This document shows positions 1-64,000 of a DNA stretch of 64,000 nt, in pieces. The stretch covers positions 434,001 to 498,000 of the forward strand of contig NZ_CP036425.1 of assembly GCF_007747445.1 (NCBI RefSeq). Direction: 5' to 3'. The translations under genes and the position numbers were made by a program. Within the stretch, counting starts at the first letter, position 1, and the number at the start of each line of letters is the position of its first letter. The notes beneath the pieces were generated by a model that searched no databases, was not told where the DNA came from, and was given only the letters and a program-made list of their open reading frames with translations. Source of the stretch: Poriferisphaera corsica. Its GTDB lineage: Bacteria; Planctomycetota; Phycisphaerae; Phycisphaerales; Phycisphaeraceae.

Positions 1-285
1 GGAGTTGGTGGACATGCCGAAGGAAGGTGCGGTAACGGTGGCGCCGTCAGTGGTGTAGAAGGTGCCGTTGAAGACGTTGTAGTAGTGGTCGAGGCGGAGG
101 GTGTAGCCGTTGGATGTGAAGGTTGTGATGGGTTGGGTATTAGAAGGGGTGATGGGGCCGAGGACGGGGATTGTGGTTCCGGGCGTGAGATCGTTGAAGG
201 TGATGTTGCCAGCGTTTAGGTTTGTGGTTAGCAATGATATGACGCATGCAATGATCGCGCAGGTTAGTGTTTTGATGTTTTTCAT
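1..285 (-). CDS. Secreted protein, N-terminal part only
   Basis: The minus strand read from ATG at 285 gives 95 open codons that run off the left edge, so the C-terminus is not visible. Residues 1-25 are a signal peptide (lysine-bearing start, hydrophobic core CAIIACVISLL, then NLNA as a likely cleavage site). The following sequence begins GNITFNDLTPGT, a style typical of PEP-CTERM proteins, and all the neighbouring minus-strand genes but one end in a PEP-CTERM tail. That it is also one of them is an inference, since the tail lies outside the window. A purine-rich stretch (GAGACGGGAA) lies directly upstream of the start. No function can be assigned. Confidence 0.65.
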   Translation of the reverse strand, partial: MKNIKTLTCAIIACVISLLTTNLNAGNITFNDLTPGTTIPVLGPITPSNTQPITTFTSNGYTLRLDHYYNVFNGTFYTTDGATVTAPSFGMSTNS

Positions 286-500
286 TTCCCGTCTCTCTGG
301 GTTGAATGGGTAGAAGTTATGAACTTGCGTAGGAGGCAAGCTTGTTGAAAGGATGTCGGTCAGAAGGCTGCGGTGACATGACACAGACGTATGCGATGCA
401 GCCGGAGCTAAAATATGTGATATAAGGAGGGGGATCAATGGGGTGAGCCGCAGTTTTGATAGGGATTTTTAGGTTGTTTTTGCAGATTTTAGATATGACA

Positions 501-528
501 AAAAAACCGCTTCGAGGCGAAGCGGTTT
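501..528 (-). terminator. Rho-independent terminator of the PEP-CTERM gene ending at 556
   Basis: An 11-bp perfect stem (504-514 with 518-528) with a 3-nt loop is followed on the minus strand by a run of U. It lies 28 nt past the stop of the 556-1140 gene. Confidence 0.85.
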
Positions 529-555
529 GTGCTTTATTTGATACTTAAAACGTAG

Positions 556-1140
556 TTATTTACAACGGCGGATTATGACGAGTGAGCCGAGGCCGAGTAG
601 GGCAAGCGAGGCTGGTTCTGGTACTGGTGCGTCGATTGAGTTTTGAGCAAACACGTAGTCGATTTCAGCACCATTTGATGTGTCGCCATCTTCTGTGATG
701 TCGGTGATTCGGACGTATCGGAACTCGTCGATACCAGAGGCGATCACAACGGAGTTGATGTCGAACAGTTCGCTGGCTCCGCCGGCTTTTGATCCGAGTG
801 AGTAGTAGGTTGTGTTGTCAGCACTGATTTCGACCATGTAGTCATCAGCACCGCCATGCTCTCTGATTTTAAGGTCGTCGCCGGTGCTGTCGACGAGTCG
901 GTTATCGAGAAATTCTACTGTGAGTGTACCGCCTGCACCTAGTGTTACAGCATGCCCGGCGGCAGGTGAATTCCATGCGCCAAGCGCTCTGGTTGGGTCA
1001 GCATGTGAAGCTAGAGGATCAATATTGGCGCCAATGGTGAAGTTTGTAACAACGTCAGCGTACTTGTCTGCTGAGGCGGTTGATGTAAGTGCTGTTGCAG
1101 CTAACGCGGCCACTGCTGTGGTCATCAGTAATGATTTCAT
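556..1140 (-). CDS. PEP-CTERM sorting-domain protein, paralog 1
   Basis: 194 residues. A signal peptide (MKSLLMTTAVAALAATALTS, then TASA) precedes a domain beginning KYADVVTNF. The protein ends PVPEPASLALLGLGSLVIIRR, the tripartite PEP-CTERM tail: Pro-Glu-Pro, a membrane helix and basic residues. Known role of the tail: recognition by an exosortase for export to the surface; no exosortase is in this window. The middle shares VEFxDNRLVDxTGxDL, a DY.V.IS.DN stretch and EIDYV with the proteins at 2627 and 3609, so the three are paralogs. The ATG at 1140 is chosen over the longer frame because AGGGAGACC sits just upstream and the signal peptide starts there. The gene has its own terminator and is probably monocistronic. 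Ligand or role is unknown. Confidence 0.9.
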   Translation of the reverse strand: MKSLLMTTAVAALAATALTSTASADKYADVVTNFTIGANIDPLASHADPTRALGAWNSPAAGHAVTLGAGGTLTVEFLDNRLVDSTGDDLKIREHGGADDYMVEISADNTTYYSLGSKAGGASELFDINSVVIASGIDEFRYVRITDITEDGDTSNGAEIDYVFAQNSIDAPVPEPASLALLGLGSLVIIRRCK

Positions 1141-1144
1141 AAAA

Positions 1145-1156
1145 GGTCTCCCTAAG
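1145..1156 (-). promoter_or_regulatory. Ribosome binding site shared with paralog 2
   Basis: The 12-mer CTTAGGGAGACC (minus strand) precedes the start at 1140. The same 12-mer precedes the paralog start at 3163 (3168-3179), and a close variant (CTAAGGGAGAG) precedes the autotransporter start at 19335. It fixes the start codons of these genes. Confidence 0.75.
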
Positions 1157-1297
1157 ATACATGAAATTTGAATGTCACATGCTCTTAAATCAAGTAGGCC
1201 AAGCAAGAATAGATATGGCAAAACATGTGGGTACGATATGAGTCAGATGGCAATCATTGCAGGAAACCAATCAGGTTTCAACGGATTAACCTGTGAG

Positions 1298-1317
1298 TGT
1301 GAAATATGGTATTGAGT
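1298..1317 (-). promoter_or_regulatory. Conserved upstream element, copy 1
   Basis: A 20-nt element matches 17 of 20 positions with 3305-3324. The two copies lie 157 and 141 nt upstream of the start codons of two PEP-CTERM paralogs. It may be a promoter or operator, or simply sequence left from the duplication; no standard promoter consensus was recognised in it. Confidence 0.45.
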
Positions 1318-1357
1318 GTGGGTTAATAGATATATTTTTGGGGGATTGGTTATGAAA

Positions 1358-2251
1358 TCAATAGATATCCCACATGTTGTTTTCAGTTGCGCCGGCGGAT
1401 TCGTGGTATCCGAGGGAGTCAGCGGCGTATGGGCCGTTATCGATGTCGGGGAGTGGTTTTTCTGATTTACTGCTGACGGGTTCTGCGTGTCCGTCGACGA
1501 AGGCGACGTTGATGCTTGTGCTGCCGTGACGGGGGTGTGGTTGACCGAAGAAGTTGTCGCCAGATGCAGTTAGGATTCCGGATTGAACGACGCCGGGGCC
1601 GTTGGTGCCTTCGTAACCACGGGCTTCCCAATCTGAGACCCAGCCGTCGGCAAAGAGGAGGGTTTTGGTTGGGTTTCGGACTTCGCTGACGCGTCTTGAT
1701 GATTGGAATGCGCTGACGGTGAAATCTTTGAGGCTACCTTGTGTGATGTCGCCGCTGTTGTTGAGTTCGAGGTATAGGCGCGTGCTGAGCCAATCGATGT
1801 TGATGCCGTAGTGGGCACGTTTCCATCGGATGTCGTGAGCTCTTTCTACGGGTACTTCGGTGATGACGTCCCAACCTCTGCCGCGTACATCATCTAGAAA
1901 GCGTGGGCAGGTGAACATGTCAACGGGGATGCCGTAGTCATGGTAAAGCATGGCGGGCCACCATGCTTCTTCAGATGTTGCTGAGGCCCAAGGGCCACGG
2001 TTGTAATTATATTCGGGACGTTCTAGGTAGGTGGTGCCGGCCATGAGGAAGAAGGAATCATTGTCAGCGTTATAGGTTGCTTGTGCGGTGTTCATTTGCC
2101 GGAGGTTGCTCATGCATTTGATATCCATGGCTGCGTTTCTGGCTGCACCAAGAGCGGGTAGCAAGATCGCGATAAGCAAGGCAATGATCGATATGACAAC
2201 TAAAAGCTCAATTAATGTAAAAGCGTTTTGACGGCATTTAGATGTAATCAT
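1358..2251 (-). CDS. Prepilin-type pseudopilin-like secreted protein with H-x-DG ending
   Basis: 297 residues. The N-terminus has a type IV prepilin signal: a short basic leader, then [20 protein letters not shown], a hydrophobic helix with the conserved Glu at +5. Residue -1 of the processing site is Ala10 rather than the usual Gly. The C-terminal part has [14 protein letters not shown], the His-spacer-Asp-Gly ending seen in the large planctomycete family of prepilin-processing-associated proteins. Such proteins are thought to be exported and processed by a type II/IV pilus-like machine; their roles are mostly unknown. It lies among PEP-CTERM genes on the same strand but with long gaps on both sides, so it is probably separately transcribed. 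Confidence 0.88.
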
Positions 2252-2626
2252 GATAGTCTCGGATGTAATGGATATTGAAATGAGCCGGAAATCGTTTGAA
2301 ATTGAAGATTGTTTGGTCTAGTTGTTCTAGATTGTTTACGGGCTAGATAGATTTGTTCAATTTCATTATTGATCAATTTTAGTTTGGTGGAGGTTGGATG
2401 GAATAGCTTGAAAGCTTGAATGCATTGCTGAATATTGAGAATTGATCAATTAGTTGTTGTATTGAAGTTATGTTTTGGTCTTTGGGGTATGTGACGAGGT
2501 GATGCATGTATAAGCATTGCGATTGCAAAGGTCTGTCTATTTGAGAGTCTATGCATCGGTTCGATTAGAAAGAAACGAGCCACGACAACGTCGTGGCTCG
2601 TTTGATTTGTCTGAGTTAATGGTGAA
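2252..2626. other. Intergenic gap of 375 bp
   Basis: AT-rich sequence upstream of the pseudopilin gene, containing the strong hairpin at 2573-2603. No convincing gene was seen. Confidence 0.6.
2573..2603 (-). terminator. Terminator placed upstream of the pseudopilin gene
   Basis: A 14-bp perfect stem (2573-2586 with 2590-2603) and 3-nt loop is followed on the minus strand by CTTTCT. It lies 24 nt past the stop of the 2627-3163 gene and ends its transcription. Confidence 0.85.
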
Positions 2627-3163
2627 TTAGCGTCGACGTAGTAGAGCGAGTGAGCCGAGGCCGAGTAATGCGAGTGAGGCGGGTTCGGGGACGGGGACGT
2701 CGATTGAGTTTCTTGCACCGACGTAATCAATCTCGGGGCCGTTACCGCTTGTGCTGAGGGAAGTGATTTTCACAAATCGGAATTGATCGGCTGGCGTTAC
2801 GAGGTACGGTGTGAGTTCAAAGTCTTTCCATTTTTGAACATCGCCAAGATTGATGTAATCGATGTTATCCATGCTGATTTGGACGTTGTAGTCGGCGACA
2901 CCGCCACGCTCCATAATTCGAAGGTCTAAGCCAGTGTCGTTGACGAGACGGTTATCGGTGAATTCGACAATGAGCACGCCGCCGGTGCCGAGTGCAACAG
3001 AGTTGTTATCACCACGGCCGAGTGCGGCGGTTGGGTCGTTTGCGGAGTTTGGGCCGAGGGCTGAGAACGCGACAACGTCAGCGTAAGGTTCGGCTGCAAC
3101 AGTTGATGCCATCGCGGTTAGCGCGATGGCTGCGGTTGCTGAGGTGAGCAATTTTGATTTCAT
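2627..3163 (-). CDS. PEP-CTERM sorting-domain protein, paralog 2
   Basis: 178 residues. Signal peptide MKSKLLTSATAAIALTAMAS ending TVAA is followed by EPYADVVAFS, closely matching paralog 1 (DKYADVV). Shared core: LIVEFTDNRLVNDTGLDL, MERGGVADYNVQISMDN, FRFVKI and EIDYVGARNSID. It ends PVPEPASLALLGLGSLALLRR, a full PEP-CTERM tail. The start at 3163 is preceded by the same CTTAGGGAGACC ribosome binding sequence as paralog 1. The protein is likely exported and anchored by an exosortase encoded elsewhere. The soluble part may be a carbohydrate-binding-like beta fold, but that is a guess from its length and pattern alone. Confidence 0.9.
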   Translation of the reverse strand: MKSKLLTSATAAIALTAMASTVAAEPYADVVAFSALGPNSANDPTAALGRGDNNSVALGTGGVLIVEFTDNRLVNDTGLDLRIMERGGVADYNVQISMDNIDYINLGDVQKWKDFELTPYLVTPADQFRFVKITSLSTSGNGPEIDYVGARNSIDVPVPEPASLALLGLGSLALLRRR

Positions 3164-3304
3164 GTTGGGTCTCCCTAAGAAAAAATCTCGTTTAAAGGAC
3201 TTGTATGGTTCGAATGAAAAGATGGATTCAAGTTTCAAGAAAGTTTGTCAGTGCCATTTGAGAATACGTGATGGAAAATGAAACACAAAGGGATTGTCAT
3301 GTTT

Positions 3305-3324
3305 TGTGAGATTTGGTATTAAGT
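3305..3324 (-). promoter_or_regulatory. Conserved upstream element, copy 2
   Basis: Second copy of the 20-nt element at 1298-1317 (differences at positions 6, 9 and 17 of the element), 141 nt upstream of the start at 3163. Confidence 0.45.
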
Positions 3325-3556
3325 CTATGAATTATGCAATGAGATATGTGTGGAATGTAGGGGATACCCTGCATGTTGTTTTTGATTCAAGTTTTACAGT
3401 TGCGCCGTGATGAATAGATAAAAAAGGGGTGATAAGCTCTAAGTTATGCTTTGAGTGTTGACATTGTTGTAGTGATGCATGGGGTTTTGATGTGTGTTAT
3501 GTCAGGGCAAATAGATTGGGTATCAATTACATGCATTGATTTAGATAACAAAGTAA

Positions 3557-3583
3557 ACAAGCCGCTACAATGCAGCGGCTTGT
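3557..3583 (-). terminator. Hairpin terminator after paralog 3
   Basis: A 10-bp perfect stem (3557-3566 with 3574-3583) and 7-nt loop lies 25 nt past the stop of the 3609-4184 gene. The trailing minus-strand sequence (TTACTTTG) is only moderately U-rich. Confidence 0.7.
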
Positions 3584-3608
3584 CATGGGATTTTAAGTTG
3601 ATTGCATC

Positions 3609-4184
3609 TTAGCGGCGTCGGATGAGTGCGAGTGAGCTGAGTGAGAGTAATGCGAGTGAGGCAGGTTCCGGGATGGGGATGGTGTTGAGTGCTTCGATGG
3701 AATCGATATCGGTGCCCGCGAAAGGTGCTGGGGTTTGGAACGCGCTGTTGTCATGAATTTTGACGTAACGGAATGCGGTTTGACCTGAAGCGAGGACGGC
3801 TGAATTAATGTCAAAAGATTTAGATGTTGTGCCTGTGCCGATTGGATAGTAGTTAATGTTGTCGTGGCTGATCGCTATGGCGTATGGGTCGGGGTTGCCG
3901 ATTTCGTAGAGTCTGAGATCGAAACCTGTACCGTCGACAAGGAGGTTGTCGGTGAATTCGAGGATGACTTCGCCGTTGTTACCGAGTGAGAGGTAACCAC
4001 CAGCTGCGCCGATGCCGCCGTCTGGAGCGCCGAATACTTCAGCTGGGTTATTATGAGGTGCAAACGTATTTGTGCCAGCGGTGTAGCTGACGACATTATC
4101 GATGTATGGATCGACGACAGCAGCGGATACGGTAAGTTGCATTGAGAATGCAAAGATAGCGATTAAAACACAAGCGAGTTTCAT
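3609..4184 (-). CDS. PEP-CTERM sorting-domain protein, paralog 3
   Basis: 191 residues. Signal peptide MKLACVLIAIFAFSMQLTVS ending in AAVV is followed by DPYIDNVVSY. It shares VILEFTDNLLVDGTGFDL, AIAISHDNINYYPIG, SFDINSAVLASGQTAFRYVK and a DIDSIEALN stretch with paralogs 1 and 2, and ends PIPEPASLALLSLSSLALIRR, the PEP-CTERM tail. A GTAGGAGAAG ribosome binding site precedes the ATG at 4184. It is the most divergent of the three and lacks their common upstream element, so it is either the older copy or differently regulated. Function is unknown. Confidence 0.9.
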   Translation of the reverse strand: MKLACVLIAIFAFSMQLTVSAAVVDPYIDNVVSYTAGTNTFAPHNNPAEVFGAPDGGIGAAGGYLSLGNNGEVILEFTDNLLVDGTGFDLRLYEIGNPDPYAIAISHDNINYYPIGTGTTSKSFDINSAVLASGQTAFRYVKIHDNSAFQTPAPFAGTDIDSIEALNTIPIPEPASLALLSLSSLALIRRR

Positions 4185-4341
4185 TTTCTTCTCCTACATG
4201 TCTAATCAAAGATTAGTACTAATAAAAATTGTGCATATGAACGGCGTAGTTTGAAGTTTTACGTGAATTCAAACAATAGGAGTATCACCGGTATGTGTGA
4301 AAAATTTTTAATAGCTGATTAATAGTAATTTGCTCAACATT

Positions 4342-4980
4342 TTAAATTGCTTGAAGCAATCGGTATCTTTTCGAAAACAAAAGTGCGCCTAATGAAAGAA
4401 GTGCTAATGATGCGGGTTCAGGAACAGCACGTTCGTAGGTGATGTGATCTATATAGATGCGCGAACCGCCAAAGTTCAATTGCGTGATAATGCCGGTCGC
4501 GGTCACTGTGGCGTAGTTATTGATGATGTTCGCGGGTGTGACGGAAAAAATGACGCCGTTGTGGGTTATGCCATCAAAGTTTGCGAAGTCATTGGAGATG
4601 AGTAGATTGGGACCGGGGGCGTTGGCACCGAGATTCACGGTGGCTTTTGCATCGATGATGTGATAACGGAAAGTTACTTGTCCAAAGGCGGGAACGCCGT
4701 TTGAATCTGCTTTGAGGCGGATATAGTTGTTGGGCTCGAGGAATTTTCCAGTACTGAAAATTGGGTTTGGATCATGGACATACCCGATCGCGCCTTGGAA
4801 TTGGGTCGGCGAAGTGTATGTGGCATAAACACTGAGAATGCTGCCGCCTGTAAAGAGGGTGCTGCCTGACTGATATTCGATATCGGGGAAGTTATCAAAA
4901 TGAATAACATCAGCTGACAGGTTGATGTTATTGAGTGTGATGGCAACGAGTGCGCAGTAAAGCAGTCGCAGATTTTTCAT
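4342..4980 (-). CDS. PEP-CTERM sorting-domain protein, unrelated core
   Basis: 212 residues from ATG 4980, where a signal peptide begins (MKNLRLLYCALVAITLNNIN). The core (DVIHFDNFPDIEYQSGS onward) does not share the motifs of the three preceding paralogs. The C-terminus is VPEPASLALLSLGALLFSKRY plus a short extra tail (RLLQAI), so the basic cluster is weaker than usual. The longer frame from 5019 would put 13 residues before the signal peptide and is less likely. Function is unknown; the context suggests an exported surface protein. Confidence 0.85.
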   Translation of the reverse strand: MKNLRLLYCALVAITLNNINLSADVIHFDNFPDIEYQSGSTLFTGGSILSVYATYTSPTQFQGAIGYVHDPNPIFSTGKFLEPNNYIRLKADSNGVPAFGQVTFRYHIIDAKATVNLGANAPGPNLLISNDFANFDGITHNGVIFSVTPANIINNYATVTATGIITQLNFGGSRIYIDHITYERAVPEPASLALLSLGALLFSKRYRLLQAI

Positions 4981-5231
4981 GGTCTGGTCCGTTTGGCATA
5001 TGCAATATGATTGCTCCAACAGCAGTGTGGCTGATGGCTAGGCAATTTCATGCAATAGATTTAATATTTAGGCATGACACAGGCTTAATAAACACAACTA
5101 AACAAATCTCACGGTATTGAATTCGAGGTCGCTGTTCAATGGGGAGTACCCTTGAATAGATATTAGAGGGTTATTTTCTGCTTGAAAATAGATGTTTTGT
5201 CAAAACGGTTTAAGGATGGGATAATTAGGTT

Positions 5232-6161
5232 ATGAGTGAAGACATGGATCTGCGTAGTTATGACCCCTCCAAGTTACCGGGCAATGAAATTCGATTTCGT
5301 GATGCGGAAGAGATGGTTGCGTTATTTGAGAAAGCCGCGGCTACATGTCGCACACAAAAAGGGTTGAAAGGGTCAGTGATTGATGTCGAAGCGAAACCTG
5401 GGGCGAGATTGGTGATGACGGGTGACTTGCATGATCATGCCGAGAATCTACAGCGTATTTTGAAGTATGCGGATCTTGATAGACGGGAGAAGGATGTATT
5501 GGTTTTGCATGAGGTGGTGCATGGGGGGAAGTATATGAATGGGATGGATATGAGCGTGCGGATGCTGGCGCGCGTGGCGTGGCTGAAGATTAAGTATGGT
5601 GATCGGGTGATTGTGTTGCAGTCTAATCATGAATTAGCACAGAGAAATGGCGAGGGGATTTTGAAAAATGGGTTGGATCAGATTGAGGCGTTCGATTTGG
5701 GGCTGGAGTATTTGTATGGGGAAGATGATGCGAAGCGCGTGAGGGAGGCTGTTGGGGGATACATTGGCGGGTTGCCGTTGGGTGTGCGGATGGCGAATGG
5801 TGTGATGTTGTGTCATTCGCTGCCGGGGCCACGGAAGATGAAAGATTTTGATATGGGTGTGTTGGAGCGTGGTGTGAGTGAGGTAGATTTGGTGCCTAAG
5901 GGGAGTGGGCATTTGATGGTGTGGGGACGAAAGCATAAAGATGATCAGATGCGTGAATTGGGGAAGGCTTGGGGTGTGAGTGTGTTTGTTATGGGACACC
6001 AACAGGCGGAAATGGGTTTTGAAGAAGAAGGTGAGTTGGGATTGATATTGGCTTCTAATCATGAACATGGGGTGCTTGTGCCGATTGAGATGGGTAAGGT
6101 GTACGACCAGGAGAAACTGGCCCGGAAGATTGTGCGTTTGGCGGGGGTTCGGCTGGACTGA
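5232..6161 (+). CDS. Calcineurin-like metallophosphoesterase
   Basis: 309 residues, no signal peptide, probably cytoplasmic. After about 60 residues comes RLVMTGDLHDHAENLQRIL, the first metal-binding motif (Asp-x-His with GD). The second motif is NHELA, in the context IVLQSNHELAQ. His residues later in the chain (LCHSLPGP, MGHQQ and SNHEH) would complete a two-metal centre. This resembles PP1-like Ser/Thr phosphatases, but substrates in such bacterial proteins vary and cannot be read from sequence. The gene is transcribed away from the PEP-CTERM genes, with a 250-bp divergent gap. Confidence 0.85.
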   Translation: MSEDMDLRSYDPSKLPGNEIRFRDAEEMVALFEKAAATCRTQKGLKGSVIDVEAKPGARLVMTGDLHDHAENLQRILKYADLDRREKDVLVLHEVVHGGKYMNGMDMSVRMLARVAWLKIKYGDRVIVLQSNHELAQRNGEGILKNGLDQIEAFDLGLEYLYGEDDAKRVREAVGGYIGGLPLGVRMANGVMLCHSLPGPRKMKDFDMGVLERGVSEVDLVPKGSGHLMVWGRKHKDDQMRELGKAWGVSVFVMGHQQAEMGFEEEGELGLILASNHEHGVLVPIEMGKVYDQEKLARKIVRLAGVRLD

Positions 6162-6339
6162 AGTACATTCGAAGTTGGCATTAAAGCGGCATAGAAGTTA
6201 GGGATGAGGGGAAATGGGGGGGATTCCCCCTGTTGTGGTTTATGGGGTTGGTTCTTACGGTGTAAATCTGTGAAATGTAGATACTGCGCATCAGTCTTAT
6301 TGCGTGGACGAATCGGTGTTCAAGAAAAGGAAACAGATT

Positions 6340-7233
6340 ATGAATACCAAAATATCAGCAATCTTGGTTGGTATTGTATTGATTGCAATGTTAGTGATAT
6401 TAGTTGCAGATCCATTTGCTGATGCACAATCAGATAGTGATGATTATGGGTCAGGCGGTTGGTCGCAGATGGATGATGATAAGAATATGCGAGGGACGGG
6501 GATGGATCGCATGTCGGTTGATGACGAAGATGAGATGGAGCCGATGACGCAGGATGAGATGGATGACATGATGAAGCGTCAACATGATACGCGTATGGAA
6601 GATGGAGAGATGAATGCGGGGATGGATCACGAAAAAATGATGGGCATGATGGGGATGAATGATCCCTTGGATGAGTTGAAGATAGCTATCTGTGTGTTAG
6701 AGCCGACGAAGGGGAATAAGGTGAATGGGATTGTGAATTTTTGGGAAGATGGGAATGATGTTGTGGTCATGGCGGAGATCAAAGGGTTAGAGCCAAATTC
6801 AGAGCATGGGTTCCATATTCATGAGTATGGGGATATATCGGAATCGGATGGGAAGGGGACGGGCGATCATTACAATCCTGAGGGGCATAAGCATGGCATG
6901 CCGGAGATGAAGGATCGGCATGCGGGCGATTTTGGAAATATCATGTCGGATGATAAAGGCGAGGCGATGCTGATGTTACGGGTGGACAATATTACGATTG
7001 GCAAGAATAAAAATCCGATCATTGGTCGTGGGATGATTGTTCATGCGATGAATGATAAAGGGACGCAGCCTGTGGGTGATGCGGGGGCGCGGATTGCTCA
7101 GGGTGTGATTGGTGTTGGAAATCCGAAGGATATGGGTTCGATGCCAAAATTTGAAGGGATGGGGATGATGAATGGGAAGCCAATTGAGGTTAAAGATGAA
7201 GGTGGTGTTGAGGTTGAACAAATGATGCAATAA
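6340..7233 (+). CDS. Cu/Zn superoxide dismutase-like protein with Met/Asp-rich N-terminal region
   Basis: 297 residues from ATG 6340 (AAAAGGA upstream). Residues 1-30 are a signal peptide or membrane anchor (ISAILVGIVLIAMLVILVA). Residues 31-110 are extremely rich in Met, Asp and Glu, which may bind metal. The SOD domain spans about 113-262. By spacing against the family, the copper ligands are His159, His161, His177 and His235, the zinc ligands are His177, His185, His194 and Asp197, and the active-site Arg is Arg251. All metal ligands are kept, but both cysteines of the family disulfide are absent (Gln254 replaces the C-terminal one); the only Cys in the domain is Cys118. Likely role: dismutation of superoxide outside the cytoplasm. 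The Met-rich region could alternatively be a copper-handling domain. Confidence 0.9.
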   Translation: MNTKISAILVGIVLIAMLVILVADPFADAQSDSDDYGSGGWSQMDDDKNMRGTGMDRMSVDDEDEMEPMTQDEMDDMMKRQHDTRMEDGEMNAGMDHEKMMGMMGMNDPLDELKIAICVLEPTKGNKVNGIVNFWEDGNDVVVMAEIKGLEPNSEHGFHIHEYGDISESDGKGTGDHYNPEGHKHGMPEMKDRHAGDFGNIMSDDKGEAMLMLRVDNITIGKNKNPIIGRGMIVHAMNDKGTQPVGDAGARIAQGVIGVGNPKDMGSMPKFEGMGMMNGKPIEVKDEGGVEVEQMMQ

Positions 7234-7235
7234 CG

Positions 7236-7257
7236 ATCATGCGCTGTAGCGCATGAT
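7236..7257 (+). other. Short palindrome after the SOD gene
   Basis: A 10-bp perfect inverted repeat with a 2-nt centre starts 3 nt past the stop codon. It is not followed by a T run; the true terminator is the next hairpin. Confidence 0.5.
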
Positions 7258-7277
7258 TAGATGGTAATGAAGTTGTG

Positions 7278-7312
7278 ACGTCGCGCATTGTAATGATGCG
7301 CGGCGTTTTTGT
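7278..7312 (+). terminator. Terminator of the SOD gene
   Basis: An 11-bp stem (7278-7288 with 7296-7306, one G-T pair) is followed by TTTTTGTTGTTT on the plus strand. Confidence 0.8.
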
Positions 7313-7385
7313 TGTTTGGAGAAAGTAAAGAATTCGGACTTGTAGGGTTTCAGCTAATTGAGTTGCAGTAAGTTGATGTGAAGTT

Positions 7386-7416
7386 GCGCGATACCCCGCC
7401 ACTAGCGGTGGCGGGC
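7386..7416 (-). repeat. Dispersed hairpin repeat, copy A
   Basis: On the minus strand it reads CAAGCCC, a GCCACC/GTGGC stem, then GGGGTATC and CGCAACT. It belongs to a four-copy family with 35881, 41515 and 47234. It sits just past the 3' end of the minus-strand mtnA gene. Confidence 0.7.
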
Positions 7417-7449
7417 TTGTGATTGTGCTGTCGTGGTTTTACAAGGAGG

Positions 7450-8538
7450 TTATGAGAGGTGGGCGGTGACGGATTGGGTGTTGGGTTTGGGGATGATGCC
7501 GCGTTCGGTGATGAGAGCGGTGATGAGGGCGTGGGGGGTGACGTCGAATGCGGGGGAATAGGTTTTGATGTTGTTGGGAGCGGTTTGGTTGCCGAAGCCT
7601 TGGGTGATTTCGTTTGAGGCGCGTTCTTCGATGGGGATGTGCGAGCCGTCGGAGAGGGAGAGGTCGAATGTGGAGGAGGGAGCGGCGACGAAGAAGGGGA
7701 TGTTGTGGTGCTTGGCGAGGACGGCGAGGTTGTAGGTTCCGATTTTGTTGGCGGCGTCGCCGTTAGCGGCGATGCGGTCCGCGCCGACGATGACGAGGTC
7801 AATGAGTTTTTGTTGCATGACATGCGCGGCCATGTCGTCGCAGATGAGTGTGACGTCGATGCCAGCGGATTGGAGTTCGAAGGCGGTGAGGCGGGAGCCT
7901 TGAAGGAGTGGACGGGTCTCGTCAGCGAAAATACGGATGGGGATATTCTGCTCGTGGGCGAGGTACATAGGTGCGGTTGCGGTGCCGATGCCGCCAGTGG
8001 CGAGGGCGCCTGCGTTACAGTGGGTATGGAAGGTGAGTGGGCGATTGGTGTGAGGTGTGATGTGCTGTAGGAGATAGTCGAGAGCGTGCTGGCCGATGGC
8101 GTGGCACATTTTGCGGTCTTCTTCGTGGATTTTTTTGGCTTCGGCGAGGAGTGCTGCAGGGGAATGGTCGGGGAGTTTGCGGAGGCGGTCGATAGCCCAG
8201 AATAGATTGACGGCAGTGGGCCTTGAGGTGGCGAGATAGTCGCAAGATTTTTGGAAGCGATCTTCTGGTGAGAGGGCCGCGAGGGGTGAGTTTGGGGGAG
8301 GTGTTTGTGAGGCGATGACGAGGCCGTAGGCGGCGGTAATGCCGATGGCGGGGGCGCCGCGGACGACGAGCCGCTTGATCGCATCCCAAATGTGCTGGGT
8401 TGTGGTGCAATCGAGATAGGTTGTGGTGATAGGGAGCTGGGTCTGGTCGAGGAGGCGGAGGTGTCCGGATTCGGCTGGGCCGATCCATTCGATTGGGGGT
8501 GCGATGGGGGGATGGTATGGGGGGGGAGTCTGCTGCAT
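7450..8538 (-). CDS. mtnA: S-methyl-5-thioribose-1-phosphate isomerase
   Basis: 362 residues, normal family length. It isomerises methylthioribose-1-phosphate to methylthioribulose-1-phosphate in the methionine salvage pathway, in the cytoplasm. Motifs seen: RGAPAIGITAAYGLV near residue 40, THCNAGALATGGIGT with the catalytic-region Cys, ETRPLLQGSRLTAFEL, the GIDVTLICDDMAA region, and GADRIAANGDAANKIGTYNLA with the catalytic Asp. These are diagnostic of MtnA in the eIF2B-alpha-like superfamily. The start at 8538 gives the usual short N-terminal lead before IEWIGP. No other methionine-salvage gene is adjacent. The top strand here is strongly G-rich although the gene is on the minus strand. Confidence 0.93.
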   Translation of the reverse strand: MQQTPPPYHPPIAPPIEWIGPAESGHLRLLDQTQLPITTTYLDCTTTQHIWDAIKRLVVRGAPAIGITAAYGLVIASQTPPPNSPLAALSPEDRFQKSCDYLATSRPTAVNLFWAIDRLRKLPDHSPAALLAEAKKIHEEDRKMCHAIGQHALDYLLQHITPHTNRPLTFHTHCNAGALATGGIGTATAPMYLAHEQNIPIRIFADETRPLLQGSRLTAFELQSAGIDVTLICDDMAAHVMQQKLIDLVIVGADRIAANGDAANKIGTYNLAVLAKHHNIPFFVAAPSSTFDLSLSDGSHIPIEERASNEITQGFGNQTAPNNIKTYSPAFDVTPHALITALITERGIIPKPNTQSVTAHLS

Positions 8539-8627
8539 GGAAGGATTTTAAGGGCATGGTGAGGTATGGGCTAGAAATGATTTGGTGATACGGGTGAGAT
8601 ATGAGAAAATTGATGAGTGGTTGAATC

Positions 8628-9341
8628 GTGGGCGGGTTGAGCAGCGTCTTGGAAGGTAAGAACCATGGGGTGGATGAGCAAGGAATGCGTTTGCAGACGG
8701 ATGAAGCGAGGCAGGTCGATGAGCAGCGGGCAGAGGAAAAGCTGTTGCTGCGCAGGTTGCAGAACGGGGATGCGGGAGCGGTGAGTGCGATGATTGCGGG
8801 GCATGGTGATGCGGTATTTCGATATGTTTGGGGGAAGGTGAGGGATCGGCATCGTGCGGAGGATCTGACGCAGGAGTGCTTTATGAAAGCGGTGAGGGCG
8901 GTGAGGAAGGATGGGGCGAAGCCAAGAGAGAAGGTGAGGGCGTGGCTGTATGTGATTGCGCGGCATGTGGTGATGGATTACTTAAGGTACAAGCAGCGCA
9001 GGGGTGGTGGCGAGTTGTCGCTGGAAGGGATTTTTGAGCGTAGTGATGATGGTGAAGGAGGGCGAGGTGGCGTAGGTGGATGGGTTGAGGGAAATGAGGA
9101 TGGGCCGGGGCATGAAATGGAAATGGCGGAGGCAGGCGATCAACTGAAGAGGGCGATGATGCGGTTGCCTGAAGGGCAGCGTGAAGTGATCGAGATGCGG
9201 ATGTGGGGAGAAATGAGTTTTGGTGATATTGCGAGGACGTTGGATTTACCTGAGGCAACGGTGAAGTCGCGTATGCGGTATGGGCTGGCGAAGTTGAAGG
9301 AAATGCTTGCGGGGTCGTGTGAGAAGGAGGTGTTGTTATGA
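8628..9341 (+). CDS. RNA polymerase ECF-type sigma factor
   Basis: 237 residues from a GTG at 8628; an in-frame ATG at 8685 is an equally possible start, as neither has a strong ribosome binding site. Sigma region 2 is at about residues 55-125 (FRYVWGKVRDRHRAEDLTQE, then AWLYVIARHVVMDYLR). Region 4 is at about 185-230 (LPEGQREVIEMRMWGEMSFG and ATVKSRMRYGLAKLKEML). The two are separated by an acidic, glycine-rich linker of about 45 residues. The gene overlaps the next one by ATGA, which predicts a sigma/anti-sigma pair made together. The regulon is unknown. Confidence 0.9.
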   Translation: MGGLSSVLEGKNHGVDEQGMRLQTDEARQVDEQRAEEKLLLRRLQNGDAGAVSAMIAGHGDAVFRYVWGKVRDRHRAEDLTQECFMKAVRAVRKDGAKPREKVRAWLYVIARHVVMDYLRYKQRRGGGELSLEGIFERSDDGEGGRGGVGGWVEGNEDGPGHEMEMAEAGDQLKRAMMRLPEGQREVIEMRMWGEMSFGDIARTLDLPEATVKSRMRYGLAKLKEMLAGSCEKEVLL

Positions 9342-10312
9342 AACGTGAAATGAAGCAGGAAAACGATGTGTTGTGTGATGATGTGATGGCGGAGCTGTAT
9401 GAAGGTGAGGCAACGGCAGGGGAAGAGATGCGCGCGGTTGTGGAGGGGATTCGTGAGATGCAGGGCCATGAAGGGTTGTCGGCTGATTTTGAGGCGCGGG
9501 TTTTATGGGGTTTGAAAGAAGAGGGACTTGTTGCGGATGAGGCTAATGGCGAGATAGATGGTGAGAGGGAAGATGTGGTTGGGCGGATTGGTATGAGGAA
9601 ATGGATGCCGATAGGCGGGGTTGCGGCAGCGGTGGTTTTGTCGGGATTGGTGTGGCTGGTGATGGGGTTGTCGCAAGGTTGGATGGGTCTTGGGAAAGGT
9701 GTTGTGTGGGCGGATGTGGTGGATGCGGTGCAAGAGGTTGAAAGTTTTCACATGACGTATTTTGCGGATGAGCCGATGGCGATGGTTGGGCCGGAGATGG
9801 TGAGAGGGGATGTGTATTTTCAGTGGCCGAATCGTTGGCGGGTGCAGGGGATGGGGTTTGTACAGTTTGCGGGTGAGAGTGGGACGAAGATATACAATAT
9901 TACGGAAGGAAAATTTGAGAGCGCGGAGGAAACGCGGTTTGGTTTGTTGTCGGATCGATTGTTGAAGTATGCAGAAAAAGGGCGGCTACTTGATGCGAGT
10001 TTGGCGATTTTGTTTGGTAATGAGATGGTAAGCGCGAAAGCAGTTCGAGCATCGGATGTGGTTGAGCGGGCAGGTGTTGCGGTGTTTGATTATTCGGTGG
10101 GTGAGGGTTCGGCGAAGGCGCGTGTATGGGTAGTAGAAGATTCGAAGTTGCCGATGATGATTAAGATGTCATATCCGGATGATCAGGCTTTTGTGCTGAT
10201 TAATTTTGATTACACGACGCGGATGCCTGCGAAATTTTTTGATGTTGAGCGGTTTGCAAAAGAGATGTGGAGTAAAGAGTCGCATGAGGTGTATCGCTGG
10301 GGTATGGAATAG
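9338..10312 (+). CDS. Putative membrane-bound anti-sigma factor with extracytoplasmic domain
   Basis: 324 residues. The start ATG overlaps the sigma gene stop (ATGA), with GAGAAGGAGG 7 nt upstream, so the two are translationally coupled. Residues 1-60 are an acidic cytoplasmic part starting MKREMKQENDVLCDDVM. No zinc-binding His-Cys-Cys motif is evident. A single membrane helix lies at about 90-112 (GGVAAAVVLSGLVWLVMGL). The rest, about 210 residues, lies outside and has a lipoprotein-carrier-like (LolA-like) pattern: HMTYFADEPMAM, RGDVYFQWPNRWRVQGMG and NITEGKF. It probably holds the upstream sigma factor inactive until a signal is sensed. The anti-sigma role is inferred from position and layout. 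Confidence 0.75.
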   Translation: MKREMKQENDVLCDDVMAELYEGEATAGEEMRAVVEGIREMQGHEGLSADFEARVLWGLKEEGLVADEANGEIDGEREDVVGRIGMRKWMPIGGVAAAVVLSGLVWLVMGLSQGWMGLGKGVVWADVVDAVQEVESFHMTYFADEPMAMVGPEMVRGDVYFQWPNRWRVQGMGFVQFAGESGTKIYNITEGKFESAEETRFGLLSDRLLKYAEKGRLLDASLAILFGNEMVSAKAVRASDVVERAGVAVFDYSVGEGSAKARVWVVEDSKLPMMIKMSYPDDQAFVLINFDYTTRMPAKFFDVERFAKEMWSKESHEVYRWGME

Positions 10313-10759
10313 AGATTTGGTGAGTTAATTGGTAAAGTGGTATTGCGATATCCATTTATTGATAATACTCATATACCTTGCGATAAGCGGAAATTGTATA
10401 TCTATTAATGTATTAGATTAATCTTAGAATGAGATGGTTTTTCTACGTATATTCTTGCAGTTTATGACAATTTTATGCAGATAACCCTTATTTTTAAACA
10501 GTTGTTATATTCTGTGTAAAGTGATTCTAAATTAGCTCCGATTGTGATATCTGGATCGCATTCTATAAAAATTTAACGAAGAATTAAGACCTGCCTGTGG
10601 TGTCATTCGTCAAGTGGTTTGCTGTATGCATCTCGAACTTGGTGAGTGGGATTCGTTATACATTATTTATTCGTGGTGAAATGGCGCGATACGAGTGATA
10701 CGTATCTGTTATTCGTGAAGCGCTATTTTATGAAACTAGATTTCAGGCAGGAGTGTACG
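10313..10759. other. 447-bp AT-rich gap upstream of the chemoreceptor gene
   Basis: No gene was seen. At 10517-10544 there is TAAAGTGA followed 12 nt later by tCCGATtg, a partial match to the flagellar sigma-28 promoter consensus (TAAAGTTT, then GCCGATAA). This would fit a chemotaxis gene, but it lies more than 200 nt from the start. Confidence 0.4.
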
Positions 10760-12487
10760 ATGAAAAATTTTAGGTTTAGTATCGCAAAACGGATTGGTTT
10801 ATTGATATTGGTGGTTGCGGGACTGGGGGCTGTGATTAGTGTTGTGGCGTTAAGAAGTGAAACGAAGATGAAGCAGTTTGCAATGGGGGAAGTTAGCAAG
10901 CAGATGATGCAGGGGCATCGGATGAGGCTGAAGGCTTCGGTAGATACGCAGGCGAATCTGTTGGCGATTGTATTGAAGAAGATTGAGGGGGATGCTGAAA
11001 AACGGGCATATGTATCTCGCGTGTTGCGCGATAATATGTTTCATAACACAGAATCAGAGAAGCAGAAGACCGGTTACTTTTTTGTCAATGATATTAAGGG
11101 GTACAATGTTGCGTTGCCCATTAAGCCGGAGATGGAGGGGGAGAATATGTGGGATACAAAAGATTCAAATGGGATCTATTTTATTCGCGATTTGACGGAT
11201 CGTGGCACAAAAGGTGGGGGCTATGTTGAGTATCTGTGGCCTAAGGCGGGAGAGAATGGTGTTTATCCAAAGTTGAGTTATGCGATATTAATCGAGGGGA
11301 CGGATCTGGTCATTGGCGCGGGTGTGTATACGGATGATGTTGCGAGAGAAACAGGTCGTATTGATGCATCAATGAGCGATGAGCAGAACGCAAATTTAAT
11401 TTTCGCGGGCATCATTGTGTTGGTATATGTGTTAGTGATTGTTGTGCCGTTGGCGTTTTGGATTGTGAAGAAAACGATTCTTGGGCCAATTGCTGGGATG
11501 ATTGGTCGCTGTAGGGATATTGCAGAAGGTGAGGGCGATCTGACAAAACGGTTGGATGATAGTGCGAATGATGAGTTAGGTGATTTGGCGGGTTGGATGA
11601 ATGAGTTTATTCAGAAGACACATGACATTATTTTGGATGTGAAGCGATCGACGAGTGAAGTGGCGGGTGCGGCGACACAGATTGCAGCATCAAGTGAGGA
11701 GATGGCTGTTGGGATGCGTGAGCAACGCAGCCAAGTGGGTGAGGTGAGTAGTGCTGTAGCAGAGATGGCAGCGAGTGCTGAAGAATCTTCGTGCCAGATG
11801 GGGGAAGCGTCGAGCACGGCGAACGATGCCGGCGAGGTTGCGGGTGCTGGCGGTGATACGGTGAATCAGACGATTTCTGAGATGCGAGCAATTCAGGGTT
11901 CGGTGATGGAAACTGCGAAGACGATCGGCGAGCTCGGCAAAAGGGGCGAAGAGATTGGTGAGGTTATTAATGTGATTAATGATATTGCAGATCAGACGAA
12001 TTTGCTCGCTTTGAATGCTGCGATTGAGGCGGCGAGGGCAGGGGAGCATGGGCGAGGGTTTGCGGTTGTAGCGGACGAGGTTCGTAAACTGGCAGATCGT
12101 ACGACGAATGCGACACAAGAGATTGGTGGTTCGATTGCTTCGATTCAAGAAGAAACGCGGTTAGCTGTTGAGCGTATGAATGAAGGGACGGAACAGGTTG
12201 GTCATGGGGTGCAGAAGGCTGAGGCTGCTGGAGATCAGTTGAAGATGATTGTCAGTAAGGCTGATGAAGTGGTGGGCATGATGGGACGTTTAGCTGCATC
12301 GGCACAGGAACAAGCAAGTGCTTGCGAGCAGGCTACGGTGAATGTGACGCAAATCAGCACGATGGTTGATCAATCATCGGAAGGCGCGCAACAAGCTTCA
12401 CAGGCGGCAACGGTATTGTCTGAGAAGGCAGAGCATTTGCAGAGTCTTGTGAGTCGGTTCCGATTGGATGAAACAAGAGTAGCCTAG
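10760..12487 (+). CDS. Methyl-accepting chemotaxis protein with single Cache domain
   Basis: 575 residues from ATG 10760, which has AGGAG 8 nt upstream. Layout: membrane helix 1 at about 12-30 ([20 protein letters not shown]), a periplasmic sCache_2-type sensor ([36 protein letters not shown]), helix 2 near 215-240 ([19 protein letters not shown]), a HAMP domain with GDLTKRLD, then a signalling domain with the hairpin tip [20 protein letters not shown]. It senses a small ligand outside the cell and controls CheA. No che genes are nearby. A second, broken chemoreceptor is at 24012. Confidence 0.93.
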
Positions 12488-12539
12488 AGTAAGTGGCTCT
12501 TATTAGATTAGGTCACAACTGCTAACGGTTAGGTTAGAT

Positions 12540-12576
12540 GAGACGGACTCTGTTGAAGGGTTCGTCTCTTTTATGT
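12540..12576 (+). terminator. Terminator of the chemoreceptor gene
   Basis: A 9-bp stem (12540-12548 with 12560-12568, one G-T pair) is followed by TTTTATGTTGTG, 52 nt past the stop. Confidence 0.6.
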
Positions 12577-12593
12577 TGTGTTGGTGGGATGGA

Positions 12594-13247
12594 TTATTTG
12601 ACGACCGAGGCGGTGTCGGGATTGAATGAGGGGTCTGTTGTGGCGGCATCGCGGAAGGCTTGTTTGCGGCGGAGGCATGCAGGGCAAGCGCGGCAGGGTT
12701 TTGGGTTGAGTGTGAGGCATGACCAGGCGTTGAAGAAGGGCGTTTCGAGTTGGTTGCCGAGTTCAATTATTTGCTTGTCAGCGAGTTCGAGAAGAGGTGT
12801 GCGGATGGTTGGATTGGTTGGGGATTCAAGTGAAGCGAGATGCTCAACGAGTTGTATTTGCTCAGTTGCAAATGCGATTTTTTGGTGGTCGAGATTGAAA
12901 GAGATGGGCCAAATGAGGTGCTCGGCTTGCATGAGTCGAGCTTGTGCGAGCGCAGCGAGGAGGAATTGAGGGGCAACGATATTACCCATGGGAGTACCGT
13001 CTGGGTTTTTGCCGTAGCCGTGAGCGAATATGTGTGGTAAATCAAGCTCAATGATGCGCGGGATGTTGAAGTAGTCGGCTTGTAGGCGAAGATAGCTTGC
13101 GCGGTTAACAACATTGTCGCGGCCATCGTTGATGTAGATGAGTGAGGCGCGGGTACGTGGTTTGTCATTGAGTGAAACGGCGGTGGCGATGAGTGACCGT
13201 AGCCCGCCGGAGTTGAGGATAGCGATGTGTTGGTTATTTGCGTTCAT
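12594..13247 (-). CDS. QueC-like PP-loop protein with altered nucleotide-binding motif
   Basis: 217 residues from ATG 13247; a longer frame begins at 13340 but would abut the terminator of the next gene. QueC makes 7-cyano-7-deazaguanine (preQ0), using ATP through an SGGxDS loop. Here the loop is SGGLRS (residues 13-18), with Arg instead of Asp. The C-terminal zinc site is kept: four Cys in the order C-x7-C-x2-C-x2-C followed by RRKQAF, as in QueC. MGNIVAPQFLLAALAQARLM and IWPISFNLDHQKIAFA also fit the family. No other queuosine gene is adjacent. It may be a QueC paralog with changed chemistry rather than QueC itself. Confidence 0.7.
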   Translation of the reverse strand: MNANNQHIAILNSGGLRSLIATAVSLNDKPRTRASLIYINDGRDNVVNRASYLRLQADYFNIPRIIELDLPHIFAHGYGKNPDGTPMGNIVAPQFLLAALAQARLMQAEHLIWPISFNLDHQKIAFATEQIQLVEHLASLESPTNPTIRTPLLELADKQIIELGNQLETPFFNAWSCLTLNPKPCRACPACLRRKQAFRDAATTDPSFNPDTASVVK

Positions 13248-13343
13248 AGGATTGTTTATCGGAATATGGTGTTCTCGTGCTTGAGTGAAGTGAGGGGTTA
13301 GGCTTGGCTGTAGACAGATGTGACAAGTGGAGTAGGGCATGAA

Positions 13344-13373
13344 AAAAGCTGGCTTCCGAAGAAGCCAGCTTTT
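13344..13373 (-). terminator. Terminator of the autotransporter gene
   Basis: A 13-bp perfect stem (13344-13356 with 13361-13373) has a UUCG tetraloop on the minus strand, followed by Us. It lies 23 nt past the stop of the 13396-19335 gene. Confidence 0.9.
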
Positions 13374-13395
13374 GGTTTTTGAGTTGTTCTATGAA

Positions 13396-16300
13396 TTAGA
13401 ACTTGAACTTAAGACCAGCGGAGAGTGCTTGAGTCATGCCGTCTTTTGCGAACTCGCCGTCATATTTGACGAAGAGTGAAGAGCGGTCAGAGAGGAGTGT
13501 GGTGACGCCGCCGCCGATGAAGAGCGCGTCTTCATTAGCGGTACCTGGGTCGTATGAGAATGGGTTGGTTTCGCCAGTGAAGCGAGCTTCCATTTCATCG
13601 AGTTCGGCGAATTCGTGGATCCAACCGATTGAGAATTCAGGCATGAATGGGCGGCCGTTGATCTCGGACATACGCGTGATCTTGACGCCGAGCTGTGTGC
13701 GGAATGAGTAGGTGTCGTATTCTTCGACGGTGGTGTTGAGCGAGCCCGCACCTGTTTCGGAGAATTCGTCCTGTGAGAAGAATGTGTACTGAGCCCAAGC
13801 ATTTGGTGTGACAGTGAATGAACCCATGACCCAGTCGAAGCCTGTGCCGCCATAGAGAGAGAGGTCGACTGATTCATAGTCAGCGTCAGCGGTACGGTCG
13901 ATAGAACCGACTTTGATTTGACGTTCTGATTCGGTCCAGTTGTAGCCGAGTGTTGCTACGCCGTCGACGTACATTGCGTCGTTGACGTAGTAAGAGGCAT
14001 AAACGCCGGAGCGGATTGTGTTCACTGAATTTTCGCTGTCAGAGTCATCGAAGTCGATTTCAGTCTGAGTGAATGAGCCAAGGACACCGAGGATGAACTG
14101 GTCGTTGACTTTACAGTCTACGCCGCCGACAACGCCAGCAGAGAGAGCGGTGTAGCCGAGGCGATCTTTGGTTGTATCCTGATCGGAATACTGACCGAAG
14201 ATCTTGCCCCATGCGGAGTAATCTTTGGAGTTGAACCAGTCGAGCATTTCCTGAGGTGTATCAAGAGCAAGCGCGAGAACGGTTGGGTCGCTGGCGTAGT
14301 TGGTCATGCTGCGATCAGAAGCGCCGACTTGGCCGAACATTTCAGTACCGCCGCGAAGACCTGCGAGACGACCGGTGACTTGGTTGTTACCAGCGGAGAC
14401 GTTGTTGAAGACTTCAGGAGCTGCAGCAACGTGTTGCGGTGCGTTGAGTTGTGACACCATGCCGTTGAACTCAGTGCGGTTTGATGCAGAGTTGAGGGCG
14501 TCAAGGACGTTCTTGCGATCTTCATCAATGGAGCCGGCAGCTGGTGTTTCGACAATCTCTTGCTTCCATGCTCGCATGGTTTTTGCGATCTGAGTATTGG
14601 TTTTGCCGTCAGAGACGTCATCGTACTTGATGCCGTTTTCTGTGACCTTGGCTTGCCACTTCTTGCCGGTGCTGTCGAGTTCAGCGGTGGTATCGAAGAA
14701 GAGACGGTTGTCGTTGATGTTGAGGGTATCGTCAGTGTTACGGAAGCTTTGGTTACCCGTGAAGCTGCCTTCGGTGACGATTAGGTCGTAGGTCTTGCCA
14801 TCTTCGAGCTTGTCGCCGGAGAAGTTGACGTTTGCGACAGCCTTGTCGTCGATGGTGACATTGCCCGTGACGTTGATCTGATCATGAGCGTCAGCAACGG
14901 TATCGATTTCAAAGTTGACGGTTGCGTCTTCACCTACGGTGTAGGTGCCTTCGACATTGAGTTTGCCGGGTGACTGACCAGGGTTATGGATAGCACCGTC
15001 GTTGATGTTGAGGTTGCCAGCGATGATGCCGGTACCTGCAAAGATGCCTTGTGTACTAGCTGATTCATCGTAATTGACTTCGACGTCGCCGGTGATCTTT
15101 GAGCCCATGAGGGTGATTGTGCCGTCGGTGACGGTCAGGTTGCCTGCAAAGACTTTTTCGTTGTCATCGGTGTCGTCGTTGAAGAGGTCAAGACTTGCTT
15201 GGTTGCCGATTTCGACAGCACCTTTGCCGGTCTTTGTGAGGTTGAAGAACTCGTCGCTTGCATCGTTCGAGTCGGTGATGTCACCGGTCAGAGCGAGGGT
15301 CGCGTTCTCGGAAACTTCGAATGTCTGAGCGAGAGTCGCACCGTTGACATCGATGTTGTCTGAGAGTGAGAGTTTATGAGTGCCGATGACTCTGACGGTA
15401 TTGCCTGTTGTGAGGTTAAGATTTGCAGCAACTTCACGGTCGGCACCTGTAGCAGCGATTGTCGCTTCATTTTCGAGGGCTAGCACAGAAGTGGTGTCAA
15501 ACGCGTCATCAGATGCAACCTCAAGTACTGAGTATATTTTTTGAGGATCTGAGGAAGTTGACATTTGCGAGGATTCAATCGTCGTTGTGCCGGTAATTTT
15601 ACCCGCTGCTTTGAGGATGGTGTTCGCTTCGATAGCGGTGTCGGTGGACACAGTGACGTCGCCGTCTACACCTGCGCCGATGATTGAAGTTGTGCCAGCG
15701 TTCGTGTTGATGTCGCCGAAGAATGCGGTCGCGTCGTTTGCATCAGGAGCGGAATCCTGATTGCCAACGATGATAGCACCTTGGCCTGTCTTGTTGAGTG
15801 TGAACTTGTCGTTGTCTCCAGTTGCATCGGTGTACTTGCCAGAGAGGACAAGTGAAGCGTCCTTGGAGATATTGAAGGTTTGAGTTGTCGCGTTACCGTC
15901 GAGATCGACGTTGTTTGCGAGTGTGAGGCTGTTGGGGCCGGTGACGTTGACGGTGCCGTTGTTGTCATATGCAACATTGGCGTTCACGGTGCGGCTTGTG
16001 CCATCAGCTGCGATGGTTGCGCCGTCCTTCAGTGTGAGTGTCTTGTCTGTGGCGAGGATATCGGTGGTTGCGATATTGAGTGTGCCGTTGGCTTCAACTG
16101 TTACGTTTTCGGTTACGTTTGCAGCAGCGGTGAATGCACCGTTGTTGACGTTGACGTTGCCGGTGATGGTTGATGTGTTCTTGACGATTGCGTTAGCGCC
16201 GTCGACGGTGACATTACCGGTGAGACCTGCGCCGCCGATGTTGGTAGTGCCGTCTTTGGCTTCGAGGTTGGCTGTGATTTGGTTGTCAGCGTTGTTGAGG

Positions 16301-19300
16301 TTGAGTGTGCCAGCGGCAAGCTTTTCGATTGTGTCTGCGCCGGTGAGTGTGATGTCACCGGTGAGGGTCACGTTGCCGCCGTTAGCGATTTCGAGTGCAA
16401 CCTTGTCATCATCATCAATACCGTCTTGGAGTTCGACAGCACCAGTGAGGATGAGGCCGTCACCACCGAGTACGGTTTGATCGTCGATAACAACATTGTT
16501 AGCGATTGTGTTGTTTACGCCGGACTGCAAGGAGGTTGCGAGGCCGTCGTTTTCGCTGAGGTTGATCGTTACAGAAGGATCAGTCACCGTTGCGGTTGTT
16601 TTAAGAACCTTAGCGCCTGCGTTGGTAAAGCCAGTGAGTCCACCAACGGTGTCATCGATGATGTAGCCGTTGTTGGCTGTTGTGCTGGCGTGGCCTGCTG
16701 TGAGCTTATCGGTGAAGCGAGTTGTACCGCTGCCATCGAGTGTTAGTGCTCCGCCTGCAGTTGTACCATTGAGGATAAGTTCGCCATCAGTAGAGTTGTT
16801 GTTGATGGTTGTACCATCATCATCAAAGGTTACTGTACCAAGCTGTGCAGTGTCGTCATCGTTTGCTTTGCCGAGTGTCAGCTTACCGTCGCCATCGAAA
16901 GTTACGGATGTTGCGGAAGCGCCAGCACCGTCATCAAAATTGACGTCGTTTGCGATGGCATTATTGCCTTTAGAAGCAAGAGTGGTGCCGTCAGCCACTT
17001 TGAGAGTGCCTGCGCCAAGTGCGTCATCGTTGCCGATGGTGAGCTTGCCAGCGTTTAGGTCAACACCATTCGCGAACGTGTTAACGCCAGAAAGGATCAA
17101 GTCACCTGCGCCATTCTTTTCGATCTTCCGTGTGCCAGAGATGACACCGGAGAGTTCGATGCTGTTGCTGATGATATCGAAGATTTTATCGTCATCGAGT
17201 GTGATATCGCTGGAGAGCGTACCCATGCCATCAGAATCGAGCTTGATGTTGTTGTTGCCGATAAGGTCGAGGGTATTACCAATGGTGATACCGTCAGCAA
17301 CATTGAGCGTGGCAGAATCTATTTTGAAAGCGACGTCGCCTGACCCGAATGCTTTGTTGTTCTTGGCAACTACATTAGCGTTTGCTTCAATAACTGTACC
17401 ACCCGAGTAGGTGCTAGCACCTGAGAGGGTGATTTTGCTGGTGCCGTCAAGGGTGACTTGGCCTTCACCGGAGATATTGCCAGCAAACTCAGAATCAGAG
17501 TTTGTGGTGATCGTGATGTTGGCGGCTTCGTCATCGGTTGTGTTATCGTCATCTTTATCGAACTTGGTGAGGGTGATGTTACCTTCGCCAGTCAGGTTTG
17601 ATACGGAGAGATCTTCTTGTGCGTCGAGTGTCGCACCGGCAGCAACTTCGGTGACACCGAGGTCTTTGCCTGTTGCTGCAACATTATCATCTTGGATGAC
17701 GAGTTTGCCGTTAGCGATGGTCGTGCCGCCGGTATGCTGTACATCACCAGCCAAGACGAGTGTGCCGTCGCCATCTTTGGTCAGCTTGTTTGTGCCTGTG
17801 TCTGTGATGTTACCGGTCATATTGATTGTGCCGGTGTTCACGTCGATGGTCGTGTCATCATCGATTGCAATGTTTGATGTAAGGGTTGCTTCACCAGCAG
17901 CGCTGTCAGCTTCGACGTTGAGCGTGTCATCTGCAGAGATGTCAAGCGTGTTGCCGATGGTGACACCGTCTTTGAGAACGACGTTGGCGGATGTGCCGGT
18001 AATGGTGAGATTACCAGAACCGAGAGCGTTGTCATGGCTCAGAGCGAGCGTGCCCGCGGCGAGGTCAACGCCACCTGTAAAGGTGTTATCGCCTTCAAGG
18101 ACGAGCTTGCCATCACCGTTTTTGGTGATTTTACGTGCTCCGCCGGTTTCGCCAATGACGCCGGTGATGACGAATTCAGCTTGTGTGCCTGCTGGGGCAT
18201 CTTCGCTGCCGTCGACTTTTTCAAGTTCAACGTCGATGGCTGAATCCGCACCGAGTGTGACCTTGCCAGCGATGATTAGCTTTTGAGGGCCTTTCTGATT
18301 GTCATTGGTTGCAGTTGAATCGTATGTGCTGACAGCTTTGAAATCGCCGTTTAGTTCAACTGCGTTGTTGATGGTGATGCCATCGGTTGAAGTGTTTTTG
18401 ACTGCGATTTCGCCGCCTTCGATGACGAGCTTATTACCGGTGTCGTTATCCTTGTCGCCGAGAACATCGTCAGCAGTCAGAATGAGGCGTCCATTTTTGA
18501 GGGTGACATCACCTTCAAAATCGTTGCCGGTGTTACTGATTGTGATCGAACCGTTGCCGTCATCGGAGTCGATGTTGAGATCACCAGTACCGGTGATCTT
18601 GCCAGCAATGTTGATTTCACCTTCATTGCTTGACTTGATGTTGGTCGTGGTTGCGAGCGTTACTGAGCGAGTGCTGCCAATGGCGAGGGTGTCGCCTTCA
18701 ACTTCAAGGTCGCCGCTTGCGCCGTTGAACGTGATGTTGCCAGCACTGCCAGCTGTGTCCTTAAGGACGAGCTTGGCGCCGTCACCGATGCTGAGATCTT
18801 GGAGGTTTTGGATTGTGACATCATCAAGTGTGAACGTGGTGCCATTTGCAAGTGTGAGTGTTTTGTTGACGAGGTTCAATGTACCAGTGGTGTACTTCAA
18901 ACCGTTGGCAGCATCGATAGTAAGACCAAAACTATTATTTGCTATCAATGTCCCACTTTGGCTTGACGCAGTTATGGTTTGTTCTACTGAAGAGTTATTG
19001 GTGATGTTGCGTAGGGTGAGGGCGTTACTACCAGAGATATTAATCGCAATTGAATTTGCGCCACCATTGCTGTAATTCAGTGAGGTGATTGTTTCTGTGA
19101 TGTCAACAACACTCGTTGCGGCACTAGCGGTATCAAATGTAACAGTGTCGTCATTGGAGACGCCATCTGCATGATCCCAATTTTCTTTTGTAGACCAACC
19201 ATCACCCGAGCCGCCACCGTCCCAGGTAATATTTTTTGCGGCACAAATGCTGGAGCTGCTCATACACATCCATGCTGTGAGCAGTGCGCTGGTCGTGATC

Positions 19301-19335
19301 GTAATCCTGCGACCAGCTTTGTTTTTGAATGTCAT
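13396..19335 (-). CDS. Giant autotransporter (type Va secretion) with repeat-rich passenger
   Basis: 1979 residues. An extended signal peptide at 1-33 (basic start, then TTSALLTAWMCMSSSS) precedes NITWDGGGSGDGWSTKENW. From there to about residue 1600 the passenger is a long array of degenerate beta-helix units of the type DGTLVLAGDVQHTGGTTIA and GTLALSHDNALGSGNLTI (passenger-associated strand repeats). The last 290 or so residues form the outer-membrane barrel: SAWGKIFGQYSDQD, alternating strands, and C-terminal LSAGLKFKF ending in Phe, as barrels require for insertion. The ATG at 19335 follows CTAAGGGAGAG. The protein should be exported by Sec, pass its own barrel and display a long beta-solenoid. 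A Fur-box-like site lies at 19416-19434. What the passenger binds is unknown. Confidence 0.92.
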   Translation of the reverse strand: MTFKNKAGRRITITTSALLTAWMCMSSSSICAAKNITWDGGGSGDGWSTKENWDHADGVSNDDTVTFDTASAATSVVDITETITSLNYSNGGANSIAINISGSNALTLRNITNNSSVEQTITASSQSGTLIANNSFGLTIDAANGLKYTTGTLNLVNKTLTLANGTTFTLDDVTIQNLQDLSIGDGAKLVLKDTAGSAGNITFNGASGDLEVEGDTLAIGSTRSVTLATTTNIKSSNEGEINIAGKITGTGDLNIDSDDGNGSITISNTGNDFEGDVTLKNGRLILTADDVLGDKDNDTGNKLVIEGGEIAVKNTSTDGITINNAVELNGDFKAVSTYDSTATNDNQKGPQKLIIAGKVTLGADSAIDVELEKVDGSEDAPAGTQAEFVITGVIGETGGARKITKNGDGKLVLEGDNTFTGGVDLAAGTLALSHDNALGSGNLTITGTSANVVLKDGVTIGNTLDISADDTLNVEADSAAGEATLTSNIAIDDDTTIDVNTGTINMTGNITDTGTNKLTKDGDGTLVLAGDVQHTGGTTIANGKLVIQDDNVAATGKDLGVTEVAAGATLDAQEDLSVSNLTGEGNITLTKFDKDDDNTTDDEAANITITTNSDSEFAGNISGEGQVTLDGTSKITLSGASTYSGGTVIEANANVVAKNNKAFGSGDVAFKIDSATLNVADGITIGNTLDLIGNNNIKLDSDGMGTLSSDITLDDDKIFDIISNSIELSGVISGTRKIEKNGAGDLILSGVNTFANGVDLNAGKLTIGNDDALGAGTLKVADGTTLASKGNNAIANDVNFDDGAGASATSVTFDGDGKLTLGKANDDDTAQLGTVTFDDDGTTINNNSTDGELILNGTTAGGALTLDGSGTTRFTDKLTAGHASTTANNGYIIDDTVGGLTGFTNAGAKVLKTTATVTDPSVTINLSENDGLATSLQSGVNNTIANNVVIDDQTVLGGDGLILTGAVELQDGIDDDDKVALEIANGGNVTLTGDITLTGADTIEKLAAGTLNLNNADNQITANLEAKDGTTNIGGAGLTGNVTVDGANAIVKNTSTITGNVNVNNGAFTAAANVTENVTVEANGTLNIATTDILATDKTLTLKDGATIAADGTSRTVNANVAYDNNGTVNVTGPNSLTLANNVDLDGNATTQTFNISKDASLVLSGKYTDATGDNDKFTLNKTGQGAIIVGNQDSAPDANDATAFFGDINTNAGTTSIIGAGVDGDVTVSTDTAIEANTILKAAGKITGTTTIESSQMSTSSDPQKIYSVLEVASDDAFDTTSVLALENEATIAATGADREVAANLNLTTGNTVRVIGTHKLSLSDNIDVNGATLAQTFEVSENATLALTGDITDSNDASDEFFNLTKTGKGAVEIGNQASLDLFNDDTDDNEKVFAGNLTVTDGTITLMGSKITGDVEVNYDESASTQGIFAGTGIIAGNLNINDGAIHNPGQSPGKLNVEGTYTVGEDATVNFEIDTVADAHDQINVTGNVTIDDKAVANVNFSGDKLEDGKTYDLIVTEGSFTGNQSFRNTDDTLNINDNRLFFDTTAELDSTGKKWQAKVTENGIKYDDVSDGKTNTQIAKTMRAWKQEIVETPAAGSIDEDRKNVLDALNSASNRTEFNGMVSQLNAPQHVAAAPEVFNNVSAGNNQVTGRLAGLRGGTEMFGQVGASDRSMTNYASDPTVLALALDTPQEMLDWFNSKDYSAWGKIFGQYSDQDTTKDRLGYTALSAGVVGGVDCKVNDQFILGVLGSFTQTEIDFDDSDSENSVNTIRSGVYASYYVNDAMYVDGVATLGYNWTESERQIKVGSIDRTADADYESVDLSLYGGTGFDWVMGSFTVTPNAWAQYTFFSQDEFSETGAGSLNTTVEEYDTYSFRTQLGVKITRMSEINGRPFMPEFSIGWIHEFAELDEMEARFTGETNPFSYDPGTANEDALFIGGGVTTLLSDRSSLFVKYDGEFAKDGMTQALSAGLKFKF

Positions 19336-19415
19336 TTCGACTCTCCCTTAGGGAATAAGAATAGGAATAAAAGGGCAAACAATAAGTGTACGTACTTAGA
19401 CCAAGTAGTTATCGG

Positions 19416-19434
19416 CTTGATGATAATCATTAAT
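19416..19434 (-). promoter_or_regulatory. Fur-box-like operator
   Basis: 14 of 19 positions match the classical Fur consensus, with a central ATGATAATCATTA. It lies 81 nt upstream of the autotransporter start and 185 nt upstream of the divergent GATase gene. Regulation by iron is an inference. Confidence 0.5.
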
Positions 19435-19618
19435 ATAAAACTGCGATGCGAATTTTTTATAGGAAACAAGAATGTGGAAAGCTTGTTACCATTTTTAATA
19501 TATAAGATATTATCGGGCTATTGCGAAATGCTATGATCAGGAGAGGGATTGTCCTTTTCATCATGCTTGAAAAGTTGCAAAAACATACCAAAATTGGGCT
19601 TAATGAAAGGATTGCATC

Positions 19619-20368
19619 ATGGCTGTATTGATATTGCAGCATCATGAGGATGAGGTACCGGGCCGGCTTGGCGAAGTTTTGGCACAAAACTCACACGAAA
19701 TCAACGTGGTTAAGTTATGTGCTGGCGAGGATTTGCCTTCAGACTATGGTGATATTGACGGGCTTGTTGTACTCGGCGGGCCCATGAATATCGATGAAAT
19801 AGAAGAGCATCCATATCTAGAATGTGAAATGGCACTAATTAAGTGGATGCATCAGCAGGAGTTGCCGGTTCTAGGTGTTTGTTTGGGGGCTCAGCTGATT
19901 GCGAAGGCTCTTGGCGGGGAAGTGGGCCAGATGTCAGAGGTTGAGATTGGGATGGGGGATGTGGAGCTGAATCACATCGGTCGAATGGATGCCATGTTGT
20001 ATGGGATGCCGTGGCGGACAAGTCAGTTTCATATGCATGGGTATGAGGTAACTCAGCTGCCTAAGGGAGCCACGCTTTTAGCGAGCTCTAAATCCTGTAA
20101 GAATCAGCTTTTCTGTGTCGGTATGCGTACTTGGGGTGTGCAATATCATTTTGAATGGGACAAGCAAACCATGCTGAATATTGTGGAGCGGTTTAGTGCC
20201 TGGATACAGGATTCGCAGATTGACGTTGGGACGATTCGCAGTGGTATTGAAGTTTCATATGATCTGCACAGGCATTTTTCGGATCGGCTGTGTGATCGCC
20301 TCGTATTGCTCGTGTTTAATGCGACGACACGTAGCAATCGTGCTGCATGGTCCCCCGCGAATTTTTAA
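19619..20368 (+). CDS. Class I glutamine amidotransferase (GMP-synthase-like)
   Basis: 249 residues. The class I GATase triad is present: the nucleophile in LGVCLGAQLIAKALGG (Cys near residue 87) and the His-x-Glu of VQYHFEWD (near 179-181). The early LVVLGGPMNIDEIEEHPYLE is also typical. There is no synthase domain, so it is a stand-alone amidotransferase or a peptidase-like relative, often annotated type 1 glutamine amidotransferase. AAAGGA lies 9 nt before the ATG. A 73-bp gap separates it from the co-directional NifX-like gene, so the two may be co-transcribed. Substrate is unknown. Confidence 0.85.
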   Translation: MAVLILQHHEDEVPGRLGEVLAQNSHEINVVKLCAGEDLPSDYGDIDGLVVLGGPMNIDEIEEHPYLECEMALIKWMHQQELPVLGVCLGAQLIAKALGGEVGQMSEVEIGMGDVELNHIGRMDAMLYGMPWRTSQFHMHGYEVTQLPKGATLLASSKSCKNQLFCVGMRTWGVQYHFEWDKQTMLNIVERFSAWIQDSQIDVGTIRSGIEVSYDLHRHFSDRLCDRLVLLVFNATTRSNRAAWSPANF

Positions 20369-20440
20369 TCGCTCGGTTACTCATTGCGTCGATTGTGGTT
20401 TGTGATGACAATATTGTGACCAATATGAGGAGTTCTAATC

Positions 20441-20821
20441 ATGCGTGTTGTTGTGCCAATGATGCGGGGACGATTTTCGCGACATTTCGGTAAATCTGAC
20501 GTTTTTGTGGTTTACGAGATTGATGAAATAAAAGGTGAGATTGTCAATCGCAATGAAGTGGCTAAAGGTGAAGTTGCTTGCCATGGCGTGGCGAAATGGG
20601 TGGCTGATGAAATCAAAGCGGATCTGGTGTTGGCTGGTGGGATAGGAATGCCAGCCAAGCGAGGTCTTGAGCGATGGGGGGTCAAGGTAGTGGGCGGTAT
20701 TAATGAAGATGATGCCGACACGGTGATGGAAAACTTTTTGTCAAATCCAGAGGGTGTGAAGCTGGTGACGTGCTGGGGGCATGAACACTGTAAAACCGAA
20801 CGTTGCGGTCAGGATGATTAA
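20441..20821 (+). CDS. NifX/NifB-like dinitrogenase-cofactor-family protein
   Basis: 126 residues, one domain. MRVVVPMMRGRFSRHFGKSD with FVVYEIDE, the middle ACHGVAKWVADEIKADLVLA and the GGIGMPAKRGLERWGVKVV stretch are typical of the iron-molybdenum cofactor biosynthesis fold. A His/Cys-rich tail (CWGHEHCKTERC) could bind metal or an iron-sulfur cluster. No nitrogenase gene is present, and such small orphan members occur widely in non-fixing bacteria, where they may carry metal clusters. AGGAG precedes the ATG. It faces the YwiC-like gene, whose stop is only 16 bp away. Confidence 0.85.
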   Translation: MRVVVPMMRGRFSRHFGKSDVFVVYEIDEIKGEIVNRNEVAKGEVACHGVAKWVADEIKADLVLAGGIGMPAKRGLERWGVKVVGGINEDDADTVMENFLSNPEGVKLVTCWGHEHCKTERCGQDD

Positions 20822-20837
20822 ATTTAGCAATCGGTTC

Positions 20838-21680
20838 TTAAATTTGATTGTGAATAATCAATGCGGCGAATAGAACGTATGTAATGCCGATGGCAAGTTC
20901 TGTCATGCCAATGGTTTTTGCTTTAATACTGCCGCGTCTGTGCACAATGTAGACGCCAATGACTGTTCTTAAGCATAATGCGATGAATATGATTGATACT
21001 TTGATGAAAATTTGTCTAGCATCAGTTAGTGGAAGAATAGCGATAAGTAATATTGCAATGTAGCTGATTACATTCAGTAGTAAAAGTTCTTTATAGCTGG
21101 TGGGTAAATTTTTTGATTTCCGGACGAGATATCTTGCGTAACCAATTGATGAAATTTGTCTCGCGCATAACACTAGAAGAATCATGAGGGAGAAAGATGG
21201 TTGAGCCGTTTTTGCTGAATACATTGCGGGTGCAATGAATGCTATCGATAACATTCCTGCTAAAATAGCAATAAGATGCCGTGGTTTATTTGAGATTTCA
21301 TAAAGCCAATGTACAAGTACCAATGGGACACCCATGAGTAATATTAATGCGAAACCTGGAGATATTTGAGGCCAAATGACGTTAAATGAGAGTAATGCTA
21401 TCCCGAGTGGGGCAATGATTTTCAATGCGTTTTTTGCTGTAATATAGCGCCCAATCTGATATTTATTCGTGGCTCCGCGCAATATGATCTTTGTGGGTTG
21501 TAAGCATAATCCCAGTAGTAACGCATTGAACGCAACAACAAGTGATTGCCAACTGATTGAAACTAGAAAACCTAACAAAATTGTTTCTATCAGTGCTGCC
21601 CACGCTCCATGTTCCGCAGGCAATAGAACAGATCGCAGTCTAGATGGAAATATGCGTTTGATGCGGCTTTCTGTGTTCAT
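20838..21680 (-). CDS. YwiC-like integral membrane protein
   Basis: 280 residues, with about eight to nine predicted membrane helices. The N-terminal LLPAEHGAWAALIETILLGF carries the EHGxW signature of the YwiC-like family. The transport or enzymatic role of the family is not established. Low GC content and balanced skew match the surrounding 19.6-30 kb stretch. It is convergent with the NifX-like gene and divergent from the SLC13 transporter. Confidence 0.8.
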   Translation of the reverse strand: MNTESRIKRIFPSRLRSVLLPAEHGAWAALIETILLGFLVSISWQSLVVAFNALLLGLCLQPTKIILRGATNKYQIGRYITAKNALKIIAPLGIALLSFNVIWPQISPGFALILLMGVPLVLVHWLYEISNKPRHLIAILAGMLSIAFIAPAMYSAKTAQPSFSLMILLVLCARQISSIGYARYLVRKSKNLPTSYKELLLLNVISYIAILLIAILPLTDARQIFIKVSIIFIALCLRTVIGVYIVHRRGSIKAKTIGMTELAIGITYVLFAALIIHNQI

Positions 21681-21841
21681 AAAAAGACTATTCAGGTTTC
21701 ATTGCGGTGTTTGAATTTACTACATCAGCATTCTAGCACAAGGAAGTTTGTGCTGTATATATACTCGATAATATATTACGATATGTAGTTTCTGATTATT
21801 CATTTGAATCATTTTATGTCGCTAATCATCGGATAGTCCTC

Positions 21842-23278
21842 ATGTTGACTCCAACATCAGTGGGTACGCAACGATCGAGTAAAAAACCTGAAAAAATATT
21901 TCATAACAAAACGGTATGGCAAGTAACCGGTTTGATGATGGCGATTTTTTCTGTTCTTTTATGCCACTTCTGTGGAATGAATTCTGGTGCGAGCTGGACG
22001 GTTGGTGTAACCGTACTTTGCGCGTTGTGGTGGGTAAGTGAGGCAATACCGATACCCGTCACATCGCTCGTTCCGTTTGCCATATTCCCAATTGTCGGTG
22101 TTTTATCTCACGGCCAAGTTGCGACCGCATATGGGCATACATTTATACTGCTTTTTATGGCTGGTTTTATGCTTTCTAAAGCGGCAGAAGGTACGCAAAC
22201 ACACCGAAAAATTGCACATACGGTTTTAATGGTTGTCGGAGGGACAACGGCCCCACGTATTATCTTTGGCTTCATGGCTGCAACAGCATTTTGCTCCATG
22301 TGGATATCAAATACTGCGACAGCTGTCATGATGCTACCTGTTGCTGTTGCTGTTTTAGAAGATGATGAGAGCGGGAAATTAGGTATACCTTTATTACTAG
22401 GCATTGCATATGCAGCCAGTATTGGTGGGATGGCAACCATTATTGGTACGCCGCCAAATGTTGCTTTGCTGAGTATCTATCAAGAAGCTACAACAAGAGA
22501 AATCGCGTTTCATGAATGGATATTATTTGGTTTGCCCATATCTATATTTATGTTGATCATTGCGTGGCTATATTTATCTAGAGGTGTGAAACTCAATAAA
22601 CCTCTCAATATACCTGTCGAAAAGAAATGGACGAAAGCTCAAGTGCGAGTCATGATTGTACTTGCAATTACAGCATTTCTTTGGATAACTCGTGCCCTAC
22701 CAATCGTGGGATGGGCAAAGTGGACAGGAATCACTACCGCAGGAGATTCAACGATCGCATTGGTTGCAGTTGTAGCAATGTTTCTGATTCCTTCTGGTGA
22801 TAAGCAAGGTAACCGGTTGTTGAATTGGCAAAGAGCTTCGTCAATTCCATGGGGAATCTTACTTCTTTTTGGAGGAGGGTTGGCAATAGCAAAAGCGTTT
22901 ATTGCTTCTGGCCTAACTGAAATTGTCGCGGAACAATTGACTGTATTGGAAGGTATGCCAGTTCTGTTTGTGATCTTTATCCTTTGCTTGGTTGTTACTT
23001 TGATGACAGAGGTGACATCAAATACCGCGACCGCGAATGTATTTCTTCCTATCGTGTTGGCCGCGGCAACAGCAATGGAAATTGATCCCATAATATTGAT
23101 GGTTCCAACTGCAATGGCAGCGAGTTGCGCATTTATGCTACCTGTTGCAACGCCACCTAATGCAGTTGTTTTTGGTGCAGGGAAATTAAGAATCTATGAT
23201 ATGGCGCGATATGGTGTGGTGCTCAATGTGATTGCTATTGTCGTGATTTCAGTGTTTAGTTGGTTTTTCATGAGTTGA
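21842..23278 (+). CDS. SLC13-family (DASS) dicarboxylate transporter
   Basis: 478 residues, about 11-12 membrane segments, normal family length. Two family sequence repeats are visible: MWISNTATAVMMLPVAVAVL near residue 155 and TEVTSNTATANVFLPIVLA near 390, the paired Ser-Asn-Thr motifs that bind sodium and dicarboxylate. Other signatures are ALWWVSEAIPIPVTSLVPF and IIGTPPNVALLSIY. It probably imports C4- or C6-dicarboxylates, such as succinate, with sodium. It is a single gene with a 161-bp divergent gap to the YwiC-like gene. Confidence 0.92.
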   Translation: MLTPTSVGTQRSSKKPEKIFHNKTVWQVTGLMMAIFSVLLCHFCGMNSGASWTVGVTVLCALWWVSEAIPIPVTSLVPFAIFPIVGVLSHGQVATAYGHTFILLFMAGFMLSKAAEGTQTHRKIAHTVLMVVGGTTAPRIIFGFMAATAFCSMWISNTATAVMMLPVAVAVLEDDESGKLGIPLLLGIAYAASIGGMATIIGTPPNVALLSIYQEATTREIAFHEWILFGLPISIFMLIIAWLYLSRGVKLNKPLNIPVEKKWTKAQVRVMIVLAITAFLWITRALPIVGWAKWTGITTAGDSTIALVAVVAMFLIPSGDKQGNRLLNWQRASSIPWGILLLFGGGLAIAKAFIASGLTEIVAEQLTVLEGMPVLFVIFILCLVVTLMTEVTSNTATANVFLPIVLAAATAMEIDPIILMVPTAMAASCAFMLPVATPPNAVVFGAGKLRIYDMARYGVVLNVIAIVVISVFSWFFMS

Positions 23279-23311
23279 TAGACCAATAACCGTCTGAGGG
23301 GAAATAAAACA

Positions 23312-23686
23312 TTACTCTGTTTTAGAGGAATCTGAAGACATTAACTGGACAAGATCCTCTGCTGTGCTAATTGAATCCCAGTTTGTCAAATAAACTCGTA
23401 TTAAGCGATATAGATCAACATGCTTGTTTTTTCTTTGCATGATCCTTACAGCATCGCCTAACAGATCTATAGGCACTCTTTGCAAATACAGCGATAGAAG
23501 AAGTGGAAAAGATATCGGTAAGGGGAACCTTTGCTGTTTGATGATCAGATTCAATATCCAGAATCCAGCTAAGACCATCACGATCATGATCGCAATGTAT
23601 ATCGCGACTAATATACCACTATCGTTATGATTAGGTTGTAGTAACGTATAAATCATGTTTTGACCAAATGAATATAAATTACTCAC
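23312..23686 (-). CDS. Small membrane protein resembling the N-terminus of flotillin-like FloA
   Basis: 124 residues. One membrane helix at about 26-50 (VAIYIAIMIVMVLAGFWILN) is followed by PISFPLLLSLYLQRVPIDLL and a DLYRLIRVYLTNWD segment. FloA proteins have the same order: helix, a MRLRRVPP-like stretch, then an LEAHYLAGGN-like stretch; but they continue for about 200 more residues. Here the chain stops, so it is either a truncated copy or a separate small family. This resemblance was judged by eye and is tentative. It overlaps no other gene and is convergent with the SLC13 gene. Confidence 0.5.
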   Translation of the reverse strand: MSNLYSFGQNMIYTLLQPNHNDSGILVAIYIAIMIVMVLAGFWILNLIIKQQRFPLPISFPLLLSLYLQRVPIDLLGDAVRIMQRKNKHVDLYRLIRVYLTNWDSISTAEDLVQLMSSDSSKTE

Positions 23687-24011
23687 TTATTTGTATTTCT
23701 GTATATTCCACATCTGAAATTAGATTGTCAATGGGCCAATAATACATCTCTGGCCGGTCGTGACAATACGCTTACATTATTAAACACAGCGAGTATTTCA
23801 TATCTAAACAATTCCTGTATTGGTGTTAAGACTAATCAAACAGATTAAATCTGTGTCCAGTAATGTCGATTATAATAGATGACTATTTTATCACTATCTA
23901 GTCTTCATATCGATATTGGTTTTGAAATATCTAATGTTTGGCAAATGACTTCTGCACTCAAGACAGAGATTATTTGGAACGGTTTAACAGAATTATAGGA
24001 GGAGGTATCGA
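23687..24011. other. 325-bp AT-rich gap
   Basis: No gene was seen. It ends with a strong ribosome binding site (AGGAGGAGGT) for the broken chemoreceptor that follows. Confidence 0.5.
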
Positions 24012-25797
24012 ATGTTAAAGCGAATTCCTGCAATGGGTATTGGTTCAAGGCTTATCACATTGACAGTCGTTTTAATTGTGATGGTCGTTGTTGTTAATTT
24101 TGTTGTATTTAATCGCAGTTTTAAGAATCGATCCGAGTCGGCCTTGATAGAAAAAGCTTCAGCTTTTACCGCGCTAGCTGATGAATCGAAAAATCATGTA
24201 AGTCGCCTGATTGACGCGGGGCATACGATATGGAAATTTTGATGGCTGACCTTGAGAAGGTGAAACGTGAAGGACGGCCATATAGCGAAGCTAAATTCTT
24301 TAATACTATACCCGTTGTAGCTGGTTGGACATCCGCCAATAATGCCGCTAGTCGAGATGAAGAAATATCATTTAAAATCGTATCAGATAACGCACGAAAC
24401 TCTGATAACTCAGTGATAGTCGGTTCATTTGAAGATGAGCTTTTGCGTCAACTCATACGAGATTACAAAGCATCAGAGAGTGAAAAAGCACATAAAATCG
24501 ACGAGACAAAGAACGAACTCCACTTCATGCGTGCGATCCAACTAACCCAGGATTGCATGTTATGTCATGGCGATCTGGATACATCTCCAACCAGTGACGG
24601 TAAGGATATGATCGGTTTTGCTATGGAAAATTGGCAGATCGGGGATATGCACGGGGCATATCATGTTGTCATGTCATTAGACAAAGTTGATGCTGAGGTA
24701 GCTTCAGCACGTTGGTGGGGTATATGTGTTACCATCCCAATAGTGATTTTTGTCGTGATTATATTTACCGTGATCATGCGAAAAATGGTTAAAAAACCTA
24801 TTGATGATTTGATAGATACAATGCAAGCCGTTTTTACAGGCGATTAAACAAAGCATATTGAAGTGAATGGTAACACTGAAATTGCACGCATTGGTACCTA
24901 CTTCAACGAACTAGTCGTGAAATTTCGTGAAATTATTTTTGAGGTTAGCGGTACAACTCACGAAGTAGCTTCTGCATCAACTGAAATCGCGGTGTCCAAT
25001 GAACAAGTCGCTAGTAGTATGGATGAACAAGCATCGCAAATTGCACAGATAAGTTCAGCGGTAGAAGAAATATCTGCGTCTGTGACCGAAGTCGCGAAAA
25101 AATCAGTTGATGCAGCAGATACTGCTAATGAATCGGGACATGTAGCCACCGAAGGCGGCATTGTCGTTGAGCATACTGTCGAATCAATTCAAAGTATACG
25201 CGACGCAGTAATTACCTCAGCAACATTTGTCGAGCAGCTTGGTAAACGAAGTGAACAGATTGGTGAGATTATAAATGTGATCAATGATATTGCAGATCAG
25301 ACTAATTTATTAGCATTGAATGCAGCAATTGAGGCCGCTAGAGCAGATGAGCATGGACGATGCTTCGCGGTTGTTGCTGATGAAGTACGCAAGCTCGCAG
25401 ATAGTACAACTAGCGCGACAGACGAAATCGCGAAATTTATTGAACAAATTCAAATAGAAACAAAGAATGGGGTACAGCAAATGAATGATGGGACGACTCG
25501 TGTTGAGGAAGGTTCAAATCAAGCCGTAGAAGCAGCTGAAGCTCTCAATAAGATTGTGTCAGGCGCAAACGAAGTGTCAGCTATGATTCAATCAATTGCC
25601 GCTGCCGCAGAGGAGCAATCAGCCGCAAGTGAGGAAGTGACACGTTCTATCGAGTAAATTTCTGTTGTGTCGCGGCAATGACCGAAGGAACGGGGCAGGC
25701 TGCTCATGCCGTAGCGCAGCTCTCCGGGAAGGCTGAATATCTTCAGTGTCTTGTGAGCCGTTTTACTATTGAGGAATCGACATCTAATGCTGCATAG
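24012..25797 (+). pseudogene. Methyl-accepting chemotaxis protein with heme-type sensor, disrupted
   Basis: Four lesions split one chemoreceptor. (1) A frameshift near 24230-24242 separates membrane helix 1 from the sensor. (2) TAA at 24845 interrupts HAMP; reading through gives GD[17 protein letters not shown], matching the usual GDLTKxIEVNGN, so TTA to TAA fits. (3) TAA at 25655 follows EEVTRSIE, where a CAA codon is expected. (4) A frameshift near 25675 leads to MTEGTGQAAHAVAQL and AEYLQCLVSRF, the normal end, stopping at 25797. The sensor contains DCMLCHGD, a CxxCH heme motif typical of Tll0287-like (DUF3365) sensors. Two hairpin-tip glycines conserved at 10760 are also changed (AADEHGRCF). 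The excellent ribosome binding site remains, so decay looks fairly recent. Confidence 0.88.
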
Positions 25798-25818
25798 ATG
25801 AATATCACCTAAGCACTT

Positions 25819-25847
25819 AAAAAACCTCATAAAATGAAGTTTTTTTA
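25819..25847 (+). terminator. Terminator after the broken chemoreceptor
   Basis: A 12-bp stem (25819-25830 with 25834-25845, one mismatch) with a 3-nt loop and a T run on the plus strand. Confidence 0.7.
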
Positions 25848-25907
25848 TGCATACTCGTAATTTAGCAAGATATCTATTCTATTGCATACAAATAATGGGT
25901 TACGTAG

Positions 25908-26459
25908 ATGAATGAAAATAAACGATATTCAGTTTCAGTGATAGGAGATAGCGATTGTTTAGTCGACAGTATTTGCTACCGTCTTGCCTATGAGACCGGG
26001 ATGTTGCTGGCCGATAATCGTTACTACATTGTCACAGGTGGCCTCGGTGGTGTGATGGAAGCTGCTGACAAAGGGGCGCATGCCTCGAAATATTATGAGT
26101 TTGGCGATACTATTGGCTATTTGCCAGGCAATCACACTGCGTTAGCCAATCAATGGGTAGATCGGCCAATACCAACATCACTAGGGCATGTACGTAATGC
26201 TATTGTGGCTCAGTCCGATGCTATCATTGCGGTCGGTGGCGCTGCAGGTACACTTTCAGAAATGTGCTTTGCGTGGATTTTTGACCGACTTGTCGTTGGG
26301 CTTACATGTAATGGTTGGTCTAAAGAACTTGCAGGAAAGAAAATTGACAATCGAATCCGTTTTCCCCATATAAAAGATGATTGCGTTTTTATGGCTTCAA
26401 ATCCTATCGAGGCCGTTAACCTTATAAACCAAAAACTGCCACAGTACTTAGGCATCTAA
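25908..26459 (+). CDS. LOG/TIGR00725-type nucleotide-binding protein
   Basis: 183 residues, Rossmann-like. YYIVTGGLGGVMEAADKGAH and IIAVGGAAGTLSEMCFAW are the paired glycine motifs of the SLOG superfamily (DprA/LOG/TIGR00725). LOG enzymes release free cytokinin bases from their nucleotides; in bacteria many members have unknown substrates, possibly nucleotide signals. The classical LOG PGGxGTxxE motif is replaced here by GGAAGTLSE, which favours the TIGR00725 branch. It is a single gene. Confidence 0.8.
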   Translation: MNENKRYSVSVIGDSDCLVDSICYRLAYETGMLLADNRYYIVTGGLGGVMEAADKGAHASKYYEFGDTIGYLPGNHTALANQWVDRPIPTSLGHVRNAIVAQSDAIIAVGGAAGTLSEMCFAWIFDRLVVGLTCNGWSKELAGKKIDNRIRFPHIKDDCVFMASNPIEAVNLINQKLPQYLGI

Positions 26460-26593
26460 TAGATGCAATAAGCAGTGAGGGATCTCCGTATACAGGAGGG
26501 AATGCATGTATGATCCCCAAGGTATGTCTCAGGCGATATTCTTCAATATCCGATCGGCATAATATTAACAACGTTAAGCTTGTCTGTTGATGT

Positions 26594-28084
26594 TTGTTAT
26601 TTGATTTGAAGGTTAGAAAATTGTTTGATAATTCATCAGATCAGAATGTTAAAAAGAAGAGTACGTCAGAGCATTCGGTGCTACGTCAAACACAAGTTTC
26701 GTTGCCAGTCAATAATTTTGAAAATCGTATACAAGAGATTGGGGCCGATCTTTTAGAAGATATGCATTCTCTATCATCAAACCAAAAAGAACCGTTAACT
26801 GATAAGTTAATGAGTTGGTCTATGAATGATAATGGATTTAAAACACAACTATTTCGATTTGTCGATACTTTGCCAGCTCTAAAAAATTCCAAACTAGTTC
26901 ATGATTATCTTAAAGATTACTTATTTCAGCCGGACGTTAATTTACCTGCTGGTATATCAACAGCATTAAAGGCAGGGCGTTTTGCACGATCTGCTTTTGC
27001 AATGACTGTTAAGTTGCAAGTTGAAAGTATTGCGAAACGTTTTATCGCGGCTTCAAAACCAAATGATTTACTTTCCATATTACATGGACAATGGCAAAAT
27101 GGTATTGCCTTCAGTATAGATCTACTCGGTGAAGAATGCTTAAGCGACGATGAAGCAAGTGAATATCAGAATAAGTATCTTGAATTGATACAATTGTTAA
27201 GCCAAGAAACATGTTCATGGCAGGCAATGACGCAACTGGAGGTTGGCTATAATCACCATGAACCTCGGGTTAATTTGTCACTGAAAATAAGCTCATTAAT
27301 TGCCAAAGTGGACTCAATCAATTTTGATTATACATTGAATTCATTAGAACAAGCGATCAAACCTATTCTCATCTCAGCAGAACAGAATAATGTGTTTATC
27401 AATTTTGATATCGAATCTTATGCATTAAAAAATTTAACAATCAAGTTATTTGAACGATGTGTCACAAAATATCAATTTCATGCTGGAATCGCGATACAAG
27501 CATATCTTCATTCCGTAGAACATGATATTCAATCACTGATTAACACCGCAGCAAAATATAATCGCCAATTCACAATACGTTTGGTTAAAGGGGCATATTG
27601 GGATTATGAAGTAATCAATGCGAAACAGCGAGGTTGGCCAATTCCCGTATATACTAAGAAAGTAGAGGTTGATGCGAGTTTTGAGCGCATGGCAGAAAAA
27701 ATATTAAATCAGACACCAAAGGCCGTAGGGCAAGGGGGCGCATTCCTTGCGTTGGGCTCACACAATGTGCGTTCAATTTCGCACGCTCTAGCTTATATGA
27801 AGGAGCTTGGCCTCCCAAAGAATGCAATTGAGCTACAAATGCTGTACGGAATGGCCGGAACATTAAAGACCGCCGTTGTTAACAAGGGCCTACGTTTGCG
27901 TGAGTACATCCCTGTTGGTGAATTGCTTCCGGGAATGGCGTATCTTGTCCGTAGATTATTAGAGAATACATCGAACGAATCATGGCTACATGCAGGAGAA
28001 TCACAATCCCGATCCGATCAAGAACTGTTAGCCTCTCCTCATCAACACAGCCTGTTAGACGAGGCAAATCATGATACGAAATAA
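26594..28084 (+). CDS. putA: Proline dehydrogenase (PutA N-terminal-like)
   Basis: 496 residues from a TTG at 26594; no ATG is nearby in frame. A TTG at 26621 with GAAGG 8 nt upstream is a good alternative. It oxidises proline to pyrroline-5-carboxylate with FAD. Key motifs: RLVKGAYWDYEVINAKQRGW, with the substrate and FAD residues, LALGSHNVRSISHAL, and LREYIPVGELLPGMAYLVRR, the active-site LRxYxPxGxLLPGMAYLVRR of the PutA barrel. Residues 1-160 match the helical region preceding the barrel in PutA. The downstream gene encodes the dehydrogenase half and overlaps by 14 nt, so the bifunctional PutA is split into two proteins here. Confidence 0.9.
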   Translation: MLFDLKVRKLFDNSSDQNVKKKSTSEHSVLRQTQVSLPVNNFENRIQEIGADLLEDMHSLSSNQKEPLTDKLMSWSMNDNGFKTQLFRFVDTLPALKNSKLVHDYLKDYLFQPDVNLPAGISTALKAGRFARSAFAMTVKLQVESIAKRFIAASKPNDLLSILHGQWQNGIAFSIDLLGEECLSDDEASEYQNKYLELIQLLSQETCSWQAMTQLEVGYNHHEPRVNLSLKISSLIAKVDSINFDYTLNSLEQAIKPILISAEQNNVFINFDIESYALKNLTIKLFERCVTKYQFHAGIAIQAYLHSVEHDIQSLINTAAKYNRQFTIRLVKGAYWDYEVINAKQRGWPIPVYTKKVEVDASFERMAEKILNQTPKAVGQGGAFLALGSHNVRSISHALAYMKELGLPKNAIELQMLYGMAGTLKTAVVNKGLRLREYIPVGELLPGMAYLVRRLLENTSNESWLHAGESQSRSDQELLASPHQHSLLDEANHDTK

Positions 28085-29651
28085 TGAAAAGCAACCCTTG
28101 GTCGAAGACAAATCTCATGAAGCTGAAGCCGTAGGCTCGACAAGATCAAATACGCACTTTGAATTTATAAATGAATCTATACGCGATTTTTCTGATGAGA
28201 AGCAGCGACAACAATTCAAAAAATCAATAACCAGCATCAAAATACAGAATACAAAGCATATTGATACGCAAGATCTCGATTCTTATATCACAAGAGCCAA
28301 AAAGGCACAGCAGCATTGGCAGGCAACGGCGGTTTATCAAAGATCCGCGGCGCTACTACGTGCAGCAGATAACATCACTACTCATAGGGATGCTATCGCA
28401 GGTGTGATTATCCGTGAAGCGGGAAAAACATGGCGCGAAGCAGATGCAGAAGTATGTGAGGCAATAGATTTTCTACGATACTATGCTCGTTGTGCTATCG
28501 AACTTTCGATACCCGAAATACTCAATGATTACCCGGGCGAGTTCAATGAACATTGGATTGAGCCGCGTGGTATTGTTGCAGTTATTGCGCCATGGAACTT
28601 TCCGTTAGCAATACCATTGGGTATGACTGTTGCTGCTTTGGCTACAGGTAATGCCGTGATACTTAAACCTGCTGAGCAGACGCCTTATATCGCGAAAATG
28701 CTTGTTGAGAAACTACATCAATCAGGTATCCCCAAGGATATATTACATCTTGCTCCTGGCTTAGGTGAAACAATTGGTGCTCAGCTTGTTTCAGATTCTC
28801 GTATCAGCACGATCGCATTTACTGGTTCTAGGCAAGTCGGACTCAATATCATAAAAACAGCCTATGATACCAAGCCCGATCAGCATTTTATTAAACGCGT
28901 GATCTGTGAGATGGGCGGAAAAAACGCAATCATTGTGGATGATTCAGCTGATCTTGATCAAGCAATTGTTGGAGTGCGTGATTCTGCTTTCGGATTTGCG
29001 GGTCAAAAATGCTCAGCCTGCTCACGATGCATCGTTCTAGAAAGTATTCATGATTCGTTTGTTGATCGCTTGGTTGCTGCTACGAAAACGCTTGAGGTCG
29101 GCGATCCAATTAATCCCGGGACAGATATCGGCCCCTTGATTGATCAAGAAGCAGAACATAAAGCTCAATGCTATATCAATATAGGTCATGCCGAAGGCCA
29201 CTGCGCTTTGGCGATGTCCTCGCCATTGTCTGCAGAGCCGCATGCGAATAGGCCTTTTGTCGGCCCCCATATTTTTACCGGCATTCAACAACATCACAGT
29301 CTCGCCAACGACGAAATTTTTGCCCCGGTTCTGGCTGTGATTAAAGCAAAAACATTTGATGAAGCGATCCATATCGCCAATGCAACCGATTATAAGCTTA
29401 CTGGCGGTGTTTATACACGAAAACCATCGCACCTCACGAAAGCAAAACGAGAATTTAATGTGGGTAATCTTTACTTGAATCGTAATATTACAGGAGCATT
29501 AGTAGCGCGACAGCCTTTCGGCGGTTTCGGTTTATCCGGTATTGGCGAAAAGGCAGGTGGTGTTCATTATCTACGCCAGTTCACAGTCCCTCGGGTCTGT
29601 TCAGAAAATACGATGAGGCGTGGATTTGTGCCAGAAACATTCGATATGTGA
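28071..29651 (+). CDS. 1-pyrroline-5-carboxylate dehydrogenase (aldehyde dehydrogenase family)
   Basis: 526 residues. It converts pyrroline-5-carboxylate/glutamate semialdehyde to glutamate with NAD. ALDH motifs in order: APWNFPLAIPLGMTVAALAT, GNAVILKPAEQTP, FTGSRQVGLNII, the general base in EMGGKNAIIVDDSADLDQAI, the nucleophile in GFAGQKCSACSRCIV, and NDEIFAPVLAVI. It resembles the C-terminal half of PutA. It starts inside the end of the proline dehydrogenase gene (GAGG upstream), and the transporter gene follows at once, so this is a three-gene operon. Confidence 0.9.
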   Translation: MIRNNEKQPLVEDKSHEAEAVGSTRSNTHFEFINESIRDFSDEKQRQQFKKSITSIKIQNTKHIDTQDLDSYITRAKKAQQHWQATAVYQRSAALLRAADNITTHRDAIAGVIIREAGKTWREADAEVCEAIDFLRYYARCAIELSIPEILNDYPGEFNEHWIEPRGIVAVIAPWNFPLAIPLGMTVAALATGNAVILKPAEQTPYIAKMLVEKLHQSGIPKDILHLAPGLGETIGAQLVSDSRISTIAFTGSRQVGLNIIKTAYDTKPDQHFIKRVICEMGGKNAIIVDDSADLDQAIVGVRDSAFGFAGQKCSACSRCIVLESIHDSFVDRLVAATKTLEVGDPINPGTDIGPLIDQEAEHKAQCYINIGHAEGHCALAMSSPLSAEPHANRPFVGPHIFTGIQQHHSLANDEIFAPVLAVIKAKTFDEAIHIANATDYKLTGGVYTRKPSHLTKAKREFNVGNLYLNRNITGALVARQPFGGFGLSGIGEKAGGVHYLRQFTVPRVCSENTMRRGFVPETFDM

Positions 29652-31024
29652 TGAATAATATGAGTGTACCCGGTAAACAAACATCTTATGTCATCGGTTG
29701 CTCATTCGTAGCTGCACTCGGTGGTTTGCTTTTTGGCTTTGATACAGCAGTTATTTCAGGAACACTGGCTGATCTAAAATCAGTGTTTATGTTGTCTAAT
29801 GCATCATTAGGTTTTACCGTCGCTATTGCGCTTGTGGGTACAATTGTCGGGGCCATAGTATTTGGTAAACCTTCCGATATATATGGACGCCGTTTTGTTC
29901 TGTTTGTATTGGCTATCTGCTATCTTATTTCCGCCCTTGGCTCTGCACTCGCATGGGGATGGTATTCATTTCTTTTCTTTCGTTTCTTGGGTGGATTGGC
30001 TGTCGGGGGCGCCTCTGTTGTTTCGCCGATGTATATTGCAGAAATTGCTCCAGCAAAAATGCGCGGCAGACTGGTTGCGCTAACACAATTCAATATCGTC
30101 CTTGGCATCCTTCTCGCATTTCTTTCGAATTATGGTATCGCCATTTTTGACATGAGTGTGACCAATTGGAGATGGATGTTTGCTGTTGAAGCGATCCCAT
30201 CATTTCTCTTTTTTTTACTTCTTTTCAAGGTACCACGATCGCCTCGATGGCTTATCGCTAAGCAGCGTGTGGATGAAGCCTATGTCGTTCTATCGAAATT
30301 GTGTAAAGATGAACATGAGATTCAACATGAAATGAATGCAGTCAAAGCATCATTGGATGTGAAGCACCATTCTGCTAAAGAGCCATTTTTTGAACGTGAG
30401 TACGCGATACCTATCTTTCTTGCGATCGCGATCGCCTCATTTAATCAGCTTTCAGGTATTAATGCCATACTCTACTACGCGCCTTCTATTTTCGAAATGG
30501 CAGGCGCCGGTCAAGATACCGCGCTTCTTCAATCTGTTGCTGTTGGGGTCGTGAATCTTATTTTCACAATGCTCGCGATGCTTGTCATCGACCTCATTGG
30601 CCGCCGCTCGCTTATGCTCATCGGATCCGTCGGATATCTCATTAGCCTGTCCGCAATCGCAGCATCCTTCTACTACTACAATCAGATGTTTACCAGAACT
30701 GGTGGACTCATAGTTCTTGTCTCTATCTTTTTGTTTATTGCCGCTCATGCATTTGGTCAAGGTGCCGTCATATGGGTCTTTATCAGCGAAATCTTTCCAA
30801 ACCGCATCAGAGCCCGTGGCCAAGCGCTCGGCTCATTCACACATTGGTTTATGGCCGCACTCATCTCGTGGATCTTCCCCGTAATCGCAGCCCAGTCCGG
30901 CGGTAGCGCTTTCGCATTTTTTGCGGTCATGATGTTTCTCCAACTCCTTTGGGTCATCTTTATCATGCCCGAAACAAAGGGGATTCCATTGGAGCAAATT
31001 CAAAAGAAACTGCATATTAAGTAA
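29651..31024 (+). CDS. MFS sugar porter family transporter
   Basis: 457 residues from ATG 29651, which overlaps the preceding stop by one base; a GTG at 29648 is also possible. Twelve membrane segments are expected. Sugar-porter signatures: GGLLFGFDTAVISGTL near residue 25, RFLGGLAVGGASVVSPMYIA, PRSPRWLIAK, and the C-terminal PETKGIPLEQIQ. The substrate may be a hexose, but the position in a proline-degradation operon leaves room for another small solute. Codon use changes inside the gene: AT-rich and balanced at first, C-rich from about 30.4 kb on. Confidence 0.9.
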   Translation: MNNMSVPGKQTSYVIGCSFVAALGGLLFGFDTAVISGTLADLKSVFMLSNASLGFTVAIALVGTIVGAIVFGKPSDIYGRRFVLFVLAICYLISALGSALAWGWYSFLFFRFLGGLAVGGASVVSPMYIAEIAPAKMRGRLVALTQFNIVLGILLAFLSNYGIAIFDMSVTNWRWMFAVEAIPSFLFFLLLFKVPRSPRWLIAKQRVDEAYVVLSKLCKDEHEIQHEMNAVKASLDVKHHSAKEPFFEREYAIPIFLAIAIASFNQLSGINAILYYAPSIFEMAGAGQDTALLQSVAVGVVNLIFTMLAMLVIDLIGRRSLMLIGSVGYLISLSAIAASFYYYNQMFTRTGGLIVLVSIFLFIAAHAFGQGAVIWVFISEIFPNRIRARGQALGSFTHWFMAALISWIFPVIAAQSGGSAFAFFAVMMFLQLLWVIFIMPETKGIPLEQIQKKLHIK

Positions 31025-31375
31025 TCGCCCAGCCCATCTTATCGCTTTCAGCAGTGCAGTCGATCACTCGAAATGACACCACTATGTCATCCTGCAAATT
31101 CGGTCATTCTTGGCTTAGTATCTGGGGTCGTCCGATAATAAATTACTACAGAGCAGTGCTTATAGGCCAAATATCGCTTAACTACTGTCTTGCAAGAACT
31201 TTGGATAAAGTTCTTGACGTTTGGTGGTTGGTCGGGTAACGTATACCAAACATAACCCGACAAAAAGTTTCAAGTCGAGCCGTTCCCATCGTCGAAAATA
31301 TTACCGACGAATGCAATCAACCCCACAATATGTTGGGGTAACGTGGATACTTAGCACGATGGAAGCGAAATAGAA
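31025..31375. other. 351-bp gap with a perfect palindrome
   Basis: No gene was seen. A 10-bp perfect inverted repeat with a 4-nt centre lies at 31193-31216, and a weaker inverted repeat based on GTCGGGT/ACCCGAC at about 31232-31262. Confidence 0.5.
31193..31216. promoter_or_regulatory. Perfect inverted repeat upstream of the lexA region
   Basis: CAAGAACTTT, 4 nt, then AAAGTTCTTG. It contains GAAC and GTTC half-sites, as in some LexA operators, though with 10-bp rather than 4-bp spacing. It could also be a weak terminator for the transporter gene, but no T run follows. Confidence 0.35.
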
Positions 31376-32119
31376 ATGGCTAACCCCCTGATTATGCTCG
31401 GCCCCGGTGGTGATTACGTGACTCGTTACGCTGTAAAGGGTACGGGCATTCAACGGCACGCAAGTACCAGTAGCGACACCGAAACTGCCGGATCGTTTGC
31501 CTCTTGGGCCAAATGGCCGCGTAGGAAAAAGCGAACCGCTGCTCAAACACGCACTCTGGCCAATAAACTGGCATCAACTCAACCCACATGTACGAGTCTA
31601 GCTCGGCAACCCGATTCATACGAACGCACCACCCCGCAGCCACACATTGGCGCTTACAATCAAAAAAACAACGGCCAGCTTGAATCAGAACTCGGCATGA
31701 TCTCAATACTCATCGCTTGGCTCAATGCTCAGCACAAGCAACTTACCTCACTTCACGAACAGATTATGAGTCTGCAAGTGGACACCGTTGATTCAATAGC
31801 CATCAGAACAAATACTGCTGAACCCATTCACCGAATTGTTCAGCAACCAATAACCAGCCGCGCGCAGCAAATCTCTGCCGCTATCGAGGAGAGTCTCAAT
31901 GAATCTCACGCCAAGACAGCTTCAAATCCTCACCAAAATTCGGGATTATCGCGTGACCAAGGGTTATTCCCCAACAATGCAGCAACTCGCCAACGATCTG
32001 GGGGTCTCCAAGGTCACAGTATTCGAACACGTCGAAGCACTCATCAAAAAAGGCGCGCTGCAACGCGATGCCAACAAGGCTCGCTCTTTGAGGCTTTCCC
32101 CAAATCTGCAGTTGCCTGA
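31376..32119 (+). CDS. Doubtful hypothetical protein overlapping lexA
   Basis: An open frame of 247 codons starts MANPLIMLGPGGDYVTRYAV and overlaps lexA by 221 nt in another frame. The first 174 codons precede lexA and have ordinary composition; the last 73 (rich in Arg, Gln and Ser) look like a shadow of lexA. No family is recognised. If real, it would be a soluble basic protein co-transcribed with lexA; otherwise 31025-31898 is a long non-coding leader. Confidence 0.3.
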   Translation: MANPLIMLGPGGDYVTRYAVKGTGIQRHASTSSDTETAGSFASWAKWPRRKKRTAAQTRTLANKLASTQPTCTSLARQPDSYERTTPQPHIGAYNQKNNGQLESELGMISILIAWLNAQHKQLTSLHEQIMSLQVDTVDSIAIRTNTAEPIHRIVQQPITSRAQQISAAIEESLNESHAKTASNPHQNSGLSRDQGLFPNNAATRQRSGGLQGHSIRTRRSTHQKRRAATRCQQGSLFEAFPKSAVA

Positions 32120-32522
32120 TGAATCCAAGAAAACGCGACTTCCCTTGGTTGGCACGATTGCCGCAGGTATCCCAATCGAAGCGGTCGAGCAGCGTGAACA
32201 CCTCGATCTTGAGGAACTCTTCACTTCAGGTCATGTTCATGGCGACAATACCTTCGTCCTCCGCGTACGTGGTGAATCAATGATCGATGAACACATCCAG
32301 GACGGTGACTACGTTGTTTGTCAGCGACGTAATACGGCTCGTAACGGGGAAACTGTCGTTGCCATCGTTGATAACGATGAAGCAACGCTGAAAACACTAT
32401 TCCACGAAAAATCAGGTCAAATCCGACTTCAGCCTGCAAACGATAATTTCGAACCCATTATCGTCGATCCAAACCGTATTCAGATCCAAGGCACGGTCAT
32501 CGGCGTCATTCGTACATACTGA
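31899..32522 (+). CDS. lexA: LexA repressor of the SOS response
   Basis: 207 residues. The N-terminal winged helix (LTPRQLQILTKIRDYRVTKG, SPTMQQLANDLGVSKVTVFE) binds operators. The C-terminal S24 peptidase domain has the cleavage site Ala89-Gly90 (GTIAAGIPIEA), nucleophile Ser127 (RGESMID) and general base Lys165 (EATLKTLF). RecA-stimulated self-cleavage releases SOS genes. GGAGAG lies just before the ATG at 31899. The downstream neighbours are three GyrI-like genes on the same strand. No error-prone polymerase gene is next to it. Confidence 0.95.
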   Translation: MNLTPRQLQILTKIRDYRVTKGYSPTMQQLANDLGVSKVTVFEHVEALIKKGALQRDANKARSLRLSPNLQLPDESKKTRLPLVGTIAAGIPIEAVEQREHLDLEELFTSGHVHGDNTFVLRVRGESMIDEHIQDGDYVVCQRRNTARNGETVVAIVDNDEATLKTLFHEKSGQIRLQPANDNFEPIIVDPNRIQIQGTVIGVIRTY

Positions 32523-32629
32523 TTTTCGAAGCGCCTTACGGTGATTCCATCAAACGATGAATGATTGCATCGTGTGCTGTAGTGTGTCCAAAATAACAAG
32601 ACTAGTTTGCTTAAATTACATAACCAACC

Positions 32630-33151
32630 ATGTCTGCGACATTCAACATCAAGCAAGAATCTCATCGCCTCGCAATTGCTATAAGCTATGCCGTCCAGCC
32701 GCATCAAATCCGAAGCTTAAATTTGCCTATACATGAACTCTATACATTTGCCCAGAAACGCAAGCTAACCGTAATAGCCCCGCTCACAATCCAATATAGT
32801 TGCTCGCCAAATAAAGCTATCCATACCAATGTATGTCTTCCGATTGACTCCATACCTTCTCAGCTAAAGCTTGAGACCCAAATCAACCAATATCAGCTTG
32901 CTGCCGCAACTTTTCTAACCCACCACCACATCGGCCCTGTCGCAACGATTCCGACCTCATGGAAGTTACTTATTGCGTTTGCTCGGAGCAGTAGTCATAA
33001 AACAGATACAACCTGTCGTCGTGAAGTCTATCACCACTTCACTCGCCACCATGCACATGACAATATTATTGAATTGCAATTAACAATGGCTAAGCAATCG
33101 ACTCATTACACCCCATGCGATTCATCAAAGGAAAGGGAATGCCATGTCTAA
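32630..33151 (+). CDS. GyrI-like (AraC effector-binding) domain protein, copy 1
   Basis: 173 residues, single domain. It aligns by eye with the two following proteins at the central PLTIQYSCSPNKAIHTNVCLPI and the C-terminal RREVYHHFTRHHAHDNIIEL. Family GyrI-like domains bind small molecules, or gyrase in the namesake. There is no DNA-binding part. It is the most divergent of the three, and the conserved SPxNxTEIQ is altered to AHDNIIELQ. It overlaps the next gene by 8 nt. Confidence 0.65.
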   Translation: MSATFNIKQESHRLAIAISYAVQPHQIRSLNLPIHELYTFAQKRKLTVIAPLTIQYSCSPNKAIHTNVCLPIDSIPSQLKLETQINQYQLAAATFLTHHHIGPVATIPTSWKLLIAFARSSSHKTDTTCRREVYHHFTRHHAHDNIIELQLTMAKQSTHYTPCDSSKERECHV

Positions 33152-33638
33152 TACAAACGCGATCACTACCAAGCAGATCCCCAACATGACCGCCATCGCC
33201 ATCACACGCAAGGTGACCATCGATCAGATTTCAACAACGGCTGAAGCCTGTGTGCCTCATCTCTTTCAAGTAGCCGAAGCCATCCACGCGACGGTCATCG
33301 GTCCATGCGAATTCATCTACGATGGCTACCTCAACGACGAAACTTCCTCCACTTATCTCACGATGGCACTCCCCATTCAACCCGGCCCCACAGACGGCCC
33401 AATCGATGGCCTCTCACCCGAAATACATATCTGTCAGATTCCCGCCTGTTCCTGTGCGACACTCCAGCATCTCGGCTCGATGGAAGATATTTGCTCAACT
33501 TATAAAGCGATTTCCGATCACGCCGACAAAGAAAACCTTCACCTCAACAAAGCACATTTTCGTGAGGTTTACCACAACTGGGTCGACTATAGTTCCCCAA
33601 ACAATATCACTGAAATTCAGGTCGCGATCGCTTCCTGA
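33144..33638 (+). CDS. GyrI-like (AraC effector-binding) domain protein, copy 2
   Basis: 164 residues. The start has a good ribosome binding site (AAAGGAAAGGGAA). Signatures: GPCEFIYDGY, TMALPIQPGP, CATLQHLGSMEDI and REVYHNWVDYSSPNNITEIQ, with the conserved Glu of the effector pocket. It is a stand-alone ligand-binding domain without a helix-turn-helix. It is tandem with copies 1 and 3, and its C-terminal motif is closest to copy 3. Confidence 0.8.
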   Translation: MSNTNAITTKQIPNMTAIAITRKVTIDQISTTAEACVPHLFQVAEAIHATVIGPCEFIYDGYLNDETSSTYLTMALPIQPGPTDGPIDGLSPEIHICQIPACSCATLQHLGSMEDICSTYKAISDHADKENLHLNKAHFREVYHNWVDYSSPNNITEIQVAIAS

Positions 33639-33708
33639 TCCACCGTTGGCTCAATCGTTTAGCCAAAAAAACAATCACACACATATTTGATTAAGTAGGT
33701 TCGTACCA

Positions 33709-34191
33709 ATGGCCCAACAAACATCTTTCATCATCAAGGACACGCCAAACTATACCGCCCTTTGTCACACACGTGATATTACTTTCGCTCAGATTCCCGA
33801 AGTCGCAGGCGAAGTCATTCCGCAAATCTGGGAGCACGCTCTTAATAAACTCGATACCTGTACCGCAGGCCCTGTTGTTTTTAGTTATGAGCCATCCGAA
33901 AAACCAGACCACATACAACTCACTATTGCCATCCCCATAGTTCCCAAGGACGGCCTCGAGCTTAGCTCCAGTGACTATCAAATCAAACACTATCCACCAG
34001 CCAAAGTCGCCTCAACAGAACACCCAGGTAGTATGACCACAATCGGCCAATCTTGGGAAAAACTTTTTCAGTCCACCAAAGAAGCTGGCCTGAACTGCGA
34101 ATGTGGCAATGGTCGTGAAATCTATACGCACTGGATCAGTCATGAATCCCCCGACAACCGCACTGAGATACAAGCACTTATTATGGATTAA
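33709..34191 (+). CDS. GyrI-like (AraC effector-binding) domain protein, copy 3
   Basis: 160 residues. Signatures: AGPVVFSYEPSEK, LTIAIPIVPKDG, VASTEHPGSMTTIGQSWEK and REIYTHWISHESPDNRTEIQ. It ends the lexA-GyrI run and is followed by a clear terminator. The triplication with sequence divergence suggests separate ligands. Function beyond small-molecule binding is unknown. Confidence 0.8.
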   Translation: MAQQTSFIIKDTPNYTALCHTRDITFAQIPEVAGEVIPQIWEHALNKLDTCTAGPVVFSYEPSEKPDHIQLTIAIPIVPKDGLELSSSDYQIKHYPPAKVASTEHPGSMTTIGQSWEKLFQSTKEAGLNCECGNGREIYTHWISHESPDNRTEIQALIMD

Positions 34192-34219
34192 ATCGCATAA
34201 AATTAGCATTAATTCCTTC

Positions 34220-34243
34220 GCCGCGTTTTAACGCGGCTTTTTC
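34220..34243 (+). terminator. Terminator after GyrI-like copy 3
   Basis: A 7-bp GC-rich stem (34220-34226 with 34231-34237), TTTA loop and a TTTTTC tail, 29 nt past the stop. Confidence 0.85.
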
Positions 34244-34386
34244 TTTACATCCTCATTGACACCCACCACAATATCTTTTCATGCATCCTGAGTAGTGTTT
34301 GCCATTGTTTGCGGCAGACCAACCCAGAACTCCCACTTATTCATGCTCAACCTCGCACACGAATCAACATAACAACAGAGATTTCC

Positions 34387-34869
34387 ATGACGGCCCAAGA
34401 TTCAGCACACGCTTCTTCCGACCTCGATCTTCTGAAACACTATCTATCAGTTAGAGAGGAGCATTGTCCTTCTTGCAGCTACAACCTGCACAACCTCACC
34501 AATGACTCCTGCCCTGAGTGTGGCGAACCACTCAAATTGCAGGTCGCCCTTCAGACCCCAAAGCTCGCCGCCTTCATCACCGGCCTCATCGCTCTCTCAA
34601 TATCCGCCGGCTTCCCGATTCTCTTTGCCGCAATGGCACTCATCGCCTTCACTGCAAACGGTTACTATCCTCGAAAGATGTTGTACTTTTTTAGCGGCCT
34701 CGTTCTGCTTTCTCTTCTTAATTCTTCCTTCACTTTTGTATGGTGCCGATTTAAAGCGACTCTGATCCGCAGGACCAGCCGTTTTCGATGGCCCGTCGCC
34801 ATCATTTCTTGGCTTCTCTGTCCGATCACCATGTTCATTGCATACATCATTCTCGAATTATTCGAATAG
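34387..34869 (+). CDS. Zinc-ribbon membrane protein
   Basis: 160 residues from ATG 34387 (an upstream TTG at 34309 is unlikely). The N-terminal CPSCSYNLHNLTNDSCPECG is a four-cysteine zinc ribbon of a type very common in planctomycete membrane proteins. Then come about four membrane segments: LAAFITGLIALSISAGFPIL, FAAMALIAF, FFSGLVLLSLLNSSF and WPVAIISWLLCPITMFIAYI. Function is unknown. Confidence 0.75.
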   Translation: MTAQDSAHASSDLDLLKHYLSVREEHCPSCSYNLHNLTNDSCPECGEPLKLQVALQTPKLAAFITGLIALSISAGFPILFAAMALIAFTANGYYPRKMLYFFSGLVLLSLLNSSFTFVWCRFKATLIRRTSRFRWPVAIISWLLCPITMFIAYIILELFE

Positions 34870-34947
34870 CCGCACGTCTCTGTTTTTGCCAAGTACCCAC
34901 TAACCCCTACTTGACGCACCATCCCCCCTTTCCCTTATCATGTCCGC

Positions 34948-35811
34948 ATGTCTCAGGCTCATACCGCCTCCAATTTGGCCTCCCAATTACCCCCCATCGG
35001 CCTCATCGCCGGGCAGGGGCGTATGCCCATCCTCGAAGTCCAAGGTATCCACGCCGCAGGCCGCCAAGTCGCCTGTATCGGCCTCGCAGGCCAATACGAG
35101 CCCGATCTGCCCGATCTCTGCGATCATTTCGCACCCGTAGGCCTGATCCGCATCGGTCAGTGGTGTAAAAAACTTCGTCAATTCGGTGCCGACGAAGCCG
35201 TCATGATCGGCCGCGTTCGCAAATCACGCATGTATGACCCCCTCGGCATTTTTCGGCAACTCCCTGATTTTCGTGCTGCTAAAATCTGGTATCGTGTCCT
35301 GAGGCACGATCGTCGGTCGCAAACCCTCCTTTCCGCCGTCGCAAACGAAATGCAAACCTGTGGAGTCAAACTCATCGATTCAACCCAGTACATCACAGAC
35401 CATCTCGCTTCCGAAGGCATCATGACCAAGCGAGGGCTTACGCCCGCTCAGGAAGCCGACATCAAATTCGCTTGGCCCATCCTCATGAACATGAATAATC
35501 TCGAAATCGGCCAAGCCATTGCCGTCAAAGACCGCGAAGTCATCGCCGTCGAAGCGATGGAAGGCACAGATGCCATGATCAAACGCGCAGGCAAGCTCTG
35601 CCGCTCCGGCAACTTCATCCTCCTCAAAGGACCCAACCCCGGCAAAGACATGCGCTTCGATGTCCCAACCATCGGCCTCCAAACCATCAAAACCCTCGAA
35701 TCTGCAGGCGGTTCCTGTCTCGTCGTGGCCACCAACCAAGTCATTCTCGCCGACAAGCCCCGCGTCATTGAAGCCGCCAATAAAGCGAACATCACCGTCG
35801 TCGGAATATAA
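34948..35811 (+). CDS. lpxI: UDP-2,3-diacylglucosamine pyrophosphatase LpxI
   Basis: 287 residues, usual family length. LpxI removes UMP from UDP-2,3-diacylglucosamine, a lipid A step done by LpxH in many bacteria. Signatures: IGLIAGQGRMPILEVQGIHA, DEAVMIGRVRKSRMYDP, RSQTLLSAVANEMQ, TPAQEADIKFAWPI, AVEAMEGTDAMIKRAGKLC, KGPNPGKDMRFDVPTIG. It supports an outer membrane with lipid A in this planctomycete. Other lpx genes are not in the window. Confidence 0.93.
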   Translation: MSQAHTASNLASQLPPIGLIAGQGRMPILEVQGIHAAGRQVACIGLAGQYEPDLPDLCDHFAPVGLIRIGQWCKKLRQFGADEAVMIGRVRKSRMYDPLGIFRQLPDFRAAKIWYRVLRHDRRSQTLLSAVANEMQTCGVKLIDSTQYITDHLASEGIMTKRGLTPAQEADIKFAWPILMNMNNLEIGQAIAVKDREVIAVEAMEGTDAMIKRAGKLCRSGNFILLKGPNPGKDMRFDVPTIGLQTIKTLESAGGSCLVVATNQVILADKPRVIEAANKANITVVGI

Positions 35812-35880
35812 CCACACCACATGCCCGTTATCTCTACGCAAACCGCTCCCGGAAGTGAGGCCGATTTGCCGTAGCATTCA

Positions 35881-35923
35881 CAAGCCCGTCACCGCTGGTG
35901 ATGGGGTGTTCTGCAACTCAGCA
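35881..35923 (+). repeat. Dispersed hairpin repeat, copy B
   Basis: CAAGCCC, then stem GTCACC/GGTGAT, GGGGTGTT and GCAACTCA. It is part of the four-copy family, 69 nt past the lpxI stop. Confidence 0.75.
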
Positions 35924-35997
35924 CCTTATTGCCCACAACTCCTTTTACTTCCAATTGGCTCTCGTCTAGTGCTTTTGCTATCCTTATTCTGCAATTT

Positions 35998-36023
35998 AGA
36001 CTCAGTCTAATTGGACTGAGTCT
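35998..36023. promoter_or_regulatory. Perfect 10-bp inverted repeat, possible operator
   Basis: AGACTCAGTC, 6 nt, then GACTGAGTCT. It ends 25 nt before the ATG at 36049. No T run follows, so a binding site or 5' UTR hairpin is more likely than a terminator. Confidence 0.5.
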
Positions 36024-36048
36024 CGACTGTTTGAGAGACACCATAGAA

Positions 36049-36528
36049 ATGAGCATCATGACCACCACCGCAAACAAACCATTCTTCGAAGCGCTCGCTG
36101 CCGCCATCGCCCCGAATAGCGAATTCGCATCGGTCATCCCAACAGAAACCGCTCTCACATGTGCTGCGCCCAACGATGTTCCCGCAATCTATGAAGTCAC
36201 GCTCGATGCTAACAACATCTATATCGCGCTCCACACCCCCGACCGTTGGCTCAGTGAATCGGTCGAAGCCGACCTCATGCATACCGGCGACAAGCTCGAA
36301 GAGCTGCTCGAAGATGAACTCGTCGAACTCAATGCCTCTCATACAAAATACACCTTCCAGCATTATCGCGACGATCATCTACGCTATATCTTCCGTACAC
36401 CCATCTCCTTTGAGGCCGAATCCGACCTCACGAGTGCCGTCCTCATCAAGCAAGCCGCGGACCTCCTCCTCGCCTATCAACTCGCATTTGTTGAGCTCGG
36501 CGACATGGCCGGCGAAGACGAAGATTAA
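36049..36528 (+). CDS. Hypothetical acidic cytoplasmic protein
   Basis: 159 residues from ATG 36049 (ATG 36058 is also possible). No signal peptide or membrane segment. It is acidic, especially at the end (GDMAGEDED). Visible landmarks: PAIYEVTLDANNIYIALHTP, LEELLEDELVELNASHTKYT and LRYIFRTPISFEAESDLTS. The alternating pattern and length recall small YbjN or chaperone-like folds, but no family is recognised with confidence. A perfect palindrome lies just upstream. Confidence 0.7.
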   Translation: MSIMTTTANKPFFEALAAAIAPNSEFASVIPTETALTCAAPNDVPAIYEVTLDANNIYIALHTPDRWLSESVEADLMHTGDKLEELLEDELVELNASHTKYTFQHYRDDHLRYIFRTPISFEAESDLTSAVLIKQAADLLLAYQLAFVELGDMAGEDED

Positions 36529-37209
36529 ATTCTCAATACCAGCAGATGCCGTTCTACCTGCGTGACGACAACCTTGATTGAGCGATCAATATGTATCAGG
36601 CTCTGCCTCATTGATTTCTCATCACTTTTTCATCCGTGTGTCACAAAAGATATGCACCCTAATTGATAATTTTCACCGCGATGTTACGCTTAGTGTTACG
36701 TGTACGCTGCGACATCAGACAGTCAGCCTCTAACCTGACGTCACTTCGCCTGTCCCGTTTCGTTTCAGACTGCTGTCTCAGAGCGATTAACGTCATCATT
36801 GACACGACTTCTTTGTTGGTCGGCTTGACTCAGCCCCCGCTTTTCACGCACATTCTCATTGCCCCGCCCGTGAAGTGAAAGCTCGCCGTTCAACTTACAA
36901 GTATGACGCCTCGCTCGACCGCGTGCTATCCATGTTTGATAGCTGTACGGTCAAGTTGCTTACTTTTACGTTAGCTTTCAAGCGTGAACTCGTTTGCTAC
37001 TCACCCGGTCAACAACTGACCTATTGCAATCAAACATATTTACGCCAAACATTCTGACATCCGCAACTGACCTGAATCAACCCCGCGCTACAATCAACGC
37101 TTGATTGACGCTTTGAGCAGACTGCCACAAATCCAGATCACCTATCATTTGATCTGACGCAAACCGCTCTAAACAACAGCGCATTCACGACTCTTATGGA
37201 GCATTCGCA
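36529..37209. other. 681-bp gap without a recognised gene
   Basis: Small open frames here (60-72 codons) have Cys/Arg/Leu-rich, unnatural compositions and no ribosome binding site. No strong hairpin or repeat copy was seen. It must contain the promoter of the glycosyltransferase gene at 37210. Confidence 0.5.
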
Positions 37210-38673
37210 ATGCGAGTTCTCATGCTAGGTTGGGAGTTTCCTCCCTTTATCTCCGGTGGCCTCGGCACCGCATGCCATGGCCTCACCAAAGCCCTCGGCA
37301 AGTGTGGCGTCGATATCACATTCGTACTCCCCAAAGCCATCGACTCCGAACTGACTTCACACGTCAACCTCCTTGCCCCCCAAACCACCCCCACAGGCAA
37401 TCCCCCCGGCAAACGCTCCGCCGAAGAAGTCGCCGCTACCTTCACTTACGAACAACTCGCCTACGACGAGCCTTCCACCGAAGATTTCTCCCACGTCACC
37501 TTCCAAGCCATCCCCGCCAAGGTGCCCGCCCCCTATCAACAATCCAAGCCCGCCGCCTCCTCATCTTTCTTCGCGCCGCCCACCGAGATGGCCAAGCAAT
37601 ACGATCAACGCCATACCTCGCATAAAGCTGGCCCCGCCATCCGTACCTCCCCGCGGCCTGGCTTCTCTTCCGATCAAGCCACACCTACTTCACACCCCGT
37701 CGCGCATGAGCCCGGCTCCGAAGTTGAATACGACGGCGACCTCTATGCCGCCGCCAAACGCTATGCCGCACTCACGCTCGACCTCTGCCGCAACAACCAC
37801 GATTTTGACGTCGTACACGCGCACGATTGGCTCACCTTCCCCGCAGGCATCGCCGCCTCGCAAGCCCTCTCTCTCCCTCTCGTCGTCCACATCCACTCCA
37901 CCGAATTCGACCGTGCTGGCGACAACATCAATCAAGCTATCTACGCCATCGAAAAGCAGGGCCTCCACGCCGCCACCGCCATCATCGCGGTCTCGCACCT
38001 CACCAAATCCATCGTCTGTAATCGCTACGACATCCCCCCCGAAAAAGTCCACGTCGTCTACAACGGCATCGACAACGGTGTCATCACCCCTATCCAAGCC
38101 GCACGCCCACGCACCATCGACCGCAACGATAAAATCGCCCTCTTCCTCGGCCGCATCACCCACCAAAAAGGCCCTGAATACTTCGTCGAAGCCGCTAAAA
38201 AAGTTCTCGAGAAGATCGACAACATCAAATTCATCATGGCAGGTTCAGGCGACAAAACCCGTGAAGTCATCGAACTCGCAGCCAAGCACGGCATCGGCAA
38301 CAAAGTCCTCTTCACAGGCTTCCTACGCGGCAACGACGTCCAGCGCGTCTTCCAAATGGCCGACGTCTACGTCATGCCCTCCGTCTCCGAGCCCTTCGGC
38401 ATCGCCGCTCTCGAAGCCATTCGGCAAGACGTTCCCGTCATCGTATCCAAAACTTCAGGCGTCGCCGAAGTCGTTCGCCACGCACTCAAAGTCGACTTCT
38501 GGGACACCCACGCCATCGCCGATCGCATCGTCAACGTCCTCACCCGCCCACCCCTCGCCGCCGAACTCCGCAAGCACGCCGACCTCGAACTCCGCAAACT
38601 CACCTGGGACGGTGCCGCCATCAAAACCACGGAACTTTATACCCAACTCACGCCCACAGCCCTTCATAGTTAA
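37210..38673 (+). CDS. Glycogen/starch-synthase-like glycosyltransferase
   Basis: 487 residues. GT-B fold: the N-terminal lobe begins MLGWEFPPFISGGLGTACHG, with the GGL glycine loop of sugar-nucleotide binding; VVHAHDWLTFPAGI, VHIHSTEFDRAGDNI and VYNGIDNGV follow. The C-terminal lobe has LFLGRITHQKGPEYFVEA and SVSEPFGIAALEAIRQD with the E-x7-E motif. Such proteins transfer glucose from ADP- or UDP-glucose to an alpha-glucan (GT5/GT4 boundary). A Pro/Ser/Thr-rich insert at about residues 100-172 separates parts of the first lobe and is unusual for GlgA. TGGAGC precedes the start; the gene ends in a terminator. Confidence 0.88.
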   Translation: MRVLMLGWEFPPFISGGLGTACHGLTKALGKCGVDITFVLPKAIDSELTSHVNLLAPQTTPTGNPPGKRSAEEVAATFTYEQLAYDEPSTEDFSHVTFQAIPAKVPAPYQQSKPAASSSFFAPPTEMAKQYDQRHTSHKAGPAIRTSPRPGFSSDQATPTSHPVAHEPGSEVEYDGDLYAAAKRYAALTLDLCRNNHDFDVVHAHDWLTFPAGIAASQALSLPLVVHIHSTEFDRAGDNINQAIYAIEKQGLHAATAIIAVSHLTKSIVCNRYDIPPEKVHVVYNGIDNGVITPIQAARPRTIDRNDKIALFLGRITHQKGPEYFVEAAKKVLEKIDNIKFIMAGSGDKTREVIELAAKHGIGNKVLFTGFLRGNDVQRVFQMADVYVMPSVSEPFGIAALEAIRQDVPVIVSKTSGVAEVVRHALKVDFWDTHAIADRIVNVLTRPPLAAELRKHADLELRKLTWDGAAIKTTELYTQLTPTALHS

Positions 38674-38699
38674 GACGTGTCATAAAACTAAAACTCACC

Positions 38700-38735
38700 C
38701 AACCCGCATACCTTCGCATGCGGGTTGTTCTTTTG
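38700..38735 (+). terminator. Terminator after the glycosyltransferase
   Basis: A 10-bp stem (38700-38709 with 38718-38727), 8-nt loop and TTCTTTT tail. Confidence 0.8.
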
Positions 38736-38783
38736 TATGACACAATATAGACCCCCCAGCTTACGCACATTACCATAGCCCTC

Positions 38784-39338
38784 ATGGATTCACCCGCACC
38801 TAAACCTATCATCATCACAATCGCTCTTCTCCTCATCGTCCTCCTCGCCTACATCCTCTTTGCCGTCGTCCCCGGCCGCCAACTCGGTCCCGGCTCATCC
38901 AACGTCAAAACCGCCATTCAAATCCCCACCGCCCGCTTCAACATCGGCTCCCCATCACAATACAAAGATCCAACCATCTACACCGACTACCTCGATTCCC
39001 GTCAGGTCTACCTCGTTACCAATTCACACAACATGCTCGTTGCCCTCGCTGCACGTTGCCCCAAAGACAACAATCCCATCACCTTTGATCGCGATTCTTA
39101 TCGCTTTGAGTGTCACGCCTGTCGCTCCCGTTTCACTTCCGATGGCCTCCGCCTTCGCCCATACACAGCCCCCACCTCCCTTGCTCGTTTGCAAATCGCC
39201 TACGATCCTGACAACGACACCCTCACCGTCCGTCCCCACCGTTTTTTCTTTCACGAAAATAAAAAACGCGACACCTGGTCAAACCCTCATTCCATGTATC
39301 ACTACATCACCCCCAATATCGCTCCTGTACGCCGCTGA
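38784..39338 (+). CDS. Membrane-anchored protein with degenerate Rieske-like domain
   Basis: 184 residues. One helix at about 11-31 (IIITIALLLIVLLAYILFAV) anchors an outside domain. The middle DSRQVYLVTNSHNMLVALAA, RCPKDN and FECHACRSRFTSDG follow the order of a Rieske iron-sulfur protein: the cofactor loops are normally CTH-type and CPCHGSRF-type. Here the first loop has C-P-K with no His and the second is C-H-A-C, so a standard 2Fe-2S Rieske cluster could not be built the usual way; three Cys and one His remain and could bind zinc. The likeness is by eye. It is a single gene. Confidence 0.6.
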   Translation: MDSPAPKPIIITIALLLIVLLAYILFAVVPGRQLGPGSSNVKTAIQIPTARFNIGSPSQYKDPTIYTDYLDSRQVYLVTNSHNMLVALAARCPKDNNPITFDRDSYRFECHACRSRFTSDGLRLRPYTAPTSLARLQIAYDPDNDTLTVRPHRFFFHENKKRDTWSNPHSMYHYITPNIAPVRR

Positions 39339-39495
39339 AGACCCATTTCAATTTAAACCTCATCGCTTCAAAAAAAACAATCACCATTTCCCCTCATTTT
39401 TCTTTGATCGACTCTTTTTTCACCATATTATTCAAAGTATACACAAGCACATTCTTAAGCATTTTATTTTGACCTTTAACGCAATGTGGTGACCT

Positions 39496-40560
39496 ATGAA
39501 TCAGATGCTTTCCCCTGCTGCTACCCTGTCTAATCATCCACTGTATTCGTCTTCCCAGATTCCTCGCTACATCACACAAACCGAAGCCAATCAACTCGCA
39601 ACCTTCTCTCAGCGAGCCTTCTTCCACATCCCCGTTCCCGCCTCTTTTTCCCTCCCCCGCGCCATCTGCTCCTATGGCTTCTACATTCTCGCGCCCAACC
39701 ATTGGAACCCCATCACCCAAACCTTCACCCGCCCATTCCGCTTCGCGCACAACCGCACCCTCGTCATTCAACTCACACAAAAATCACAAACCACCACCCC
39801 TCGCCTCTGCGTCAAAACCTCTCAGCCCGCAACGCCCCTCGAAATCATTCACATCAAACAGGCGCTTCGGCGAATGCTCCGCCTCAATGAAGACTTCACA
39901 CGCTTCCACAGCCTGCACCCCCTCGCAGCCCGCAAACATTTTGGCCGCCTCCTGCGTTCGCCCTCACTCTTTGAAGATATCATCAAAACGATCACCACCT
40001 GTAATGTCACTTGGCCCAACACCATCCGTATGAACAATCTGCTTGTCCAAAAAATCGGCCGCGGTGACTTCCCTTCTCCCAAACAGCTCGCCGCCGTTAC
40101 AGAATCTGAACTCAAACATCTTTGCAAAGTCGGCTACCGCGCCAAGCGCATCATCAAACTCGCCCGTTGCATCGTCAACGGCTCGCTCAATCTCAGCGAA
40201 CTCGACTCACCCACCCTCACCACCGATCAGCTCTATCCCAAACTTCTCGCCATCCACGGTATAGGCCCTTACGCCGCCTCAAATCTCTGTCAACTCCTCG
40301 CCCATTACGACCGCATCCCCATCGACTCCGAAACCCACCGCCACTTCTGTAAACACCACAACCTCAAACGCCCTACCACCCACAAATCAATCAATCGATT
40401 AGACAAGAAAATACGTAAGCATTACACCCCCTACGCTCCCTACCAATTCCTCGCCTACTGGTTCGACCTCTGGCAAGACTACGAAGATCATCTCGATAAA
40501 CCCGCCCACGATTGGCAACCCCACGAACTCGACGCCTTCACCGCCTCTAACCTCAACTAA
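39496..40560 (+). CDS. HhH-GPD family DNA glycosylase (AlkA-like)
   Basis: 354 residues. The helix-hairpin-helix is LLAIHGIGPYAASNLCQLL (near residue 250), followed by the catalytic Asp in RIPIDSETHRHF. The position where bifunctional family members carry a catalytic Lys is not Lys, which points to a monofunctional base-excision enzyme of the AlkA type. There is no C-terminal iron-sulfur cysteine cluster. The N-terminal 130 residues could be the beta domain of AlkA/OGG1 (FSLPRAICSYGFYILAPNHW). It removes damaged bases, probably alkylated ones. The start is poorly supported by a ribosome binding site. Confidence 0.8.
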   Translation: MNQMLSPAATLSNHPLYSSSQIPRYITQTEANQLATFSQRAFFHIPVPASFSLPRAICSYGFYILAPNHWNPITQTFTRPFRFAHNRTLVIQLTQKSQTTTPRLCVKTSQPATPLEIIHIKQALRRMLRLNEDFTRFHSLHPLAARKHFGRLLRSPSLFEDIIKTITTCNVTWPNTIRMNNLLVQKIGRGDFPSPKQLAAVTESELKHLCKVGYRAKRIIKLARCIVNGSLNLSELDSPTLTTDQLYPKLLAIHGIGPYAASNLCQLLAHYDRIPIDSETHRHFCKHHNLKRPTTHKSINRLDKKIRKHYTPYAPYQFLAYWFDLWQDYEDHLDKPAHDWQPHELDAFTASNLN

Positions 40561-40591
40561 CTTTTAGTTAGATCGCAAGCTCCAATGCCTC

Positions 40592-41407
40592 TTACGCCGC
40601 AACCCGCTCGCTCTTACCTTTAACCGTACAAGCCTGCCCCTTTTTCAGCCTCGCAATCATGCAAGGCCGCATCCCCCTCAATCCCTCAACCTTCCCAATC
40701 AACCGAAGCCATAGCAGCTCCACCAGCATCAGCGGTGGCAACACCGCCAAATGCCCCGACGAGTTGACCATCTCCACCTTTGCAAGTTCCAGTCCCGCCG
40801 CCTCAGCCACTTTTCTTAAATCCTTCTCTCTATTCATGAGATAGTGAGTCTCGTACACGTCCTCACCTTTTCTTCCCAGCAGCACACCCGCCGCCCACGC
40901 AATCATCACTTCCGGCAACAACCGCGCACCCAACGTTGTATACCCCCACTTGTTCGGCGTATGAATCAACACCTCCCCATCCTCACTCAGCACACGCTCC
41001 ACCTCACGCATCAAACCCACCGGATCCTTCACATGCTCCACCACCATATTCAGCGTCACCAGATCCACGCCCCCATCTCCCATCGGCAATCTCTCCGTAA
41101 TATCGCACACCACCTTCTCATTCAATCCCTCATGCCGCCCAATCGAATCCGCATCCAGATCAATCCCCACAACATGCACGTCCTCCAAATCCAACCGATA
41201 CTCATTTTTCTCCGCAACAAATGGCGAGAAAAACGCATGTCCGCACCCCAAATCAATCCACCGCTTAACCTTTCCTTCACCCAATATCCGCTTCAGTTCA
41301 TCCGCATACCCGTACTGACTGTTCAGCAACTCCGGATACAGTAACCGCACCGCTTTCCAGTAAAGCCGATCCGTCAACCGATAATAAGCAGCGCGCAATG
41401 ATCCCAT
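40592..41407 (-). CDS. SAM-dependent methyltransferase (class I)
   Basis: 271 residues. Motif I is KRWIDLGCGHAFFSPFVAEK, motif II ends in VHVVGIDLDADSI, and the motif IV area is VDLVTLNMVVEHVKDPVGLM followed by LSEDGEVLIHTPNKWGY. This is the UbiE/COQ5-like layout of small-molecule methyltransferases. The C-terminal hydrophobic stretch LAVLPPLMLVELLWLRLIG suggests membrane association, for example with a lipid or quinone substrate. It is convergent with the DNA glycosylase gene. Confidence 0.85.
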   Translation of the reverse strand: MGSLRAAYYRLTDRLYWKAVRLLYPELLNSQYGYADELKRILGEGKVKRWIDLGCGHAFFSPFVAEKNEYRLDLEDVHVVGIDLDADSIGRHEGLNEKVVCDITERLPMGDGGVDLVTLNMVVEHVKDPVGLMREVERVLSEDGEVLIHTPNKWGYTTLGARLLPEVMIAWAAGVLLGRKGEDVYETHYLMNREKDLRKVAEAAGLELAKVEMVNSSGHLAVLPPLMLVELLWLRLIGKVEGLRGMRPCMIARLKKGQACTVKGKSERVAA

Positions 41408-41514
41408 AAAAGCTTCTGACCTTTCACCTCATTCATCGACACATCATTCACGCCAAAACCACGCCCGCCCTTATCGGACACCCTTAATAGAGAAGATGAT
41501 TCATCGTGTCTTAT

Positions 41515-41559
41515 CAAGCCCATGACCGCCGGTCATGGGGTGTTTTACAAATCAGCATC
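41515..41559 (+). repeat. Dispersed hairpin repeat, copy C
   Basis: CAAGCCC, stem ATGACC/GGTCAT, GGGGTGTT, ACAAATCA. It is part of the four-copy family and lies between two minus-strand genes. Confidence 0.75.
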
Positions 41560-41673
41560 AGTTGCTTGCAACTCAAGTCACCGCAGGCTAACAGCTTGCC
41601 GGTCTTTATTTAGCCGTACACTTCTCTTCGCCTCACTTGCGTTTTCTATCGCACTCGCATGAACAACTAGTAC

Positions 41674-42612
41674 TCACTCCCCTCGCTGCCGCATCGCTTC
41701 ATACATCAAGACCGCTGCCGCGTTTGACGCATTCAACGAATCCACAATGCCCGACTTATTCGGGATCACCACCCTTTGTCCTCCATACTTATCCGCAGCT
41801 TCTAACCACATATTAGATAAGCCTCGATCCTCTGGCCCGATCACGATCGCAATCCCCCCACCCCCCCCAATTCCCTCGGCTCCTCGATTCCCGCGATCAG
41901 CCTCCAACCCCTTCCCATAATCTGCTTCGCGATAGTCCACCGCTCCCGCCGGCGTTGCCGCCAAAATCCGAACACGATTCTCAACCAACCACGCAATCAC
42001 CTCTTCCTCATCCGCGCTAACCGTTGGCAAATCAAACACCGCCGCCGTACTCGTCCGAATCGCATTCGGATGTAACACATCCACCGGATACCCTGCTGTA
42101 TTCGCCGCAATCACTGCATCAACACCCGCTGCCGCAGCAGTCCGCACCATCGCCCCAACATTCCCCGGCTTCTCCATCTGGACACAAACCAAATACACGC
42201 CCCCCTCCGTTGGCACTTCACCATCAACCGCACCACTAACCAATTTATCTAATCCCCAGTTAGGTGCTTCGAATATCGCCAGCAGGCCCTCCGGCCCATC
42301 CACATAACTTACCTTTTCCATCACTTCTCGATTCACCCCAAACAGCTTCACCCCATCCTCCCTACCCATCACGCGTGATAGAATCTCATCAACGCCAGCT
42401 TTCACCGCATCATCCTTACCCACCATCGTTTCGCACACATATATCTCGCGCATCACCAACCCCGCCATCACAGCGCGGCTGACCTCTCTCACCCCCTCAG
42501 CTAACACCACGCCCGCCGCACGACGCTTCCGCCCATTACGTAACCTCACCAATTCCTTAACCCGAGGATTTGTTCTGCTTGTGATCTCGATCATCTTCAT
42601 TTCGTGACTCAT
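41674..42612 (-). CDS. TrmH/SpoU-family RNA 2'-O-methyltransferase
   Basis: 312 residues from ATG 42612; downstream ATGs at 42600 and 42594 are alternatives. N-terminal substrate-binding part: RTNPRVKELVRLRNGRKRRA and VLAEGVREVSRAVMAGL. SPOUT domain: motif 1 EKPGNVGAMVRTAAAAG, motif 2 IAIVIGPEDRGLS, motif 3 IPNKSGIVDSLNASNAAAVL. These form the knotted SAM site. It methylates ribose in rRNA or tRNA. There is a Gly-rich loop (GIGGGGG) just before motif 2. The top strand is C-rich here although the gene is on the minus strand. Confidence 0.9.
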   Translation of the reverse strand: MSHEMKMIEITSRTNPRVKELVRLRNGRKRRAAGVVLAEGVREVSRAVMAGLVMREIYVCETMVGKDDAVKAGVDEILSRVMGREDGVKLFGVNREVMEKVSYVDGPEGLLAIFEAPNWGLDKLVSGAVDGEVPTEGGVYLVCVQMEKPGNVGAMVRTAAAAGVDAVIAANTAGYPVDVLHPNAIRTSTAAVFDLPTVSADEEEVIAWLVENRVRILAATPAGAVDYREADYGKGLEADRGNRGAEGIGGGGGIAIVIGPEDRGLSNMWLEAADKYGGQRVVIPNKSGIVDSLNASNAAAVLMYEAMRQRGE

Positions 42613-43184
42613 AGGTTGGCTCACCCGCTTCTTATTTGATCGTGCTTCCCAAAGTTTCGTTGATAGCTGGTTTCTGAGGGAACGATACTTCACACATCCC
42701 CCCGTAGGCAAGCGTGAGCGAATCTTTCAGGTGCACGGGAAACCGAGTTTACACAACCCTTCCACATCTTCCCAAACGTGCGCGCAAATCGATCGTTAGC
42801 ACACAAAGTTCATCAGTTTTGAGCCAAAACTTCGTCTTTAATCACTATTTTGAAGCATTCTTTGCCGTTTTGAGGTATTTTCTCAATTTTGAGAAAAATA
42901 CATTAACCCCAATACCCCTAGATGCTTGCCGCTTTTCCACAGCGTGTTTGTGCGCAAAACAGCAAAATCAATACGCGCGTTTGGGCGCACAAAACCGCCG
43001 TGAAATCCAACAGCATTGCCTATTTATAATGCAAAACCAAGCGCTTTCTGAGTCATCACACAAAATCTTCAGCATGCTCTGGCATGATGCTTGCGCACAA
43101 AAAAACGCGGCAGCTGATCGTTTTCAGACTGCCGCGAATATATTCAATCCACCAATGTTCGTCCTGCAACCCGCTCGAAAGCAT
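42613..43184. other. 572-bp gap with short repeats and a DnaA-box-like site
   Basis: TTTTGAG/A occurs at 42817, 42848, 42868 and 42887. GCGCA(C)AAA-type words occur near 42781, 42951, 42985 and 43093. TTTTCCACA at 42933 differs from the DnaA box TTATCCACA at one position. A 9-bp inverted repeat is at 42878-42897. A 181-codon open frame covers the area but has no recognisable domain and runs into the next gene. Confidence 0.45.
43098..43136 (-). terminator. Terminator of the SnoaL-like gene
   Basis: An 8-bp stem (43106-43113 with 43129-43136) plus an inner 4-bp stem, followed by seven Us on the minus strand. Confidence 0.8.
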
Positions 43185-43601
43185 CTACGAACAAGACTCA
43201 ACCATCATCTTATGCATCAATGCAGGATCAACATAAGCTCTCACTTTGAAAACTTTTAGATCGTCATCAAACTCCATCACCCAGCAATAAGTATTGCTCA
43301 TGGTCTTGTGCTTAAAATCCGTCGGCAACGATACCATCTCAACCACTGCAACATTCTCATCCAGATAAACACGTTCGACATGCAGCATCGCACCATCTTT
43401 AACATCTTTATTTACAGGTACGTACGCGCCACTGCGAAAAACCTTCTTTCCCTTGTAAGTCCCCGCAAATGCGTGCGAACCCATAATCGTCCATTCCACA
43501 TCGTCATGGACGTTCTCAAAGAACGCGTCAAAATCTGCATTCTCGATATGCTTAAACATCTGTTTTATAAGATCTTCTGTCAGTGTCATCTTTGTTGCCA
43601 T
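43185..43601 (-). CDS. SnoaL/NTF2-like small protein
   Basis: 138 residues from ATG 43601, where the sequence becomes family-like (TKMTLTEDLIKQMFKHIENA). FDAFFENVHDDVEWTIMGSH, followed by FAGTYKGKKVFRSG, is the opening pattern of the SnoaL/nuclear-transport-factor-2 fold, a cone-shaped ligand-binding or isomerase domain. Upstream codons to 43718 have a different look and are probably not translated. Substrate is unknown. It has its own terminator. Confidence 0.75.
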   Translation of the reverse strand: MATKMTLTEDLIKQMFKHIENADFDAFFENVHDDVEWTIMGSHAFAGTYKGKKVFRSGAYVPVNKDVKDGAMLHVERVYLDENVAVVEMVSLPTDFKHKTMSNTYCWVMEFDDDLKVFKVRAYVDPALMHKMMVESCS

Positions 43602-44121
43602 TTCAATGAAATCCGATCTGCAAGCATGCACCGCAATTGGAATTACCAATGGGTTCATGAACCGTAAAAACTTATAAATCAATGATTTAACACCAGAGGT
43701 AGCAGCCCGGCTGCTCATATCGCGTGGTAAATCGATGCTAACACAGACGGATACATCAAATCAATACAAATACTAGGCAAGCTTTCTGCAGGAGTTGGGC
43801 TTGAAGCTGAAAAAAAATAATCTACTTAACTTAATGCCCATAAATAACTTAAGTTCATTGAACCCGAATCTTTACGCGGGAGCCAATTTTATTTTCGTCT
43901 ACAAGCAATTCGGATGGTATAAATGTTTCTATAAGGATACATTTGAATATTCCGTATCCTCGCCGTGAATGTCACGACAAGATACAGAACTGGCGGTCTG
44001 GCGGACAGGTAAGTAGGCAAATAATCTTCTTACTCATTCAATGACAGTTGTTTGTATACAATAGTCACCAAACGAAATGTCCGTTGATCGAGCCGCAGCT
44101 ATACGATAATCGAGGTTTTCA
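43602..44121. other. 520-bp gap upstream of the alpha-mannosidase
   Basis: AT-rich, with no gene seen. A 6-bp hairpin AGCAGC-CCG-GCTGCT lies near 43702-43716. It must hold the divergent promoters. Confidence 0.5.
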
Positions 44122-47073
44122 ATGACACGACGTGCGCACTATGTCATTAGTACACACTGGGATCGTGAGTGGTATCAGCCATTCCAAGACTACCGTTTTC
44201 GCCTTGTCGAAATGCTCGACCAAGTGCTTGACGGTATCGAGTCCGGCCGCATGGTTGGTCCCTTCCAAACCGACGGACAAGCCATCATGCTCGAGGATTA
44301 TCTCGAAGTTCGGCCCGAAAAACGCGCACAAATCCAACAATTCGCAAGAGAAGGCAAACTCATCATCGGCCCGTGGTACGTTCTACCAGACGAGTTCCTC
44401 GTCAGCGGCGAATCACTCGTTCGCAATATCCGAAAAGGTCGAGCGCTAGCACGCGCGTTCGGCGGTGTGCCGGGCAGCGCCGGTTTTGTCTGCGATCTGT
44501 TCGGACATAACAGCCAGATCCCACAGATATTTAAAAACGGTTTTGGTATCAAAGCCGGCATGCTTTGGCGCGGGAACAATGATATTGATGTGCGGTTATT
44601 GAACTGGGTTGGCGCGGATGGGACGAAGTGGCCGTGCTATCGCTTTGGGTTTGATGGGTATTGCGGGTACGCGATGCATGTACGTCAAGCGCATCGACAT
44701 GATGTGGCTTTTGATGCGGATCAGGCTCGCGAGGATATCCGTAAGTTCATCGTTGATGAGGTGTTGCATACGAATCGGATCGGTGAGCCGGCGGTTGACT
44801 GCGCCCCTGCGGGCTGCAATATGGCGGTGGGCGCGAACGTTGCGAAGGCAGGACGTGAGGGATCGCCGTTGTTGGTTTTTGATGGCGGAGATCATCAGGG
44901 ATGGGATGAACAATTTTACGAAATACTACGAGATGAATGGTTTGGTCGTGTGGTGCGTGTGCCGTTAGGTGAGGGTGATCGTGTTGGAGATGAGGGACAG
45001 AGCGGGGGGAATGAGGCGGTTGAGTTGGTGCATAGTTCGCTGGATGCATATGTGGCGGATTTGGTGAATGCGGTGGGTGAGAATGGTGAATTTATTGATC
45101 GGGAAGTTGTGGGTGAGCAGCGTGAGCCGGGGCTGCATGCGATAGGTGAGGATACGCAATGGCATATTCCGGGGACGCTGAGTAGTCGGGTTTGGATCAA
45201 GCAGTGGAATGCGCAATGTCAGGCGCTGTTGACCCAGTGGGCGGAGCCTTTAGGTGTGTTTGGTGAGGCGGCGATTGGCCGCGAATATCCGAAGGGGTTT
45301 TTGGATGTTGCGTGGGAGTGGTTGTTAAAGAATCATCCGCATGATTCGATTTGCGGTTGCAGTGTTGATCGTGTGCATGAGGATATGAAGTTCAGGTTTA
45401 GTCAGTGCGAGCAGATTGGGGAGCGGCTGAGCATGGAGACGATGCGGGCGGTGACGAGTTTTGTTGCGGGTGAGGTTGATGATGGAGAGTTAAGGTTTGG
45501 TGTGTTCAATGGTTTGCCAAGGGCGTTGGATGAGACGGTGGAGCTGGAGTTGGATATCCCAGTGGACAGTGAATTTTATCAGTGTCACGCGGCTATCTTG
45601 AGGGAGCCGATTTTCCATGTGATTGATGGGGAAGGTCTTGAGGTGCCGGTGCAAAAATTGGGGATGAAGCTGAACCAGAGCCGGTTGAAGATCAAGAGCG
45701 TGAAGCTGGCGAGTTCGGAAAATGTGCACCGTTTGAAGGTTTCGATGCCGGTGAAGATTGGGGGGTATGGGTATGCGGCGTATACGGTGAAGAAGGGAAC
45801 TAAAGAAGGGCATGAACGGATGGGGATGGGGTTAGGTAGTGCGGATCATAACTGGCGGGCTGGGATGATGACGAGCGATCGGAGTATGTCTAATGGATTG
45901 ATAGAGGTTAGTGCGAATGGGGGAGGTTCGCTTCGGGTGAAGGATTTGGAGAGTGGTGAGGTTTACGACCGGTTGCTGACGTTTGAGGATGGTGCGGATC
46001 GTGGTGATGGTTGGTATCACGGGCCGAGCGTGAATGATGAAATATATAGTAGTGTGGGGAGTGGGGGGAATCAGGTGAGTGTTGTGGCGGACGGGCCACA
46101 TGTTGGAACGCTGCGGATGCGGACGGTGATGCGAGTTCCGAAGTGTTATATCAAGGGCGATATGGAATGCCGCAGTGAGGAGATGGTTGAACAGGTGATG
46201 GATAGTTATGTGACGATTCGTCCGGGGAAAAAGCGGATTGAGGTTGAGACGGTTGTGAAAAACGAGGCGAAGGATCATCGGGTCAGGGTGCTTTTACCGA
46301 GCGGCGCGAAGGGTGCGGAGACCTATCTTGCGGATAGTCAGTACGATGTGATTGAGCGTAAGATTGCGTTACGTGCGGATAATCATTTGTATCGCGAGCC
46401 TGAGCTTGAGACGAAGCCGATGGTTGGCTGGGCTGGGGTTGCGAATGGTAAGCGGGGGTTGGTTGTGCTGAGTGAGGGGTTGATGGAGTGTGCGGTGCAG
46501 GATAATGAGGAGCGCGTGGTGGCGTTGACGCTTTTTAGGGGAACGGAGCAAACGGTGATGACTGATGGCGAGCCGCGAGGACAGTTGCTCGGCAAGCTGC
46601 GGTTTAAGTACTGGGTTGAGTTTGTGGGTGAGGGTGAGATCAACCGTGAAGCGATGTGCTATCTGAGTCAGCAGTTGTTGGCGGGTGGTGAGAAGGGGAT
46701 TGGTTGTGTGCGATCAGCACATCTGGGGCTGGAGGATGTTGCGTTTTATCGTGGACGTGATGCGGGGCGGCGGGCGGATTTGCCGTGGCGTAGTGATTGG
46801 CTGGAAGCTGAGGGCGCGGTGGTGAGTGCGGTCGAGAAGCGTCAGGTTCAGGGGCGTGATGGTTTGGAAATTCGCATGTTTAATCCGCAGGATGAGAAGT
46901 CGTGTGCGAGGTTGAAGTTGAACCGAGATTGGATTGATTTCAACGATGCGGTGCTGGTGGATATGGAGGGGAATGAGGTTGAGGGTGCGATTAAGGTGGA
47001 GGATAAGGATCAGGTTGTGGTGATGTTGGGGGCGAAGGGGATTGTGACAGTGAGGCTCATCCTTCCCCTCTGA
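44122..47073 (+). CDS. Glycoside hydrolase family 38 alpha-mannosidase
   Basis: 983 residues, typical of bacterial GH38 enzymes. The zinc-binding start is ISTHWDREWYQ (His12, Asp14). The nucleophile region is FVCDLFGHNSQIPQI (Asp125, His129), and WLLKNHPHDSICGCSVDRVH carries a further zinc-ligand His-Asp. The C-terminal half is the beta-sandwich region with VETVVKNEAKDHRVRVLLP. It cleaves alpha-mannosidic bonds, probably in the cytoplasm as no signal peptide is present. Codons for residues 1-152 are balanced to C-ended; from residue 153 (44581) on they are strongly G/T-ended. The C-terminus is followed by C-tracts across the stop codon. Confidence 0.92.
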   Translation: MTRRAHYVISTHWDREWYQPFQDYRFRLVEMLDQVLDGIESGRMVGPFQTDGQAIMLEDYLEVRPEKRAQIQQFAREGKLIIGPWYVLPDEFLVSGESLVRNIRKGRALARAFGGVPGSAGFVCDLFGHNSQIPQIFKNGFGIKAGMLWRGNNDIDVRLLNWVGADGTKWPCYRFGFDGYCGYAMHVRQAHRHDVAFDADQAREDIRKFIVDEVLHTNRIGEPAVDCAPAGCNMAVGANVAKAGREGSPLLVFDGGDHQGWDEQFYEILRDEWFGRVVRVPLGEGDRVGDEGQSGGNEAVELVHSSLDAYVADLVNAVGENGEFIDREVVGEQREPGLHAIGEDTQWHIPGTLSSRVWIKQWNAQCQALLTQWAEPLGVFGEAAIGREYPKGFLDVAWEWLLKNHPHDSICGCSVDRVHEDMKFRFSQCEQIGERLSMETMRAVTSFVAGEVDDGELRFGVFNGLPRALDETVELELDIPVDSEFYQCHAAILREPIFHVIDGEGLEVPVQKLGMKLNQSRLKIKSVKLASSENVHRLKVSMPVKIGGYGYAAYTVKKGTKEGHERMGMGLGSADHNWRAGMMTSDRSMSNGLIEVSANGGGSLRVKDLESGEVYDRLLTFEDGADRGDGWYHGPSVNDEIYSSVGSGGNQVSVVADGPHVGTLRMRTVMRVPKCYIKGDMECRSEEMVEQVMDSYVTIRPGKKRIEVETVVKNEAKDHRVRVLLPSGAKGAETYLADSQYDVIERKIALRADNHLYREPELETKPMVGWAGVANGKRGLVVLSEGLMECAVQDNEERVVALTLFRGTEQTVMTDGEPRGQLLGKLRFKYWVEFVGEGEINREAMCYLSQQLLAGGEKGIGCVRSAHLGLEDVAFYRGRDAGRRADLPWRSDWLEAEGAVVSAVEKRQVQGRDGLEIRMFNPQDEKSCARLKLNRDWIDFNDAVLVDMEGNEVEGAIKVEDKDQVVVMLGAKGIVTVRLILPL

Positions 47074-47100
47074 TCCCCCCCTGATCCCCCCTGGTTCCCC
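47065..47100 (-). repeat. C-tracts with G-quadruplex potential on the minus strand
   Basis: Runs of 4, 7, 6 and 4 C at 47065, 47075, 47086 and 47097 straddle the stop codon of the mannosidase gene. Confidence 0.6.
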
Positions 47101-47233
47101 ACTAAAAAATCCCTTTCGGTAGTTACGCCTAAGAAAGTGGCTGCCGGAAGGTTTGGGAAGCATGTGCTTTGCACGTTTGAAGGGAAATGGAGGGGGTGAT
47201 TTTTGCAGGCTATTGAATTGATGAGTTGTTAGA

Positions 47234-47262
47234 CACCCCACGACCGGCGGTCGTGGGCTTGG
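47234..47262 (-). repeat. Dispersed hairpin repeat, copy D
   Basis: On the minus strand: CAAGCCC, stem ACGACC/GGTCGT, GGGGTGTC, then AACAACTCA. It is part of the four-copy family. Confidence 0.75.
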
Positions 47263-47368
47263 TGGTATTGCGGAAAGTTTGTTGAATAACGAATGTGATA
47301 TGAGCGGGGGGTCTGGTGATCGGTGAAGGAGGGAGGTGGTGGTACAGGGGAAGTGTGGGTGTGGAATT

Positions 47369-47398
47369 GGGGCAGGGGGAACAGGGGGGGGGAGGGGG
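47369..47398 (+). repeat. G-tract cluster with G-quadruplex potential
   Basis: Four runs of at least four G (4, 5, 9 and 5) within 30 nt, separated by 1-4 nt. Confidence 0.65.
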
Positions 47399-47580
47399 CA
47401 ATCTGCGAGAAAAGAGGGGACATGGTGGTGGAAATGATGATAATGAGGTGAAACAAAGGGGCAGGCGATACGTCTATTTATTAGAGGTGGGCGAGGGGAG
47501 AATGAGGGGGTGGAAATGAGGTGGGTGGGCGTGGATCGAGAATCTTGTAGATAGCCTGTTAAAGATAAGCGAGCTGAGCG

Positions 47581-49509
47581 ATGGAACAGAATGGTGGCAA
47601 GGTTTCGGAGGTTGTGCGGGGTGTTCAGCAGCGGCTGCGGATGATCGCGGTGGGGCGGATGAGCTATCGGGTGTGGCTGTGGGTGTTTGGTGCGATTATG
47701 GTGTTGATCGGGGTGAGCAAGATCACGGGGTGGGGGAGTGGGTATGTGAATTGGTGGATGGGCGGGGGGTTGGCTGTGGGCGGTGGGTTGCTGGCGGTGA
47801 TTTTGGGTGGTGTTTTACACCGGCGTGTGGATGAGCGACGGAGTGCGCGGGCGATTGATGCGCATATGGGGACGAAGGATTTGTTTTTGACGGCAAGTGA
47901 GATGGGAGAGGATGAGCGGAAGGTTTTTGAGTTTAGTGGTTTGGTGGTGAGGGATGCGGAGATGAGTGCGGGGGAGGTGCGGGTTGGTGAGGTGGTGAAA
48001 TGGGACCCGTGGTCGAAGATGGGGCGCGCGGGAGCGATGGGGTGTTTGATTTTGGGGATGGTGGCTTTTTTGCCGGAGCTGGATCTGTCGGGCGAGCAGG
48101 CGGTGGCTGAGAAAGCTGAGGCGGTGAAGAAAGAAATCGCGGTGGAGGTGAAGAAGGCGGAGAAGCGTGAGAAGGCTTTGGGGGAGAAGAAGTTGGATCA
48201 GGAGCTGAGTGATGAGACGTTGGCGAAGTTGGACGCGCTTCGTTTTGATTTGGAGGGGATGAAGCCAAAGGATCGGGCGGGGAACCGGCAGAAGTTGGCG
48301 AAGCACCAGGCGGAGCTAAGTGAGGCGTGGCAGGAAATTAAGAAGGCGAATTTGAAGTCGCTGCGGAGTGGTGGGTCGCGGATGGGCGGGCAGATGAATA
48401 AAGAGATGGCGGCGATGTTGAAGAAGCTGGATGCAGGTGATGCGGGGGATTTGGAGGCGGAGCTTGGGAAGATGGCGCAGATGGCGAAAGATATTCAGCA
48501 GACGAGCGATCCGATTGAGCAGGCTGAGAAGAAGGAAGCATTGAAGAAGAAGATCAAGCAGATGAGCTTGGTCATGAAGCGGAGCGGGAACAATACGGCA
48601 CCAGTGGCGAAGGCGCTGCAGAATGCGCTGAATCATGTGAATCAGTCGAACAAGGCGGGGATGAATCAGCAGGCGATGAAGGCGGCGCAGAAGCAGTTGC
48701 AATTGAGCCAGCGAGAAATGCAGCTCTTGCAGCAGCGGATGAATGATATGGCGGCGATGAAGATGGCGATGAAGACGGCGCAGGCGGCGCAGCAGCTCAA
48801 TCAGCAGCAGGGCGGTTTGAATGCGCAGCAGATGAAACAGGGGGCGAAGGGTGGCCAGGGGCAGCAGCAAGGACAACAGGGTAGCAAGCAAGGGGGGCAG
48901 GGTCAGAAGCAAGGGCAGGGCCAAAAACAGGGGCAGCAAGGCGGGAAGCAGAGTGGGCAAGGACAAGGGCAAGGCCAACAGGCCGGTGCGGGTCAGGGAC
49001 AGAATGGGCAGGGGAGTGGTCAAGGTGCGGGGCAGATGGGGAGTAGTCGAACGATTCGGCCTGATCAGAAAAATGGGGGTGAGGGTGGTGGGAGTGTGTT
49101 GGCGCTACAGGCGTATCAGCAGTGGTATCATCAACAGCTGAAGTTTTCGAACTGTAAGAGTTGTAGTGGGACGGGGTGTTCGGTGTGTCGCGGGCCGTTG
49201 AAGGCGGGGAATGGGGGGATGGGTGGGCCGGGGCGTGGGCGCGGAGGTTTGGCGCCGGAGAATAATGCGATGAAGACAGGGTGGAAGAAGGAGATGGATG
49301 TGTCGCAGTTTGTGAAGGGTCGGATTTTGCATAGTGAGAAGACGGATGAGGATGCACCGGTGGGTGAGGTGATCAAGGCGTACCGGCCGAAGGCGGGCGA
49401 GGTGATGCAGGATGTGAGTGAAGCGATTAAGCGGCAGGAGATTCCGCCGGGGTATGAGGAGGCGATCAAGGGGTATTTTGAAGATATGAAGGATGAGGGG
49501 GAAGAGTAA
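47581..49509 (+). CDS. Coiled-coil, Gln/Gly-rich membrane protein (DUF4175-like layout)
   Basis: 642 residues. Helices at about 31-47 and 58-79 (VWLWVFGAIMVLIGV, GGGLAVGGGLLAVILGGVLH) and a third near 145-162. Long charged, probably coiled-coil segments follow (AEKAEAVKKEIAVEVKKAEK onward), then a Gln-rich stretch and about 70 residues of GQ/KQ repeats. Near residue 525 a CKSCSGTGCSVC motif (C-x2-C-x4-C-x2-C, like a DnaJ zinc repeat) precedes a conserved-looking end. The helix-helix-coil-GQ-rich order resembles DUF4175 proteins, which sit next to MoxR/VWA operons in other bacteria, and this gene starts such a run. No function can be assigned. Confidence 0.75.
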   Translation: MEQNGGKVSEVVRGVQQRLRMIAVGRMSYRVWLWVFGAIMVLIGVSKITGWGSGYVNWWMGGGLAVGGGLLAVILGGVLHRRVDERRSARAIDAHMGTKDLFLTASEMGEDERKVFEFSGLVVRDAEMSAGEVRVGEVVKWDPWSKMGRAGAMGCLILGMVAFLPELDLSGEQAVAEKAEAVKKEIAVEVKKAEKREKALGEKKLDQELSDETLAKLDALRFDLEGMKPKDRAGNRQKLAKHQAELSEAWQEIKKANLKSLRSGGSRMGGQMNKEMAAMLKKLDAGDAGDLEAELGKMAQMAKDIQQTSDPIEQAEKKEALKKKIKQMSLVMKRSGNNTAPVAKALQNALNHVNQSNKAGMNQQAMKAAQKQLQLSQREMQLLQQRMNDMAAMKMAMKTAQAAQQLNQQQGGLNAQQMKQGAKGGQGQQQGQQGSKQGGQGQKQGQGQKQGQQGGKQSGQGQGQGQQAGAGQGQNGQGSGQGAGQMGSSRTIRPDQKNGGEGGGSVLALQAYQQWYHQQLKFSNCKSCSGTGCSVCRGPLKAGNGGMGGPGRGRGGLAPENNAMKTGWKKEMDVSQFVKGRILHSEKTDEDAPVGEVIKAYRPKAGEVMQDVSEAIKRQEIPPGYEEAIKGYFEDMKDEGEE

Positions 49510-49636
49510 TCGGTGTATGCAGGCGAGGGGGGAGTGGGGGGGAGAGATTGGATTATGGTGTGAGGTGTGTTTTCGTCTAACTGTTTGTTAGTGTTGGGTA
49601 TCGTTCTGAGGGTTTTAATGCGAAGGAAGTTGATTG

Positions 49637-50770
49637 ATGAAATTGTTAATAGTGATGCTGGGCTTGGTGATGGGTGTCGTGTGCGGGGCTGTGAGCGGTT
49701 GTGATGGGGGGAGCGTCAAGGGGAAGGGCGGGAAAGAGGTGGTGGTGTATTGCGCGCATGATTCTGTGTATGCGGATGCGGTGCTGCGGAAGTTTGAGGC
49801 AGAGACAGGGATTAAGGTGAAGGTGAAGTATGACACGGAGGCGACGAAGTCGTTGGGTTTGACGGAGTTGTTGATTGCGGAAAAGGATCGCCCAAAGGCC
49901 GATGTGTTTTGGAATAATCAGTTGTTGGGGACGGCAGATCTTGCATCTAACGGTGTATTAGAAGGTTATCAAGGTGAGGGTTGGGAACGGATGCCGGAGG
50001 GGCTGAAGGATAAGGACGGGTTGTATACGGGGTTTGCGGGGCGGTTGCGGGTTGTGATTTATAATACGGATCGGTTTCCAGAGGGGATACACGATAAGAC
50101 GATGTGGGATTTGTCGATTGGGGATTGGCCAGAGCGCGGGGCGATTGCGAAGCCGCTGTATGGGACGACGTTGAGCCATTATGCGGTGATGTGGGACTTG
50201 ATGGGGGAGGCAGGTGTGAGGTTGTGGCATGAAGATTGGCGGGAACGGGGGATTGTTGAGAAAGGTGGGAACTCGACGGTGAAGAATCTGGTGGCGAATG
50301 GTGTGTGCGACTGGGGTTACACGGATACGGATGATTTTTATGTGGGGAAGGATAATGGGAAGCCGGTGGGGATGAGTCCGGCTTGGGTGGTTAGTAACGA
50401 GACGGATTATCAGGATACGTATGCGAAGATGGTTAATGGGAAGGACAGATTTGATTCGCCGCAGCCTGCGGTTGGAGCGACGCGTTGGACGATTTGTATT
50501 CCGAATACGGTGGGCTTGATTAAAGGTGCGAAGAACGATGCGAATGCGAAGTTGTTGATTGATTATTTGTTGAGTGAAGAAGTGGAGTTGATGTTGGCGA
50601 ATTCAAAAGCGAGGCAGATTCCTTTGGGGGATGTGGATGAATCGAAGCTGAGCGATGAGGTGAAGCAGTTGAAGGAATGGGCGAAGGATGCTTACCCGAT
50701 TGCAGGGTTGTTGGAGGAAAGGAATGCGGCATTGAGATGGTTGAAGGGGAAGTATTTGGGTGAAGATTAA
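49637..50770 (+). CDS. Iron-type ABC transporter substrate-binding lipoprotein
   Basis: 377 residues from ATG 49637 (AAGGAAG upstream). Lipoprotein signal: hydrophobic LLIVMLGLVMGVVCGAV, then the lipobox SGC with Cys near residue 22. Mature part: VVVYCAHDSVYADAVLRKFE, GIKVKVKYDTEATKSLGL and ADVFWNNQLLGTADLASNGV, which is the ferric-ion binding-protein pattern (FbpA/FutA class). It delivers a ligand, most likely Fe(III), to the permease encoded next. The binding tyrosines were not assigned. The permease begins 53 nt downstream. Confidence 0.85.
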   Translation: MKLLIVMLGLVMGVVCGAVSGCDGGSVKGKGGKEVVVYCAHDSVYADAVLRKFEAETGIKVKVKYDTEATKSLGLTELLIAEKDRPKADVFWNNQLLGTADLASNGVLEGYQGEGWERMPEGLKDKDGLYTGFAGRLRVVIYNTDRFPEGIHDKTMWDLSIGDWPERGAIAKPLYGTTLSHYAVMWDLMGEAGVRLWHEDWRERGIVEKGGNSTVKNLVANGVCDWGYTDTDDFYVGKDNGKPVGMSPAWVVSNETDYQDTYAKMVNGKDRFDSPQPAVGATRWTICIPNTVGLIKGAKNDANAKLLIDYLLSEEVELMLANSKARQIPLGDVDESKLSDEVKQLKEWAKDAYPIAGLLEERNAALRWLKGKYLGED

Positions 50771-50823
50771 TAATGAGTTTTATAGATTTATGATCAAATT
50801 GATGAATCGGAGATATTGAAGGC

Positions 50824-52398
50824 GTGAGTTTTTGGCAGGTGATGATGTTGAGTGCGGGGAGAGCGGTTGTGATTGGCCTGCTGGGTGTTTTAGTGGGTGT
50901 TGGTGTTGCGTATATGTTGGGATGGGTATTGTCTGCTCGTCAAAAGGGTGGGAAAAAAATTGGGTTTGTTCAGTGGTGTGTGATGGGGATTGGGTTGGTC
51001 GTTGTTGCTGGGCCGATGGGGCTGCCAAGCTTGGTGGTGGGGTATGCGTGGGGTGATAGTGGTGTGGCGAGTGAGTTGGGAAACGTGTTGGGGTTGCCTA
51101 TGGGTAAGTGGTTTGTAAAACAGGCGTGGTTGGCGGAGTTGTTGTATGGGGTGTTGTTGTTGGGGAGGTATGGCGTGGTGAGCGGGTTTGTGATGCGGTA
51201 TGGGCCAAGCGGTGGTCATGATGGCGAGGGGGTATGGTGGGCGAAGCGTGTGGGAGGAGTGAAAGGGTTTTGGATGGGGTGTCAGGGGTGGATTGGGAGC
51301 GCGTTGATTGCGTTTTGTGGTGTGTTTTTGCTGGTGTTTGGCGAGTTTGAAATTGCGAGTTTGATGGGGCGGCCGACATGGTCGGTGTGGTTGTTTGACG
51401 CGCAGGTGGGGGGATTGGATGTGGGACGGGCGATGTTGAATGTGGTGTGGCCGATGGGGTTGCAGGTGCTGGTTGTGGGTGGTTGTGCGGTGTGGTATTT
51501 GCGGCGTGAAGGGCGGATCGGTGTGAATGATCGATGGGGATTACGTGATGAGGATCGGTGTGTAAGCTGGAAACTCTTGGCTGGGGCGGGATGGTGTTTG
51601 TTTGCGTTTTTAATGGTGGTGGGGTTGCCGATGTGGTATTTGATGAGCGAGGGTGTTGCAGGTGTAAGGGGTGTGATCGATGCAGGGATGTTTGAAGATG
51701 ATTTGTGGTATAGCGGGGTGTATGCATTAATTGGGACGATGGGGGTTGGTGTGATATTGATCGCAATGTGGTGGGTGATGAGACGCGTGAAATGGATGAG
51801 CAGGGGCGGTGCGGATGTGGTGATTGGTGGGGTGGCGGCCATGGGATTATGTGGTGGGTTGATTGTGGGAATGGTGTTGGTGAGCTTTCGGCAATGGTTT
51901 GAAGGGCTGACTGGGAATGACTTTTTTAGTGATGTCGTTGTTGGTGAATGGTTATTAATTGGGATGGGGTTGATGGTAGTGCTATTACCAATGGGTTGGG
52001 TGCTTGGGTTGCTTGCGCGGGCGAAGCGTGAGAGGCAATCGATATATGTTGCAAAGATGATGTGGGGAGGTGGAGTGGATCGGTATATAAGGTGGCGAGG
52101 GTTTGGGATTTGGTGGCGGAAGTATGGTCGGGTTTGGTATTGGGTTGGCGCGTATGTGTTTTTTCAGGGATTTTTTGAGTTGAGTGCGAGTGCGGTGTTG
52201 TATCCGGCGGGGGGTACGCCGGCGGGAGTGCGGATGTACAATCTGATGCATTACGGACAGAGCCAAGTATTGAGTGGGATGGTTTTGTTGAGTTTACTGG
52301 CGTGCGGTGGTGTGGTTTTGATTGGAAACGTTGTGGTGGGGGTTGCTGTGAAGTGTGGTGGTCGATTTTGGTTTCAATGGGCGGGGATGAGAGGATGA
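50824..52398 (+). CDS. ABC transporter permease (FbpB-like, fused double permease)
   Basis: 524 residues from GTG 50824. About 12 membrane helices in two halves, as in ferric-ion permeases. Landmarks: GLLGVLVGVGVAYMLGWVL, VVAGPMGLPSLVVGYAWGD, ALIAFCGVFLLVFGEFEIAS, ASAVLYPAGGTPAGVRMYNL. The classical EAA loops were not clearly identified. The ATPase gene overlaps its stop (ATGA). Its sequence is unusually G-rich, which biases composition toward Gly, Val and Trp. Confidence 0.82.
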   Translation: MSFWQVMMLSAGRAVVIGLLGVLVGVGVAYMLGWVLSARQKGGKKIGFVQWCVMGIGLVVVAGPMGLPSLVVGYAWGDSGVASELGNVLGLPMGKWFVKQAWLAELLYGVLLLGRYGVVSGFVMRYGPSGGHDGEGVWWAKRVGGVKGFWMGCQGWIGSALIAFCGVFLLVFGEFEIASLMGRPTWSVWLFDAQVGGLDVGRAMLNVVWPMGLQVLVVGGCAVWYLRREGRIGVNDRWGLRDEDRCVSWKLLAGAGWCLFAFLMVVGLPMWYLMSEGVAGVRGVIDAGMFEDDLWYSGVYALIGTMGVGVILIAMWWVMRRVKWMSRGGADVVIGGVAAMGLCGGLIVGMVLVSFRQWFEGLTGNDFFSDVVVGEWLLIGMGLMVVLLPMGWVLGLLARAKRERQSIYVAKMMWGGGVDRYIRWRGFGIWWRKYGRVWYWVGAYVFFQGFFELSASAVLYPAGGTPAGVRMYNLMHYGQSQVLSGMVLLSLLACGGVVLIGNVVVGVAVKCGGRFWFQWAGMRG

Positions 52399-53429
52399 GT
52401 ATGCGGGCTGAAGTGAAGACATTGTGGCGGTTTGAGGATGGGTGGAAAGGGAAGGGAGAAGGTGCGCGATTGAAGGGGGTGAGTTGTGAGATTAAAGAGG
52501 GGGTGACGGCGGTGGTGGGGTGTTCAGGTGCGGGGAAGAGTTCGCTTTTAAATGTGATGGTTGGGTTTGATAAGTTGGATAGGGGAAAGGTTTTTTGTAG
52601 TGAGAAGTGTATTGGTTGGGTGCCACAGGATGGTGGGTTGTGGCGCGGAATGACGGTGGAAGGGCATGTTAAGGCGGTGCTATGTCAGAGTGGCGAGGTG
52701 TTTTGTCCGGGTGGTGCTGAGGATGTGGTTCGAGTCGAAAAGATTGGGTGGGATGAGGTGGTGAGGCGTTGGTTGGTTGTATTTGGATTGGAAGGTTTGG
52801 AGAAGCGTGTGGTTGGCCGATTGTCGGGTGGAGAGCGGGCGCGATTGAGTGTTGTGCGTGCGCTGGTGATGTGTAGTGGTGTGGATGGAGTGGGGGGGAC
52901 GGTGGTGATGGATGAGCCGATGGTTTCGGTAGGGCGAGGGGATGCGCGGCGGTACTGGGAAGTGATACGGCGGTGGCGAGTGGTGACGGGTGGAAATGTG
53001 GTTTTTTCGACGCATTTTCCGGAATTGGTGATACGGGAAGCGGACAGCATCGTCTGTATGGATGAAGGGGAGGTTGTTTTTGAGGGTGCGTTGGAGGCGT
53101 TGTATGAGCGGCCTGCGAGTGAGAGATTGGGCGCGTTTTTGGGTGAGTTGAATTGGTTTGAAGTCGGGGAACATGAGGGGGTTATTGGGGGGGTGAGGCC
53201 GGAGCAGCTGATGGTCGAGGTTGCTGAAGATTCTGGGTTTGGGGTTGTCGTCGGGAGTGAGCGATTGGGTGTGATCGTGGAGACTGTGGTGCGGTTAGAT
53301 CATGGGGCTATGAAAAGGTTATTGCATGTGGGGGATGTTATGAAGCAAGGGGACCGGGTTGAGGTGAATGTGATGAGACGTTCAAGAAGAACTAATCGAG
53401 CATTAGATTATTGCGATGATAGAAAATGA
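52395..53429 (+). CDS. ABC transporter ATP-binding protein with atypical D-loop
   Basis: 344 residues from ATG 52395, which overlaps the permease stop (ATGA) with GAGAGG just before it. Walker A GCSGAGKSSLLN, Q-loop VPQDGGLW, signature LSGGERARLSVVRAL, Walker B GTVVMDEPM and His-loop FSTHFPEL are present. After DEP the usual L-x-x-L-D D-loop is replaced by MVSVGRGDARR. The C-terminal 70 residues may form a TOBE-like part (GGVRPEQLMVEVAE). It drives the upstream permease; the three genes form a complete importer. Confidence 0.87.
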   Translation: MSMRAEVKTLWRFEDGWKGKGEGARLKGVSCEIKEGVTAVVGCSGAGKSSLLNVMVGFDKLDRGKVFCSEKCIGWVPQDGGLWRGMTVEGHVKAVLCQSGEVFCPGGAEDVVRVEKIGWDEVVRRWLVVFGLEGLEKRVVGRLSGGERARLSVVRALVMCSGVDGVGGTVVMDEPMVSVGRGDARRYWEVIRRWRVVTGGNVVFSTHFPELVIREADSIVCMDEGEVVFEGALEALYERPASERLGAFLGELNWFEVGEHEGVIGGVRPEQLMVEVAEDSGFGVVVGSERLGVIVETVVRLDHGAMKRLLHVGDVMKQGDRVEVNVMRRSRRTNRALDYCDDRK

Positions 53430-53478
53430 TGTTGTTTGCGAGATATATGTTTTAAATTTTGAATAATGAATTTTTGAA

Positions 53479-54549
53479 ATGCGCAAAAGACAGATAAAAA
53501 GTACGAGTGAATCTATTCGAGGGTGGTCAGCTGTTGTATGGTTGTGTTGCGCCGTTTTGGGTGTACTGATCATGGTTGGATGTGTAGAGAAGCAAGAGTC
53601 GGGGGATGGGCGAGAGGATATTCTTGAACTGGATATTGCTGAAGTCAGGCGGTGGGTGGTGCCGGCTGAGGGGTCAGGTGTGCCTGCGCCGAGGAGTATT
53701 ACGATTGGGCCTGACGATCAGGTGTTGGTGTTGGATAATGGTGGAAGAGTATTAGTCTATTCGAAGGATGGTACGTTTTTGAAGCGGTGGGACATGCCGA
53801 CGAATGAGGATGGAAATCCAGAGGGGGCGTGTTGGCTGCGGGATGGGCGAATTGTGGTTGCGGATACACATTATTACCGGTTAGTTGTGTTTAATGAACA
53901 TGGTGATGTGGTTGAGATGCGAGGTGAGAAGAGTGAGAGTGGTGAAGCTGGGAAGTATATTTTCCCGGTGGATATTGTGCAGGATAAAGAAGATGGGCGC
54001 GTGTATGTTGCGGAGTATGGTGGGAATGATCGTGTTCAGGTATTTGAAGAGGACGGATCGTATGTGATGAGTTTTGGGAAGATGGGGACTGGGCCGGGTG
54101 AGTTTCAGCGATGTGCGGGGATGTTTTTGAGGGGCGATGAGGTTTGGGTGGCAGATGCGGTGAATGGTCGGGTCCATATTTTTGGGAAAGATGGTGGATT
54201 TAGAAGGATGTTGGGGCAGGAGAAAAAGATTGATGATATTTCATCTAATGGTGAGATAGATGTGATCGCGGGGAGTGATGATGGATTAAGGCGGGGGCCA
54301 TGGGGTGAATTGATTTTTAACTACCCGTACGACATCGCGGAGGGTGATGATGGTGTTTATGTGCTTGAGTGGGGCGGTGGGCGGTTTGTTAAAGTTGGAT
54401 TTGATGGTGAAGTGAAGGGTTATTATGGGGAGCCGGGAAGTAAGTTGGGAGAGTTTCGGACGCCGTGGGGGATTGGTGTGGATTCGCGTGGGAAGTTGAG
54501 GGTGGCGGACACAGAGAATCGACGTATTGTGGAGGTGGTCCTTGAATAG
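53479..54549 (+). CDS. NHL-repeat lipoprotein
   Basis: 356 residues. The signal peptide ends in lipobox VLIMVGC (Cys near residue 35), so it is lipid-anchored. The rest is a six-bladed NHL-type propeller: repeats such as PRSITIGPDDQVLVLDNGGR, EGACWLRDGRIVVADTHYYR, DGRVYVAEYGGNDRVQVFEE, and near the C-terminus TPWGIGVDSRGKLRVADTEN. NHL propellers bind proteins or ligands. The next gene starts one nucleotide past its stop, so it is tied to the VWA-MoxR group. Confidence 0.88.
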   Translation: MRKRQIKSTSESIRGWSAVVWLCCAVLGVLIMVGCVEKQESGDGREDILELDIAEVRRWVVPAEGSGVPAPRSITIGPDDQVLVLDNGGRVLVYSKDGTFLKRWDMPTNEDGNPEGACWLRDGRIVVADTHYYRLVVFNEHGDVVEMRGEKSESGEAGKYIFPVDIVQDKEDGRVYVAEYGGNDRVQVFEEDGSYVMSFGKMGTGPGEFQRCAGMFLRGDEVWVADAVNGRVHIFGKDGGFRRMLGQEKKIDDISSNGEIDVIAGSDDGLRRGPWGELIFNYPYDIAEGDDGVYVLEWGGGRFVKVGFDGEVKGYYGEPGSKLGEFRTPWGIGVDSRGKLRVADTENRRIVEVVLE

Positions 54550-54550
54550 C

Positions 54551-57544
54551 ATGATGAAAATATTCCGGATGATGAGGTATGGGTTGGTTCCGCCGAGTCG
54601 AGGTGAGGTGTTGCCGCGGAATTTGCTGTCGGTCGTTTTGTTTGCGGCAGTATATGGGATGATTATTTTGGGTGTTGTAATGATGGAGTGGGTGGTCTTT
54701 ACGTGGTTAAGCGCGTTTTGGTTGATGTTGCTTGGGTTATGGGTGTGGTGGATTGACGTGTGTGGGTATGGTGGATTGAGGGGGTGGCGAAAAGAAGTGG
54801 TGCTGTGGATGAGGTTAGGGTTGTTGGGGCTGTTTGTGGCGCTGCTTGCGGAGCCGCGGATGGTGAGAAAAGATGATTCGCTTTCTGTTGTTTTCTTGAT
54901 GGATCAATCGCAGTCTATGCGGCGTGAGGCGGTGGAAGAAGCGAAGCGGTTTATGGTGAAGATTGCGAATGAGAAACCAGAGAAGGATGCGGTGGGTGTG
55001 CTGACTTTTGGGAAGGGTGCAGCGGTTGAGCTTCCGCCAGCGGAATCCTTTATGTTTGAAGGGGAATATGCGCTGGGGGTCGCGCGAGATGGGACGAATC
55101 TTGAGAAGGGGTTGCGGTTGGCGGGTGCGGTGTTGCCAGATGATAGGCCGGGGAAGATTGTGCTGGTCAGCGATGGGGTGAGTACGGAAGGAAATCTGGA
55201 TGGCGTGTTGCGTCAGCTTAAGGCGAGAGATGTTCAGGTTGATGTTTTAACGGTGGATTATAAATATGACAGAGAGGTTTTGGTTGAACGGTTGGAGATG
55301 CCGCGTGCGGTGAAGATGGGGGAGACTTATGAGGCGGCGGGGATTATACGGGCAGAGAAAGAGGGGAAGGGGAAGCTGTCTTTGATGGAGAATGGGCGGG
55401 TGATTTGGCAGGATGAGGTCGAGTATCACTATGGAAAGAATCGGTATAACATTCCGATTTACATGCGGAATCCGGGGTATTACACGTATGAACTGACGAT
55501 GGATGCTGGGGAAGGTGAAGACGAGATTTCGGAAAATAACCGGGCGATCAATTATTTGTATCTGCAAGGTGAGGGCAGGGTGCTCATGGTGGTTGAGCCG
55601 GGTGGGAATGAACAGGACTATCTGTCGGTTAGGCAAGCGTTGTTAGAGAGTGATCGTGCTGTTGAAGTGGTTGATGCGTTTGGGCTTCCGGATGACCCGT
55701 TAGCGTATTTGATGTATGACTGTGTGATGTTTTTGAATGTTGGGGCAGAACATTTTTCAGGGGCGCAGATGGGGGCAGTGAAAGAGGCGGTGGAGCGTCA
55801 TGGTGTGGGTTTTGTCATGGTTGGTGGTGAGAACAGTTATGGGCCGGGCGGGTATAACCGAACGTTGGTTGAAGAAATTTTACCGGTGAGTATGGATGTA
55901 ACGCAGCGTAAAGTATTGCCGAAGGCTGCGCTCGCGATTGTGCTACATACATGTGAGTTTCCGGATGGGAATACATGGGGTAAGCGGATTACAAAAGCTG
56001 CGATTAAGGTGTTAAGCCAAGAAGATGATATAGGTGTGTTGGTGTATGACTATCAGGGTGGTGAGTCATGGTTGTTTAATTTGACGCCGGCACGTAATTT
56101 CCCAATTTTGGCGAAGCAGATTAACGGGGCTCAGATTGGTGACATGCCATCGTTTGCACCGACGATGCGGATGGCGTACCAATCGTTGGCTAAGAGTGAT
56201 GCTTCGATGAAGCATGTCATTATTATTTCAGACGGTGATCCGCAGCCGCCTTCGCCATCATTGCTCAATAAGTTCATGAAGTCGAAGATCAGTGTTTCGA
56301 CAGTTGCGGTGTTTCCGCATGGGAACAGTGTGGGGGTCATGAAGCAGATCGCGAATGCGACAGGCGGGCGATTTTATTATCCGAAGAATGCGAATTTACT
56401 GCCACAGATATTTATTAAGGAAGCAAAGACGCTTCGTAAGAGCATGATCCAGAATAAGGAGTTTTTGCCTGAAGCAGTTTATCCATCAGGAGTGCTTAAG
56501 GGTATCGATACGATGCCGAGTTTGCAGGGCTATGTGATTACGACGCCGAAGGGTAGGGCGACGACTATATTAGAGGTGCCGGATAGCGAAGATCGAGATC
56601 CGGTTTTGAGTGAGTGGCAGTTCGGTTTAGGTAAGACCGCTGCGTTTACATCTGATTTATCGCCGAACTGGGGGAAAAATTGGGTTAATTGGGATAGCTA
56701 TAAAGCGTTTGTGCATCAGATGGTGACGAACGTTGCGCGTGTGAAGGAGCAGAGTAATCTGCGGATGCAGTTAGTGGCGGATGGTGGACGCGGATTGATT
56801 TTAATCGAAGACTATTCGGCGGATAGTCGATTTTTAGAGGTAGGCGCGAAGGTGAAGCGGCCTGACGGTAAGGATGAAGTGGTTAAGTTAGAGCAGGTTG
56901 GGCCACGCCGTTATGAGGGAGAGTTTGAATTAATGGGTGAGGGGCGATATGAAGTGGCGGTACTAGGTGAAACGGGGAGTGGTGAGGAAGCAGTAGAGGA
57001 AAAAACATATGGGGGATTGATGGTGGCGTATTCACAGGAGTATCTACGATTACGATCAAATCCGATCACGATGGAGAAGATTGCGCAGGCAACGGGGGGT
57101 GAGGTGCTGACAGGTGAGGAGGAGGTTGAGGATATTTTTGAAGAGGAGCGAGAGGCGAAGGCAAGATCGAAGCCGGTCTTTGATTGGTTCCTGCTGATCT
57201 TGGCGTGCATGATTCCGATTGATGTAGGAATACGCCGGATACAAATTGATTGGACAGTTATTCGTGAAATGATTGGATTTAAAAAAGCAACGGAAGTATC
57301 ACGTGAGACGTATTCGAGTTTACTTTCGCGGAAAGAAGGGGCGAGAGAACGATTGTATCAGAGTGACTCGCTTGAGAAGGCTCGGATGGAGCAACAGGAT
57401 GTACCAGATCTTGACGAGTCTAATCAAGTGTTAGTTGGTGTTAGTGGTAAAGATGAAAATGACGATGATATGGGCACGTCGGAAACGATGTCGCGATTAG
57501 CAGCAAAAAGACGCGAGGTGCGCGATGCGCATGATAAAGGATAA
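54551..57544 (+). CDS. Large membrane protein with VWA and GATase-like domains
   Basis: 997 residues from ATG 54551. Helices at about 27-45, 46-68 and 84-102. VWA domain from about 112 with a complete MIDAS start DQSQS (Asp118-Ser122) and later LVSDGVSTEG. A class I GATase-like region follows at about 350-450 (VLMVVEPGGNEQDYLSVRQA, FVMVGGENSYGPGGYN), with no clear catalytic Cys. A second VWA-like domain starts at about 460 (ALAIVLHTCEFPDGNTW), but its MIDAS is lost. A membrane helix lies near 870 (WFLLILACMIPIDVGI) and a charged cytoplasmic tail ends the protein. The MoxR gene is 5 nt downstream. It is probably a substrate or partner of the MoxR ATPase. Confidence 0.83.
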   Translation: MMKIFRMMRYGLVPPSRGEVLPRNLLSVVLFAAVYGMIILGVVMMEWVVFTWLSAFWLMLLGLWVWWIDVCGYGGLRGWRKEVVLWMRLGLLGLFVALLAEPRMVRKDDSLSVVFLMDQSQSMRREAVEEAKRFMVKIANEKPEKDAVGVLTFGKGAAVELPPAESFMFEGEYALGVARDGTNLEKGLRLAGAVLPDDRPGKIVLVSDGVSTEGNLDGVLRQLKARDVQVDVLTVDYKYDREVLVERLEMPRAVKMGETYEAAGIIRAEKEGKGKLSLMENGRVIWQDEVEYHYGKNRYNIPIYMRNPGYYTYELTMDAGEGEDEISENNRAINYLYLQGEGRVLMVVEPGGNEQDYLSVRQALLESDRAVEVVDAFGLPDDPLAYLMYDCVMFLNVGAEHFSGAQMGAVKEAVERHGVGFVMVGGENSYGPGGYNRTLVEEILPVSMDVTQRKVLPKAALAIVLHTCEFPDGNTWGKRITKAAIKVLSQEDDIGVLVYDYQGGESWLFNLTPARNFPILAKQINGAQIGDMPSFAPTMRMAYQSLAKSDASMKHVIIISDGDPQPPSPSLLNKFMKSKISVSTVAVFPHGNSVGVMKQIANATGGRFYYPKNANLLPQIFIKEAKTLRKSMIQNKEFLPEAVYPSGVLKGIDTMPSLQGYVITTPKGRATTILEVPDSEDRDPVLSEWQFGLGKTAAFTSDLSPNWGKNWVNWDSYKAFVHQMVTNVARVKEQSNLRMQLVADGGRGLILIEDYSADSRFLEVGAKVKRPDGKDEVVKLEQVGPRRYEGEFELMGEGRYEVAVLGETGSGEEAVEEKTYGGLMVAYSQEYLRLRSNPITMEKIAQATGGEVLTGEEEVEDIFEEEREAKARSKPVFDWFLLILACMIPIDVGIRRIQIDWTVIREMIGFKKATEVSRETYSSLLSRKEGARERLYQSDSLEKARMEQQDVPDLDESNQVLVGVSGKDENDDDMGTSETMSRLAAKRREVRDAHDKG

Positions 57545-57549
57545 TAAAA

Positions 57550-58587
57550 ATGAATGAGCAAACAGTTGAGAACGGAGCGGTGCAGGGTGCTGACTTAGAA
57601 CAGCAGGCGGCTTTATTTCGGCGGGAATTTACAGCTATTCGTAATGAAGTAGAAAAGGTGATTATTGGGCAGGCACGCGTGGTTGGAAGTGTTCTGACTG
57701 CGATGTTTTGCGGCGGGAATGTGCTGCTTGAGGGTGTTCCGGGATTAGGCAAGACGGAATTAGTGAAGGCTTTGAGTCGAGTTTTGGAGCTTGATTTTAG
57801 CCGTATTCAGTTTACGCCTGACCTGATGCCTGCAGATATCATCGGGACAAACGTGATGGCGAACAAAGAGAATGAGGGCGGTTCGGGAGGTGGGTATCGA
57901 ATCGAGTTTCGTAAGGGGCCCATTTTTACGCAATTACTTTTGGCAGATGAGATTAACCGTGCTACGCCAAAAACTCAATCCGCGCTACTGGAGACGATGC
58001 AAGAGAAAACAGTGACTGTGAGTGGGCGGACGTACCAGTTGGAGTTACCGTTCTTTGTACTGGCAACTCAAAACCCACTAGAGCAGGAGGGGACATATCC
58101 GTTGCCTGAGGCACAGCTTGACCGTTTTATGTTTAAGGTAAACGTCCCGTTTCTGGAGCGTGAAGGTTTGAATGAGGTTGTGAACCGGACAATCCTGAAG
58201 CGATCACAACCTATCGGGAAGGTGATTGATGGCAAGCGGATTATGGAATTAGGGAAAATTTTAGAGCAAGTGGTTGTGACAGATTCTGTTAGAGATTTTG
58301 CATGCCGTTTGGTGTTGGCGACACATCCACATAGTGAGTTTGCTTCTGATGAGGTAAAGAATTTTGTTAACTGGGGAGCGAGTCCGCGTGCGGCGCAGGC
58401 GTTGATTAAGGCGGCTCGCGTGAAGGCTCTTGCAGAGGGACGTGTGCATGTTGCGCATGAGGATGTGCAAGCGTGGGCAGTTGAGGTATTGCAGCATCGT
58501 GTGCTTTTGAATTACGACGGTCAGGCAGAACGGATTGATGTGGCGCAATTAGTAGAACAGATCGTTGGGAATCTGATCAAGATGTAA
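57550..58587 (+). CDS. MoxR-family AAA+ ATPase
   Basis: 345 residues. Walker A LLEGVPGLGKTELVKALSRV, then FTPDLMPADIIGTNV, Walker B LLADEINRATPKTQSALLET, sensor 1 VLATQNPLEQEGTYPLPEAQ with the Leu-Asp-Arg-Phe (LDRFMF) stretch after it, and a C-terminal lid. MoxR ATPases act as chaperones that mature VWA proteins. Flanking genes encode VWA, DUF58 and BatA proteins, the classical partners. Confidence 0.93.
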   Translation: MNEQTVENGAVQGADLEQQAALFRREFTAIRNEVEKVIIGQARVVGSVLTAMFCGGNVLLEGVPGLGKTELVKALSRVLELDFSRIQFTPDLMPADIIGTNVMANKENEGGSGGGYRIEFRKGPIFTQLLLADEINRATPKTQSALLETMQEKTVTVSGRTYQLELPFFVLATQNPLEQEGTYPLPEAQLDRFMFKVNVPFLEREGLNEVVNRTILKRSQPIGKVIDGKRIMELGKILEQVVVTDSVRDFACRLVLATHPHSEFASDEVKNFVNWGASPRAAQALIKAARVKALAEGRVHVAHEDVQAWAVEVLQHRVLLNYDGQAERIDVAQLVEQIVGNLIKM

Positions 58588-58615
58588 ACCTGGTAGGGTG
58601 TTTGTATGTTGATGA

Positions 58616-59803
58616 TTGAATGAAAGTGAGGCTGCGTTGGCTGAAAATGAACATGAAAATCAATCGGAGAGCCATTTATCTTCGTTGAAGAATCGTGTCA
58701 AAAAACACACACGAGCGATGACGGGTGATACTGCGCAGAAAATTCGAGCGGGTGTTGATCACAAGAAACAAGACCAACGTAAGGTATGGCAGGAGTCAAA
58801 GGGGGCAAAGCTTCGCAAACAGGATGGAGAGGATGCTGGTACAGCTATCAGCGCATCTGCTAAGGCGGGTATGTTTGTTGGCAAGAAGGGGCGAGGCGAG
58901 TATCGGGATGTTGATTCTGGTGGTGTAACACAATTGCTGAGTAATAGTACGTTGTCACGTGTTGAGCGTATGCGGATTGTGACAAAGCTACGGAAATCAA
59001 ACAAGATGCGCGGCGAGCATTTGTTTGGTAAAGGAGGAAGTAGTACGGAGTTTTCAGACTACAGGAACTATGTTGAGGGAGATGATATTCGATATGTGGA
59101 TTGGAACATTTTTTCGAGGTTGGGGCGGCCATATTTAAAGCAATACCGACATGAAGAGGAGATGCAGATTGTTTTGGTTGTTGATGGTTCGAACTCGATG
59201 ATGTTCGATGGGAAGTTTGAACGTGCGAAACAATTGGCTACAGCATTTGGGGTGATGGGTTTATACAGCAGTGAAAAAGTCAGTGCACATGTGATTGGAG
59301 TGGATGAGGGCAAGCAGAAAAAATTAAAGGCTTGTACAGGCCGTGGGAGTATGCACAAGCTTTTTAAGTACTTTGAAGATCTCGATGGGGGCGGAGGGGA
59401 GCAATTGGAGGAAGGGGTTGAGCGTGTTCTACATACGCATCGCGGCAAAGGCGTCGTGTTTATTATGAGTGATTGGTTGTCGTACGGGGATGTTAGTGGG
59501 CCGATGACACGGCTGGCAAGTGCGGGACTTGAGATTATGGCGATGCAGGTATTAAGTCCTGTCGAGATAGATCCAGATCTTGAGGGGGATCTACGATTTA
59601 TGGATAGTGAGGGCGCAGGTACGTTGGATGTAAGTGCTGCTGGAGATGTGGTTGGGCTGTATCAAGAATACAGATTGAAGTATGAGCATTATCTAGAAAA
59701 CCATTGCAAGTTACGTGGTGGGCGATTTGCAGTGACGAGCAGTCATGATGATTTGTCATATGTGCTGTTTGATATGCTGCTGCGGAAAGGTTGGGTGAAA
59801 TGA
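58616..59803 (+). CDS. DUF58 / VWA-like protein
   Basis: 395 residues from a TTG at 58616; the start is uncertain because no ATG is nearby in frame before M35. Residues 1-110 are charged and poorly conserved-looking. DUF58 core: DYRNYVEGDDIRYVDWNIFS, RLGRPYLKQYRHEEEMQI, and a VWA-type MIDAS start DGSNS (VLVVDGSNSMMF). There are no membrane segments, unlike many DUF58 proteins. It overlaps the BatA gene by 4 nt. Confidence 0.87.
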   Translation: MNESEAALAENEHENQSESHLSSLKNRVKKHTRAMTGDTAQKIRAGVDHKKQDQRKVWQESKGAKLRKQDGEDAGTAISASAKAGMFVGKKGRGEYRDVDSGGVTQLLSNSTLSRVERMRIVTKLRKSNKMRGEHLFGKGGSSTEFSDYRNYVEGDDIRYVDWNIFSRLGRPYLKQYRHEEEMQIVLVVDGSNSMMFDGKFERAKQLATAFGVMGLYSSEKVSAHVIGVDEGKQKKLKACTGRGSMHKLFKYFEDLDGGGGEQLEEGVERVLHTHRGKGVVFIMSDWLSYGDVSGPMTRLASAGLEIMAMQVLSPVEIDPDLEGDLRFMDSEGAGTLDVSAAGDVVGLYQEYRLKYEHYLENHCKLRGGRFAVTSSHDDLSYVLFDMLLRKGWVK

Positions 59804-61704
59804 TGCCTGGCTTCTATGTTCTAAGTTCAAGTTTGCTATTTTTCCTGTTTGTGCCGCTTGTTGTGATGTATTTCCTGAAGATGAGGCGACAGCAAGTTGA
59901 AGTCCCATCATTGGTGTTGTGGCGAAAGGTGTTGGCTGATCAGCGGGTTAACAGTCCGTTTCAGCGTTTTAAAAAGCATTTATTGCTATTGCTACAATTG
60001 TTGTTGCTGGCTGTCCTGATATTGGCAGCGATGCAGCCATATATCGAGGGGGATCGGGCTAGTTTTAAGAACGTACCTATTCTGATTGATCATTCGGCAA
60101 GTATGGGGGCTCGTTCATATGATGGTAGTCAAACGCGGCTAGAAGAAATGGTCGAAAAGGTTGAGCGTATTATTGATAATCTGCAGACTGATCAACGGGT
60201 TTGCCTGATCGCGTTTGCGGATTCTGCGCGTAAGCTGACTGATTTTACTAATAACAAACGATTACTTTTAGCAGAGTTGGAGAAGCTTACTGTTTGGGAT
60301 GTTGAGAGCGAAGTTGAAGATGCGATTCGAATGGTAGAAGCGATGCGTCAGCGTGAGAAGTTTGATCGTGTTCTTATGTATACCGATGGCAATGTGCCAG
60401 AACAGGTGAAGGTTAAGGTGTCTTTCGATCTTAATTTACATCGAGTTGATCGAGGCGGGATGAATGTTGGATTGACCGCACTGAGTGCAAAGCAAAATGA
60501 GGATGGAGAATGGGAGATTTTTGCCAATATTGAATCCAGTGGATCTGGAACAATGACGGGTGAAATGAAGGTGATGCTTGGGGGTGAATTGATCGTCAAG
60601 CAGGCGTATTCAGTTGCGGCGAATGAGCCTGATCGCGTGACCATTGGATTGCCTGTTATTGAAGATGGGCTTGTTGAAGTTGTGTTGATACCCGATGGTT
60701 TTGATTCTTTGGATGCTGATAATAAAGCGTACTTAGCGATCAAGCCAACGCGAAATCTTGTAGTGGGTGTAAGTGAAGGCTTGGATGTGATGTCACGAGC
60801 TATGCGCCGATTAGATGATGTAGAGTTTCATGTGATTGATGGCCGTGAAGCGATTCAGCCCCGTTATGATCTAGCGGTGTTAAGTGCAGTTGATCGTAGG
60901 GAAGAGATTAATGCTGATGTGACGGTCATTATGGGCGGGATACCGAAATCATTGCATGGATTACTGAAAATTACGGGTGAAGATGATGGGGATTATGTTG
61001 CAGCTTCGATGAAGCAATCAGAGTTATTACGCCATATCTATCTGGAAAGTGCGGTGTTTGTAAACCGTGTTCGGTATGGCTCATATGAAAACGGTGAGTC
61101 AGTACGGGAAGAGGACCTTGAGGAGCGTGGCTGGGAAGTTTTGGCAGATGGTAGTGAGGCGCCTCTGGTATTACGGGCGCGCCTTCAGGGTAAGCTGATA
61201 TATGCCATGCTATTTGATATGTCGGACTCAACATTACCTTTTACGCCGACGCCGCCAATGATTGCTGAAAATCTTAAGCAGATCGCTAAGTATCGAGCTG
61301 GGTTGCTTGAATTGAATGGCCAAAAAACAGGTGTTCTCGATGCGATCCATCTTCTGGATAAAGAGCGCAGCTACACCGTCGCGGGGCCGAAGAATGTCGT
61401 TGTGTCTTCAGAGACAGATGTTAGTGGTACTCTCTCTGGAGTTGAAGCGAAATACTCCGGGATGTATCAGCTTAGAGGATCAAATCGGTTGTTGGGCGCA
61501 AGTTTATTAAGTGAGAAAGAAACAAACCTGTCTATCGTTGATACGATTCGTTTTGAAGAGCATGATGCGATCGCCGTTACGAAAGATGTCGTAATCGATA
61601 AGCCGATATGGTATTGGTTTGCGATTGCCGGATTGGCATTCCTGATTATTGAATGGTGGTTTTATCAACGAAAGCCAGGTGGCTGGTCACGTCAGCTTGG
61701 GTAA
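59800..61704 (+). CDS. BatA-type VWA membrane protein
   Basis: 634 residues from ATG 59800, overlapping the DUF58 stop (ATGA). N-terminal BatA domain: helix SSSLLFFLFVPLVVMYFLK, then RRQQVEVPSLVLWRKVLADQ and helix HLLLLLQLLLLAVLILAAM. VWA domain with MIDAS DHSAS (VPILIDHSASMGA), CLIAFADSARKLTDFT and YTDGNV. The rest lies outside the cytoplasm, and a C-terminal helix (WYWFAIAGLAFLIIEWWF) with a basic end completes the Bat layout. It works with MoxR, probably in envelope homeostasis. It is the last gene of the run. Confidence 0.87.
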   Translation: MMPGFYVLSSSLLFFLFVPLVVMYFLKMRRQQVEVPSLVLWRKVLADQRVNSPFQRFKKHLLLLLQLLLLAVLILAAMQPYIEGDRASFKNVPILIDHSASMGARSYDGSQTRLEEMVEKVERIIDNLQTDQRVCLIAFADSARKLTDFTNNKRLLLAELEKLTVWDVESEVEDAIRMVEAMRQREKFDRVLMYTDGNVPEQVKVKVSFDLNLHRVDRGGMNVGLTALSAKQNEDGEWEIFANIESSGSGTMTGEMKVMLGGELIVKQAYSVAANEPDRVTIGLPVIEDGLVEVVLIPDGFDSLDADNKAYLAIKPTRNLVVGVSEGLDVMSRAMRRLDDVEFHVIDGREAIQPRYDLAVLSAVDRREEINADVTVIMGGIPKSLHGLLKITGEDDGDYVAASMKQSELLRHIYLESAVFVNRVRYGSYENGESVREEDLEERGWEVLADGSEAPLVLRARLQGKLIYAMLFDMSDSTLPFTPTPPMIAENLKQIAKYRAGLLELNGQKTGVLDAIHLLDKERSYTVAGPKNVVVSSETDVSGTLSGVEAKYSGMYQLRGSNRLLGASLLSEKETNLSIVDTIRFEEHDAIAVTKDVVIDKPIWYWFAIAGLAFLIIEWWFYQRKPGGWSRQLG

Positions 61705-61740
61705 TTAGGACATATTGTCCATCGAAATAGTACATAAATA

Positions 61741-61768
61741 AACGATCGCATTCGTGCGATCGTTTTTG
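61741..61768. terminator. Bidirectional terminator
   Basis: A 10-bp perfect stem (61741-61750 with 61755-61764) with TTCG loop; T run on the plus strand and a U-rich tail on the minus strand, between two convergent genes. Confidence 0.85.
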
Positions 61769-61785
61769 TGCTAATTTGAATACCA

Positions 61786-62964
61786 TTAATAAATAATGGA
61801 GGGGATGCTGTCATCTTTAAGAAGATCGTTGAGTGTGCGTTTTTCCTGAGTAAGAATGAGGCGATTGACTTCTTCAGTACTAAGTGTTTGGGTATGGCTA
61901 TCGGCGTAAGTGATGGAGATCATTTCATCACCGGGCTTAGGCGCTTGGATATAACAAATAATATCACTGGCTAGATTGATTGATGGGTTATGTATTGCGA
62001 GGTAGATCGTGTCTGTGTTAGATGCTGTCATATCCATGTAACGGTTGTGAAGTGATTTTGATGACGTTGATTCTAGGGCAGAAGTGGTTGTGTCATCAGG
62101 CTGTTTTGTGAGCATGATTTGCGGGGTTTGATAGTTATCATCGCTGATAACGGTTGTTGCTTTGATGTTTGGTTCTTTGTTGCCGATACCAATGAGCCCG
62201 ATTGCAGCTAAGCCAATCACAAATCCTCCGACAACTGTCAGAGAAGTTTTCACCCAAATACCTGATGTTGCAGCGGCTACAGAGGCTGTAGCTGCTGATG
62301 ATGTTGTCGAGGAGAAAAGTGACAGTTTGCCAAGTTGTGTGGCCAAAGTTAATGGAACCGCTTGAGCTTCGTATTGTGTGAGAAGAATTAATAATGGTGA
62401 TATTGACATGACGATGCCACGAGATTGCAACTTCTTACGTAATTCTTCAATTGCATGCTTCATACGCCGGGACATGGTTGCGGGGGAGAGATGATGTGTT
62501 TCAGAAAGTTCCCGTTGCGATTTGCCCATCAGGAAGTGATCAATCAGAATGATGCGCATTTCCTCAGGCATGTCTGCGATCGTTTGATCGAGTTGTGGGA
62601 AAACGTCCGCCCATTCAGCTGGTGTTAAGTTTCGCTTTCGTTCCAACTCAGCTTGATACGCTTGCTCACGCGAGCGGCGAGCTGTATTGGAGCGAAGCAT
62701 ATCCAAACAAAGATGGGTAGCTGCTCGATGAAGCCAGGCCGGCAGACAGCGAGAAACCTGCTCGGGTTTTCGCATCAGCCGATAAAATGTTTCTTGGGTC
62801 GCGTCTTCTGCAAGAGAGCGATCCGTGAGAACTCGTGAACAGGTATTGTAAACCAGCGCGGAGTATCGCCGCATGATTGCATCGAACGCTTGTGCGTCCC
62901 CTTTCTCGCGGTAAAGTGCGAGCAACTCCAAGTCAGCGGTATTATCGGCTTGAGTACTTGTCAT
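61786..62964 (-). CDS. ECF sigma factor fused to a membrane and extracytoplasmic domain
   Basis: 392 residues from ATG 62964. Sigma region 2 (SALVYNTCSRVLTDRSLAED and ATQETFYRLM) and region 4 (LIDHFLMGKSQRELSETHHL, SPATMSRRMKHAIEELRKKL) occupy residues 1-190. A hydrophobic linker, a helix at about 243-265 (SLTVVGGFVIGLAAIGLIGI) and about 125 outside residues follow. The sigma is therefore tethered to the membrane, with a possible sensing or regulatory tail in the same chain. No anti-sigma gene is adjacent. The external part has no recognised domain. Confidence 0.85.
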   Translation of the reverse strand: MTSTQADNTADLELLALYREKGDAQAFDAIMRRYSALVYNTCSRVLTDRSLAEDATQETFYRLMRKPEQVSRCLPAWLHRAATHLCLDMLRSNTARRSREQAYQAELERKRNLTPAEWADVFPQLDQTIADMPEEMRIILIDHFLMGKSQRELSETHHLSPATMSRRMKHAIEELRKKLQSRGIVMSISPLLILLTQYEAQAVPLTLATQLGKLSLFSSTTSSAATASVAAATSGIWVKTSLTVVGGFVIGLAAIGLIGIGNKEPNIKATTVISDDNYQTPQIMLTKQPDDTTTSALESTSSKSLHNRYMDMTASNTDTIYLAIHNPSINLASDIICYIQAPKPGDEMISITYADSHTQTLSTEEVNRLILTQEKRTLNDLLKDDSIPSIIY

Positions 62965-63185
62965 GTTAATTCTCGTTCTATGACGCCTGTCTGTGTCCTG
63001 TGAGTGATGCCCTTTGCGCATGCGAGCTGTCTAGGCTTAGTTTACACGATGTGGCTATTAATAAAGACGGAGTACTCAATAAACCGTTTCATATTAATAG
63101 AGATATGAGTTTGATTTCGCCTACCGGTATTTGTGCCGTATTGCACGGCAGGTAGCTATAACCAATTGTATATTAAGAGGTAACG

Positions 63186-64000
63186 TTGAAGATACTCGTC
63201 ACTGGGGCCACAGGTTATATTGGTGGAAGGCTGGTGCCTAAGCTATTGGCTGCAGGGCACCAAGTGCGCATATTGGTGCGTGATGCTTCACGCATTTCGG
63301 AGAGAGATTGGACAGATCAAGTTGAAATTGCAGAGGGTAATCTGTTTGATCGAGAAAGTATGACCCAAGCACTGACAGGCATCGAAGCGGCTTATTATTT
63401 AGTTCATTCGATGTGGGAGGGTAAAGGTTTTGAAACCAAAGATCGTGAGGCCGCTAATCTTTTTGTTTCGATATGTCAGGAACAGATTGAGCAAGGGGCG
63501 AATCAACTCACACATATTGTGTATCTAGGCGGGTTACAACCTGCGCCCGATCGGCAATCACGATTGCCCGTTGTCGTGAGTCGGCATCTGCAAAGTCGTG
63601 CTGAGGTAGGACAGATTTTGCGTGATGGATTGCCAGATCTCGTGACAGAATTTCGTGCTGGCCCTGTTATTGGTTCTGGCAGTGCATCTTTTGAGATGGT
63701 TCGTTATCTTACCGAGCGTCTTCCTGTTATGGTCGCACCACGATGGATATCCAATCCTGTACATCCAATCAGCATTCGAAACATTCTTGATTATCTAGTT
63801 GCAGCAGTGGCATGTGAACCTGTTGGTATTGTAGATGTCGGTGCAGATCGCCTCACCTTTAAGCAGATGATGAATATCTATGCGAAAGTTAGAGGATTGC
63901 GCCGTATTATCATCCCTGTTCCTGTTCTAACACCTGGGCTTGCATCTCATTGGGTTGGTCTGGTCACTCCTATCCCCAATAAACTTGCAAGACCATTGAT
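63186..64000 (+). CDS. NAD(P)-binding SDR / NmrA-like protein, 3' truncated by window end
   Basis: A TTG at 63186 with AGAGG upstream begins MKILVTGATGYIGGRLVPKL, the Rossmann dinucleotide motif GxxGxxG. The frame stays open for 271 codons to the window end. LVPKLLAAGHQVRILVRDAS, YYLVHSMWEGK and HIVYLGGLQPAPD, with TEFRAGPVIGSGS later, are typical of atypical short-chain dehydrogenases of the NmrA or complex I NDUFA9-like group. Bacterial members often carry a DUF2867 domain after this point, which would lie outside the window. It probably acts on, or senses, NAD(P)H. Confidence 0.85.
   Translation, partial: MKILVTGATGYIGGRLVPKLLAAGHQVRILVRDASRISERDWTDQVEIAEGNLFDRESMTQALTGIEAAYYLVHSMWEGKGFETKDREAANLFVSICQEQIEQGANQLTHIVYLGGLQPAPDRQSRLPVVVSRHLQSRAEVGQILRDGLPDLVTEFRAGPVIGSGSASFEMVRYLTERLPVMVAPRWISNPVHPISIRNILDYLVAAVACEPVGIVDVGADRLTFKQMMNIYAKVRGLRRIIIPVPVLTPGLASHWVGLVTPIPNKLARPL

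What the first reader, a model, noticed from the sequence alone, without database searches (positions are those of the whole stretch)
44541..44640. Abrupt switch of strand composition inside the intact alpha-mannosidase gene
Upstream genes (30.4-44.57 kb) have a C-rich top strand in both orientations; downstream genes (to about 58 kb) have a G-rich top strand. By hand count, 44281-44340 has 12 G and 18 C, and 44581-44640 has 24 G and 8 C. The change falls near codon 153 of a gene that stays in frame. A simple inversion would have broken the gene. A replication switch point (negative to positive skew, origin-like), a strand-specific mutation boundary or a recombined chimeric gene are possible.
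Basis: partly seen in the sequence, partly recalled or inferred. Interest (0 to 1): 0.62.

Follow-up and report, generated by a model that had tools for sequence, protein, structure and literature searches.

The report
Bacterial chromosome with ~110 origin-like switches
The strand switch is one tooth of a sawtooth that repeats about every 40 kb in the sequenced parts of this marine bacterium's chromosome, and most teeth start at a short conserved DNA element, which suggests many dispersed sites where DNA copying can start, in a group of organisms thought to use one.

Summary
The switch is real: change point 44,538, G/(G+C) 0.31 to 0.77. It is not a local oddity. The window lies in the 4,291,168-bp chromosome of Poriferisphaera corsica KS4 (Phycisphaerae). 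The 1.88 Mb read contiguously is a sawtooth of GC skew: 48 abrupt minus-to-plus jumps, mean spacing 37-40 kb, each followed by a gradual fall. Fourfold-site skew reaches about 0.8 in genes of either orientation. The congener ZRK32 has the same pattern; 7 of 9 assessable jumps, this one included, sit at orthologous places.

An intergenic element marks most jumps: boxes (T/C)G(T/C)GCGCACAAA, often about 147 bp apart. In held-out contiguous sequence 18 of 18 box clusters lie within 2.4 kb of a jump; 18 of 25 jumps have one. In the window it is at 42,780-43,101.

Best reading: dispersed secondary replication-initiation sites superposed on ordinary oriC replication. Initiation itself is inferred. 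Against routine use: genes do not point away from elements, DnaA boxes are not enriched there, an ordinary two-arm skew persists. Chimera and inversion are rejected. My searches found no published report.

The parts
43500..44563 (.). Zone in which GC skew goes from minus through about zero to plus; change point 44,538
42780..43101 (.). Box-bearing intergenic element about 1.4-1.7 kb left of the switch (six boxes, three exact)
   Evidence: orthologous element in ZRK32 between the same two neighbour genes
42947..42955 (-). Exact box GCGCACAAA
42985..42993 (+). Exact box GCGCACAAA
43093..43101 (+). Exact box GCGCACAAA, 146 bp from the box at 42947
   Evidence: spacing peak 145-149 bp
42933..42941 (+). 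TTTTCCACA, a DnaA-box-like word, also present in the ZRK32 element; not enriched at held-out elements in general
44324..44332 (+). Fourth exact box, inside the mannosidase gene
44122..47073 (+). Intact GH38-type alpha-mannosidase gene (983 aa) that the switch crosses
30364..30364 (.). Place where cumulative skew peaks: end of the tooth that began at G000 428,000, i.e. the presumed meeting zone
1..44450 (.). Most of one tooth (it begins about 6 kb left of the window): skew falls from about +0.5 to about -0.5
44563..64000 (.). First half of the next tooth (next jump at G000 515,600, outside the window)

Best explanation
SHOWN: in the sampled chromosome of P. corsica, and of ZRK32, GC skew makes an N-shaped tooth about every 30-40 kb. 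Each abrupt minus-to-plus jump is usually marked within about 2.5 kb by an intergenic element made of several GCGCACAAA boxes. On the strand that runs 5'-3' away from the jump, G reaches 0.53-0.59 and C falls to 0.07-0.08 at fourfold sites whatever the gene orientation; this fades to near parity beyond 25 kb, and G+C at these sites fades with it. INFERRED: the elements are dispersed bidirectional replication-initiation sites. A box-binding initiator (my candidate is the second, full-length DnaA paralogue with a changed recognition helix) opens DNA at or beside the element; two forks leave in opposite directions; each outward (leading) strand accumulates G by replication-linked mutation; forks from neighbouring elements meet about midway. 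They fire in addition to, not instead of, ordinary replication from an oriC in the dnaA region, which leaves the smaller two-arm skew (about +0.1 and -0.08) and the gene-orientation bias. Firing may be inefficient, limited to a life stage, or recent relative to gene order.
For: Sawtooth: 34 up-jumps against 12 down-steps with 5-kb windows and 35 against 6 with 3-kb windows in 1.438 Mb; 19 of 20 spread samples reach skew of 0.29 or more in some 2-kb window. Element found from 36 jumps: 19 of 36 have the exact 9-mer within 1 kb, against 1.6% of 607 background windows. HELD OUT: G000 3.40-3.84 Mb, 9 of 9 clusters within 2.4 kb of a jump and 21 of 26 exact boxes within 2.5 kb where 13.6% is expected; ZRK32 0.4 Mb, 9 of 9 clusters within 2.2 kb and 25 of 30 boxes where 16% is expected. 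Whole genome: 254 boxes against 38 for the reversed word. 89% of exact boxes within 2.8 kb of a jump are intergenic, where 17% of the sequence is. Box spacing peaks at 145-149 bp, 24 pairs against a mean of 3 per 5-bp bin. Second motif TTTCTNACC in 4 of 9 and 4 of 9 held-out elements against 2.8% and 2.5% of other intergenic windows. Jump spacing is regular: CV 0.42, 0.21, 0.30 against 0.76, 0.68, 0.64 for random placement. Jumps kept in synteny with ZRK32. A two-neighbour competition shape, tanh((dr-dl)/2tau) with tau 8-10 kb, has the best cross-validated R2 in all three sets: 0.778, 0.837, 0.720. Orientation-independent fourfold skew. An island of about 70 kb nearly lacks the skew, as expected if it is imprinted slowly.
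Against: No replication data: initiation is inferred from composition. Genes are not oriented away from elements: 50.6%, 50.7% and 53.9% of gene bp are outward in the three sets, while 58%, 54% and 60% follow the ordinary arm. Per-tooth mean skew keeps the arm's sign: +0.096 over 35 teeth, -0.081 over 11, -0.072 over 12. DnaA boxes are not enriched in held-out elements, 1 of 9 and 1 of 9. No box cluster at 11 of 36, 3 of 12 and 4 of 13 jumps, nor at the jumps of the single 20-kb samples L012, L015 and L016. Elements often lie about 1 kb off the jump rather than at it. Rival shapes fit nearly as well: linear phase 0.768, 0.833, 0.714. Gain of G from A, T and C with rising G+C is not the classical deamination spectrum. 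Boxes and sawtooth do not always go together: G011 has a strong skew switch in the 40 kb read but no box enrichment. The DnaA2-box link is a guess: DnaA2 is widespread in relatives that are not box-rich.
Confidence: 0.55

Rival explanations
1. The elements are recombination or repair hotspots: a protein nicks or breaks DNA at the boxes, and repair synthesis or strand exchange runs outward for up to about 20 kb with a strand-asymmetric, G+C-raising bias.
For: G+C at fourfold sites rises toward the jump and G is gained from A, T and C, as biased gene conversion could do; ordinary arm skew and gene bias persist; gene order does not follow elements.
Against: Regular spacing and conservation in synteny are not expected of fast-turning hotspots; near-jump amplitude does not shrink in short intervals, as competition rather than addition of two local sources predicts; no nuclease was looked for.
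Confidence: 0.2
2. The elements are chromosome-organising sites (loop anchors, segregation or supercoiling-domain borders), and the mutation asymmetry is a by-product of how polymerases or translocases run between anchors.
For: Regular spacing of 30-40 kb, intergenic palindromic boxes, synteny.
Against: Such sites are not known to me to cause strand-composition switches; the size and sharpness of the switch need strand-specific exposure or synthesis (inference).
Confidence: 0.1
3. Pervasive outward transcription from each element makes the outward strand the non-template strand and skews it.
For: The sign (non-template strand G-rich) would fit.
Against: Genes transcribed inward have the same or slightly stronger outward-strand skew than genes transcribed outward, so ordinary transcription leaves little trace; 20-kb read-through against opposing genes would be needed.
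Confidence: 0.05
4. Selection for oriented G-rich signals (as for DNA translocases) rather than mutation.
For: Polarity is consistent relative to elements.
Against: All eight fourfold boxes and all four next-base contexts are skewed in both orientations; a newly arrived island is not.
Confidence: 0.04
5. Ordinary: an inverted, shuffled or chimeric two-arm chromosome, or an assembly artefact.
For: Multiple polarity changes can come from rearrangement (warning in PMC3269012, passages).
Against: Inversions give sharp downs as often as sharp ups; here 35 against 6 with 3-kb windows. Two independent genomes agree at orthologous places and elements mark the jumps.
Confidence: 0.01

Closest known systems
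Skew N-domains of the human genome (PMC3320577, passages read)
   Same: Abrupt upward skew jumps bordering stretches of gradual decline with a sign change midway; read there as inversion of fork polarity at origins.
   Different: Human domains are megabase-sized and cover 29.2% of the genome; here about 40 kb, in a bacterium, with a box-bearing element at most jumps. No timing or polarity data here.
Bacterial oriC with two-replichore GC skew
   Same: Minus-to-plus switch with the outward strand G-rich; an ordinary two-arm component is present here too.
   Different: About 110 switches (extrapolated) instead of one; boxes are GCGCACAAA, with no enrichment of DnaA boxes in held-out elements; not beside dnaA as a rule.
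Skew-based proposals of several origins in bacteria (Xia 2012, PMC3269012, passages; Gao 2015, PMC4403523, passages)
   Same: Several skew polarity changes on one bacterial chromosome read as several origins.
   Different: The passages that I read describe two origins (Gao) or several polarity changes in a few AT-rich genomes (Xia), without a shared element at each; here dozens, regular, with an element tested on held-out sequence.
Initiation away from oriC in E. coli lacking RNase HI (PMC7174701, passages)
   Same: Additional initiation sites in a bacterium; 10 of the 13 family genomes searched have only a weak RNase_H match and 2 none.
   Different: There a mutant state; the same RNase H situation occurs in G007, which shows little skew in the 60 kb read.

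Membership tests
Skew N-domain (replication domain bordered by origins) | Abrupt upward jumps, gradual decline between them | tested here: met
   with 8-kb windows 35 up and 25 down, as a gradual decline predicts
Skew N-domain (replication domain bordered by origins) | Independent of gene orientation | tested here: met
Skew N-domain (replication domain bordered by origins) | Borders replicate early; fork polarity reverses there | not testable with these tools
   needs sequencing of growing cultures
DnaA-type bacterial origin (oriC) | Skew switches from minus to plus | tested here: met
DnaA-type bacterial origin (oriC) | Cluster of DnaA boxes (TTWTNCACA; consensus recalled) | tested here: not met
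   7 of 25 in the discovery set but 1 of 9 and 1 of 9 held out, against 6-8% of other intergenic windows
DnaA-type bacterial origin (oriC) | Beside dnaA | tested here: not met
   two dnaA genes but dozens of elements; the nearest jumps lie about 6.4 and 4.7 kb from them
DnaA-type bacterial origin (oriC) | Autonomous replication | not testable with these tools
   plasmid assay needed
Ordinary two-replichore chromosome | Opposite mean skew and gene bias on the two arms | tested here: met
   (two regions, one on each side of dnaA)
Ordinary two-replichore chromosome | One up-switch only | tested here: not met
Dispersed mobile repeat | Copies alike over their length | tested here: inconclusive
   In P. 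corsica the printed elements share boxes and no long likeness was seen by eye, but no all-against-all search was run; in G039 the boxes lie in repeats of a few hundred bp, mostly 75-96% identical in the aligned pieces

The most novel reading that the evidence does not exclude
Poriferisphaera (and some relatives) replicate, at least part of the time, from on the order of a hundred evenly spaced chromosomal origins, each specified by a new box element and probably read by a second DnaA: a eukaryote-like multi-origin programme in a bacterium, written into base composition at fourfold-site skews of about 0.8.
Probability: 0.5. Interest if true: 0.97.

Novelty: categorically new. Interest (0 to 1): 0.88.

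Why it matters
[quoted passage not shown] A cultured marine planctomycete with a dense, regular array of origin-like switches would be an exception that can be tested directly by sequencing growing cultures. It would also offer a bacterial model of multi-origin replication, a new initiator-box system and an extreme strand asymmetry of mutation. Even if the elements prove to be recombination or organising sites, a sequence-marked, regular polarity switch of mutation across a bacterial chromosome would need explaining. Practically, it can mislead skew-based origin finders and gene callers.

Tried and rejected
Chimeric gene: rejected. Inversion or assembly artefact: rejected (two independent genomes). 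Locality from the 111-kb gap at 1.22-1.33 Mb: at first read as evidence that the process reaches only about 20 kb; dropped once ten proteins there looked to me like a prophage and defence island (by eye, no library search). DnaA boxes at elements: suggestive in discovery data, null in held-out data; dropped. RNase HI loss as cause: family-wide, does not match sawtooth. Second DNA polymerase III alpha: one match each in G000 and G001. Rfam: no match at gathering threshold in the window or in four G039 loci. Element orientation against side of jump: confounded with local skew; not used. Box-binding protein: not identified.

Counts and drops: jump calls depend on window and threshold (34 with 5 kb, 36 with 4 kb). 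Searches used the 34, later calls the 36. One search left out intervals under 12 or over 62 kb (33 of 35, 11 of 11 and 12 of 12 kept). Gene calls are from my own ORF picker, not a trained caller. The tree used 27 of 30 DnaA rows; extraction failed for three. The '7 of 9' synteny count is my reading of the table: six within about 3 kb, one about 5 kb, two absent; four of the 13 ZRK32 jumps were not assessable with the G000 sequence held. The chance figure of 1e-8 to 1e-7 in the full report is my arithmetic from the rates.
Full report
WHAT WAS CHECKED. In 100-bp windows there is a near-zero stretch from about 43.5 to 44.5 kb, so the centre may lie nearer 44.0 kb, in the divergent gap 43,719-44,121. 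The gene across it is an intact GH38-type alpha-mannosidase.

WHERE IT IS. The window is G000:C1:434001-498000 of a 4,291,168-bp contig. PMC10945688 (passages) gives that size for Poriferisphaera corsica KS4 and 5,234,020 bp for ZRK32, which equals the contig length of G001 and of CP066225. So I take the window to be P. corsica and G001 its congener ZRK32.

A SAWTOOTH. Twenty 20-kb samples spread over G000 show declines from plus to minus and sudden minus-to-plus rises; 19 of 20 reach a skew of 0.29 or more in some 2-kb window, the one at 2.1 Mb does not. I then read 1.438 Mb contiguously: 34 upward jumps with 5-kb windows (mean spacing 42.4 kb, median 40.3) against 12 downward steps; with 3-kb windows 35 against 6; with 8-kb windows 35 against 25, as a sharp rise and a slow fall predict. 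With 4-kb windows there are 36. A further contiguous 0.44 Mb on the other side of dnaA has 12, and 0.4 Mb of ZRK32 has 13. Extrapolating 48 jumps in 1.88 Mb gives about 110 in the chromosome (inference). Mean spacing is 39.9, 36.7 and 30.6 kb, and more regular than random placement with the same 8-kb exclusion: CV 0.42/0.21/0.30 against 0.76/0.68/0.64.

IT LOOKS MUTATIONAL. At fourfold sites 4-6 kb from a jump the outward 5'-3' strand has G 0.53-0.59 and C 0.07-0.08; beyond 25 kb G 0.25-0.27 and C 0.20-0.24. All eight fourfold boxes show it in both orientations: skew +0.38 to +0.86 when the coding strand is the outward strand, -0.59 to -0.86 when it is not. Intergenic DNA shows it more weakly, up to about 0.42. 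G is gained from A, T and C, and G+C rises toward the jump (from 0.47-0.49 to 0.61-0.66), so cytosine deamination alone is not enough. A stretch of about 70 kb (1.24-1.31 Mb), in which I recognised prophage and defence genes by eye, has almost no skew; the skew seems to need time to build.

AN ELEMENT MARKS THE JUMPS. Counting words within 1 kb of 36 jumps gave GCGCACAAA in 19 of 36 against 1.6% of 607 background windows. All 25 box clusters in 1.44 Mb lie within 2.5 kb of a jump, and 25 of 36 jumps have one; this is circular, so I tested elsewhere. Held-out G000: 9 of 9 clusters within 2.4 kb of a jump, 9 of 12 jumps with a cluster, 21 of 26 exact boxes within 2.5 kb where 13.6% is expected. 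ZRK32: 9 of 9, 9 of 13, and 25 of 30 where 16% is expected. By my arithmetic 9 of 9 at those rates has a chance of about 1e-8 to 1e-7 if sites were independent. In the 11 single 20-kb samples the picture is more mixed: clusters in L017, L018, L019 and L021, all near a rise, but none at the jumps of L012, L015 and L016 (L012 and L015 have one exact box within 2 kb). The whole G000 has 254 boxes against 38 for the reversed word. The profile is (T/C)G(T/C)GCGCACAAA, sometimes palindromic, with a spacing peak at 145-149 bp. Spacers carry TTTCTNACC words in 4 of 9 and 4 of 9 held-out elements. 89% of exact boxes near jumps are intergenic. The window's element is at 42,780-43,101; the ZRK32 element at the orthologous place sits between the same two neighbour genes and both hold boxes and a TTTTCCACA word.

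CONSERVATION AND SPREAD. There are 169 reciprocal best pairs (median identity 68%). Among the 140 with identity over 45% and within 25 kb of a jump in both species, 76% keep the sign of the gene-oriented distance; correlation 0.27, largest of 2000 permutations 0.25. By my reading 7 of 9 assessable ZRK32 jumps have a P. corsica counterpart, the window's among them, inside a segment inverted between the species; two have none. In the family the word TGCGCACAAA is strongly enriched in G000 (114 against 7 reversed), G001 (136 against 8), G039 (101 against 2), G050 (32 against 0) and G038 (25 against 0) of 51 genomes, moderately in some others (e.g. G028 22 against 5, G043 19 against 4, G005 13 against 1), and not in many. 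The palindrome TTGTGCGCACAA occurs in 46 of 298 class genomes, most often in G329 (18) and G000 (16). In the stretches read, G004, G007, G008 and G018 show little skew; G011, G005 and G012 show more, G011 without box enrichment. So boxes and sawtooth do not go together everywhere.

HOW IT MAY WORK. The shape is that of human skew N-domains, read as fork-polarity profiles between origins (PMC3320577, passages). A two-neighbour competition function fits best in all three sets (cross-validated R2 0.778, 0.837, 0.720), though a linear phase is close (0.768, 0.833, 0.714). Yet gene orientation follows the ordinary arms (58% plus on one side of dnaA, 46% plus on the other) and not the elements (50.6-53.9% outward), and teeth keep their arm's mean sign (+0.096; -0.081). 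So I propose secondary initiation sites superposed on oriC replication: inefficient, stage-specific or recent. The genome has two DnaA proteins with ATPase and helix-turn-helix domains; the second belongs to a separate, fully supported clade (27 of 30 rows) and has GRKTHSTV where DnaA1 has GGRDHTTV. The box keeps the CACA core of the DnaA box (recalled), so DnaA2 is my candidate reader; this is a guess, since DnaA2 is widespread in relatives that are not box-rich.

LITERATURE. Ten searches of an open-access library listed nothing that I recognised as reporting this; I saw listings and starts of abstracts, and two searches named Poriferisphaera. In the KS4 description 'skew' and 'replication' do not occur in the main text. 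In the ZRK32 paper 'skew' has 0 occurrences in the main text, one in the wider record (listing). Skew-based multi-origin proposals in bacteria exist (PMC3269012; PMC4403523; passages). SkewDB notes one Salmonella chromosome whose peaks might be multiple origins, inversions or assembly problems (PMC8941118, passages). Subscription papers and preprints were not searched, so prior notice is possible.

CERTAINTY. Sawtooth and element: very high. Vertical conservation: high. Mutational, replication-like cause: likely. True origins: about even odds.

Noticed in passing
G000:C1:1240000-1312000 (L182-L184 and L011): Island with prophage-like (terminase, tape measure), helicase/methyltransferase defence-like and metal-efflux-like genes that nearly lacks the sawtooth; recognised by eye from ten translations.
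   Followed up: partly
L251-L279 (odd numbers, G039): In another genus of the family the boxes lie about 113 bp apart inside repeats of a few hundred bp, many near contig ends: perhaps an element still spreading.
   Followed up: partly
family f1 genomes: A strong RNase HI match is seen in the 8 genomes of other families and in G002, but only a weak RNase_H match in 10 genomes of this family and none in G003 and G004.
   Followed up: no
L002:1018-2577: Second full-length DnaA paralogue, widespread in the order, with a changed recognition helix.
   Followed up: partly
window 13396-19335 (-): Very long open frame of 1979 aa, not annotated here.
   Followed up: no
window 39496-40560 (+): HhH-GPD base-excision glycosylase gene inside the C-rich flank of the switch.
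   Followed up: no
P. corsica KS4: Its description reports division by budding, unusual in its class (PMC7783415, passages); any link to an unusual replication programme is untested.
   Followed up: no
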